DNA of 50,041 nucleotides from Firmicutes bacterium HGW-Firmicutes-3 (GCA_002841435.1 PGZS01000002.1:1-50041), one strand, 5' to 3'. Shown: positions 1 through 50,041, counted from the stretch's first letter. Program-made: numbers and translations. The notes: a model not told the origin generated them from the sequence alone.

Positions 1-267
1 GTTTCCGGGGGTGGAAACAAAAAGAACGAGCAGGGGTGTTTCGTTCGTAAAAGTTAGAGCTGACATGGCAACATGTTGTTCTAGCTTTTTTATGTTGTAT
101 GAGAGGTCCCATGAAAACCCCTCCACTGTATGTATGACTACGGCCTCCAGTTGGTGCGTCCTGCACCAAAAGTCGGCGGACAGCTCCTGTTGTCTTGCTT
201 AAGTCACACACACAGTTCCAGGAACTTCATGGTCGGTGTTGGCTTACATGGTATTATTGGTTGTCTT

Positions 268-640
268 TAGCTCATCATATGAAGTATACGCTTTTTAAAC
301 CTATTGAAATTACGCATACCTTCTGCATTTCTTTAAGAACCTTAATCTAGTTGTTAACGCCTTCTGTATAACTATTTTTATAAGGACAAGTGAAGGAATT
401 AAGAATACTTTTGCCAGTTAATAATGGTATTCATACACATTATTAACTCAGGCTCATTCTGTGTTGCTACAAATATACCATTCCTTAAGACGTTTTAATG
501 CTGTATTCTTATCTGGAGAATCTACAAAGTCATATAACTTTTCTTTTAGAAGATAAGCTGTCCTAAGTCTTGAGGAAGTATCAAGCATGACGCTTACTTT
601 ATTATGAACCTGTCATACATAAAGTTCCAGGAACCTCTTT
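268..640 (-). pseudogene. ISL3-family transposase C-terminal remnant
   Basis: Reverse-strand conceptual translation gives LRTAYLLKEKLYDFVDSP...ALKRLKEWYICSNT / EPELIMCMNTIINWQKY / then, after frame disruptions, RNAEGMRNFNRFKKRILHMMS, matching the conserved ISL3 C-terminal pattern (NN.IKVLKR..YGMRNF.RFR.RI). No intact ORF. Confidence 0.7.
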
Positions 641-762
641 GTCGGTTTTGTGGTGAAATCATTCTGAGGCCTCAATTGCAAATCGAAATGCAACCGTTCC
701 GATATCAGATTGAGGTTATTACTTTGTTTAATATATATGACTAGGTGGTTGCGTCCTAGCTT

Positions 763-795
763 ACAAAAAGATTGGTAATCATCCAGTCTTTTTTG
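763..795 (+). terminator. putative intrinsic terminator
   Basis: AAAAAGATTGG-taatcat-CCAGTCTTTTTT hairpin with U-run. Confidence 0.5.
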
Positions 796-853
796 TATTC
801 ATGTTAGTACAAATCATATATCCTAAAAGAGTTGGCGGTAGAACGGAGGATAT

Positions 854-1779
854 ATGTCTAAATTTTTTACCTATGAAGAAAGACTTGACTTGAACTGCAA
901 AAATATTTGAAAGAAAGTCTTTCCTTTAAAGAAATCGGCCGCAGGTTAGGAAAAAATCCAACCACGATATCTAGAGAAGTTCGCAAGTATAGCGCTCAAA
1001 AAGCTACCGGACATCCAGGTTATCCTTATAATTCTTGTAAAAATCGTTTCAATTGCAGACGTAAAGAAGTTTGTAGGAAAAGCTGTACGAAGAAGTCAAT
1101 CACCTACTGTAAACTTTGTCAGTTATGTAATGATAACTGCTCAGATTTTATTCATGAAATCTGTACTGCACGTTTTCGCGTTCCCTATGTTTGTAATGGG
1201 TGCGATACGAGGGGAAAATGCTCTCTTTTAAAAAATATATATGATGCTGAGCATGCACATATCAAAGCCCATGAATCGATTTCAGCGGCAAGGAGTGGTT
1301 TGTGCATATCAGAAGACGAAATCTCTAGGTTGAATAAAATCATTTCTCCATTAGTTCATCAGGGTCAATCAATCCATCAAATTTATGTAACCCATGAGAA
1401 CTAATTGATGTGTAGCGAAAAAACCATTTACAACTACATTGATGCCTGTCTCTTTGATGTAAGAAATATTGATCTGCCTCGAAAAGTAAAATTTCGTGAG
1501 CGTTATAAAAAACCGGAATTCAAGGTGGAAAAAGGATGTCGCATCGGTCGCAACTATGAATCGTTTGGAACATTTGTTAATAAAAATCCCGATATAGCAA
1601 TTGTCCAGATGGATTCGGTGATTGGAACAAAAGGTGGTAAATGTCTGCTTACAATCCACTTTGTGGATACCAGTCTAATGCTTGCATTTTTACGCGAAGC
1701 CAATACATCAAAATCAGTTATTGATATTTTCAACCACCTTGATAAAACACTATTAAGCACTATTAAGCAAGCATTCTGA
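854..1779 (+). pseudogene. IS30-family transposase, degenerate
   Basis: MSKFFTYEERLDL (854) is frameshifted near nt 890 into LQKYLKESLSFKEIGRRLGKNPTTISREVRKYS; an in-frame TAA at 1402-1404 interrupts HEN*LMCSEKTIYNYIDACLFDVRNIDLPRKV; truncated inside the DDE domain after DIFNHLDKTLL. Confidence 0.85.
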
Positions 1780-1912
1780 GGCTGAGGCTGTAGCTGCTGA
1801 GTCTGAAGATATAAGCAAATCAGGTAATAAGTATAAAATAAATGATTATATTAAAAAATTAAGACGATTAATGTCGTTTGTGTATTTTACGATGTCGTTT
1901 GATATATTTGTA

Positions 1913-1940
1913 TTGACATTAATAAAATTAATGATAGTAT
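1913..1940 (+). promoter_or_regulatory. putative sigmaA-type promoter upstream of 2393 ORF
   Basis: TTGACA (1913-1918), 16-nt spacer, TAGTAT (1935-1940). Confidence 0.4.
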
Positions 1941-1953
1941 AAGTATGCGATAT

Positions 1954-2110
1954 ATCAAAAATAGGGATTCGATTCTAAGAAAAATTCTTTGAGTAGAAAA
2001 TAAAATATAGTCAAATGTAAGATGCTTGGGGATAATTCTGTTTTGAATTATTCCATTTAAGTATACAACTAAATAGCTTTGTTATATTTAATTCTGTAGA
2101 TTCATTCATA
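1954..2110 (+). repeat. Conserved intergenic element copy A (hairpin-containing)
   Basis: TCAAAAATAGGGATT.GA..CTAAGA...GGGGATAATT-loop-AATTATTCCATTTAAGTATAcaaCTAAATA; similar to 3552-3690. Confidence 0.5.
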
Positions 2111-2392
2111 GTTAGCGATGTGGTGAATCGCAAGATTATAAAAATGCATACAAGTTAAGTAATCCACTCAATGACACAAGTTATAGGTGTTATTAGTTTC
2201 AAAAACAGTTGAATAATACGAAATAAAATCTCACCTGTTAAAGAAAGCTGATTATATGTAAATAGCCATTTAACTTCATTAGTAGGTTTATTAAATTCAT
2301 TTTTAGACATTTTAATTTTGTTATAATTTTGTGAGCAGTAATATTTTTTGTTTTCTCATAAATGCCTATATAATTGAAAGGAATTACAAAAA

Positions 2393-3460
2393 ATGAAAAT
2401 GAAAGTTTTTTTTATTATAATTATATTGACAATTTCAACTTCTTTTGTCAGTTTGAGGACAATTTATAATGAGGTTAAGCAAAATAAAACAGAAATGGAA
2501 ATAAGTAAGATTGAAAGTAGCCAAATAAATACAAATAATGAAGTTGAACATACTAATATGGTACCCAGTGAGTTATTTGTAGAAGAGAGTAAAATTAAAA
2601 GAAGTAAGCTTAACTATAGCTATAAAGATGATTTGAATGTTGAAGCTGACTTGAGTAACTTTACATTATCTTTGTCATTTGGTCAATGTGGAATCAATGA
2701 TATTTTTTCTATTAAAAAAATTGAATTAGTTGGTGTAGAAAATCAAATTGCTATCGAATCGTGTACAGATTGGGTTGGACCATATACAGTTAAGTATATT
2801 GGAACAGAGAAAAATACAAACAAAGAAATCTTCACGGGTGGATGGCATGGATCTAATGGTGATGTGACTGGAAATGCAACAGCATTTACAAAAATGATAG
2901 CCATATATGCGGATGGAAAAGAAATTAAAAAAAAAACAAATGGCGAAGCAGATATAATTAGCATAGTTTTAAAAAATGAAATAAAGGGATTTAATATAAA
3001 CGATTATGTGATTGAAGAAACAGTTACCTATACTATTTATGAAAATCAAGTAGATATTAAAGTACAGATTGTGGCGATTCATGATCTTGAGATATTAAGA
3101 TATTATGGATTACAGACCCAAAATAATATGTTTGATAATGAAATAAAGTATTTATATGAAGATGGAAGATCGATAACAAAAAGTTTAGGTATGGCAAGTG
3201 ATTCTGGTGTAAAAAATAGTGAAAATAAAGTGATATCTTTTGAGTTATCAGGTATTACTCATCAGTTTTTACTAAAAGCTTGGATTAATTCTGATGGCTT
3301 ATTATCATCGTTTAATTATATTGCAGCGGACAAAGCTGAAGCATTTACAACTTATTATGGTAAATCATATTTTAATCTGATTAATGGCAACACTTTGGTC
3401 TTAAAAGCAGGCGAGAATTTGGTTTGGTCTGGAGGGTACAGTTTTAAATTGGCAGATTGA
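2393..3460 (+). CDS. Secreted/membrane-anchored protein of unknown function
   Basis: ORF 355 aa; ATG with RBS-like AAAGGAATT upstream; N-terminal hydrophobic segment VFFIIIILTISTSFVSL; no domain recognised. Confidence 0.7.
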   Translation: MKMKVFFIIIILTISTSFVSLRTIYNEVKQNKTEMEISKIESSQINTNNEVEHTNMVPSELFVEESKIKRSKLNYSYKDDLNVEADLSNFTLSLSFGQCGINDIFSIKKIELVGVENQIAIESCTDWVGPYTVKYIGTEKNTNKEIFTGGWHGSNGDVTGNATAFTKMIAIYADGKEIKKKTNGEADIISIVLKNEIKGFNINDYVIEETVTYTIYENQVDIKVQIVAIHDLEILRYYGLQTQNNMFDNEIKYLYEDGRSITKSLGMASDSGVKNSENKVISFELSGITHQFLLKAWINSDGLLSSFNYIAADKAEAFTTYYGKSYFNLINGNTLVLKAGENLVWSGGYSFKLAD

Positions 3461-3551
3461 TTAGACACTGAAACCTGAATTTTCAAGATTTATTTAACAG
3501 TGTATTGCAGACATGAGAAATCAAAGGGTAACAAAGATGAAGTGTTAATTT

Positions 3552-3690
3552 TCAAAAATAGGGATTTGAAACTAAGAGAAATATTGAGAAAGAGGGGATA
3601 ATTATAGTTCCTTAGTTATCCCATTAAGGTATAGCTAAATAACATGTATTGAGACTGTAATTACTAAATTTAATTTGTTCATTAGTATTT
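3552..3690 (+). repeat. Conserved intergenic element copy B (hairpin-containing)
   Basis: TCAAAAATAGGGATTTGAAACTAAGAGAAATATTGAG...GGGGATAA-loop-TTATCCCATTAAGGTATAGCTAAATAA; similar to copy A at 1954-2110. Confidence 0.5.
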
Positions 3691-3922
3691 AGATTTAAAT
3701 GCTTTTTTAGTTTAATATGACACAAATTATCATTTTACTTACAAGTAAAGTATTGTCCATCAATAAGCAACTTACTCGCTCATTTTTTCTTTCTAATTTT
3801 CACACAAATGGTTGAACTAATGCGGCAGAGTTTCAGTGCTTCGTTTTGGTCCAGAATACTTTTTATAGATATTATTCATCTTACATAAAAGTACAAAAGT
3901 TATATATAGTATATTAAAGGGG

Positions 3923-4147
3923 TTGACTGACTTGGAAGATAAAAGTGTAGGACAAATAATAAAGGAATTACGGCTTAAAAATGATCTGTCACAAGCAAAA
4001 TTGTCAGAAGGTATTTGTTCGATTCAGCATTTATATAGACTTGAACAAGGAAAAAGATTACCTTCTGCATATCTCTTGAAATTATTGTCAGAAAGACTAG
4101 GTTATGAGTTAATTGTTATGCTTTTTGATATAGATTATAAGTGGTAA
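3923..4147 (+). CDS. Small XRE-type HTH DNA-binding protein
   Basis: IIKELRLKNDLSQAKLSEGICSIQHLYRLEQGKRLPSAYLLKLLSERLG; TTG start after AAAGGGG; 74 aa. Confidence 0.75.
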   Translation: MTDLEDKSVGQIIKELRLKNDLSQAKLSEGICSIQHLYRLEQGKRLPSAYLLKLLSERLGYELIVMLFDIDYKW

Positions 4148-4195
4148 ATTATATTATGTAATAATTAAAATTTCTTTGTGTGTTTTTATAGTGTG

Positions 4196-4225
4196 GATTC
4201 TTTCAAATATATGAAAGGATCTTTT
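4196..4225 (+). terminator. Intrinsic terminator immediately upstream of group II intron
   Basis: GATTCTTTCA-aatata-TGAAAGGATC then TTTT. Confidence 0.7.
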
Positions 4226-4227
4226 AT

Positions 4228-5681
4228 GTGTGCCAGGCATGGCACTAATCTAGCTAGTGAAAGTCTAGCCACGGGTATTTACCGCCAAGTGTAGCGAACC
4301 ACAAGTTGGTATCAGTAATGGTATAGATGAAGGAAGTGGTGTAGCAAAATTCTTGAGCCTACGAACAGAAACTTGATAAGGCGATTAGGTGGGTGAGGTT
4401 GCATAACAAACTAAAGCCCAAAAGGTAAACGTAAACCGAAGTTGTAAATCAAGAGGTTGTGGAATGAAAGATTAGTGTCTTACCCTGGGAGACCCTACCC
4501 ACATATCATAAATATGGTCGAAAAAGGTTTGGGGAGGGAGTCAGATGAAGTCATAGTAGGTGTAATAACTGAAGGACTGAAACGATTTATAATACAAATC
4601 GTTATTCTTAAAATAATGCATGAGCTAGAAATCAGAGGGACAAGAAAAGTAGGAACGTAACCGAGGGATATTGTCTGTATCTAGAAGAGTGATATGTATG
4701 AATTTTGTAATTAACAGAGGAGTAACAACAATGAGTTTAATTGAAGTGATAACAACAAAAGAGAACTTAAACAGAGCATACAAGAAAGTTGTTGAAAATA
4801 AAGGTGCGAGTGGGATTGATGGTATAACGGTAGAGGAACTAGGGAATTACATTAAGTCTAGTAAAGAAGATATTATGAACTCTATTAGAAATAGGAGATA
4901 TTTTCCAAAACCAGTACGAAGAGTATATATACCAAAAAGCAATGGAAAAATGAGACCACTAGGAATTCCAACTGCCCTGGATAGAACAATACAACAAGCA
5001 ATAGCGCAACCAATATCTGATATTTATGAAGAGATATTTAGTGAATACAGCTATGGATTTCGACCAAATAGAAGTTGTCATGATGCAATCAAACAAGCAT
5101 TAGTCTATTTAAATGATGGTTATGAATGGGTCATAGATATTGATATTGAACAGTTCTTTGATAAAGTAAATCATGATAAATTAATTCAAATTCTTAGAGA
5201 ACAAGTAAATGACAGTACAACATTAAACCTAATTCATAAATATATGAAAGCCGGTGTAATGGAGCAAGGATTAGTAAAAGCAACAAGGACAGGGGTCCCA
5301 CAAGGTGGACCGTTATCCGTTGTACTATCCAACATCTATTTAGATAAGTTAGATAAAGAATTGGAGCAACGAGGACTGCGTTTCGTAAGATACGCAGACG
5401 ATGTGCTTATTTTCACAAAAAGCGAAATGGCTGCCAATCGTGTCATGAAGTCAATTAGTGATTGGACCTTAAGAAAATTATTTCTTAAGGTAAATGCAAC
5501 AAAATCAAAAGTAGTCAGACCAACAAGGAGTAAATATCTAGGGTTCACGTTTCTTAAACATGGTGGACAATGGAAAGTAAAACCCACAACAGAAAAGAAG
5601 AAAGCTTTATATAAAAAGATGAGTGAATACCTAAAAAGAGGGAAAGCAATATCACGTTCCTTAGTAGTAACAATAAAATGA
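4228..5681 (+). mobile_element. Group II intron (class C-like), 3' truncated
   Basis: 5' end GTGTGCCAGGCATGGCAC... followed by ~500 nt non-coding ribozyme-like sequence and a reverse transcriptase ORF; the 3' part, including domain V, is missing where IS3 begins. Confidence 0.75.
4731..5681 (+). pseudogene. Group IIC-type intron reverse transcriptase, C-terminally truncated
   Basis: MSLIEVITTKENLNRAYKKVVENKGASGIDGITVEEL...PLGIPTALDRTIQQAIAQ...GVPQGGPLS...RFVRYADDVLIF...YLGFTF; ends at AISRSLVVTIK, before the rest of the maturase/C-terminal region. ATG 4731 with AGAGGAG is a better start than 4671. Confidence 0.85.
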
Positions 5682-5708
5682 TCTTTCCCTGACTTAATAG
5701 ACACCGTT

Positions 5709-6557
5709 TTAGGCGGATAATCTTTGTTTTTCGCATTGATTCGGTGTTTTATTACCGATTGCTGAATTCAAGCGATTTGAATTATAGAAAGTTTCAATGT
5801 AATCAAAAATATCATGCTTCGCTTGATCTCTAGTTTTGTATTGTTTGTGATGAATTAATTCCTTCTTTAGGATGCTGAAAAAGGACTCCATAGGAGCATT
5901 GTCATAAGGGTTTCCGCTCCTACTCATGCTGCATATAATACCATTGGTTTTTAACAGTCGTTGATAGTCATAGCTGGCATATTGCACTCCACGATCAGAG
6001 TGATGGATTAATCCGAATGATGAATTTCTTCTCATAATTTCCATGTTAAGAGCATTCATTACAAGCTCTTTGGTCATATGCTTGTCCATTGACCAACCAA
6101 CTATCTTTTTATCATAGACGTCCTTTATACAAGTTAGATAGAGCCATCCTTCTTCTGTTGGGATGTATGTTATATCTGAAAGCCATATTTTATTGGGACA
6201 AGTTGTCTCAAACTGCTGATTTAAAAGATTTTCTGCTACCGGGTATCTGTGATTTGAACTCGTTGTAGCTTTGAATTTTCGGTGAGTAATCGAATAAATG
6301 TGATTATTTTTCATGATTTTACTCACACGATTCTTTCCACAAGTTATTCCATCTAGCTGCAATTGCTTGGTAACTCTCGGGCTTCCATAGGTCTTTCTGG
6401 ATGCCTCGTAGACTCTTTTAATCTCTACCAACAATTTATCATTTGCTTGCTTATACTTGCTCTTTGGACGTTTGAACCATGCATAATAACCACTTCGAGA
6501 TACACGCAGTACTTTTGCCATCTTCACCACACGAAACTCGAAGCGGTGAGCTTTCAT
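5709..6557 (-). CDS. IS3-family transposase OrfB (DDE integrase core)
   Basis: MKAHRFEFRVVKMAKVLRVSRSGYYAW...CPNKIWLSDITYIPTEEGWLYLTCIKDVYDKKIVGW...SDRGVQYAS...SMSRSGNPYDNAPMESFFSILKKEL. Confidence 0.93.
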   Translation of the reverse strand: MKAHRFEFRVVKMAKVLRVSRSGYYAWFKRPKSKYKQANDKLLVEIKRVYEASRKTYGSPRVTKQLQLDGITCGKNRVSKIMKNNHIYSITHRKFKATTSSNHRYPVAENLLNQQFETTCPNKIWLSDITYIPTEEGWLYLTCIKDVYDKKIVGWSMDKHMTKELVMNALNMEIMRRNSSFGLIHHSDRGVQYASYDYQRLLKTNGIICSMSRSGNPYDNAPMESFFSILKKELIHHKQYKTRDQAKHDIFDYIETFYNSNRLNSAIGNKTPNQCEKQRLSA

Positions 6558-6568
6558 AAACGCATATT

Positions 6569-6859
6569 TTATCTCGGTGGTTTGGTGAAGATGGTGATAG
6601 CTTTTTTAAATATAGCGATTTCCTCTTCAAAATCGGATATTTTACGTTTGGCATCCCGTAGCTCTTTTTCTTCAGGCTTGAGATTTCCACTTCCGACAAA
6701 AGGTGTATTTGGATCCTTGTGGTACTGCTCAATCCACTTGTAGATTGTATTGGGATGAACACCGATGTCATTTGCTACACTTGGGACGCTTCGATTGAGC
6801 TCTGTTATCAATCGGATTGCTTCCATCTTAAAATCATTGTTGAACCTTTTTCTGCTCAT
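6569..6859 (-). CDS. IS3-family transposase OrfA (HTH)
   Basis: MSRKRFNNDFKMEAIRLITELNRSVPSVANDIGVHPNTIYKWIEQYH...; TTG-started ORF extends to 6901. Confidence 0.88.
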   Translation of the reverse strand: MSRKRFNNDFKMEAIRLITELNRSVPSVANDIGVHPNTIYKWIEQYHKDPNTPFVGSGNLKPEEKELRDAKRKISDFEEEIAIFKKAITIFTKPPR

Positions 6860-6904
6860 ATAGACGTCGAGTAGACTCTGTCTCGACTTTCCTCCTTCCA
6901 AAGG

Positions 6905-7665
6905 AAAAATCTTTGTTATAGGGAGGGTTGAGTCTCAAAAGCCCCTTGCAGAACCGTACGTGACCAATTAAGGCATACGGCTCTTCAGTAAGCCATTCGC
7001 CTAATAAAAACTTTCTAGATAATTGTTCTAGGCAATAGGGTAAATCTTAAGAATAGCCTTGAATTTATCCCATGCAAGCCAACAAGACTGGTCACGTCTT
7101 ATCTTGATCTTCATAGTTTTTGTTTCACATACCAGTAAAATTTCTTCGTTCCCATGAAATTACCATAGATACCGTAATATCTGTAGTGACCTTGTAGCTT
7201 GATGTTCAGTGTGTTTCCTGATTGTTTCAGTGATACTTTCATGTATATGTTCTCTTAACTGCTTCTTGACTGTCTCTTTCATTAGCTTTAACATCTTTTT
7301 ACTAGTCCTATGCAGAAGACAGTATTTCCCCAAGTAACTTGTTGCATTATAGTGCGTGAAGCCCAGAAAATCAAAAGATTCTTTTGTCCCTTTAAAATTT
7401 CCGTAGGGTATTATCTTACTTTTATCTTCCGCAATTTCAAATCCGAATTTCTTCAAACTATCTTTAAGAAGCTTGTAAAACTCATGTGCTTCGTTTTCAT
7501 ATTGAAACTTGCAGACAAAATCATCTGCATATCTTACCAGGTACATCTCACCTTTGAAGTCTCGACCTTTAATATGGTCGAACCACATCTCTGAAACGTA
7601 GTGTAAGTAGACATTCGCCATTACTGGCGAAATGAGTCTGCCTTGATAAAGATTGTAATAGATAG
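6905..7665 (-). mobile_element. Second group II intron remnant (3' portion incl. domain V), opposite orientation
   Basis: Reverse strand contains GAGCCGTATGCCTTAATTGGTCACGTACGGTTC (6951-6983), a domain V match, downstream of a decayed reverse transcriptase. Confidence 0.8.
7160..7660 (-). pseudogene. Group II intron reverse transcriptase/maturase fragment
   Basis: GRLISPVMANVYLHYVSEMWF...LVRYADDFVCKFQ...FDFLGFTHY; N-terminus absent, C-terminus frameshifted near 7160. Confidence 0.85.
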
Positions 7666-7910
7666 TTCAAGTCTCAAACTAATATTGAACCAATATTACA
7701 ACTCACAAATTTTTTTAAACTTATACCTTTTCAGAAATAATACTAGTACAAGGCAAATTTATGAAACCCTATTTCCGTTTTATGAAAAGTGGATTAATAA
7801 ATTGTTCCAAAACTATATATGAAACCAATTGGTTTATTTACTATGATAATAGTTTCAGGTAGCATTGATATGAAACTGAAAATTTTAACAATTATAAGGA
7901 GATTAATATT

Positions 7911-8990
7911 ATGAAGAAAATCAAGGTTGTATTAGTATTTGTGATGGTTTTAATGTTGATGTTGGGTAGTATTTCGTTTGGTAGTGTAACAGTTACTCCT
8001 ATTGATTATACGGGTCAAAGTAGTGGTAATAGTCTTATTTATAGTGACAGTCCAGAACGATTTGGTCTTCAAAATAGTAGTTTGGTATACTTGTATGGTA
8101 GGTCATTAGGCACATCATATAAAGATGTTGAATATTACCATTGGCTCAATAATAATTCTACTCAATATGATAAGTGCAGAATTGGTGTTGCAATTCAAAA
8201 TACTACTTCAAGTAGTGTTACTATTACATATAAAGGTGCCCATACTTCATTAGATGTTTCAGCAACTGCATCTAACATAGATACCTTAGCGTTAGGAAAA
8301 ACACCAGCAGTTTTAGTGAATTACTTAAATGCTTCTACAAAAACAATTACTATACAAGCAGGTAAAAGTGCAATTGTGTGGGCTAATGATTTTCAATTTA
8401 AACCTGGACACCAGAAATTTGTTTTTGGTCGTGGACAATTCAAATCCAGTAAATCAACAGGTGTATACTTAAGAGTTTTTGCCGCTGGGCAAACAAAAAC
8501 AGCGGCAGAAGTGTTCAGTGTAGCGACACCGGTAGCTGGAGAGAGTAACCATTTTTGTGGTGAAGTAAATTATACTCAAAAAAATCTGAATATTAATGTA
8601 AATACGGATTTAGGTAAAGTAAGATTGTTAAGTGAATGGATGGAAAATAAAAACATACGAGAATATTATGGAGTAACATCTTACAAATCAGGAACAAATC
8701 CTAAATTAGGTGGAAATTTTGGAGTTATCTATAATATATCGATTGCCAACCCAGCTGGTAAAAAGATATATATCATACCTAAATGGAGTGATGGAAATAA
8801 AACAAAGGCATCAGCAGTTTTTAAATTGAATAATAATGCATGGGAAGCTGCTACAGTAATATCTAATAATGGTGCTGATGATTTTATGAATAATTGTTGG
8901 GTAAGATCGTTAGGTACCAGTACGACTGCAACATTCAAGTTCATACTTCCAGGAGGAAATAGTGGAAATTATTATGTACTAATTAAATAG
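7911..8990 (+). CDS. Secreted protein of unknown function
   Basis: Signal peptide MKKIKVVLVFVMVLMLMLGSISFG; AAGGAG RBS; predicted beta-rich, low Cys; 359 aa. Confidence 0.75.
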   Translation: MKKIKVVLVFVMVLMLMLGSISFGSVTVTPIDYTGQSSGNSLIYSDSPERFGLQNSSLVYLYGRSLGTSYKDVEYYHWLNNNSTQYDKCRIGVAIQNTTSSSVTITYKGAHTSLDVSATASNIDTLALGKTPAVLVNYLNASTKTITIQAGKSAIVWANDFQFKPGHQKFVFGRGQFKSSKSTGVYLRVFAAGQTKTAAEVFSVATPVAGESNHFCGEVNYTQKNLNINVNTDLGKVRLLSEWMENKNIREYYGVTSYKSGTNPKLGGNFGVIYNISIANPAGKKIYIIPKWSDGNKTKASAVFKLNNNAWEAATVISNNGADDFMNNCWVRSLGTSTTATFKFILPGGNSGNYYVLIK

Positions 8991-8997
8991 TAAAAAA

Positions 8998-9044
8998 ATG
9001 ATAAAAGGATGGTTTGCTGTGTTATTTAATCATCCTTTTATCAT
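8998..9044 (+). terminator. Hairpin/terminator after 7911 ORF
   Basis: Perfect 14-bp inverted repeat ATGATAAAAGGATG ... CATCCTTTTATCAT. Confidence 0.6.
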
Positions 9045-9548
9045 AATTTACAAATGAGAATCTGCTTGCTCTAAATAATTTGCTATTTTACTTAATTAAA
9101 AACAATTTATAGCTAAATTATATTCTGTTGCTTAAAGTTCAGACAATAAAATTATAAATATCTTGCTTCAACACAAGATGAATAGCACTTTGGATTATCA
9201 ACACTTTCTAAACCACTTTTAAGATGGAATAAAGATGATAAGTGTGAGTAGAGAGAAACTGAAAACTAAGCTTGTAGTCTAATAATTAGAACTATCTGCA
9301 TTAGAATGGTCGCATAATTTAGGAAAGAACATGATGCTTTATTCAACTAATGGAAGTCTCATGATAAAAATATAGTTCCGATACTACATTTGTAGTAAGC
9401 ATAAAGTATAACAAAGTACAAACATCTTAAACATTTGGTTAGGAGTGTTTGATAAATGGAAAGAGTAAAAAAGTGGTTGAATGATATATGTTATAGTGGT
9501 AGAATTAGCTAGATTGTAAAAAAGTTCAAGAAAAGAGGTGATTAAAAT

Positions 9549-10499
9549 ATGAGGGATTTTATTGAACTAGCTGTTATTCTACCAGTTTTTAACGAGGCAA
9601 AAGCAATAGATAAGCATTTTAAAATAATTTATGATACATTGAAGCAATTTGATAGTGACATTCATTTTGTTATAGTTGACGATGGGTCAATAGATGATAC
9701 GTGGTCGATAGTACAAGGGTTAGTTAAAGATTATGGAGATGTAAAAGCAATAAGATTTTCACGTAATTTTGGCAAGGAGTTAGCAATTTTTGCCGGGTTA
9801 GAAAGTATTGACGCGCAAAAATATGTGATTATGGATTCTGATTTACAGCACCCTCCAAAATATATAAAAGATATGCTGGAAGTAATGGATACTGAGAATG
9901 CCGATATCGTGGAAGGTGTGAAAGAAAGCAGGGGAAAAGAGTCCTATATATATAAGATTGTTGCAACAAGTTTTTATAGATTGTTAGAGTCGTTAACCGG
10001 TCTTAAACTAGAAAACTCATCTGATTTTAAAATCATAAATAACAGGGTTGTATCTGCTTTGTGTGCCATAAAAGAAAAAAGTTTATTTTTCAGAGGGTTG
10101 GTTGATTGGGTTGGTTTTAAGAAAGTAGAATTCCCTTTTGTTGTTGACGCGAGGGAAGATGGTACAAGTCGTTTTACAGCGAGAACGTTAATTCGTTTAG
10201 CCTTTACAGCAATATTATCGCATACCAGTAAGCCTCTGTATTTAACAATAATCGCCAGTGGCATTATGTTTGTCCTAGCGATCATACTTGGGATTCAAAC
10301 GCTTTATAATTATGTATTAGGTCATGCAATTGGTGGTTTCACAACGGTTATTATTTTGATACTGTTTAGCAGTTCAATGATTATGTTTTCTTTGGGTATA
10401 ATAGGATTTTATATCTCAAGGATTTATGATGAAGTAAAAGGGCGACCAAGATATATTATTGCAGAAAACCATTTGAGAGATGAAGAAACTCATGAATAG
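9549..10499 (+). CDS. Family 2 glycosyltransferase, GtrB/polyprenyl-phosphate glycosyltransferase type
   Basis: AVILPVFNEAKAI...IVDDGSIDDTW...FSRNFGKELAIFAGLE...MDSDLQHPP; two C-terminal TM segments. Confidence 0.9.
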   Translation: MRDFIELAVILPVFNEAKAIDKHFKIIYDTLKQFDSDIHFVIVDDGSIDDTWSIVQGLVKDYGDVKAIRFSRNFGKELAIFAGLESIDAQKYVIMDSDLQHPPKYIKDMLEVMDTENADIVEGVKESRGKESYIYKIVATSFYRLLESLTGLKLENSSDFKIINNRVVSALCAIKEKSLFFRGLVDWVGFKKVEFPFVVDAREDGTSRFTARTLIRLAFTAILSHTSKPLYLTIIASGIMFVLAIILGIQTLYNYVLGHAIGGFTTVIILILFSSSMIMFSLGIIGFYISRIYDEVKGRPRYIIAENHLRDEETHE

Positions 10500-10941
10500 A
10501 AAACTAAGATATTTTGCGGATAAAAGAACTCTGGAGATTATAAGATATATAATTATTGGAATATTTACTACATTAGTAAGCTATATTTCTTTTTGGCTTT
10601 TTTATTACATATTTCACTGGGAGACTAATTTAAGTAATTTGTTTTCTGTATTTTTGGCAATAATATTTGCATTTGTAACAAATAAAATTTATGTTTTTAG
10701 AAGCATTCATAACTCTATCAAAGATATTTTAATAGAGGCAGTCGTCTTTTTCTTTTCAAGAGGTATATCCATAGTGCTTGAAATAATAGGGGTATTAGTA
10801 CTTACTTCTTTTTATACGGTGAATCCCATGGTCTCGAAAATTTCAGTCAGTTTTTTTGTGGTTATTATTAATTATTTTACATCTAAATATTTGGTATTTA
10901 AACCAAAAGAAGAAGGGAAAGTAAATGAATCATGGAAATAG
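10480..10941 (+). CDS. GtrA-family membrane protein (flippase-like)
   Basis: IIRYIIIGIFTTLVSYISFWLFYYIF...LAIIFAFVTNKIYVF; four TM; overlaps upstream CDS. Confidence 0.88.
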   Translation: MKKLMNRKLRYFADKRTLEIIRYIIIGIFTTLVSYISFWLFYYIFHWETNLSNLFSVFLAIIFAFVTNKIYVFRSIHNSIKDILIEAVVFFFSRGISIVLEIIGVLVLTSFYTVNPMVSKISVSFFVVIINYFTSKYLVFKPKEEGKVNESWK

Positions 10942-12560
10942 TTGATAGACAACGGGGAAAGTTTTATTTATTTATTGTGATTGCAATTGTTGTAGTAACT
11001 TATTTTGTCAATCTAAATATCCGTCTATATGGGGATGATTTTTTTTATATCAGGTTTACTAAAGTTGACTTGAGCTACTTTATTAACCGTCATACAGACC
11101 ACTATATGCGAGCAAATGGGCGAGCCATTATACATATTCTGGCTACATTTTTTCTTGGTTTGGATTTGCGTATTTGGCAGGTTTTCAACTCAGTCATGAT
11201 GGGTATGCTTGCGCTTTTTGGGATAAAAGCGATTATTTCAGTTCCGGCAGATTTTAAATCAAGTAATTCTGTTTTAGTAGCGGTTATTTTTTTTGCCTCA
11301 ATTGGCTACTTTGATCATGAAATGACCAGACAAAGTGTATATTGGTTAACAGGATCATTTAATTATTTGTATCCAACAGTAATGTTATTAATTTACTGGT
11401 ATCTACTGAATAAGGAAAAAAAATCTCTCTTGATTATAATGGCATTTTTTGCTGCAGCAACGGTCGAACAAGTGGCTGTGATGACTTTTGGTCTTACGTT
11501 GATGACAGTATTAGAAAGAAAATTTTTAGAAAAAAGGCAACCTGCTGTTCATTTGTTAATAGCTTTGGTTGTATCCTTTATTGGTATGTCTACGGTTATA
11601 TTTGCACCATCGGTTTTTCTTCGTGCATCAATTGAAAATGCACCGGTTAGTGGATTTATACCGCTACTGTTTTACAATATTAAAATACAAGGGACAACTT
11701 TTTTATTTTCAAAAGTAATGATGCCTTATCTAATTATGTCAATTATTTCTTCGATTGGTGTTGTCTATTATTACAAGGATATTCTAAATAGGTTTAAAAT
11801 GGTGCATCAACTAATTGTGATATTCAGTACAAGTGCATCACTTTGTTGGTTATGGCAGATGACGTCAAGGAATGCTCAGACAAATTATTTTAGTATTACA
11901 TGGCCTTATGGATTATTCTATTTGTTTACAGGAATAGGTATTTCAACGTTACTGTTTTATGCGGCTATTCTTATATATATCAATAAAGGTATAAAAAATT
12001 ATAAAATGCCAGTATTATCTTTGATTTTAGGTTTTGGATCACAAATTATGTTGCTCGTTTCGCCAGTATATGGTTATCGTAATTTGTTTGTAGCAATCAT
12101 TATGTTAGTGCTGTATGTGGCGTTAATACTACCATCATTTCATCAACTAGGCATTCCGGTTATAGTAGGTCTTTTTATCTGCTTTATGTTTGATAAACCA
12201 TGGTTGTTACCAATTCAAGCAATCGCTTTCTATTTGGCTTTTTACAAAAACAATACATCAATGAGAGCATTGAGATTAAAGCTTGCAAACTATATTGGGT
12301 ATGGGACAATAATAATTATTTCTATAATTGTTATGCAAAAATCCATCTATGGCTATCATACTAATGCTAAAGTATATGATGAGAATTTGGAAGTATCGAA
12401 TATATATATTGAAAATCAAAATGAAATAACTTTAGAGCAAGTCAAATTGCCTTATGAGTTATTTGCTTGGGTAATGCCATATCAAAATGAATATTATGCA
12501 CCATACTATAATTTATACCTTGGAATCAATCAAGATACTAAAATAGATTGGCAGGAGTAG
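10932..12560 (+). CDS. Polytopic membrane protein, DUF6056/GtrC-like putative glycosyltransferase
   Basis: LNIRLYGDDFFYIRF near N-terminus, >10 predicted TM helices, overlap with gtrA-like gene. Confidence 0.65.
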   Translation: MEIVDRQRGKFYLFIVIAIVVVTYFVNLNIRLYGDDFFYIRFTKVDLSYFINRHTDHYMRANGRAIIHILATFFLGLDLRIWQVFNSVMMGMLALFGIKAIISVPADFKSSNSVLVAVIFFASIGYFDHEMTRQSVYWLTGSFNYLYPTVMLLIYWYLLNKEKKSLLIIMAFFAAATVEQVAVMTFGLTLMTVLERKFLEKRQPAVHLLIALVVSFIGMSTVIFAPSVFLRASIENAPVSGFIPLLFYNIKIQGTTFLFSKVMMPYLIMSIISSIGVVYYYKDILNRFKMVHQLIVIFSTSASLCWLWQMTSRNAQTNYFSITWPYGLFYLFTGIGISTLLFYAAILIYINKGIKNYKMPVLSLILGFGSQIMLLVSPVYGYRNLFVAIIMLVLYVALILPSFHQLGIPVIVGLFICFMFDKPWLLPIQAIAFYLAFYKNNTSMRALRLKLANYIGYGTIIIISIIVMQKSIYGYHTNAKVYDENLEVSNIYIENQNEITLEQVKLPYELFAWVMPYQNEYYAPYYNLYLGINQDTKIDWQE

Positions 12561-12626
12561 CAAATATTTTGTATGCTGATGTTAAATAGAATAATACTCA
12601 TCTAAAAAACTGCATATAATAAGGTT

Positions 12627-12659
12627 AAAAGTCATCTGGTTGTATCAGATGACTTTTTT
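12627..12659 (+). terminator. Intrinsic terminator of gtr-like operon
   Basis: AAAAGTCATCTG-gttgtat-CAGATGACTTTTTT. Confidence 0.85.
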
Positions 12660-13101
12660 GTGTTTGCCTTCTATTAGTCCTTCAATGCATACGGATTTAC
12701 CTCGTTGTCAACGTCACTCTACTTAACTTTTAGATAATCTTCTTCGAGTTAAATGAAATGCACTCATTGAGGAGAACATAAAGCCTGCGAGATGAGGTGT
12801 GTTACTCACTAAATGTGGTACAATAATAGCAACAAACACAATGACATACACGCTAAAACATAGGTATAGGATTTTTGTAAAAATAATTATACACATCAGG
12901 TAAAAATACTTGTAGACCTAAGGAATTATTAAGTATAGAATTATTACATTTCAACTTGTCTGTTAAGATTAAAGAATAACATTCTTGAATAACGCAACAG
13001 ATTTCTTAAATATATAGTCTCTTGTGACAAACTAAAAATAATAAAACAATCTACCAGCATTCAACACAAAGCGGTTTAGATTATGTATAGGAGGTCATTC
13101 A

Positions 13102-14901
13102 TTGATGCAAAAACCCAAAATGAATCTATATATCAAAATAATCATGATTTATATTTTTTTGATTCTATTACCGTTAACAATTTTGTTTTTTACATTTACC
13201 TATAAAGCGTTAAGTGAGATACAAACGAATTACCTCTCGTTTATGATGGAAAACAATAATCAATTAAACCAAAGAATCAGCTTAATTATTACGGATATTG
13301 ATCGTGTATCGTCACTTTCAGTTATTGATGATGAAGCACAAAGGATTCTAAGCAAGAATTATAAAACCTATGGCGTAGAAAATCTCACTGATCGTGAAAA
13401 AATGATTAATTTAATCAGCATCTCTTCTACATTAAGTACTTTTTTCTATGAGGTCATTTATGTTAGTCAATATGAAATGTTTTATACTAATTTAAGTTCA
13501 ATATCTCAAGAACTAGAGGATAGAATTATTAACGAATGGATTCCTTATCTGACAGCTAATGGTAATAAACGAATGATTACGGATATTTATCAAAAAAATA
13601 CGGGAGTAGCTTATATATCCATTAATAGAAGAATATTGAATCCATATAGTTATAAAGTAAACGGATATGTTTTTATAAATATACGACAAAAGGACTTGCA
13701 GAGAAATCTAGACAAAACAAATAGGACAAAGAAGGATGGATTTATAACAAATACAATTATACTAAGTGAAAACAATATCATTTATCATTCAAAGGATGAA
13801 GACTCTTTACCAATCGAGTTTAATAGGGTTATTTTTGATACGATTAAAAATAACTGGGAGAGTATTGAAAAATCCAGATTGAAAATAGAGTTTGAAGGTA
13901 ATGAATACATTATGACAGGCATAAAAAACGAAGATACAGGCTGGTATATTATTCAATACATACCAATGAAGTACATTGCCAATTATTCAAAAAAAACACT
14001 TTACTTTTATTTATTTATTATGCTTCCTATATTGTCTTTATTTCTTCTGTTAGGATATTACTTTTCAGAAAGAATCGTATCCCCAGTACATAAGTTGAAA
14101 TGTGCCATGAAAAAAGTGGAAAATGGTATTTTTGAGCAGTTGAAAGATAAAAGTAAAAAAGCGAATGAAATAGATGAATTAATTGAATCTTATAATACAA
14201 TGGTCATTAGACTTGAAAAAACTATACGTCAAAAATACATATCTGAAATGAATAAACGAACAATTGAGTTTAAAATGCTTCAGGCACAGATTAACCCCCA
14301 CTTTCTATACAACACGCTTAACCTTATCACTTCAATGGCAGAACTTGAAGGGAATGGAAAAATAGGAAGAGTTTCAAACAGCCTGGCGAGAATGTTTAGG
14401 TATAACATTCAGGAAGGTGACATAGTTAGAATTAAACAAGAGTTAGAACAGGTCTCTAATTATGTAACAATTCAGAAATTGAGATTTTATGATAAAGTAG
14501 AATTTTGTTATGAGATTTCAGAGGAAATAGAGTCCTATTATATGTTGAAATTTTTATTTCAACCCCTTATTGAGAATGCCATTTTCCATGGGATTGAAAA
14601 TAAAGACGGTCCCGGTAAAATTGACATGATTTTTAAAGAAGAGCAAGAAATGTTAATTATTAAGATTATAGATGACGGGGTGGGAATGTCTGAAGATACT
14701 TACCTTGGTATATTAGAAAAAATTACGAGGAGAAGAGAAGAGTATTTTAAGCAAGAAAGATACGATCATATTGGTATTGAAAACATTCACTGTAGAATTA
14801 GGGACTATTATGGAGAAGAATTTGGGCTACACATTGAATCCATATTGGGAGAAGGAACAATTATTGAAATGAAAATTCCGATAGTCAAGGAGATGAAATA
14901 A
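13102..14901 (+). CDS. Sensor histidine kinase, YesM/LytS-type
   Basis: TM-extracellular-TM, HAMP-like segment, QAQINPHFLYNTLNLI H-box, GVGMSEDTY and IGIENIHCRI ATPase motifs. Confidence 0.92.
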   Translation: MMQKPKMNLYIKIIMIYIFLILLPLTILFFTFTYKALSEIQTNYLSFMMENNNQLNQRISLIITDIDRVSSLSVIDDEAQRILSKNYKTYGVENLTDREKMINLISISSTLSTFFYEVIYVSQYEMFYTNLSSISQELEDRIINEWIPYLTANGNKRMITDIYQKNTGVAYISINRRILNPYSYKVNGYVFINIRQKDLQRNLDKTNRTKKDGFITNTIILSENNIIYHSKDEDSLPIEFNRVIFDTIKNNWESIEKSRLKIEFEGNEYIMTGIKNEDTGWYIIQYIPMKYIANYSKKTLYFYLFIMLPILSLFLLLGYYFSERIVSPVHKLKCAMKKVENGIFEQLKDKSKKANEIDELIESYNTMVIRLEKTIRQKYISEMNKRTIEFKMLQAQINPHFLYNTLNLITSMAELEGNGKIGRVSNSLARMFRYNIQEGDIVRIKQELEQVSNYVTIQKLRFYDKVEFCYEISEEIESYYMLKFLFQPLIENAIFHGIENKDGPGKIDMIFKEEQEMLIIKIIDDGVGMSEDTYLGILEKITRRREEYFKQERYDHIGIENIHCRIRDYYGEEFGLHIESILGEGTIIEMKIPIVKEMK

Positions 14902-16476
14902 TTGAAAATACTTATTGTAGAAGATGAATTCTATATGAGAAAGGCATTAATAAAAATTATTCATGGAAAGTATAATAATGATTGCGAGATTACGGAAGCT
15001 GAAAATGGGATTAAGGCTACAGAATACTTTAAGGATAACTATTTCGACATTGTTATTACAGATATCAGAATGCCCCAAATGAACGGACTAGAACTAGCAG
15101 AGTGGATTCAGAAGCATTATCCTCACACATTTATAATTATTATTAGTGGCTATTCTGAATTTGAATATGCACAAAAAGCACTCAAATATAAGGTTAAGGA
15201 GTATATTCTTAAGCCCTTAGAAAAAGAGGAAATTTATCGTGTGCTCGACACAGTTTTTAAGGAAGTCGATGTTAAAGTCTTAAAGGAAAAACAGGAAGCA
15301 ATTTTGATTAAGAATGCTACACAAGCAATAGAACGGCAAGAATTGGCGAGTATTATTAATAATAGACAAAATCTTAATAAAGAAGATTTCATGGAGCTTC
15401 TCGATATTGAATCTGAACAGATATTTTTCAGTATTATGGTTGTTCGTTATAAGAAGGTTATTAATGAACAGGTTAAGGAGTCTTTTAAAATGATATTTCG
15501 AAATGCAAACAATATCAAGACCTATTATAATTATGCAAATAGAAATGAAATGCTAGTTTTCTCCTATGGATATAATAGCTTAAAGCATTATGTAGACGAG
15601 ATATACTCAAGGCATTTGTATTGCATAAAAAATATGATTTCTATGGGTGAAGCAGATGATGTTGTTATAGGAATAAGTAAGACACATGATAGAATTATAG
15701 ATTTTTCTGTTGCCTATGATGAAGCTAGACAATCCCTTCTTAATTACTTTTTACTAGGCTGGGGAAAGGTGTATATATATAGTGACAATATGAACAGTGA
15801 TAATGAACCAATGAAGATGTCAAACGATCTTTTTAACCGATTTAAAAGTGGACTAATGGATGGGGATTTAATACGAAGTACGAATACACTTAATAGGATT
15901 GTGGAATTTTTAGTTAATTATAAAAATAATGAAAGTACTGAAAGTACTGCTATTACAATTCAACTGTTCTATATGAAACTAGAGATTATCCTAGATGAAG
16001 TAGCAAACAAAAATAACATAAAATTGGATACTAGGAAAGAATATGATTCTTTTAATGAAGTAGGGGATTTAGTTGATTATTTTAGTAGACTCATTTCTAT
16101 CATATGCAAAGAAATGGATCTAAAAAACAAGGAAACTTCCGTTATTAAATCTTTGGTAGAGTACATTAAAAATAATTATTATGAACCCCTTTCTCTGGAT
16201 GAGATAGCGAGTAAAATGTATTTTATGAACCCATCTTACTTAAGTAGGTTATTTCATGATGAGACGGGCGATACTTTTTCAAAAACACTATTAAATATAC
16301 GAATGGAGAAAGCTAAACAATTATTGGATGAACAAGAGCTCTCTATAACAGAAGTAGCAGTCACGGTTGGCTATAATAATGTAGCTTACTTTATTAAAAC
16401 GTTTAAAAGTATTTATCAACAGACACCTGGACAATATCGAAAGACCTGTGGCAATAAATCAAATATGCGAAACTAA
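14902..16476 (+). CDS. Response regulator, YesN-type with AraC HTH output
   Basis: ILIVEDEFYMRKALI...DIVITDIRMPQMNGLEL...SGYSEFEYAQKALKYKVKEYILKPLEK and C-terminal AraC HTH (NPSYLSRLFHDETGDTFSKTL...VGYNNVAYFIKTFKSIYQQTPGQYR). TTG start abutting the kinase stop. Confidence 0.93.
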   Translation: MKILIVEDEFYMRKALIKIIHGKYNNDCEITEAENGIKATEYFKDNYFDIVITDIRMPQMNGLELAEWIQKHYPHTFIIIISGYSEFEYAQKALKYKVKEYILKPLEKEEIYRVLDTVFKEVDVKVLKEKQEAILIKNATQAIERQELASIINNRQNLNKEDFMELLDIESEQIFFSIMVVRYKKVINEQVKESFKMIFRNANNIKTYYNYANRNEMLVFSYGYNSLKHYVDEIYSRHLYCIKNMISMGEADDVVIGISKTHDRIIDFSVAYDEARQSLLNYFLLGWGKVYIYSDNMNSDNEPMKMSNDLFNRFKSGLMDGDLIRSTNTLNRIVEFLVNYKNNESTESTAITIQLFYMKLEIILDEVANKNNIKLDTRKEYDSFNEVGDLVDYFSRLISIICKEMDLKNKETSVIKSLVEYIKNNYYEPLSLDEIASKMYFMNPSYLSRLFHDETGDTFSKTLLNIRMEKAKQLLDEQELSITEVAVTVGYNNVAYFIKTFKSIYQQTPGQYRKTCGNKSNMRN

Positions 16477-16614
16477 AGAGTGATGGCTATAATTTAAGTA
16501 AAATAAGTGATAAAGATTTTGATAGATTAGTTATATTATTATGATGCTTTCCAAGATAATATATATTTGTGGTAACTCATAACTACATAAAATAATATTA
16601 GGAGGAAAAAAGAA

Positions 16615-17931
16615 ATGCTAAGATGGCTTAAAAAAATTATTGTAATGGTATGTGTACTTTCTTTGCTAGTATCTTTATTAGGTTGTGCTAAAGAAGAAAA
16701 AACAGGAACTACAGAAACTACAGAGGGAAAATCAACAAGTTCAAGTTCTGAGGAAGAAGTAATACTTACAGTATGGTTACCTTCAAATAATGAAAGTGAG
16801 AACAAGGTAATGTCTGAAATTATGGATGCTTATAATGAACTGAATGTAGGTAAAGTAGTTGTGGAATATCAGTTTGTTCCAAGAGCTAATGCTTTTGCTT
16901 ATGAAGATAAGATTAGTGCGGCTGTAACAATTAATCAACTACCAGATGTTTTAATGATGGACGGTCCGAATGTTAGTAACTATGCTTATTCAGAAATAAT
17001 TAAGCCAATTACTGAATTTTTCACTGAAGACGAACTAGATGATTTTGTTGCATCTATGCTTAGTCAAGGAACTTATAACGGAGAGTTATATGCTCTTTCT
17101 CCATCAGAATCAAGCGTAGTTATTTATTACAACAAAGATATTATTGATGCAGCGGGTATTGAGGTTCCAATGAAACTTGAAGATGCTTGGACTTTTGATG
17201 AATTCATGGAGATTGTTAAAACGGTACACAAGGATGGCGAAGTCTATGGTGTTAACATAGCACCTGACTATGGAACTGGAGAATGGATGACTTACATGCC
17301 TACGTTATTTCTATGGTCGTTTGGTGGGAATATTATATCAGAAGATGGAATGACTGCAGAAGGGTATATCAATAGTAGTGCTTCTGTTGAAGCTATGGAA
17401 TATTTTCAAAGCCTTTCCAATTACTCCAATTGGCAAGCAACTCCAACAGAATTTGAAGAAGGCAGAGCAGCATTTAAGATATGCGGATCTTGGTTAGTGC
17501 CAGGATTTGAAGCTAATCCTGATTTAAATTGGGGTATTACATATTTACCATATGAAAAGACACACGTAGCACCTTCTGGAGACTGGGCTTGGGGCGTCTC
17601 TTCAACAAAGCATGCAAAAGAAAGTGCTGATTTCCTAAAGTATATGCTAAATGCTGAAAACATTGAAAATTTTACAACGATTGCGGCTAAACCTCCAACA
17701 AGAAAATCATTGTTAAATGCATCAGAGTTATGGGCTAGTTATCCAAGAAGTATTATCAAGGATCAAGTTATCAACAGTGGACACCCAAGACCAAAAACAC
17801 CAGCTTATCCAGTTGTAACACAGGAATTTGCATCAGCTGCAGTGGATTTATTCTTAGGTGCTGATGTAAAAGAAAGACTGGATTTAGCAGCGTCGAATAT
17901 TGATGAGAATCTTCAAAGATATTTTAAATAG
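16615..17931 (+). CDS. Carbohydrate ABC transporter substrate-binding lipoprotein
   Basis: Lipobox SLLGC; VWLPSNNESENKVMSEI..., family 1 extracellular SBP features. Confidence 0.9.
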   Translation: MLRWLKKIIVMVCVLSLLVSLLGCAKEEKTGTTETTEGKSTSSSSEEEVILTVWLPSNNESENKVMSEIMDAYNELNVGKVVVEYQFVPRANAFAYEDKISAAVTINQLPDVLMMDGPNVSNYAYSEIIKPITEFFTEDELDDFVASMLSQGTYNGELYALSPSESSVVIYYNKDIIDAAGIEVPMKLEDAWTFDEFMEIVKTVHKDGEVYGVNIAPDYGTGEWMTYMPTLFLWSFGGNIISEDGMTAEGYINSSASVEAMEYFQSLSNYSNWQATPTEFEEGRAAFKICGSWLVPGFEANPDLNWGITYLPYEKTHVAPSGDWAWGVSSTKHAKESADFLKYMLNAENIENFTTIAAKPPTRKSLLNASELWASYPRSIIKDQVINSGHPRPKTPAYPVVTQEFASAAVDLFLGADVKERLDLAASNIDENLQRYFK

Positions 17932-17944
17932 TGTTTAATCATGG

Positions 17945-17982
17945 ATATCCTTCCAAAGTTGTTTTAGAATCTGGAAGGATAT
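17945..17982 (+). other. Intra-operon stem-loop
   Basis: Perfect 11-bp repeat ATATCCTTCCA / TGGAAGGATAT without U-run, between SBP and permease genes. Confidence 0.6.
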
Positions 17983-18052
17983 TACATGACTTAATGTACA
18001 CGTAATCTAATATAATAGAGCATTATTTTAATATATTACGAAAGGAGAGTAT

Positions 18053-18952
18053 ATGATTCATAAGATTCAACACCGTTTTCATATTGCTAAATATCAAAAA
18101 TCGTTACTTGGAATTATGTTTGTATTACCAGCTATATGTCTACTATTTACATTTTTGATTTTACCAGCTATTATGGCAGGAAAATATAGTTTTTACAATT
18201 ACAGTATACTGAAACCTGAAAACATGAATTTTATCGGATTAACAAATTATACAGATGTATTACAGAGCAAAGCATTTTGGAAGACAATGACAAACACATT
18301 CTATTTTGTTGTGGTAGTGGTACCGTTTCAAAGCTCACTGGCATTATTGATGGCAATTTTAATTAATAAGAAATCAAGGATTACCAATGTCTTTAGAATC
18401 GGTTTTTTTAGTCCAGTAATCACCTCAATCGTTGTAATATCCATCCTTTGGACATTTATGTATGCAAAAGAAGGCTTAATCAATAATTTCTTAAGTATTT
18501 TCGGCATACCTAATCAGCCATTCTTAACAAGCGAAAAGCAGGCCATGAATTCCATAATTTTCATGTCGGCTTGGCAGGCATCAGGATATTTTATGATGAT
18601 TTTTTTAGCTGGCTTAAAGGAAATCCCTGAAACACTGTATGAAGCTGCAGCTATAGATGGAGCCAACAAGTTTAAACAATTCATCCATGTCACAGTTCCA
18701 GGACTTAGAAATGTCATAAAATTCGTTGTAGTCGTTACAACAATTCATGCTTTTAAACTTTTTCAACAGCCATTTATTATGACAGGTGGAGGTCCTAATG
18801 GAAGTACCCAGACGGTTGTACAGATGATCTACAAAGAGGGTTTTCAATATAGAAATGCTGGATACTCATCGACAATAGCTATTTTGTTCTTTATAGTAAT
18901 TGCAGCTGTTTCTACCTTAATTCAGAAGCTTATAAAAGATCGTTCATATTGA
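18053..18952 (+). CDS. Sugar ABC transporter permease (MalF/UgpA type)
   Basis: Six TM; EAAAIDGANKFKQFIHVTVPGLRNVI EAA loop. Confidence 0.93.
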   Translation: MIHKIQHRFHIAKYQKSLLGIMFVLPAICLLFTFLILPAIMAGKYSFYNYSILKPENMNFIGLTNYTDVLQSKAFWKTMTNTFYFVVVVVPFQSSLALLMAILINKKSRITNVFRIGFFSPVITSIVVISILWTFMYAKEGLINNFLSIFGIPNQPFLTSEKQAMNSIIFMSAWQASGYFMMIFLAGLKEIPETLYEAAAIDGANKFKQFIHVTVPGLRNVIKFVVVVTTIHAFKLFQQPFIMTGGGPNGSTQTVVQMIYKEGFQYRNAGYSSTIAILFFIVIAAVSTLIQKLIKDRSY

Positions 18953-18964
18953 GGAGGAATAATA

Positions 18965-19807
18965 ATGAAAAAATTGAATAAAAGACACATTATAGATATT
19001 GGTTCCCTCATTTTAAGAACATTATTTTTCTTGGTATTCATCGCACCATTGCTATGGCTAGTAGTATCTTCTTTCAAACAGGAAATGAATATTTTTAAAG
19101 ACATGGGCTCACTAAGTGCATTTATCCCAAAAGATCTTTTTTTGGGAAATTACACGAAGGCTTTTCAACGAGCTGATCTCATCAAATATGTGATGAACAG
19201 TATGTTTTATGTTTTTCTAATTACACTATTTGGTATGATTGTTAACAGTTTATGTGGGTATGGTTTAGCTAAGTTGAAGGTGCCCTATAGTAAACAAATT
19301 CTTAAATTTATTATCGCACTCATTATCATCCCCTTTGAAACAATTATTTTGCCCCTTTTCTTGATTGTTAATAATTTCGGATGGGTTAACAGCTTTCAGG
19401 CGCTTATTGTACCGTTTATTGCCAATTGCTTCAATATTTATCTTTTTAAACAGTTTTTTTCAGGGATACCAGATGAATTTTTGGAAGCTGCTAGAGTAGA
19501 TGGCGCTTCTGACTTGAGAACTTTCTTACAGATTGTTCTTCCTCAATCTACGACAGTTTTTGCTACCGTTTTTATTCTTACTTTCGTTGCACATTGGGGA
19601 GACTTCATGTGGCCTTTAATCGTTGCTTCTGATGATTCGGTAAGGACAATTCAAGTGGGTTTACAGTTTTTATTTACCAATCCACCACAATTATATGGTG
19701 TCATCTTAGCTGGGCTTACCTTTTCAACAATTCCATTGGCAATAATATTCCTTATGTTTCAAAAGTACTATGTACAGAGTGCTGCATCTTCAGGCTTGAA
19801 AGGTTAG
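18965..19807 (+). CDS. Sugar ABC transporter permease (MalG/UgpE type)
   Basis: EAARVDGASDLRTFLQIVLPQSTTV EAA loop; six TM. Confidence 0.93.
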   Translation: MKKLNKRHIIDIGSLILRTLFFLVFIAPLLWLVVSSFKQEMNIFKDMGSLSAFIPKDLFLGNYTKAFQRADLIKYVMNSMFYVFLITLFGMIVNSLCGYGLAKLKVPYSKQILKFIIALIIIPFETIILPLFLIVNNFGWVNSFQALIVPFIANCFNIYLFKQFFSGIPDEFLEAARVDGASDLRTFLQIVLPQSTTVFATVFILTFVAHWGDFMWPLIVASDDSVRTIQVGLQFLFTNPPQLYGVILAGLTFSTIPLAIIFLMFQKYYVQSAASSGLKG

Positions 19808-20896
19808 GTGTTTAGTTTGAACGAAATTATTCAGGCGGAGTTTTTTTATGTTTGGGATAACTGGGGGTTTGTATCACATGATGGGGTTTTGCATATTTAT
19901 GCTCAATATTGTGAAAAGTCTTTATGCGTTCTCCCAGAGGATCGGTATTGGAATGTTCATATTGAACACTTCATTTCCCTAGATCATGGAAAAACTTTCA
20001 AGCAGCGCGGACCAGTTATTCAAAAAAGTCTTGATAGAGAAGCATTTGATTCTTATAACATCTGGTCTGGATGTGCAATTCCCTTAGAGGACGAGAAGGT
20101 TTTAGCGCTTTATACAGGATTGAAATTGCCGAAAGAATCGTTAGAGAGTGATAGAAAATATGCTTTGCAGAGTATTGGTGGAGCAATATCAGAAGATGGA
20201 GGATATACGTTTAGTAAATTAGACAGACCTTTAATATCTCCTATTAGAGATTATGAGCTACTCCAAGAAAAGGGTTATTATTTGGGACCGATAGAAACAC
20301 TAGGAGCAATTGATGATCCTGATGGAACTTTTATGTGCTTGAGAGATCCAGAAGTATTTATTGAAGATCATACGTTGCATATTATTTTTGGAGCTAAGGC
20401 TGTTCAACATATTGATGGGAAGAACATAATAAGAAATGCCATAGGCCATGCAATTATCAAGGATCTAGACAATATTGAGAGCCTTGAGATACAAAGACCT
20501 CTATTTATAGCGAAAGAAAATGATTATAATCAACTGGAATTACCTAATTTAATAAAATGGAAAGAATATTTTTATTTGATTATTTCAACAACAAAATTAG
20601 ATTATATAGGACAACCAGATGTAGAGGTGGAAAAAACAGTCAGAGTGTATCGGTCAACACAATTAATAGATGGTGACTGGGAACCTTTTGGCAAAGACGG
20701 AGAGCATATCATACTAAAAAATAAAATCCATAAGTTATATGGACCCAAATTGATCCATATGAGTGCTAAAAATGGCGTATACTTTTTTAGACCATTTGTA
20801 ATAGGAGAAACATATGCACCACCTACAATAGGTATTGATTTTTTTGGTTCCAAGGCAAAAGTTTTGTATAATATAGTTTCCAATGAATACGTATGA
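19808..20896 (+). CDS. GH68-like (levansucrase/fructosidase clan) glycoside hydrolase, no signal peptide
   Basis: FYVWDNWGFVSHDGVLHIY; YNIWSGCAIPLEDEKVLALYTGL; FMCLRDPEVFIEDHTLHIIFGA; QLELPNLIKW, matching the order of GH68/GH32 nucleophile, RDP and acid motifs. Confidence 0.7.
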   Translation: MFSLNEIIQAEFFYVWDNWGFVSHDGVLHIYAQYCEKSLCVLPEDRYWNVHIEHFISLDHGKTFKQRGPVIQKSLDREAFDSYNIWSGCAIPLEDEKVLALYTGLKLPKESLESDRKYALQSIGGAISEDGGYTFSKLDRPLISPIRDYELLQEKGYYLGPIETLGAIDDPDGTFMCLRDPEVFIEDHTLHIIFGAKAVQHIDGKNIIRNAIGHAIIKDLDNIESLEIQRPLFIAKENDYNQLELPNLIKWKEYFYLIISTTKLDYIGQPDVEVEKTVRVYRSTQLIDGDWEPFGKDGEHIILKNKIHKLYGPKLIHMSAKNGVYFFRPFVIGETYAPPTIGIDFFGSKAKVLYNIVSNEYV

Positions 20897-21166
20897 TATT
20901 GGCTTTACTATATCATACAAAAAAATATGAATAGAAAGATACGAGTTGCAGCTTTATCTTTTTTTACAGTTGCTTCAAATCTATAAAATTATATTGTTAT
21001 CGGTAATAGAAAAATCAGTTTGCTAATTTCAGCTTTCATTTACTTCAAAATACTAGTAATAATAGCTAATCCATCGACCTGATAGCGTGTGTGTTTTCTT
21101 ATTTTGAAGTTATTTTAAGGTGGCCAATGAGTATAAATTAGTGGGATTCTAATCAATTGATGTCAT

Positions 21167-21229
21167 AAAAAAAGAGAGTCAAGTAAAATAGCACTTAAGA
21201 AGTGCTTGATTACTTTGACTCTCTTTTAT
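21167..21229 (+). terminator. Bidirectional terminator between convergent operons
   Basis: AAAAGAGAGTCAAGTAA...GCACTTaagAAGTGC...TTACTTTGACTCTCTTTT long stem. Confidence 0.85.
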
Positions 21230-21243
21230 AATATTTTGAAATG

Positions 21244-22074
21244 TTATTTAATCGCACCGGATGTCACGCCGCGGATAATGTGTTTTTGGGCAAAAATATA
21301 AAAAATTACAACGGGTATAAGGGTGAGGGTAAGAGCGGCCATAGCTAAATGCCAATCTTTAGAGTAAGCACCAAAAAAATACTGGGTTGAAAGTGGAACC
21401 GTTCGAACGGATTTTTCTTGAAGTACCAAGGATGGAAGCAGGTAATCATTCCAAATCCAAATCCCATTAAGAATCATAACTGTCACAGAGATTGGTTTGA
21501 GCAAAGGTAGAACAATATGCCAAAATACTTGATGGGGTTTGCAACCATCAATATAGGCAGCCTCTTCAAGAGCCACGGGAATTCCCTTCATAAAGCCATG
21601 AAATAGAAAAATAGACATACTAGAGCCAAAGCCTAGATACATGATTATAATTCCCAAACGGCTATTGATGAGATTGAGCTTGTTGACGCCAAATAGATCG
21701 ACTAGAGGTAGCATGACCGTTTGAAATGGAATCAGCATTGAAATGACAAAAAGCATGAATATAATTGCACTTAGTCTGTGTTTTGTCCGGAGTAAAACCC
21801 ACGCGGACATGGATGAAAAAAGCACTAACAATAGCAAGCTAGTGACTGTGATCACGGTTGAATTCATAAAGGCTTGAGCAAAATCCATTTTCTCCATAGC
21901 ATGTGGATAGTTCTCTAAGATAAAAGGGTTGGGAAGTCCAAGGGTATCGACGAGAATATTTCGCTTTGTTTTAAAACTGTTGAAGATAATAAAGTAAAAA
22001 GGCGAAATATAAACGAGACCAATAAGCAGACCGATAATTTCTATGAAACTTAAGTGAAGTTTCTTGTTTTTCAT
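21244..22074 (-). CDS. Carbohydrate ABC transporter permease (MalG type)
   Basis: EEAAYIDGCKPHQVFWHIVLPLLKP; six TM. Confidence 0.93.
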   Translation of the reverse strand: MKNKKLHLSFIEIIGLLIGLVYISPFYFIIFNSFKTKRNILVDTLGLPNPFILENYPHAMEKMDFAQAFMNSTVITVTSLLLLVLFSSMSAWVLLRTKHRLSAIIFMLFVISMLIPFQTVMLPLVDLFGVNKLNLINSRLGIIIMYLGFGSSMSIFLFHGFMKGIPVALEEAAYIDGCKPHQVFWHIVLPLLKPISVTVMILNGIWIWNDYLLPSLVLQEKSVRTVPLSTQYFFGAYSKDWHLAMAALTLTLIPVVIFYIFAQKHIIRGVTSGAIK

Positions 22075-22949
22075 TACATTTCCACCTCCCTTTTCTTAGA
22101 GGAATATACTTGTAAAATTGAAATCACAGCTATAAATACAAAAAACAAGACGGCTTGTGCTTGACCTTCACCGAAGTTAAGTTCCTTAAAGGCCTTACTA
22201 AGAATTTCCATGGCCAACAACTCGGTTTGCCTTGCTGGTTCACCTGCTGTTAGTGAAGCATTGACATCATACATTTTAAAAGAACCTGAGAGTGTTAGGA
22301 ATAAGCTGACAGTAAATGCAGGTGCAACTAAGGGAAAAACGATATGTCGAATGCGTTGTAGGGCATTTGCACCATCAATTTTTGAAGCTTCAAGAAACTC
22401 CTCTGGAATACTTTGAATAGCTGCAACATAGATAACCATAATATACCCAGCCATCTGCCAAGTGGAGACGATAGCCATAGCTAATAGGGCAGTGGTTGGT
22501 TTTGAGAGCATATTTTCACCTGAGAGCATAAGATCCGGCAAAATTTTGATAAAAATAAACTTCCAAATGTAGCCTAGGATAAGGCCACCGATTAAATTAG
22601 GCATAAAAAAAATGGTTCTCAGTAAGTTGGCTGTTCTTAGCCGTTGGGTAACGAGAAGTGCTAAAGAAAATCCAACGATATTAATTAACAGGATGCTATA
22701 ACCACTATAAGTAAGCGTTAAAAGGAACGACTTCATCACTTGCTGGTCATTAAAAACGTTTAAATAATTGGCAAACCCAATAAATTGAATGGGTTTGCCA
22801 GGAATTGCATTCCAATCTGAGAAGGAATAATAAATACCCGTTAAGAAGGGAATGATAACGACAAGAAAAAAAGTGATGAGCGTCGGCGTTAAGAAAGTCC
22901 AAAAAATAATCCATTTTCTAAATTTTGTGTTCATAGGATTAACCGCCAA
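22074..22949 (-). CDS. Carbohydrate ABC transporter permease (MalF type)
   Basis: EASKIDGANALQRIRHIVFPLVAP; six TM. Confidence 0.93.
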   Translation of the reverse strand: MAVNPMNTKFRKWIIFWTFLTPTLITFFLVVIIPFLTGIYYSFSDWNAIPGKPIQFIGFANYLNVFNDQQVMKSFLLTLTYSGYSILLINIVGFSLALLVTQRLRTANLLRTIFFMPNLIGGLILGYIWKFIFIKILPDLMLSGENMLSKPTTALLAMAIVSTWQMAGYIMVIYVAAIQSIPEEFLEASKIDGANALQRIRHIVFPLVAPAFTVSLFLTLSGSFKMYDVNASLTAGEPARQTELLAMEILSKAFKELNFGEGQAQAVLFFVFIAVISILQVYSSKKREVEM

Positions 22950-22970
22950 TCTATTTTATTTATATAATAT

Positions 22971-22989
22971 GGCTAAGGTGTTAAAACTA
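22971..22989 (+). repeat. 19-nt dispersed repeat, copy 1
   Basis: GGCTAAGGTGTTAAAACTA; consensus GGYTAARGYGWYAWAACTA. Confidence 0.5.
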
Positions 22990-23113
22990 TATAGTTGAAA
23001 TTTCGCATACAATATATAGTTATGAACGTATCAACGTAACCTATATATTATATGTGATTTAATGAAACTTAGTTTTTACCCTTCAACCATAATATTGAAA
23101 GTTACAAAATGAC

Positions 23114-24433
23114 TTATTTTGCCTTAACTAATTCTTGATATTTTGTATCAAGAAATTTCAAGTAGTCGTCTTTAGAGAATTCACCAAGGTAATACTTTTG
23201 AAGACCTTCTTTTGATGTAGGATCTAGGTAACCATTAGGTGTATACATCCAAACCCAAGGACTAGTTTTACCTGCTTGGCTATATGCTTGGATAGATTGT
23301 GACAGTGGATCGTTAGCTTTTAAAGTGATATTCGAAAAAGCAGGAATGAACTTACAATCATTAACGATGAATTGTGCACCGCGTTCACTCGAAGCCATAT
23401 AATCAAGGAAAAGTTTAGCAGCCTCTTTGTTACCAGCTGCTGAATTGGTATTAACTGCCCAAAACTGTGGAACGCCAACCATAATGGTATCATTTTTCCA
23501 AGAAGGATCATCACTGAGTGGCACAGGTAAGAAGGCGATATTCATATTTTCTTCAATATCATTTATTTGGTTAATTGTCCAATTCCCTTGATGGAGAAGT
23601 GCTGTTTTACCAAGGGCAAAGCTTGAATATTGATCATCATAAGAAACCGTCATCAGGTTATCGAAGCTGTATTCGAAATATAAATCTAAGAGGTTAAGAT
23701 AACCTTCAAAGCGATCATTACCATGGATTGTAGCGGTCCCTTGATTAAGTGCTTCGATAAAATCAAAAGGATTTTCTTGCCTAGCAAAAGGGACGTTGAA
23801 AGCATGAATGGCAGCTGTCCACCAAGCGCTATCACCTACAGAAAAGGATAAAACTTTGTCAATGCCTAGTTCTGATTTTTTACTTTCAAGGGTTGCAAAA
23901 GCTTCTTTCAAAGCCGTTAAAGTTGTGATACTTGTAGGATCAATACCAGCTGTTTCAAACATATCGATATTATAAATGAGACCATAACCTTCAACATTAT
24001 AAGGCTGTCCATAAACTTCGCCATCTCGTGTCACCATATCAAGGGTACCATCAAATGCATTGTTAACCCAAGGTTGGTCTGTTAAAGGTTCAAGATAATC
24101 TTCCCATAGAGCCAGTTCACTTGGACCACCGATATTAAAAATGTCCGGTTCATTCCCAGAATTCATTCTTTTATTTAATGAACCACCGTAGTCTTGACCA
24201 CCACCAACCGTGTCAATAACTACATTGATGTAGGGGTAGGCTACTTCAAAATCAGCGATTAAGCTGTCAAGTTGGTCGACGATTTCCACTTTAAATTGAA
24301 AGATATTGAGTGTAACAGGCTCATTTTCTAATGTACTTTCTGAAACTTTTTGATTACAAGCAGCTAAGGATATAATAAGTGATAAAACAAGTGTTATTGA
24401 TAATAACTTTTTCATAGTTTTAATTCCCTCCAT
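23114..24433 (-). CDS. Carbohydrate ABC transporter substrate-binding lipoprotein
   Basis: Lipobox SLAAC; family 1 extracellular SBP features. Start likely at MKKLLSITLVLS (residue 7). Confidence 0.9.
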   Translation of the reverse strand: MEGIKTMKKLLSITLVLSLIISLAACNQKVSESTLENEPVTLNIFQFKVEIVDQLDSLIADFEVAYPYINVVIDTVGGGQDYGGSLNKRMNSGNEPDIFNIGGPSELALWEDYLEPLTDQPWVNNAFDGTLDMVTRDGEVYGQPYNVEGYGLIYNIDMFETAGIDPTSITTLTALKEAFATLESKKSELGIDKVLSFSVGDSAWWTAAIHAFNVPFARQENPFDFIEALNQGTATIHGNDRFEGYLNLLDLYFEYSFDNLMTVSYDDQYSSFALGKTALLHQGNWTINQINDIEENMNIAFLPVPLSDDPSWKNDTIMVGVPQFWAVNTNSAAGNKEAAKLFLDYMASSERGAQFIVNDCKFIPAFSNITLKANDPLSQSIQAYSQAGKTSPWVWMYTPNGYLDPTSKEGLQKYYLGEFSKDDYLKFLDTKYQELVKAK

Positions 24434-24460
24434 ATTATATGAACTGTTTAGTTACAATAG

Positions 24461-24474
24461 GTTATGCGCATAAC
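24461..24474. promoter_or_regulatory. LacI-type operator 1
   Basis: Perfect 14-bp palindrome GTTATGCGCATAAC. Confidence 0.8.
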
Positions 24475-24520
24475 GTCTATATTAAAATATGATAACATAA
24501 AAAATACGCACAATCAATTA

Positions 24521-24534
24521 GTTATGCGCATAAC
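24521..24534. promoter_or_regulatory. LacI-type operator 2
   Basis: Identical palindrome GTTATGCGCATAAC exactly 60 bp from operator 1. Confidence 0.8.
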
Positions 24535-24595
24535 GTATAAAATGCATAGATTTATATTAAAGAAGTTGTTGAATATAGACAAAGAAATACTGAGT

Positions 24596-25612
24596 TTATC
24601 TTGTAGGAAGAGTTGAGTCTCTAACAATTAGTTCGACAGGGAGTTTATAATCATGTGTACTAAGCTTTTCCCCATGAATCATACGAATCAAGCGCTCAAT
24701 GGCACAAAAACATTTGTGTTGAGTATTTTGACTAACAGTTGTTAGTTTGGGACGCACTAGCTCAGAGAGGACATTATTGTCATAACCAACAATAGCAATG
24801 TTTTCGGGAATTTTAAAGCCTGTGTCTTGAAGAATGAGCATACTTTCGACAGCATAAAAATCAGATGCAAAAAAAAGGGCACTACAACGGCGAAACTCGG
24901 GAATTAATCCTATGATTTGTTCTTCGCGTTCATCGATTTGTTTTTTTAGGAGTAGGTGATGATTTTCTGATAAATCAATCCCTTGTTCCTGATAGGCAAA
25001 AACAAAGCCATTCCATCGCTCATAATCAACGCCGAGTTTGTTGTCTGATAAAAAACGCACTTGATGGTGACCAAGTTTAAACAGATGTTGACCCACAGCA
25101 TAACCGCCGCCAAAGTCATCAGAGCCGACATTTGGAAAAGCAGGATCGTTAAGATAGGCGTCTAATGTGACGAAAGGGATTTGTATGTTACGGAGAACTT
25201 GATTAGCTGTAAGTGGGCCAACGCCAATCAAGATAATGCCAGATAGATTCCAGGTCATAGCAAGGGTAGTAATCTCTGTTAAATCTTTTTCAATGACATG
25301 AAAAATCATATAGTAGCCATAATTGCGTATCATCGACTCAGCGGATTGGATGACTTCGCTTAAAAAAGGGTCAAGTCCTGCATGTCTATTAGCACGTTGG
25401 GCATTTCCATAGACAACAATTGCAATGATTTTTGAATCTTTTTTTGCGAGTAGATGGGCTGCAAGGTTAGGTACATAATTGGTCTCACGCAAGAAATCCT
25501 GAACAATTCGAATGGTTTTCTTAGATACTTTGTCATGGTGACCGTGAATGACATTTGATACAGTTGTCGTGCTTACACCAGCCATTTCGGCAATGTCTTT
25601 GATTCGAATCAT
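24596..25612 (-). CDS. LacI-family transcriptional regulator
   Basis: MIRIKDIAEMAGVSTTTVSNVIHGHHDKVSKKTIRIVQDFLRETNYVPN HTH followed by periplasmic-binding-like domain. Confidence 0.95.
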   Translation of the reverse strand: MIRIKDIAEMAGVSTTTVSNVIHGHHDKVSKKTIRIVQDFLRETNYVPNLAAHLLAKKDSKIIAIVVYGNAQRANRHAGLDPFLSEVIQSAESMIRNYGYYMIFHVIEKDLTEITTLAMTWNLSGIILIGVGPLTANQVLRNIQIPFVTLDAYLNDPAFPNVGSDDFGGGYAVGQHLFKLGHHQVRFLSDNKLGVDYERWNGFVFAYQEQGIDLSENHHLLLKKQIDEREEQIIGLIPEFRRCSALFFASDFYAVESMLILQDTGFKIPENIAIVGYDNNVLSELVRPKLTTVSQNTQHKCFCAIERLIRMIHGEKLSTHDYKLPVELIVRDSTLPTR

Positions 25613-25666
25613 TCTTATACCTCCATTCTACTATCAAGGAAGACTATGATAAACTAGTAATCTAAT

Positions 25667-25705
25667 GGTTAAGGCGTCAAAACTATATAGCTTTGACCCT
25701 TTAGC
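25667..25705 (+). repeat. Dispersed repeat copy 2, imperfect palindrome
   Basis: GGTTAAGGCGTCAAAACTATATAGCTTTGACCCTTTAGC. Confidence 0.5.
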
Positions 25706-26020
25706 ATCTAATGAAATATCAACTTTTTTGGAGACTTCCGTGAGAAAATATTTCGATTATATCAAATCGCTTGGGCAATGCATAGAGCTAGACTATTACT
25801 TGAGTATTTTAGCATTTACAACACTAGCTTTCAATCATTTTCCCAAAATCATTATCTTTTGGCAGCATTTTATTTTTTGAGAAGTTGAACTATTAACGCT
25901 AGGTATATCAACAGAGCAAAAACAATTATTAATGCAAGTAATGGATTATAGAGGATAAGGGTGCATGATATATTGGGAGTTATCTAAACACGTATTATTG
26001 TACCACCATCATGCTTATTA

Positions 26021-26049
26021 TTGTGCTCTAGAGGAATATTTGTTATAAT
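26021..26049 (+). promoter_or_regulatory. Putative promoter of murL-murD2
   Basis: TTGTGC-17 nt-TATAAT (26044-26049). Confidence 0.5.
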
Positions 26050-26104
26050 TTCAATGACACCGAAGAGGTCCTATAGGGCCTTGGTGGATATCGGAGGGAT
26101 TATT

Positions 26105-27478
26105 ATGAGCTTGGAGCAATACCATAGATTATCAGCAGAATATGATAAGTTTGTATATGAAAGTTATCAGGTTGAAACAATAGATCAAAAGTTGATGCTG
26201 AATTATCAGTACAGGCTAGAAGGTGACAACCAAACGCCTATAACTTTTTTTCATCGCGTCAGTTACGAACTGATCCACGCGTTAGACGCGCAACTGAATC
26301 TTGAGCAGTTAAATAAATTAGACGCCCTCATATTCTCCATAGGTTTGATTGAGGGGATTAATTACTATAAGAGCGTATGTCCCAAATCCTATGTGATTGC
26401 ATGTGGCACCATAGATGTTGAGCAGAATAAATGGTGGCAAAAATTATTTTATCACGGACTTGGAGAACTAATTTACCTAAATGGGATGTCAGAAGAGGTG
26501 ACTGAATCTAATTTAGTCCATTTTATTTGTGACCATAAGTGGCCAAATATTTTTGAAGAGATTGATTTGGATTTGTCTGGGAACTTGATTCCTGTAGGAG
26601 GTGGTAAGGATTCCGTGGTGACCTTGGAGCTTCTAAAAGGTATGAAAGAGGATAATCTGTGTTTTGTGATGAGTCCACCTCAAGCAGCGATTGATTGTAT
26701 TCATATTGCCGGGTATAAGAATTATCTCTTGGCCAAACGTTATATAGATAAGAAAATACTAAAGATGAACGATCAAGGGTTTCTTAACGGTCATGTGCCT
26801 TTTTCGGCCATATTAGGCTTTATTGCGGTAATGGGGGCAGCCTTAGTCGGTAAACGCTACATTCCCCTATCTAATGAGCGCAGTGCCAATGAATCAACGG
26901 TTATTGGTGCCAGCTTTAACCACCAATATTCTAAGAGCTATGAATTTGAAAAGGATTTTAATAATTATGTGAACCGTTATTTGATTCGGGACATTAATTA
27001 TTTTAGTTTACTTAGACCATTGTATGAAATAGATATAGCAGAAAGATTTGCTAAGCACGAGGCATATCATGAAGTTTTTAGAAGTTGCAATCGAGGTAAG
27101 AAGGATAACAGTTGGTGTGGTCACTGCTCCAAATGTCTTTTTGTTTTCATTATTTTAGCGCCTTATATGTCAGAAGAAGCCTTGATACGTATCTTCGGCT
27201 ATAATCTGTTGGATAACATGGATTTAGAACCCATATTTCTTGAACTGATCGGAGTGAAAGAGGTTAAACCTTTTGAATGTGTGGGTACCATAGATGAGAT
27301 TCGTTGGTCCATGAAGCGAATAATAGAAGAACAGGAAGAAAAGAACAAACCTAAGCCAAGTCTGACCAAGACTTTTGAACAAATTATACCACTTAATACG
27401 ATTAATCCGCTTGGCCGGTTTGATGAAGAAAATGATATACCGGATATATATTTGGGATTGCTAGAGGAAAAGCTATGA
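26105..27478 (+). CDS. murL: MurL: UDP-MurNAc-L-Ala-L-Glu epimerase
   Basis: GGGKDSVVTLELLKG P-loop-like motif; RPLYEIDIAERFAKHEAYHEVFRSCNRG...WCGHCSKCLFVFIILAPYM...KPFECVGTIDEIR signature; coupled to a MurD-like ligase. ATG 26105 preferred over 26021. Confidence 0.85.
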   Translation: MSLEQYHRLSAEYDKFVYESYQVETIDQKLMLNYQYRLEGDNQTPITFFHRVSYELIHALDAQLNLEQLNKLDALIFSIGLIEGINYYKSVCPKSYVIACGTIDVEQNKWWQKLFYHGLGELIYLNGMSEEVTESNLVHFICDHKWPNIFEEIDLDLSGNLIPVGGGKDSVVTLELLKGMKEDNLCFVMSPPQAAIDCIHIAGYKNYLLAKRYIDKKILKMNDQGFLNGHVPFSAILGFIAVMGAALVGKRYIPLSNERSANESTVIGASFNHQYSKSYEFEKDFNNYVNRYLIRDINYFSLLRPLYEIDIAERFAKHEAYHEVFRSCNRGKKDNSWCGHCSKCLFVFIILAPYMSEEALIRIFGYNLLDNMDLEPIFLELIGVKEVKPFECVGTIDEIRWSMKRIIEEQEEKNKPKPSLTKTFEQIIPLNTINPLGRFDEENDIPDIYLGLLEEKL

Positions 27479-28836
27479 TTGATTATTGGAAAAGTCAATT
27501 TGATAATAAAAAGATTGTGATTTTAGGCTTTGGACAAGAAGGCATGTCAACCTATCGGTTTATAAGATCCGTAAGTGACAAGTGCCTTATTCAGGTCATG
27601 GATCAGAACATCGACAAGCCGGATGACCAACTTCTAGATATAGATATATCGACCTATTTTTATCCGAAAGAACGGTATTTAGATTTTGACAAAGATATAG
27701 ATTTGGTTTTTAAAAGTCCGGGTATACCTCTAATGCATCTAAAAGGATTTATAGAACCAAGTAAAGTAACGTCTCAAAGCAATGAATTTATTAAAGTCTA
27801 CAAAGACCATATGGTAGGCATCACAGGAACAAAAGGAAAAAGTACGGTGTCTACGCTTATTTATGAGCTCCTTAAAGCAGAGGGCTTGGACGTTTTGTTG
27901 ATTGGCAATATCGGAAAACCGCCTTTTGACTATGTTCGGGAAAAGGATTCCACCACTTTTTTTGTCTATGAACTATCTTCACATCAATTGGAAACGGTCA
28001 GTGAATCGCCAAAGTATAGTATTATCCTCAATATATTCCAAGAACATTTGGATCACTATGCCTCTTTTGATCATTATGCAGAAGCCAAAATGAACATAGG
28101 CAGGTATCAAAATGATGAAGATACGCTAATCTATAGCGCTCTGGATGAAGAAATCCTTAAAAGACTGGGTGGTTATAAAGGTAAGCTTATACCCATTACA
28201 AAAGATGGCTCAGTAAACACAGGCTTAATCGTGACCCCAAGTGGCATAGATTTGGTAGGTGATTATGATACAATGCACTTAGATCAGAATTTAAAAAGAC
28301 ATTTAATGGGTGACCATAACCTAATCAATATCGGTGTAGCTGTATATATAACCTTATTATTGGGCTATAGGGAGTCGGAAGTAAGAGATAAGGTGGTTGA
28401 GACATTCCCCGGTCTACCTCATAGATTGGCTTTTGTGGCAAATGTCAATGGGGTGAACTACTATAATGATTCCATCTCAACCATACCTCAAGCTACCATT
28501 GTAGCCATTAATGCCCTGGAAAAAGTGGACTCGGTTATAATTGGCGGTATGGACAGAGGGGTAGATTATGGGTGTTTGGTGGATTATATCAATGACCATG
28601 AACTATTGAAAGTTGTCTTGTTGCCGACGACAGGCCATCAGCTATACAGTAGGTTAAACCATGAGGAACGACTATTTTTGGCCAAAGATATGGAAGAAGC
28701 GGTTGCTACTTGTAAGAAAATTACAGCTAGGGATTGCATATGTTTATTGTCACCTGCTGCTGCTTCCTATGGTGTCTATAAGAATTTCGAATCACGAGGT
28801 AGGCATTTTGAATCATTAGTGAAGTGTTCATTGTAA
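27475..28836 (+). CDS. murD2: Mur ligase, MurD2-like (UDP-MurNAc-L-Ala--L-Glu ligase)
   Basis: GITGTKGKSTVSTLIYELL ATP motif, MurD fold order; 4-nt ATGA overlap with murL. Confidence 0.85.
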   Translation: MIDYWKSQFDNKKIVILGFGQEGMSTYRFIRSVSDKCLIQVMDQNIDKPDDQLLDIDISTYFYPKERYLDFDKDIDLVFKSPGIPLMHLKGFIEPSKVTSQSNEFIKVYKDHMVGITGTKGKSTVSTLIYELLKAEGLDVLLIGNIGKPPFDYVREKDSTTFFVYELSSHQLETVSESPKYSIILNIFQEHLDHYASFDHYAEAKMNIGRYQNDEDTLIYSALDEEILKRLGGYKGKLIPITKDGSVNTGLIVTPSGIDLVGDYDTMHLDQNLKRHLMGDHNLINIGVAVYITLLLGYRESEVRDKVVETFPGLPHRLAFVANVNGVNYYNDSISTIPQATIVAINALEKVDSVIIGGMDRGVDYGCLVDYINDHELLKVVLLPTTGHQLYSRLNHEERLFLAKDMEEAVATCKKITARDCICLLSPAAASYGVYKNFESRGRHFESLVKCSL

Positions 28837-28849
28837 ATAAAGGTTTGCA

Positions 28850-28878
28850 TTGACAAATAATACTTATAATAATAAAAT
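28850..28878 (+). promoter_or_regulatory. Putative promoter
   Basis: TTGACA-17 nt-TAAAAT upstream of 28939 ORF. Confidence 0.45.
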
Positions 28879-28938
28879 ATAATTATAGTATTTTATGAAA
28901 CTAATAATAGAGTAACAGAGAGAAAAGGGAGAAATGAT

Positions 28939-29406
28939 ATGTACAATGACGGAGGCGCAATTTTAGCATTATTTGGTGGTTTTATTTTCATATTTTTATT
29001 GATTGGTATTGCTAACTATGTATTAATGGCAATAGGTCTAATGAAAATGGCACAAAACCAAGGCATTGAAAATCCCTGGTTAGCATGGGTGCCAGTCGGT
29101 AACCTCTACATCATAGGTAAGCTTATTAGAACCATAGAGTTTGGCGCTAATAAATATGAGAAAGCAGAACTGATTCTACTAATCGGATTTGCAGCAACAG
29201 TCGTACTTGGTGCCATCCCATTAATCGGCACATTGATTAGTTTGGCATATATGGTACTTTCTTTAATGTGTATGTTCAAGCTTTATAAGATGTATGCAGC
29301 GGAAAGTGCAACACTATTCCTTATACTTTCTATTGTGTTTGCCATTATAGCACCTGGTATCATCTTATTTAAGATTAAAGATAATACACCAGTAGAAGTA
29401 GTATAA
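28939..29406 (+). CDS. Small membrane protein, unknown function
   Basis: GIENPWLAWVPVGNLYIIGKL motif; several TM helices; AAAGGGAGAA RBS. Confidence 0.75.
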   Translation: MYNDGGAILALFGGFIFIFLLIGIANYVLMAIGLMKMAQNQGIENPWLAWVPVGNLYIIGKLIRTIEFGANKYEKAELILLIGFAATVVLGAIPLIGTLISLAYMVLSLMCMFKLYKMYAAESATLFLILSIVFAIIAPGIILFKIKDNTPVEVV

Positions 29407-29452
29407 AAAAATCGCCTCATGATTATGAGACGACAAACAATGTAAGATTTAG

Positions 29453-29486
29453 GCAACTAAAGATAAATATCTTTAGTTGCTTTTTT
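29453..29486 (+). terminator. Intrinsic terminator
   Basis: GCAACTAAAGATA-aa-TATCTTTAGTTGC-TTTTTT. Confidence 0.9.
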
Positions 29487-29488
29487 GA

Positions 29489-30010
29489 TCAAGATTTGTT
29501 CATTTTCTTACGAATCTCGTCTAAGGGTATATGGCAGTAACCATAAGGATTTTTTTCTAAATAATCTTGATGATAAGCTTCTGCATCCCAAAACTTTGTT
29601 AGAGGCTGGATTTCCGTTACGATCGGCGTGGAATATTTTTTTTGTTCTTCGAGTTTGGATGTGTTTATAATTTCTAGGTCGTCTTGATCAGTAAAATAGA
29701 TACCGGTTCGGTACTGTTCGCCAATATCTGGCCCTTGACGGTTCAGTAAGGTTGGATCAACAATAGCCCAATATGCTTTGAGTAACTCAGTAAGGCTTAT
29801 TTTACTATCATCATATGCTAAATGACAAGCTTCTGTATGACCGGTTTTTTTAGAGCAAACCTCTTCATAAGTTGGGTTGGCTTTATGACCGTTAGCATAA
29901 CCAACAGTAGATGTCATGACACCATCAATGAGTTTGAAATAGGCTTCAACACCCCAAAAACAACCACCTGCAAATACGATTTCTTTCATCTGTGCAACAA
30001 CTCCTTTCAT
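29489..30010 (-). CDS. msrA: Peptide methionine sulfoxide reductase A
   Basis: [13 protein letters not shown]...[25 protein letters not shown]...[22 protein letters not shown]...AEAYHQDYL. Confidence 0.96.
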
Positions 30011-30110
30011 AGATTCATAGTAAAACAGTTGAGGTGAAATAGCAACTATTTATTATCGGTTGATAATACTTCTTGAGAAGTTGATGAAATAATGCTATTA
30101 TATCAATGTT

Positions 30111-30174
30111 GGTTAAAGTGTCATAACTAAGTTTCTCTAAATTACATACAACATGTAGTTTTGTCACTTTAACC
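30111..30174 (+). repeat. Dispersed repeat copies 3 and 4 as an inverted pair
   Basis: GGTTAAAGTGTCATAACTA (30111-30129) and TAGTTTTGTCACTTTAACC (30156-30174): 17/19 complementary. Confidence 0.6.
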
Positions 30175-30210
30175 ATTGTTGTGTTACTATACTATATTGA
30201 GGTGATTGAT

Positions 30211-32022
30211 ATGAAGGGTACTGTTGTGTCTACGTGGTTAAAAACATGTAAAAAAATGCTAGGTGATGATTTAATAGAAGGTGCTTTGATAAAGTCAAAT
30301 ATGGATCCTAACAGAGTTTTTTCGCCACTTGAAGATGTGGAAGATCGCCAGGTATTTGGTTTAATCTCAAATATTGCCTCGGCAGGCAACATGGATGACA
30401 AAAAATTATGGCGTCTTATTGGTACGGATAATTTAGTTACATTTAAAACGGACTACCCTGGTTTTTTCAGAAGAGAAAATGCCTATCAATTTCTGAATTC
30501 AATGAACGACTTGCATGTGATTGTCATGAAAAGATTCTCTGGTGCAAAGCCACCCGCTCTTGACATGACTGTAATAGGTACCAATAAGGTACAGTTTAAA
30601 TATAGTTCCAAAAGAGGCATGTTTGATTATTTTCTAGGTCTTATAGAAGGTGTCAAATCCTATTTCAAAGAGAATTTTTCTATAATTGAAGTCGGACGAA
30701 GTGAAACAGAGCTTACATTGGAAATAGAATTTGAATACCCTGTTGAAGTTATTCGTAAATATACTTTTAATCGATTATTTTCATTGGGATTCATTAAAGA
30801 TATATCTCTTAAAATCAGTCTGGCAACGATGCTGACAGTGGCTGTTTTGGGAAGTATATTAACGATTATTGCACCTGATATTATTGGATTAAGTGCTGTT
30901 GTTGGTTTTACATTTTTATCAGGTCTGGCTTCTTTTGTAAATGCAAAATGGTTGAATAAGCCTTTAAAATTATTAAACAATAGTATTTCGGAAATGCAGC
31001 AAAAAACATATAGTAAAAAATATATCGTTTCTTCAAAAGATCAATATGAAGATTTATTAAATCAGATTGAAAAGTATAAAGACAGTTTGAAGATTGATTT
31101 TCAAGGTTATAACGGTATTGTTGATGAAATGTCTATCTTCAGTAAAACCATGGATGAGATATCAAAAAGCATGGCCTTCACCTCAGATGAGATTGGCGAT
31201 GTGGTTGAACAGCTTGCCTATGCAGCAACCAGTCAAGCAGAAGAGACTGAAAGCTCAATCTATATGCTTAATGACAATATCAACGAGGTTAAACGTATCG
31301 CTCATGAAGAAAATGAGAATAAAGATGAATTAGAAATTTCGGTTAAGAAGATAGAAGATAGCTTTGATCATGTTGAAAAAACAGCTTATGAGATTCAAAT
31401 CATTTTAAAACACTTCGAAAAAGTTAAAGAAAATGGCCTTAAACTAAAAGATAATGCTCAGGGTATAACCAACATTGTATCTTTGGTATCTGCCATATCA
31501 CGCCAGACAAATTTGTTGGCACTGAACGCATCTATAGAAGCAGCAAGAGCCGGTGAAGCAGGAAAAGGCTTTGCAGTAGTAGCCGAAGAAGTGCGTAAGT
31601 TATCAGAAGCAACCAATGATGCTGTAGGTAAGATTAACAGTAGGCTTGGGGATTTTGTTAGTGAGATTGGTCAGATGGTCACGGATGTCGATCATCAATA
31701 TTCAAGTCTTGAAGATGAGAATAAAAAATTATCTCATGCGGTCAGTGCTTCAGGGGTAGCAAAAGAAACAATACAAGAAGTAGCCAATAAAATGGTTGAG
31801 ACATCAAAGAAGCTAGAGACAGAGACAGAAGCAATAGCCAAAGTATTTACGAATATGGAGTCATTAGCGGCCATTGCAGAAGAAAACTCTGCATCAGCAC
31901 AACAAGTAAGTGCGAATGTCACCAATTATACTGAGCAAATTCACAATTTAAGTGGGAATATTAGTACGTTTAAAGGTATTACAGCAGGATTTAGTGAAGA
32001 CTTAAGTGTTTATAAGATATAG
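30211..32022 (+). CDS. H-NOX (heme NO/O2-binding) domain methyl-accepting chemotaxis protein
   Basis: [20 protein letters not shown]...[13 protein letters not shown]...[18 protein letters not shown]...[17 protein letters not shown]; two TM; MCP hairpin tip [34 protein letters not shown]. Confidence 0.95.
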
Positions 32023-32033
32023 TATGATTAAGG

Positions 32034-32065
32034 CAAGCGTATGTGAATAGTACGCTTGTTTTTTT
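32034..32065 (+). terminator. Intrinsic terminator
   Basis: CAAGCGTA-tgtgaatag-TACGCTTGTTTTTTT. Confidence 0.85.
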
Positions 32066-32110
32066 GCTTTGATTAAGGGTAATGTATTATAATAATCGTA
32101 GATGTAACAC

Positions 32111-32157
32111 ACAGCTTTTCCTCGCCTTACACTTCGTACGGTCATCGGAAAAGCTGT
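32111..32157 (+). repeat. Inverted repeat of unknown function
   Basis: ACAGCTTTTCC ... GGAAAAGCTGT, 25-nt loop. Confidence 0.5.
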
Positions 32158-32258
32158 ATATCACATACTCGATAAAAGCTTGCCAATAATCATAGAATTC
32201 GATAATATAGTAAATAGGATAAAAATCAGAATTTGGACAAGAAAAGGTGGAAAATCAA

Positions 32259-33281
32259 ATGGAGCAGACCATGGAAAATCTTATAATACCCAATGGCTAT
32301 AAAACAGATCTGGATATTAAGGAAACAGAAAAAGCCATCAAACTTATTAAGGACTTTTTTGAAAGGGACTTGGCAAGACAACTTAAACTTTCAAGAGTAT
32401 CCGCACCATTATTTGTTAGACCTGAAACAGGTATGAATGATAACTTAAATGGAGTGGAACGACCCGTTGCCTTTGCAGTAAAAGCAATTGGCGATAAAGA
32501 AGTTGAGATTGTGCATTCTCTGGCAAAGTGGAAAAGAATGGCTTTGAAGCGTTATAGGTTTGAAGTGGGTGAAGGCTTATATACAGATATGAATGCAATA
32601 CGTAGAGATGAGGAAACGGATAATTTACACTCTATCTATGTGGACCAATGGGACTGGGAAAAAATCATCCACAAAGAAGATAGAAATGAGTCAACCCTAA
32701 GAGATACGGTTAACAGCATCTATAGAATATTTAAAGATACAGAAGCGCTTATTACCCGACATTATCCGAGCATTGAAGCATTTTTGCCGGAAGAAATTAC
32801 TTTTATGACAACTCAGGAACTGGAAGATTTATACCCTGATTTAATACCAAAGGAAAGAGAAGATAGAATTACCAAAGAAAAGAAGGCTGTATTTTTAATG
32901 CAAATCGGTCATACACTTAATTCCGGAGAAAGACATGATGGCCGAGCTCCGGACTATGATGATTGGACCTTGAACGGTGACATCCTATTTTGGTATCCCT
33001 TGTTAGAACGTGGATTTGAATTGTCCTCTATGGGCATTAGGGTGGATGAAGAAGCTCTTAATGAGCAACTTGAATTATCCGGATGCGAAGATCGAAAGAA
33101 ATACCCTTTCCACCAATCACTGCTTAATGGCGAACTACCATACACGATGGGTGGGGGTATAGGTCAATCAAGGTTATGTATGTTTTTTTTACGTAAAGCA
33201 CACATTGGAGAAGTTCAATCCTCCATATGGCCGGACGCAATGGTTGAATTATGTGGGGACAATAATATCCTGCTACTCTAG
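32259..33281 (+). CDS. asnA: Aspartate--ammonia ligase
   Basis: [43 protein letters not shown]...[11 protein letters not shown]...[28 protein letters not shown]. Confidence 0.95.
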
Positions 33282-33326
33282 ATAAAACAAAGTTATACTT
33301 AAACATAGTAAGGTTATTGGAGGTCA

Positions 33327-33836
33327 ATGATGGCATATCAACGTATTCATTTTAATGACAAAATGCAAGAAGGTTTTTATGATCTTACAGAAGAAATCGG
33401 TCAGAATTTTCATGAAATGTTTGAACCGGAGTTGACACCCAAAGAGATGTTAGCTCTTGGTGTCTTTGGCGGTAAATATATGACGGACTGTAGGGATGAA
33501 TTTCCAAGTTCATGGTTTGAAGGTGCGAAACTTTCACCACAGAAGAAAGACATCCGTCTGAATTACTTTGAAGTAGATGCATCCTTACCCTTACAAGCAT
33601 GGCAAGAAAAAGGTTGGATTTATCCGGGAGACCCTAGGGGTTGGTTTCAATGGTATTGCAGATATTATTTTGGCAGACGCTTGCCTGAAGAGGATCTAAG
33701 ACAGATAAAACGATGGAAAGCGATGAGGCGTCACATAGGTGCCATAAAGAAAAATTGTCAACCTTTAGATATGAGTTGCAGAAAGAAGCAAAGACAGGCG
33801 TTGTTACACTGGGCATATGACAGCCGTAAGATATGA
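33327..33836 (+). CDS. Conserved hypothetical protein
   Basis: ALGVFGGKYMTDCRDEFPSSWF...DPRGWFQWYCRYYFGRRLPEED; GGAGG RBS. Confidence 0.75.
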   Translation: MMAYQRIHFNDKMQEGFYDLTEEIGQNFHEMFEPELTPKEMLALGVFGGKYMTDCRDEFPSSWFEGAKLSPQKKDIRLNYFEVDASLPLQAWQEKGWIYPGDPRGWFQWYCRYYFGRRLPEEDLRQIKRWKAMRRHIGAIKKNCQPLDMSCRKKQRQALLHWAYDSRKI

Positions 33837-33935
33837 CTCTATGTCATGACATGGTGAAGTGTTGTTGCATTGACACTTGTATTTTATAGGCTTAGACTGA
33901 AGTAAAGATATTGTTATTAATAAAGGAGGACAACC

Positions 33936-34601
33936 ATGAATCTAGCCAAATACATTGACCACACGATATTAAAGCCAGACGCAAGACGGGATGAAGTCGA
34001 AAGAATATGTGATGAAGCCAAAGAATATGGCTTTGCATCTGTTTGTGTGAATGTAGCCCATACTAAGTTTGTTAGTGAAGCATTAAAAGACAGCGATGTT
34101 AAAACTTGTACAGTAGTAGGGTTCCCCCTAGGTGCTGTAATACCTGAAGTAAAAGCATATGAAACTAGAAAAGCCGTAGAAAACGGATCAGATGAGATTG
34201 ACATGGTGATTAATATTGGTGCCTTAAAGGATCAAGATTATGAGCTGGTAGAAAGAGACATTAAAGAAGTCGTAGCAGCAGCAGAGGGTGCTCTCGTTAA
34301 GGTGATTTTTGAAACCTGTCTATTATCCTCAGATGAGATTGTAAAAGCTTGTGAATTGTCTATGGCTGCAGGTGCAGATTTTGTTAAGACAAGTACCGGT
34401 TTTAGCACGGGTGGTGCAACGGTTGAAGATGTTACGTTGATGAAAAAGACCATTGGTAATGCAGGAAAAGTGAAAGCATCCGGTGGTATTCGTGATTATG
34501 AGCAAGCCATTAAGATGATTGAAGCCGGTGCAGAACGTATAGGTGCCTCCGCCGGTATCGCAATAGTCAAACATGAAACAACCAAAGGAACAGGTTATTA
34601 G
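33936..34601 (+). CDS. deoC: Deoxyribose-phosphate aldolase
   Basis: [15 protein letters not shown]...[10 protein letters not shown]...TVVGFPLGA...[14 protein letters not shown]...[14 protein letters not shown]...[12 protein letters not shown]. Confidence 0.97.
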
Positions 34602-34612
34602 ATTTACTTAAA

Positions 34613-34653
34613 AAATGGACACTCTTTTCATGAAAAGAGTGTCCATTTTTTTG
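34613..34653 (+). terminator. Intrinsic terminator
   Basis: AAAATGGACACTCTTTTCATGAAAAGAGTGTCCATTTTTTT. Confidence 0.92.
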
Positions 34654-34698
34654 CTTTATTAAGCGTTTTCGATTTAACATCGTGATTTTAGCCCTTTA

Positions 34699-35814
34699 TC
34701 ATTCTTGGATTGTATTGTCATCTTGAAGAATACGAAATAATTCATCCAGCAACAGATCATTATCATCCTTACATAAAATGCAAAACCTCAAGAATTTATT
34801 GGATAAGAATGGAAAACTTGAAGCATCACGTATCATGAGATTTTTCTGAATGAGCTTTTCAAAAACATCGAAACTATTATGGGGTGTTAAAAGTTTTATT
34901 AATATGAAATTAGCGGTTGCAGGATAAACCTTGACAGTTGGCCAGAGCTCCAAAATACTTAAGATGCGTTGACGCTCAGTTGAGATAAGGTGTCTGCTCT
35001 TGTCGATATAGGCTAGGTCTTGTATCATTAGTTCTCCTGCGTATGCAGCTAAGGAGTTGATGGTCCACGGATTTTTTAAATCATTAATTTTATGAATAAG
35101 GGCTTTGTTACCACTGATACCATAACCAAGTCTTAACCCCGGAGCCGCATAGAACTTAGATACACCACGAATAATAAAAAGATTCTGATAAAAAGGCGTC
35201 AACGATACGGCAGAGACATCATGAACATCCTCAGCAAATTCCACATAGGTTTCATCTATGACAACATCTACATCTTGTTCAAGGCAAAAATCCAAGATTT
35301 CTCTCATTTCCTTTTTGAAAATAGAAGTCGATGTGGGATTATTTGGGTTACATATAACCAGTAAATCCGTTTGTTCGGATAGGTGTTGTTTTAGATTTTC
35401 AATGTTAATTTTAAAGTCATCTTCTTCAAGAAGGGGAAAGTATCTGGATTTTCCATCATTGATAAAAATCTCTCTCTCATATTCAGAATAGGTAGGACCA
35501 ATAATTAAAGCATTCTGAGGATGGAGTACTTTTATAAATAAAGAAATGAGTTCAGTTGAACCGTTGCCAACCAGAATATCTTCATAGGGAGCACCAATAT
35601 ACTTCCCTAATGTTTTTCGAAGACTTAAGTAGTCTCGGTCAGGATAGGCTGCAATTAGGTGAATTTGTCTTGCCAGTTCTTCCTGTATGGTGCTTGAGAG
35701 TCCAAGAGGGTTGACATTACCACTGAAATTAATAATATCAGAGGGTATTAAATTGTAGTGGGCAGCTATTTTTTCTAAATCGCTACCATGAAAATGCTGT
35801 AGAATATTAGCCAT
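34699..35814 (-). CDS. PLP-dependent aminotransferase, CobD/HisC-like
   Basis: IINFSGNVNPLG...PDRDYLSLRKTLGKYIG...ILVGNGSTELI...CNPNNPTS...VVIDETYVEF...RGVSKFYAAPGLRLGYGI. Confidence 0.85.
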   Translation of the reverse strand: MANILQHFHGSDLEKIAAHYNLIPSDIINFSGNVNPLGLSSTIQEELARQIHLIAAYPDRDYLSLRKTLGKYIGAPYEDILVGNGSTELISLFIKVLHPQNALIIGPTYSEYEREIFINDGKSRYFPLLEEDDFKINIENLKQHLSEQTDLLVICNPNNPTSTSIFKKEMREILDFCLEQDVDVVIDETYVEFAEDVHDVSAVSLTPFYQNLFIIRGVSKFYAAPGLRLGYGISGNKALIHKINDLKNPWTINSLAAYAGELMIQDLAYIDKSRHLISTERQRILSILELWPTVKVYPATANFILIKLLTPHNSFDVFEKLIQKNLMIRDASSFPFLSNKFLRFCILCKDDNDLLLDELFRILQDDNTIQE

Positions 35815-35907
35815 GGAGATAACCTCCTTATATTTGAATATTAGATGATGAGATTAATTATACACAGTAATTAAAAGATTGCAAGAGAATCTATTCGCCT
35901 CAATGCG

Positions 35908-35936
35908 TTGTTTGGAAACTTGAGGAATGTTATAAT
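35908..35936 (+). promoter_or_regulatory. Putative promoter of the Hsp70 cluster
   Basis: TTGTTT-17 nt-TATAAT (35931-35936). Confidence 0.5.
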
Positions 35937-35999
35937 GGGTATACCTTAAAACACGTACCGTGGATATATTGTAAGTTCGAAACTAAGGAGATTTTTATA

Positions 36000-38900
36000 A
36001 TGGATTGTGATTTTGAAGAACGCATTGAGGCAGATTATGAGTTGCTGTTGCCAAGACCCGTATTTTCTACTGAACATATAAATATAACCATCGAAGAAGA
36101 CAAGAAGTATTTTGGCAGAATTTTAATGGAAAACATAGGTGAAGGGTATTTTTTTGCTCATGTTACGGTATACGGAAAAGGTATACATTTAGAGCATCAA
36201 AGAGTTGAAGGAAATAAAACCGATTTAGCCTTTGGAGTGGATGCTAAGGATTACAAAATTGGCGAAGCAATCGATGGATATGTATTGTTTACCTACCAAG
36301 GCGGAGAAAAGAAAATCACGATTAAAGGACAGATTATTCAGACGCCCACATCTTTGGATGCATGGATTAAACCGATAAAAAAAGTATCAATAGATCAACC
36401 GCTAGCTCAAAGAAAAGCTTATCAGATTGTCATGAGTAAGAAGTCATATAACAGTCAGGAAGCAGCTAGAATTCTTATTTACAATCAAGAAATATACCCC
36501 ATAACAATAAAAGCAAGGACGAAAGATAAAGATCTATTGTTTGAAAATCCCTTTATAACAGTTGAGGAAATGGGTTATCTGGATGTTAGGCTAAATACTT
36601 CTTTATTTTCTAGATTAAGATATGGTTATTACAATAGGTATTTGCCGGTTATTGAGAAAAGCATTGTATTAGAAATACACACAGAAAATGGCTATGAAGA
36701 TGTTGACTGTAACTTGACTTTTACTAAGCTTATGGATTTTCATGTTGAAGGAAAAATAACATCCGAAGCAGAATTTAGGCAATCCCTTATTGAAGTTCAT
36801 AAATTGTACACATCCTATCTTTTGAAACAGGATAAGCATATTTTAAATAAAACAATTCTTATCCTTAAGCGCGCTATTGCATATCATTTAACCGATATGA
36901 ACCTTAGACTTTTTTTTATCATGCTATTATTGGATATGCATGAGGTGGATGAAGTTAACAATCAGCTCATAGCCCTTTCAAAATACAAGCAATATTATTT
37001 TGACCTTGACCCCAAAAATCATAGTGAATTAATTTCTACGCTCTACGATTGGATAAAGGGTGATGATGTGACTGAAATAATAAAGCATTGGCCCATGACA
37101 CCAATGAAGCAAATGTTTCGTATGCATCTTTTTAACTCCACACATCTTACTTTTCATGATTTTGAAAAGCTATACATGGAAGGGATTAGGAGCCCATTTC
37201 TTTATGCAGAAGCAACGGTCCTCCTTAACCGTAAACCTATGGTTCCACTTGGGCCATCTAAGTTTTACAGATCTTTACTTAGATGGGCGCTTAATAAAAA
37301 TATGTTGTCAGATCAATGGATAAATCTTATTGAAAACAGATATTATCAAGTCACTCAGACGGAGGTATTAGATAGTAATTTGTGCTATAAACTATATGCA
37401 ATGCGGTTTTCAATGAACCTTCAAAAAATGTTGTGTACATTCCTGATTCATGAACAAAGAACAGATTCAAAGGCCTATTCGATTTATGCAGCAGTATTAA
37501 AAGAAAATATTTTCATTAAGGATTTAATGACCTACTATATTAAATCGGCTTTTTCTAATCGCTTAAACATCGAAGTAGAGAACTTGACTTTAATGACCGT
37601 ATATCAGAATTTAACCCATGATGAAATGGCTTATTGTCTAAAACAATATGGTCAAAAATCACGCCCAAATGAAAGCTATTATGGTGTGTATAGAAGGTTG
37701 TATTATGATTTTTTACCCACTTGCATACATGAAGGTATAAGTGAAGACGAGGGTGTGCTTGTTTTAAGAGAAATAGAGTATCTTTTAGAAAAACAACAAT
37801 GGATTGAGCTAAAAGCATTAATCTCAAATAAAGGTCTAAAGCAGTTGGTCTCTATAGATGAAAAAATAATAAAAGAACTATTAGAACGCGGTATTGAAGG
37901 TCTGGACTTTAAATGGCTTGAGCAACAATTGGACTTGAAGACGATATTTAGATTGATTTCAGATGAACACTATAGAGTTTATGTTAATCTATTGCTGAAT
38001 CAAGAACGTTTCAAAGATCTTATAATATTAGAGAATGACCGGCTTCTTAGTCGAGACAATGGACAAATATTAATAGGAATTCTTAAGAAGTTACGTGAGA
38101 AAAAAAGTGAATATGCTTATGATTTAGCTTATAGAATGAATAAGATGAACATCAATCATCCTATAGTACTTGAGATCATATCAGAAACATATGAAGACTG
38201 CCTTGAGAGTATGCTGGATTTTCTGAACCAAATGCTAACAGTAGGCGTTCGATCAAAAAACTATATGGAACGTGTCCTTTATAAAGGTGCTATAACAAGG
38301 CTTGACCATGACCGTATTTATGAAGCTTATTTGAATTATAGAGAGATGTTTTATGATCAAGTCGTATATGAAGCCATGGATCGCTACTATGCAGCTCGTA
38401 TTTTGATTGAAGAAACTTATGGTACCCAAAGGTTGATTGAGGTGTTTGAGGAAGATATCTACAAATGCCGACATCCTTTTCCGATTGGTTTAGCATTACT
38501 AAAGCTATACGACCACTATGACAAAAAAAACGAAGTAATTTCGAATAATCTTGTCAAAAATGCTGTAAAGAATGGTATAATATTTCCGTGGTTTGCCAAC
38601 TTAGCCATCCCTTACCTAGAAACAAGTCGATTTAGAAAAGGTACTTTTTTTTCTTATAATTGCAGATCTAAGATGGATGTGACCATGCACTATAGGGCGG
38701 ATGGACAAGAGACATACCAAACGCTTCAAATGAAGCATGTAGCTTTTGGTCTTTTCATAGGCTATATCATTACTTTTTACATGGACCATGTGGATTACTA
38801 CTTTGTTGAAGCTTCTGAAGACGGAAAAAGTGATATAACAGAGAGTCATCAGTTTGTCCAATCAAAGTTCCTTGAACCACAAAACGAATGGAACGGGTTT

Positions 38901-39020
38901 GATGTGATTAACTCAATTAAGATGAGTCAAATGATGAAAGACGATGAAAGTTTGGATAACATCATGCGGCATCATATAGAGATTAGAAAAACAATCAGAG
39001 ACACGATGGAAATACTGTGA
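36000..39020 (+). CDS. Large protein (1006 aa), DUF5717-like; N-terminal beta-domain then helical repeats
   Basis: Intact ORF with AAGGAG-like RBS; beta-rich first ~240 aa, alpha-helical remainder; family assignment by memory only. Confidence 0.7.
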   Translation: MDCDFEERIEADYELLLPRPVFSTEHINITIEEDKKYFGRILMENIGEGYFFAHVTVYGKGIHLEHQRVEGNKTDLAFGVDAKDYKIGEAIDGYVLFTYQGGEKKITIKGQIIQTPTSLDAWIKPIKKVSIDQPLAQRKAYQIVMSKKSYNSQEAARILIYNQEIYPITIKARTKDKDLLFENPFITVEEMGYLDVRLNTSLFSRLRYGYYNRYLPVIEKSIVLEIHTENGYEDVDCNLTFTKLMDFHVEGKITSEAEFRQSLIEVHKLYTSYLLKQDKHILNKTILILKRAIAYHLTDMNLRLFFIMLLLDMHEVDEVNNQLIALSKYKQYYFDLDPKNHSELISTLYDWIKGDDVTEIIKHWPMTPMKQMFRMHLFNSTHLTFHDFEKLYMEGIRSPFLYAEATVLLNRKPMVPLGPSKFYRSLLRWALNKNMLSDQWINLIENRYYQVTQTEVLDSNLCYKLYAMRFSMNLQKMLCTFLIHEQRTDSKAYSIYAAVLKENIFIKDLMTYYIKSAFSNRLNIEVENLTLMTVYQNLTHDEMAYCLKQYGQKSRPNESYYGVYRRLYYDFLPTCIHEGISEDEGVLVLREIEYLLEKQQWIELKALISNKGLKQLVSIDEKIIKELLERGIEGLDFKWLEQQLDLKTIFRLISDEHYRVYVNLLLNQERFKDLIILENDRLLSRDNGQILIGILKKLREKKSEYAYDLAYRMNKMNINHPIVLEIISETYEDCLESMLDFLNQMLTVGVRSKNYMERVLYKGAITRLDHDRIYEAYLNYREMFYDQVVYEAMDRYYAARILIEETYGTQRLIEVFEEDIYKCRHPFPIGLALLKLYDHYDKKNEVISNNLVKNAVKNGIIFPWFANLAIPYLETSRFRKGTFFSYNCRSKMDVTMHYRADGQETYQTLQMKHVAFGLFIGYIITFYMDHVDYYFVEASEDGKSDITESHQFVQSKFLEPQNEWNGFDVINSIKMSQMMKDDESLDNIMRHHIEIRKTIRDTMEIL

Positions 39021-39029
39021 GGATAAAAA

Positions 39030-40706
39030 ATGGGGACATTAAAACTGGAATTTGAAAAAGGATTATTCTTAGGTATCGATTTTGGTACAACCAATACGGT
39101 GGTAAGCGTCTACGATTATGATGCCGGCAGTGTATACACAATACCTATCGATGGTCAGTTCATATTTCCGACTGCCGTGCAATTTGAAATGGATATGGAA
39201 GTACCTGGAAAACTAAACAGTATATTTGGTGTCCAGGCAAAAGAATCAGCCATTATTTATCCGGAAAGTACGGTTCTATCGATAAAAAGGCTTTTGGGAA
39301 AAGATCAGCCTATTCAGGTGGTTGTAGAAGAGACGATTTATGATTTCAAGCCAGAGGATATTGTAGCTCAGATATTAAGCTATATTAAGATTAAGGCAAA
39401 TGATTATATCCATGAAGAGAAGCATGTCAGTGGTGAATTTAGCGGTTGTGTTATAACGGTACCGGCCAATTCTACGGACAAACAAAAAAACAAGATGCGT
39501 TATGCAGCCATGATTGCAGGTTTCATAGAAGATAGTATCTTTTTAAGACTGGAACCGGCGGCAGCAGCTATTAGTTATGCACAAATCGCTAAAAAAGACT
39601 GTCATGTTCTCATTTATGATTTTGGAGGCGGAACATTTGATGCTTGTCTGCTGAATCTAAAAGCTATCCAAGATGAAGAACCGGAGATATCCATTATGAG
39701 CACACATGGTGATAACCATTTAGGTGGGGATGACTTAGATCGCTTAATGATGGATATGGTCTACGATGCTTTTTTAGAGACTACCGGGCATGAAATTAAT
39801 TTGTTTGATCTGTCAAAAGATGATGGTGTATCCAATCTTCAGAAGAAAATGGCCTTGGTTCGAATGCAACAAGTGGCCAATCATGCAAAGGAACAGCTGT
39901 CAAAAACAACTTCCACAAAAGTAGTTTTAGCACCATTTTTACAGGAACCGGAGATGATTAACATAAGCCTTGAGATTAGTCGTGAGGCCTATTATAATCA
40001 TAAAAGAAAGCATATGATGGATGAAAGCTTAGAAGATTTCAAACAAATGGAAGGGTTTTCTGTTAAAGATTTGGTTGCAAGAACAATGACTTGTGTGGAT
40101 GGGTGTCTTGAAGCAGCCGGACTTAAGGCTAAAAAAGTGGATGAAGTATTCCTTGTTGGAGGCAGTTCAGCCATTGTTGAAGTCATAGAACAGATTAGAG
40201 ACAAATTCGAGAGGGAGCCATATAAGGCAATGATTAGTCCTGCACTTAGTATATCCCAGGGTGCTGCTTACTATTGTAATATGATTATGCTGCCATCTAT
40301 AAAAGGCCCGAAAGTATTTGAAAAGACAGTTCATCCCTTGGGATTAGAAATTGCCGGACGTCGCTTTATGGAGATTATTGAGGCCAATATGCCCATTCCT
40401 GAGGAAGGTCTTGAGATTGAAGGGGATGAGTTGCTTTATACGAACTATGATGATATTACCAGTATGGCCATTGTTGTTTATGAAGATATTTCAGTTGATC
40501 GTGAGAAGCGACTAAAATTCGTAACAGAAAAGGGCATGAGAAGATTGGGCGCCACCACACTGGAAGGAATTCCAATGGCACCAAGAGGCGAAGAAAAGGT
40601 GAAGGTTGTTTTTAAAGTTAATAGAAATCATTTATTGACAGTTGTAGCCACAAGTACAAGTACAACAGGTGTAGAAACCATATTGGCTGTCGACCAATTA
40701 TATTAA
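39030..40706 (+). CDS. Hsp70-family protein A (lidless)
   Basis: LGIDFGTTNTVVSVYD; IYPESTVLSIKRLLG; LIYDFGGGTFDACLL; EVFLVGGSSAIVEV. Confidence 0.93.
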   Translation: MGTLKLEFEKGLFLGIDFGTTNTVVSVYDYDAGSVYTIPIDGQFIFPTAVQFEMDMEVPGKLNSIFGVQAKESAIIYPESTVLSIKRLLGKDQPIQVVVEETIYDFKPEDIVAQILSYIKIKANDYIHEEKHVSGEFSGCVITVPANSTDKQKNKMRYAAMIAGFIEDSIFLRLEPAAAAISYAQIAKKDCHVLIYDFGGGTFDACLLNLKAIQDEEPEISIMSTHGDNHLGGDDLDRLMMDMVYDAFLETTGHEINLFDLSKDDGVSNLQKKMALVRMQQVANHAKEQLSKTTSTKVVLAPFLQEPEMINISLEISREAYYNHKRKHMMDESLEDFKQMEGFSVKDLVARTMTCVDGCLEAAGLKAKKVDEVFLVGGSSAIVEVIEQIRDKFEREPYKAMISPALSISQGAAYYCNMIMLPSIKGPKVFEKTVHPLGLEIAGRRFMEIIEANMPIPEEGLEIEGDELLYTNYDDITSMAIVVYEDISVDREKRLKFVTEKGMRRLGATTLEGIPMAPRGEEKVKVVFKVNRNHLLTVVATSTSTTGVETILAVDQLY

Positions 40707-40721
40707 TCATCGGAGGCAAAC

Positions 40722-42416
40722 ATGAAGCGAATTATAAAAGATAACGAGATAGAAAAAATCGTGCTTGAATATAAGGTGAAAATGCATATTATTGAAGACT
40801 TAACTTGTAACCTTATTAGAATTCAAATTGAGAATATCGCATCAAGGATGCTCCTTGGTATAAATCAAGATCTTAAAAACAAAGATGAAACAAAAAGTTT
40901 TGAAGGTTTATATTACCTGATGAAAGATACAAAAAACATGTATGAAAAATGTATTCGTTTCATTGGCGATCATGAAATTCGATTAGAAAATAAACAATTG
41001 ACGGACATCGTTATAGGGATTAAAGAAATGGCAGAAAATGCAGTATTTAGTATTGGAAATGGCAAGGATAACCCTATCGCTTATGAGCGTATGGTAATCA
41101 TCAGTGGTGGCATACTTAAAATAAAAGAGGCTTATCGTAAGAAAATGGACATGCTTCATGAAGCATGTTTGATTGATAGTCACATAACCAAAGCGTCACT
41201 GTTAGAATATATTCATAACTTTGTATCTTCATTTTTTGAAGGGATGGCGAAACCGGTAAATGAAATCGCTAATAATATTCTTAATGATTTATGGGAGAGT
41301 ATAGAGAAGAAAAAGTATACGAAGCTTTTAATTGAGCAGAAAAAAGTTATGGAATCCCTCATGATGGTTAAGGTGGATGACTTTGGCAAAAAAAACCTAA
41401 CGCAGCAAGAAGCGGATTTTCTTGAGGCACTCACAAGTATTATACACGATGGGTATGAGCAGATTTTGATGAAAGAAGAACAACTGAGCAGAGCTGTGCA
41501 GATTGAGGTAAATGAGATTGGATTTTTGTCACAGGAGGCCGTTAAGCTGGCAATAGAGAAGAATATGTCCGTGTATAAGGACAATGTCGATGCGATCCTA
41601 AAATATGTGGATGAAAATCACCAAAATAGCCATGAAGCTTTCATTAATTTGATGTACGATGAACTCTACAAAACCCATAGATGTTTATTAATGAAGATAA
41701 AAAAGGAATCAACAAACTATCAGATTCTCAGTTGTCACATACTGGAGCTATTTGAAAAATTAGTAGCCGGCCTACAAGAACTGCAGCTGAAATATAAAAC
41801 GGTAGAAGGCCAAAAAATTGGTGAGGCAATTTGTGATACAATTTATATGAAATATGAAACATTAAAAGAAAAGGATACAGAATATCAGTTAATCAAGAAA
41901 GACGTTAGTATACTAGAGGATAAAAAGCTTTTTGATATGAGAATATTGATTGCAGAAAAAGGTGAAGATTTACTAGAAGACGCCATCGATGGTTTGACGG
42001 AGGGTTTACTAGACATTCAGACCCATTATCTAAAGGAAATGGCTATTATTGAAGAAACCGTTCACAATCAAAATATGGTATATCTTAAGAATGACATATT
42101 ATTTGAACTGAGAACATATGAAGAGATGATGCGTCATTCTCTAAAAAAGCTCATGGATTTGGAAGGCGAAAAAGTAAAAGAATTATCTTTACTACTAATG
42201 GAAGCGCAACGGTCATTTATGAATGCACTGGATAGGATACAAATTACAGTCATTGAACCCCGTGAGCATGATCAGTTTGATGGGAAGCTACATGAGGCTA
42301 TTTTGGCAGAGGCCTTAGAAGGATTTGAAAAAGGAAGCATCATCAAGTGCCAGAGTGTAGGGTATCAAATAGAACCCAATATTCTGCTTAGAGCCATGGT
42401 CATTGCAGCCAAATAG
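40722..42416 (+). CDS. Long helical protein with C-terminal GrpE-like domain
   Basis: C-terminus VIEPREHDQFDGKLHEAILAEALEGFEKGSIIKCQSVGYQIEPNILLRAMVIAAK matches GrpE pattern (D...HEA...G.I......GY......R.AMV..AK). Confidence 0.85.
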   Translation: MKRIIKDNEIEKIVLEYKVKMHIIEDLTCNLIRIQIENIASRMLLGINQDLKNKDETKSFEGLYYLMKDTKNMYEKCIRFIGDHEIRLENKQLTDIVIGIKEMAENAVFSIGNGKDNPIAYERMVIISGGILKIKEAYRKKMDMLHEACLIDSHITKASLLEYIHNFVSSFFEGMAKPVNEIANNILNDLWESIEKKKYTKLLIEQKKVMESLMMVKVDDFGKKNLTQQEADFLEALTSIIHDGYEQILMKEEQLSRAVQIEVNEIGFLSQEAVKLAIEKNMSVYKDNVDAILKYVDENHQNSHEAFINLMYDELYKTHRCLLMKIKKESTNYQILSCHILELFEKLVAGLQELQLKYKTVEGQKIGEAICDTIYMKYETLKEKDTEYQLIKKDVSILEDKKLFDMRILIAEKGEDLLEDAIDGLTEGLLDIQTHYLKEMAIIEETVHNQNMVYLKNDILFELRTYEEMMRHSLKKLMDLEGEKVKELSLLLMEAQRSFMNALDRIQITVIEPREHDQFDGKLHEAILAEALEGFEKGSIIKCQSVGYQIEPNILLRAMVIAAK

Positions 42417-42430
42417 CAAGGAGGCTTTTA

Positions 42431-43849
42431 ATGAAGCTCAGTAGAATTCATGAAAACCATTATTATATTGGTATCGATTTTGGGCATCATACCGTTAGTG
42501 TAAGTGCACTTGACAATCGGTCTGAAAAACCGGTTATGATAGATAGAACAGGTGGATATGGACAAATCTATGTACCGGCACAGATGGTGTATATGACCAA
42601 GGAGTGTGCATGGCTTATAGGTGAGGAAGCAACAATGATGGAAAAAAGTCAAGATACTGTATTCATAGAAAACCTATTATCCGGTCTTTATGAAAGAAGA
42701 AGCTATGATGTTGAAGGCATATGTTATGAAGCTGAAACATTAATTGCGATTTACATAAACGAAATGCTTAAGCATTTGGATAGTATAAACCCAAATAATA
42801 TAATTAAAGGCCTGACCATCACTCTGCCCGATCGAGTGGATTATAAGACACATAAAATACTAGAAGAAACGCTAATACTTTACTTTGAAAAATCTAAGAA
42901 ATGGAAGAACAAGTTTCAGATTCATGTTGTTACGAATTCCGAAGCGATGCTTGCTTTCTTGGAAGGCTATAACTTGATTGAAGGAAAACAATGCTATTTC
43001 ATGGACTTTGGTCATGAAGCATTCAGAGTCTATGATGTACACCTAGAGCCACATATAACCATCAGTCTTATTGTTGAGTCCAAAGCTTTATCAGGTTATG
43101 TTATATTTGAAAAAATAGAAAAATTACTATGTGTAGCTTACCTGAGTCATCAAAATAAGAATAGCTTAGATGAAGAAGAAAGTAGACACATTCAGGACAT
43201 GTGTAAAATATATTATGCATATATTCTAAAAGCGTATCAAAATAAAAGTGATGTAAAAATAACCTATAAATTTCCCCATCCACCATTTCAAATCAAGTTG
43301 CAAGTTTCTGAGCTCATGAAAGTTTTTGAACCTATTGAGTCATCTTTTGAAAAAAAGTTAAACAGGCTTAAAACAAATGACGGAGATTATGAAGTTGTGG
43401 TCATGGGAAATGGATTCAGAACCCTATGGCCAAAGTATCACCTCCATGAGAAGGCATTCAGTATCTTAGTGGAAGATCTGGATGCGGCTTCAAAAGGGGC
43501 AGCATTATGGTCTTTGAAGCCTTTTAGAAAGCAAAAAATAAATCATATCGGACGTTTGAAAAAAGACTATGGTATCATAATACAAGAAGGTGAAGAGAAG
43601 CATTTCTTAATAATTGCTCAGTCAGGAAGCTACTATGCCTCTGATTTTACACCTATGGGGCTTATCATGGTGAGAGACCATGACTTAAGTCTGAAGATAT
43701 GTACAAAAGATGCAAATGACAAGATAGAACAGATTATGTCCATGGAACTGAAACCTAATAATAGTGAGGCAATATTTCGAGTCACTTTGAAAATAGAGTT
43801 TGATCAAGAGATGCATTTGGTACCGACGGTCATGTATGATGAATTATAG
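42431..43849 (+). CDS. Divergent Hsp70/actin-fold protein B (nucleotide motifs degenerate; DUF5716-like?)
   Basis: YYIGIDFGHHTVSVSAL; GLTITLPDRVDYKTHK; CYFMDFGHEAFRVYDV; EVVVMGNGFRTLWP. Confidence 0.8.
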   Translation: MKLSRIHENHYYIGIDFGHHTVSVSALDNRSEKPVMIDRTGGYGQIYVPAQMVYMTKECAWLIGEEATMMEKSQDTVFIENLLSGLYERRSYDVEGICYEAETLIAIYINEMLKHLDSINPNNIIKGLTITLPDRVDYKTHKILEETLILYFEKSKKWKNKFQIHVVTNSEAMLAFLEGYNLIEGKQCYFMDFGHEAFRVYDVHLEPHITISLIVESKALSGYVIFEKIEKLLCVAYLSHQNKNSLDEEESRHIQDMCKIYYAYILKAYQNKSDVKITYKFPHPPFQIKLQVSELMKVFEPIESSFEKKLNRLKTNDGDYEVVVMGNGFRTLWPKYHLHEKAFSILVEDLDAASKGAALWSLKPFRKQKINHIGRLKKDYGIIIQEGEEKHFLIIAQSGSYYASDFTPMGLIMVRDHDLSLKICTKDANDKIEQIMSMELKPNNSEAIFRVTLKIEFDQEMHLVPTVMYDEL

Positions 43850-43861
43850 ACGAGGTGTTAT

Positions 43862-45499
43862 ATGAATTGGGAACATTACAAAGAACAGATTAAAATCAAT
43901 GGTGAAATGGAAGAAGACTGGTATATAATTGGCATCGATTTAGGTACAACAAACTCTGTTGCCAGTTATTGGAACAGTAGAACCGGTAAGCCGGAACCGA
44001 TTGATGTTAGCAATGGATTCGGCAAAATACCGATGCCTTCTGTGGTTCAATATCGACAGGAAGAAGATTACGAAGGAGAATGGGTCATTGGTGAAGAGGC
44101 CCTTCAAACCTTTAGAATTTATCCCGAATCTACGATTATGTCTGTTAAAAGGAAGATGGGTTCAAAAGATAAAATAAGGCTTAACAATAGAGACTATTTG
44201 CCGGAAGAGATAGCTGCCATGATATTAAAAGCATTAATCGACCATGTCAGAGGCCTTAATCCCAAAATGATATTGGCAGGCGTTGTGGTCTCCGTACCTT
44301 ATGATTTTGATGATGCAGCAAAAAAAGCAACCATTCGAGCGTGTCAATTGGCTGGGCTAAGTGACGGGCTTATTGGTTTAATGGAAGAACCAAAAGCCGG
44401 CACATTGGCTTATAACTTCAGGCATGATTTAAGTAAAGACGAAAAAGTAATGGTATTTGATTTTGGCGGTGGCACTTTGGATATAACCATCTTTTGCGTG
44501 GCCGAAAAAAATGATGAAGCCATTCATCTTAAGGTTATCAGTGAAGGTGGTGAAGCTTACCATGGTGGCGACCATATCGACGCGTTGCTCTATCTACAGA
44601 TGGTCAAGTGGATGGAAGAAAAGACGGGACAGACAAGAGAGACAATGACGGTTGAAAGCGTAGCAGAACTTTCACAAAGGGCGAGGGAGACGAAGGAACG
44701 ACTTTCAGGTGTTATGAACTATAGAGTGCCATATACATTTTGTGTACCACCCTTTGTACAAAATTTATCGAGAGACGAATTTGAAGATATCATTCGCCCC
44801 TTCATTCAAAAAACAAAGGCCTTGGTGCTTCAAACGATGAAAGAAGGGTATAATGGCTTAATCAATCCGGATGAAATAAATAGAGTTATACTAGAAGGCG
44901 GATCATCACAAATGCCTTGGGTAAAAAGAATGCTGGGTGAAATATTTGGTGATATAGATAAGATATATGTATCGGAACAACCGGCACTGGATATATCAAT
45001 GGGAGCGACTTATTATGCAGCCATGAAGCTAGGTCTTTTAAAACACCGGGATCTGCACACATCCGATCGACAAGTTCATTTTGAAATACCGGTACCCCAT
45101 GATATTGGTTTTGAAATAGATTATAATAATAAAAAAGATTTCTATTCAATGATAAAAAGAGGTACCCCTTATGCATTGGCCAAAAAAACCATGAAGTTCA
45201 CCTTATCGGGAAATAATGATGAGGATATGACCAGCATAGATCTGAAAATCCTCGAGAGAATTAAGAAAGAGGACCAACTGGAGAATTGTAAACTTATTGG
45301 CTTAGTCAGAATACTAGGTCTACCCAAACGACCTAAAGGTAAAACCAGACTTGAAGTAACATTATCCATTGATGAAATGAGTGGCACGGTGAAAGGTCAT
45401 GTAAAAGATATGGGCTATAGTGGTGAGTATGAGGCAAGTGACTTTAATCGCAAATTTTCTCCAAGCCGCAACGAGATGCAGATCATTCAAGCAAATTAA
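43862..45499 (+). CDS. Hsp70-family protein C (lidless)
   Basis: IIGIDLGTTNSVASYW; IYPESTIMSVKRKMG; VFDFGGGTLDITIF; RVILEGGSSQMPWV. Confidence 0.94.
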   Translation: MNWEHYKEQIKINGEMEEDWYIIGIDLGTTNSVASYWNSRTGKPEPIDVSNGFGKIPMPSVVQYRQEEDYEGEWVIGEEALQTFRIYPESTIMSVKRKMGSKDKIRLNNRDYLPEEIAAMILKALIDHVRGLNPKMILAGVVVSVPYDFDDAAKKATIRACQLAGLSDGLIGLMEEPKAGTLAYNFRHDLSKDEKVMVFDFGGGTLDITIFCVAEKNDEAIHLKVISEGGEAYHGGDHIDALLYLQMVKWMEEKTGQTRETMTVESVAELSQRARETKERLSGVMNYRVPYTFCVPPFVQNLSRDEFEDIIRPFIQKTKALVLQTMKEGYNGLINPDEINRVILEGGSSQMPWVKRMLGEIFGDIDKIYVSEQPALDISMGATYYAAMKLGLLKHRDLHTSDRQVHFEIPVPHDIGFEIDYNNKKDFYSMIKRGTPYALAKKTMKFTLSGNNDEDMTSIDLKILERIKKEDQLENCKLIGLVRILGLPKRPKGKTRLEVTLSIDEMSGTVKGHVKDMGYSGEYEASDFNRKFSPSRNEMQIIQAN

Positions 45500-45512
45500 A
45501 AGGAGCAGTGAT

Positions 45513-47600
45513 ATGGGATTTCTAGGGATTGACCTTGGTACGACAAATTCAGTTGCCGTTATTTATGATGACAAAAAGGATGAATTAAGTATCGTAAAAA
45601 TTGATGGTATGGAAGAGGTTCTGGCCTCAGCGGTATGTATTCTGGAAGAGGAAATAGTTGTTGGAAGTGAGGCAAAAAACAGTGCGATCATATACCCGGA
45701 AGAAACAATTCTGTCCATTAAACGGCAAATGGGTGAGACATTTGCTATAAAAATCGGAGAGAAAAACTATCTGCCGGAAGATATAAGTGCCATACTTTTA
45801 GGGCATTTAAAAGCTGCAGCCCAGTTACAAAGCGGAGAAGTTTATGATGAGGTGGTCATCACTCATCCGGCCTATTTTAATGATAGACAAATCTATGCTA
45901 CAAAGAAAGCCGGAGAACTGGCTGGATTCAAACAGGTACATCTATTGTCAGAACCCTTGGCATCTGCTATTGAATATGGTTACAAACAAGGATATGCTCA
46001 GACATTGTTGGTGTATGATTTAGGTGGCGGAACATTTGATGCTTGTGTGCTTAAAGTGATAAAAGATTTAAATGGCCATGAAACCTTTCAAGAGTTGGCA
46101 GATGTAGGTGATATGCATTTGGGTGGTGATGATTTTGATCAGATTCTGGTAGATTACATGGTTGAACAGTTTAGAGTTATGACGGGGATTCGGATTCAGG
46201 ATATAGAAGTTAGAGAATCAACAAGAGTTCTTCATAAGCTTAAACAAGAAGCTGAATTACTTAAGAAAAAATTATCCAGTATCAACAAAGCCAGTGTCAA
46301 GATATACCCACTTATGATACATGAGGGTATGCCTTTGAATCTGTCACTGGAGGTGACCAAGGATGAATTCGAGGCACTTATTCGACCTATGATTGATAAA
46401 AGCAAGGACATCATCAAAGAGGCTTTAAAAAGAGCGGACCAAACACCCGATGATATTTCTAAAGTCATACTTGTAGGTGGTTCTACCCTTGTTCCTATGG
46501 TAAAAAGGATGGTGGCAGGTTTTATAAAAGAGCCATATCGTGCTACGGATCCGGCTAAAAGCGTTGCCATGGGCGCTGCGTTGTACAATTATCTGATTCA
46601 TTTGCCAAACAGTCAAGTGAAGGTCGGGCAAATTACGAGGCAAAATTTTGGTACAGAAGCCATCATCAATATAGCGACAAATGAAAAATCATTAATCCCG
46701 ATTATTCCTATGGGCAGTACCATCCCAATTGAAGTGACAGATGATGGCTTTAGTGCCACATCAGGAGCGAGTACTGTTAGAGTGGATGTTTTTCAGTGGG
46801 AAGAAGGCCATGAAGAGGATAGAAAATACACAGGATCTCTTATGTTAGAGGGTATTAGTCAAGATGCCCGCATTTCAGTAAAGTATACCATTAATAATGA
46901 TAATCTTTTTGAAGTTACAGTAAGAGATCAAAATACCGAAAAGGAAATATCCGGTGTATTTGATCGAAAAAAAACGATGCCAAGATTACCGGATATGGAA
47001 AAATATACAAAGGTAGCAGGCGAGGGATTGAATATTGTTTTTCTAATGGATACGACGGGTAGTATGGATACCTATATTGACGGGGTAAAAGAAAAAGCCA
47101 TCGCTTTCTCCAATATTTTAGAAGCAAGAAAAATTGACTACAACTTAGGTCTTATCGGTTTTGGTGATCTACTGGAAAATGAAAAGCCAAAAGTCTACAG
47201 ATGGACAAAAGACATACGTAAGTTCCAAAAAAGAGTGACTAAAATACCAAGAACCTGCGGTGGCGATATACCCGAGTCTTCTATGGACGCGCTTGAAACA
47301 GGTATAGACTTATTAAGTAGGCTTAAAGAGGGTGAAAGCTATAAGAATATTTTCATCTTGATTACCGACGCACCACCTCATGTACCGACTGTAAATGGAA
47401 AAACGGTGAATGACGTGGTGGATGCATTAATCTCCAATAAAATAACAACTTATGTTGTGGCAAGAAAAGATTATAAAAGTCTTGAGGCTTATGAACCTCT
47501 GACACGCACCGGAGGTCATTACTACTCAATGCAAGATGATTTTATGGATATATTGGATGCAATAGCATACGCCATAGCGGATTTAGTTAAAACAACTTGA
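45513..47600 (+). CDS. Hsp70-VWA fusion protein D
   Basis: GIDLGTTNSVAVIYD; VYDLGGGTFDACVL; KVILVGGSTLVPMV; then VWA domain NIVFLMDTTGSMDTYIDGVKEKA...CGGDIPESSMDALETG...NIFILITDAPPH. ATG 45513 with AAAGGAG preferred over 45420. Confidence 0.94.
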   Translation: MGFLGIDLGTTNSVAVIYDDKKDELSIVKIDGMEEVLASAVCILEEEIVVGSEAKNSAIIYPEETILSIKRQMGETFAIKIGEKNYLPEDISAILLGHLKAAAQLQSGEVYDEVVITHPAYFNDRQIYATKKAGELAGFKQVHLLSEPLASAIEYGYKQGYAQTLLVYDLGGGTFDACVLKVIKDLNGHETFQELADVGDMHLGGDDFDQILVDYMVEQFRVMTGIRIQDIEVRESTRVLHKLKQEAELLKKKLSSINKASVKIYPLMIHEGMPLNLSLEVTKDEFEALIRPMIDKSKDIIKEALKRADQTPDDISKVILVGGSTLVPMVKRMVAGFIKEPYRATDPAKSVAMGAALYNYLIHLPNSQVKVGQITRQNFGTEAIINIATNEKSLIPIIPMGSTIPIEVTDDGFSATSGASTVRVDVFQWEEGHEEDRKYTGSLMLEGISQDARISVKYTINNDNLFEVTVRDQNTEKEISGVFDRKKTMPRLPDMEKYTKVAGEGLNIVFLMDTTGSMDTYIDGVKEKAIAFSNILEARKIDYNLGLIGFGDLLENEKPKVYRWTKDIRKFQKRVTKIPRTCGGDIPESSMDALETGIDLLSRLKEGESYKNIFILITDAPPHVPTVNGKTVNDVVDALISNKITTYVVARKDYKSLEAYEPLTRTGGHYYSMQDDFMDILDAIAYAIADLVKTT

Positions 47601-47634
47601 TACGATATGAGTAAAACAAAGGGTTTGATGATAG

Positions 47635-48783
47635 ATGTACAAAAGTATAAGCCCCATGGGAATGGAGCATGGTTTCGTTATACATACGATTTCAAAAAAA
47701 ATCTATAGTTTTGAAGGATTTTGTTATTGGATGTACCACCATGTCGAAGGATTTACGGACATTATCGAGAATAGAAGCTTCATCAGTTGGTTGAAAATGG
47801 ATCTAGGTATGACGGATCTTGTTATAGAAATAGAGAAGTTATATGATAACGATTGTAATACCTTGGAAATCATGGTAGGAATCCTAAAGCTTTGTTCATA
47901 CACTAAGGCGCTAGACCATCATGATTTCTCAAAAAGATTGATGGATTATTTAGATAGACCAAAGCATTTACAGTATAAACAAAAAGCAGACAGTTTTTTT
48001 AAGATGGGGCATTATAAGAATGCACTAAAATGGTATAAGACAGCTCAAAGCATACACTTTGATCCCATAATTGAGAACAACATAGCAATCATATATATGA
48101 TTTTTGAAGAGTTCGAGATGGCAATAAAATCTATCGATAAAGCACTTCATTCAAATCAGCATATATCCATTTATCTAAATAAAGTCAAATTCCATATCAT
48201 GTTAGATCAAAATCATGAAGGACTTAAAGTTTTAGATGAGATAGTTAAAAGCTTTGAACATCCAAAGATTTGGTATTATTATGGTCGGATTTATGAGAAG
48301 CTTAACCACTATATGGAAGCATTATCTGCATATGAACGTTTCTATGAGTTGACCCATTGTTCTGACATTTTAATAGACATGAGTAGGATAGACTTAGAGC
48401 TTGGTGATTATGACAGGGTAAGTTGGAGAATTAAAGAACAATGTAGTGATGCAGTGATTAAACTTTATCTCAAAGCTCAACAAGAGAAGAAATCAGAAAA
48501 CGGGTCAGAGTATATTATGCTCATGGATGAAGTTATAAAGTTATCAGATTATAAAAGGGATTATGTTCTAGAACTTGCCGATTATTACAAAGAATGTCGA
48601 CAGATTATAAAAGCCATTGGACTTATAAATACAATCCATGAAAATGAACGTTACCATGAAGAAGTTTTATATGTACAAGGAACCATAATTAAACAAGCGG
48701 GTAATAACGAAGGCTTTGAAAACCAAATCGATGAGATTATAAATCAGTGGAAAAAAGAAGTGCGCTGTAACACAATCGACTAA
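47635..48783 (+). CDS. TPR-repeat protein
   Basis: KADSFFKMGHYKNALKWYKTAQSIHFDPIIENNIAIIYMIFEEFEMAIKSIDKAL; IWYYYGRIYEKLNHYMEALSAYERFYEL. Confidence 0.85.
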   Translation: MYKSISPMGMEHGFVIHTISKKIYSFEGFCYWMYHHVEGFTDIIENRSFISWLKMDLGMTDLVIEIEKLYDNDCNTLEIMVGILKLCSYTKALDHHDFSKRLMDYLDRPKHLQYKQKADSFFKMGHYKNALKWYKTAQSIHFDPIIENNIAIIYMIFEEFEMAIKSIDKALHSNQHISIYLNKVKFHIMLDQNHEGLKVLDEIVKSFEHPKIWYYYGRIYEKLNHYMEALSAYERFYELTHCSDILIDMSRIDLELGDYDRVSWRIKEQCSDAVIKLYLKAQQEKKSENGSEYIMLMDEVIKLSDYKRDYVLELADYYKECRQIIKAIGLINTIHENERYHEEVLYVQGTIIKQAGNNEGFENQIDEIINQWKKEVRCNTID

Positions 48784-48793
48784 AGGAGAAAGC

Positions 48794-49954
48794 ATGGATA
48801 AACTAAAAGTCTTATATACACCGTTTCTAAAACTGTTTGATAAAATAAGATTGTTTATGGATAAGAAGCATCATATTGAAGAAAGCGTTGTTGGCGGCAT
48901 AGATATTGACCTTGAACAGTTATATGAAGATCCTGAAATAGCGATAAAACTCCAACAGCGTTATATAAAGACCATTGATGATATTGAAAAGCATAAAGAA
49001 AAGTACAAAGACACCGTGAACGAAATAACAACCATGCAGCGTATTGAGCTTATGTCCGGTAGAGGTAAGGCTGAACTGGAAAAACTATGCAAAGTCTATT
49101 CAGAAACATTGGTGAAAAAAGGTGAGTTCAAGGATAAAATACATGGGCAAGGCATACGAACAGTCGATTATCTAGAACAATATGAAGATCAAATGGATAA
49201 AATCATTGAGATGATGAAAGGACATGAAAAAAATCAGAGTATGGTTAAGCAAGATTTGGCTTATTTAGAATCTGAAAAAAGTGAACTCCTTTATCAGAGT
49301 AGTCGGCTTAAAAGTGCGTACAAATTTGTAAGGCATGCTTTTATTGTGGTTGCTATGTTCACAGCCTTAGCCGCACTTATATTAACCATATTTTTCTTTG
49401 TAAATAAAAAACCTATTCTATTGGAAGCCATGATCAGTATGGTCGCTATTATTGTGGCAACAGTATGGGTTTATATTTTTAGACGTTATTTGGTATATGA
49501 AATAAGTAAAAATCAAAAAATGATGAAGCGAACCGTTGAACTGACCAATAAAACAAAAATCAAATTCATTAATAATCAGAGTGTTATTGACTATCAATGT
49601 AAAAAGTATAGAATCGATAGCAGCGAAATGTTGGAACTCAGATGGGAAAACTACAAAAACCGTATGCATGCTGAAAGACAATATAAGAATATCAGCAATA
49701 GCATAGCCGCTATGATGTCTGATATAGAAGATTTACTTGAGAAAAATGGCATACGTGAAGTGGACTTTGTTTTGGATCATATGGATTATTTTGCTACCGG
49801 AAAAGGTAGAAAAATGTTACTAGATAAGCACATAACAAAAAAAGAAGAATTGTATTACAATCTTCAAAAAGCAGAACGTGAAAGTGGCATGATGAATCTT
49901 GTACTGACCAATTACAAGAGTCATGTGAGTCATGAAAAAAGCAAAGAGAAGTAA
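48794..49954 (+). CDS. Membrane protein with flanking coiled coils
   Basis: Charged helical N-half, hydrophobic hairpin HAFIVVAMFTALAALILTIFFFV...LLEAMISMVAIIVATVWVYIF, coiled-coil C-half. Confidence 0.8.
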   Translation: MDKLKVLYTPFLKLFDKIRLFMDKKHHIEESVVGGIDIDLEQLYEDPEIAIKLQQRYIKTIDDIEKHKEKYKDTVNEITTMQRIELMSGRGKAELEKLCKVYSETLVKKGEFKDKIHGQGIRTVDYLEQYEDQMDKIIEMMKGHEKNQSMVKQDLAYLESEKSELLYQSSRLKSAYKFVRHAFIVVAMFTALAALILTIFFFVNKKPILLEAMISMVAIIVATVWVYIFRRYLVYEISKNQKMMKRTVELTNKTKIKFINNQSVIDYQCKKYRIDSSEMLELRWENYKNRMHAERQYKNISNSIAAMMSDIEDLLEKNGIREVDFVLDHMDYFATGKGRKMLLDKHITKKEELYYNLQKAERESGMMNLVLTNYKSHVSHEKSKEK

Positions 49955-49961
49955 GTTTGAC

Positions 49962-49991
49962 TTGACAAAAAGGGGAACCTATTATACGATT
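49962..49991 (+). promoter_or_regulatory. Weak putative promoter for the next gene
   Basis: TTGACA (49962-49967), possible -10 TACGAT after 18 nt; RBS AAAGAGGAG near window end. Confidence 0.3.
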
Positions 49992-50041
49992 ATTTCAATC
50001 GAAAATCATACATGCAATGATAAAGAGGAGTATGTTGAAAG

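Follow-up and report, generated by a model that had tools for sequence, protein, structure and literature searches.

Petrocella is among the bacteria of one order that bear a second set of Hsp70 genes beside their ordinary heat-shock chaperones, and the reading that we favour, with moderate confidence, is that this set encodes a dedicated, client-specific Hsp70 machine of that order, acting on a restricted client. In the window, by which we mean the whole 50,041-nucleotide stretch of DNA analysed here, the set consists of eight ORFs on the plus strand at 36000–49954 (Table 1). The ORF coordinates confirmed eight co-directional genes separated by roughly 9–34 nt, as the initial annotation had described, with gaps of 9, 15, 14, 12, 13, 34 and 10 nt along the cluster. 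A recognisable ribosome-binding site lies ahead of most start codons, and the start of HspD was corrected to the ATG at 45513 in place of a longer GTG frame. A plus-strand scan of the intergenic spaces of the cluster found no terminator, and promoter-like sites occurred within the cluster at the frequency expected by chance, as did the hits of the terminator scan. All eight genes, including the one encoding the putatively inactive HspB, are under purifying selection (dN/dS 0.04–0.14). A Pfam search of the eight proteins, which the initial annotation had suggested, found DUF5717, HSP70 (in HspA, HspC and HspD), GrpE, VWA and TPR domains; it returned no DnaJ-domain match, no HrcA and no family for the last gene, and no GTPase or known effector domain was found among the eight.

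Table 1. Genes of the Hsp70 cluster, in window coordinates.
Feature	Length (aa)	Coordinates	Strand	Supporting evidence
DUF5717 giant	1006	36000..39020	+	Pfam PF18983/PF18984 (DUF5717_N/C)
HspA	558	39030..40706	+	Pfam HSP70 1e-65
GrpE-L	564	40722..42416	+	Pfam GrpE 3.8e-10 at residues 481-563
HspB (predicted pseudo-ATPase Hsp70)	472	42431..43849	+	DnaK profile matches, DUF5716 orthology
HspC	545	43862..45499	+	Pfam HSP70 2.2e-52
HspD	695	45513..47600	+	HSP70 6.5e-88 and VWA_4 5.5e-11
TPR protein	382	47635..48783	+	Pfam TPR matches, position conserved
Membrane coiled-coil protein	386	48794..49954	+	TM hairpin ~183-226 (hydropathy), alignment

The contig stops where the window stops; in relatives, valS lies downstream of the last gene. 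On the other side, a class I/II aminotransferase gene (34699–35814, minus strand) is divergent to the cluster and is a conserved neighbour in a number of families, f6, f12 and f24 among them (families of the order are given by such labels). Elsewhere, the window encodes a DUF6056 protein (10932–12560), a histidine kinase with an AraC-type response regulator (13102–16476) and a chemotaxis receptor whose N-terminal domain is of the haem-NO-binding (HNOB) type (30181–32022). An RNA-family search of the window gave a single match, outside the cluster, to domains D1–D4 of a group II intron (4309–5681); an ORF for a reverse transcriptase follows closely downstream.

The cluster shares with the canonical hrcA-grpE-dnaK-dnaJ system the parts of an Hsp70 ATPase cycle, a GrpE head and co-directional genes. 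It differs in having neither DnaJ, HrcA nor CIRCE, and in encoding four divergent, lidless paralogs, a VWA fusion, and scaffold and TPR proteins. A separate and intact hrcA-grpE-dnaK-dnaJ set, preceded by a perfect CIRCE, is present on another contig of the same genome, whereas the window contains no CIRCE match with up to three mismatches allowed. We therefore rejected the idea that the cluster is the canonical DnaK operon, in agreement with the initial annotation, which had also noted that the region is free of CIRCE-type repeats.

HspA, HspC, HspD and HspB form one clade separate from DnaK. HspA, HspC and HspD each have an NBD with intact ATPase residues and an SBD-beta. The seven positions checked (D8, T11, K70, E171, D194, T199 and D201 in E. 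coli DnaK numbering) are invariant in 29 of 29 HspA, 27 of 27 HspC and 27 of 28 HspD sequences, the remaining HspD being truncated there. All four Hsp70s are without the helical lid: only 0–22 residues follow SBD-beta in HspA and HspC, compared with 140 in DnaK, and in HspD a VWA domain stands in this place. Nearly all orthologs preserve the MIDAS-type motifs of this domain (DTTGSM, GGD[IL]PE and LITDA). A structural model of HspD (pLDDT 78) predicts an NBD, SBD-beta, a flexible linker and the VWA domain, with no lid helices and a fold match to DnaK at 7e-52. The GrpE-signature loop has the DnaK length of 24 residues in HspD (28/28) and nearly so in HspA (23 residues, 29/29); it is six residues shorter in HspC (18 residues, 27/27) and is likewise shorter in most HspB proteins. 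The HspC deletion is as described for HscA, although the proteins score between 193 and 265 bits against an NCBIfam TIGR01991 equivalog cut-off of 708.55 and are not HscA by this measure.

HspB evolves fast, and K70, T199 and D201 are not kept among its 35 orthologs, so that HspB is predicted to be a dead ATPase in all 35. The protein of the window falls below the Pfam HSP70 threshold; when its orthologs are aligned and searched together, they match DnaK structures across both the NBD and SBD-beta (E 1e-16). Similarly, it scores 18.3 against Pfam DUF5716_C, under the cut-off of 34.7, and orthologs at three other loci pass. Because HspB orthologs match both HSP70 and DUF5716_C, and DUF5716 is nested within the HspB branch of the tree, we identify HspB, from profiles and phylogeny, as probably Pfam DUF5716. 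The four Hsp70-fold paralogs proposed in the initial annotation are upheld, and its degenerate HspB can be stated more sharply as a universal candidate pseudo-ATPase that probably corresponds to DUF5716.

GrpE-L has a long, helical and poorly conserved N terminus, and a GrpE head is confined to the last ~85 of its 564 residues; a GrpE-L profile matches the Geobacillus GrpE of the DnaK–GrpE complex 4ani. We propose that GrpE-L is a private exchange factor. Loci with active Hsp70s carry it and compact loci that have HspB alone do not, a co-loss that fits service to the active Hsp70s, and the loop kept in HspA and HspD points to these two as its probable partners.

Hsp70s are described as requiring a J-domain protein as partner (PMC7289447), and roles have been assigned to the J-domain contact and linker residues (PMC8215388, PMC7289447). 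In HspA, HspC and HspD, the VLLL-D linker and the J-domain contact positions are changed. None of the three has an arginine at the R167 site, which was counted back from E171 because it adjoins an alignment gap; in HspA, an arginine two positions away is invariant and might substitute for R167. The initial annotation saw no J-domain HPD motif in the region, and the lack of a DnaJ-domain match in the cluster extends genome-wide in six genomes with the full machine, where no J-domain is encoded apart from that of the dnaJ adjoining dnaK, which argues that no private J-protein exists there. The residue pattern disfavours service by the shared DnaJ. J-domain genes number two or three in Petrocella and its relatives; the Petrocella genomes have three, and given these a J-partner for the machine is possible in that genus.

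The DUF5717 giant has an N-terminal Ig/PapD-like beta-sandwich region, a TPR-like alpha-solenoid supported by TPR-like profile matches, and an alpha/beta C terminus. Many families encode the beta part on its own, in a gene immediately before DUF5717, and these split genes match DUF5717_N. A fold search with a low-confidence model (pLDDT 52) returned nothing beyond matches of a generic kind, to Ig, HYDIN PapD-like and helical-repeat folds. We propose that the giant is a scaffold. The initial annotation knew of no function assigned to the cluster, and the literature that we searched yielded none: it held no functional paper on DUF5717 or DUF5716, and no description of DUF5716 as a pseudo-Hsp70 or of DUF5717 as a probable scaffold encoded together with several Hsp70s.

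DUF5717 was found in 95 of the 196 genomes sampled from the order and HspD in 70, every one of which also has DUF5717; HspA is missing from all five tested genomes that lack DUF5717. Outside the order, DUF5717 was not found in a sample of 392 genomes of the class. The gene order (beta/)DUF5717-A-GrpE-L-B-C-D-TPR is kept in families f1, f4, f8, f17, f20, f23 and f24 and part of f12, and in f10 as far as the contigs reach, so that the conserved neighbourhood anticipated by the initial annotation extends across many families of one order. In some genomes the genes are dispersed. In G128, DUF5717, HspA and the block GrpE-L/B/C/D lie on three different contigs; the cluster genes of G193 and G190 are likewise split. 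In family f5 and in G190, where the genes lie on different contigs, HspA, HspD and DUF5717 are nonetheless all retained. We argue from this retention without linkage that the three belong to one functional unit, and the cluster is such a unit rather than a group of degenerate paralogs.

Family f6 carries a compact form of the locus. DUF5717 is present in all 21 sampled f6 genomes and HspD in none, and HspA was not found in the 17 genomes tested, in which matches were of DnaK level only. In f6 the locus has the order DUF5717-HspB-TPR, in most cases with the membrane gene after it, and contains neither GrpE-L nor HspC; the TPR protein is kept in full loci and in most compact loci. In trees, HspB is the sister of HspC, and the f6 DUF5716 proteins fall within HspB, although these were quick searches with long HspB branches, and placement inside HspB is less sure than the grouping itself. 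Since this topology implies that HspC was once present, the compact form would be derived by loss of HspA, GrpE-L, HspC and HspD, and the same four genes were lost separately in a genome of another family. The downstream valS and upstream aminotransferase gene, common to the full and some compact loci, fit descent of both forms from one ancestral locus.

The initial annotation had described a membrane-linked complex, and this part of it stands less firmly. Hydropathy analysis of the eight proteins placed transmembrane segments in the last one only, as two segments forming a hairpin. Its gene follows the TPR gene in f1, f4, f8 and several f6 loci, and four f6 loci have it beside the compact cluster at a distance from valS, so that a link to the machine is possible there. 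However, the gene is missing beside the machine in many families; in genomes of f24, f17, f5 and f2 a homolog lies just before valS, away from the machine; two genomes have the gene without the machine; and G059 and G193 keep the machine with no membrane-gene homolog found. Its standing as a core subunit is therefore weakened, the gene being separable and often paired with valS. In eight loci, the membrane gene and valS form a conserved pair independent of the Hsp70 machine.

Several other explanations were weighed. The proteins could be extra general stress chaperones that use the ordinary DnaJ on broad clients, and the three intact ATPase modules, the GrpE head and the one DnaJ available in each genome would suit this. 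We nevertheless consider it unlikely, given the lack of CIRCE and lid, the missing J-contact residues and conserved linker, the tight co-retention with DUF5717 and the fact that f6 keeps the pseudo-Hsp70 alone. These data support the dedicated rather than general machine suggested by the initial annotation, whose further proposal of assembly or remodelling stays an inference.

A part list closely similar to that of the cluster has been published for the 'theme 2' neighbourhoods of GAP1-N2 (Kaur et al. 2020), in which HSP70 and GrpE occur with an HSP70 reduced to its NBD and with an FNIII protein that carries a TPR or DnaJ fusion (PMC7159879), and VWA proteins occur in sister systems. These neighbourhoods are the closest published analog, having in common with the cluster HSP70, GrpE, an incomplete HSP70 and a beta-sandwich/TPR protein, and a related conflict or stress-threshold system would be one way to read the locus. 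Yet the GAP1-N2 domain was found in none of ten machine-bearing genomes, with a Corynebacterium control positive. The machine is without GAP1, GTPase or effector, and no DnaJ fusion was seen; it is vertical, order-restricted and single-copy, with conserved chromosomal neighbours and paralog trees alike in shape, unlike mobile conflict systems. We regard such a relationship as improbable. A defence system was also considered and rejected, the PADLOC matches being only weak.

A role in assembling or maintaining flagella was suggested by gene content: FliG is present in 64 of the 70 HspD genomes and in 72 of the 126 without HspD (odds ratio 8, p 3e-7, lineage-confounded and with no correction for phylogeny). 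In f12, FliG and HspD coincide, with both in four genomes and neither in 16, and P. atlantisensis is motile (PMC6647913). The counts follow lineages, however; among genomes without FliG, some keep HspD and others keep DUF5717, several of these being nearly complete, and many flagellated families are without the machine. This role is accordingly quite unlikely, and we take the FliG association as a lead for function. A link to sporulation was rejected, as SpoIVA shows no association (p 0.2–0.4). SpoIVA is absent from the four genomes of the genus Petrocella and present in many relatives, which fits the non-sporing description of P. atlantisensis. Finally, decaying Hsp70 duplicates held by operon structure with no joint function would account for the fast evolution and lost ATPase residues of HspB, but the dN/dS values of all genes, the co-retention, the survival of all tested parts after dispersal in f5 and the persistence of HspB where HspA, HspC and HspD were lost make this very improbable.

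For the dedicated machine, we envisage that the DUF5717 solenoid scaffold and the TPR protein would hold the lidless, ATP-hydrolysing HspA, HspC and HspD together with the non-hydrolysing HspB in a physical complex serving a single narrow class of client. GrpE-L would exchange nucleotide on HspA and HspD, and HspC, without the GrpE loop, would turn over alone, as HscA is thought to. Client engagement would be started by the scaffold, the TPR protein, HspB and the VWA metal site of HspD in place of a J-protein. This metal site would stand in for the lid and may hold the client by an acidic residue, and HspB could act as a fixed, ATP-insensitive binding or dimerisation subunit. More tentatively, the whole may be a J-protein-free, exchange-factor-driven assembly in which the lidless Hsp70s and the pseudo-Hsp70 are fixed subunits of one complex, with the VWA metal site serving instead of the lid and the beta-sandwich/solenoid scaffold instead of the J-protein.

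The known specialised Hsp70s of bacteria have a J-protein of their own and do without the exchange factor (PMC8215388). The machine resembles HscA/HscB and HscC/DjlBC (PMC8215388) as what would be a dedicated Hsp70 system with few clients, and the GrpE loop is lost in HspC and HspB as in HscA. In contrast to HscA and HscC, it keeps the exchange factor, the J-protein is missing, there is no lid, and its proteins lie far under the NCBI HscA cut-off. This reverse genomic pattern, together with a conserved, apparently dead Hsp70 and wide retention in the order, offers a direct test of Hsp70s as fixed subunits without a J-protein. Two Pfam families to which no function had been assigned, DUF5716 and DUF5717, gain a probable identity through the machine, and, if true, a J-protein-free Hsp70 assembly would make a fourth type of bacterial Hsp70 system next to DnaK, HscA and HscC.
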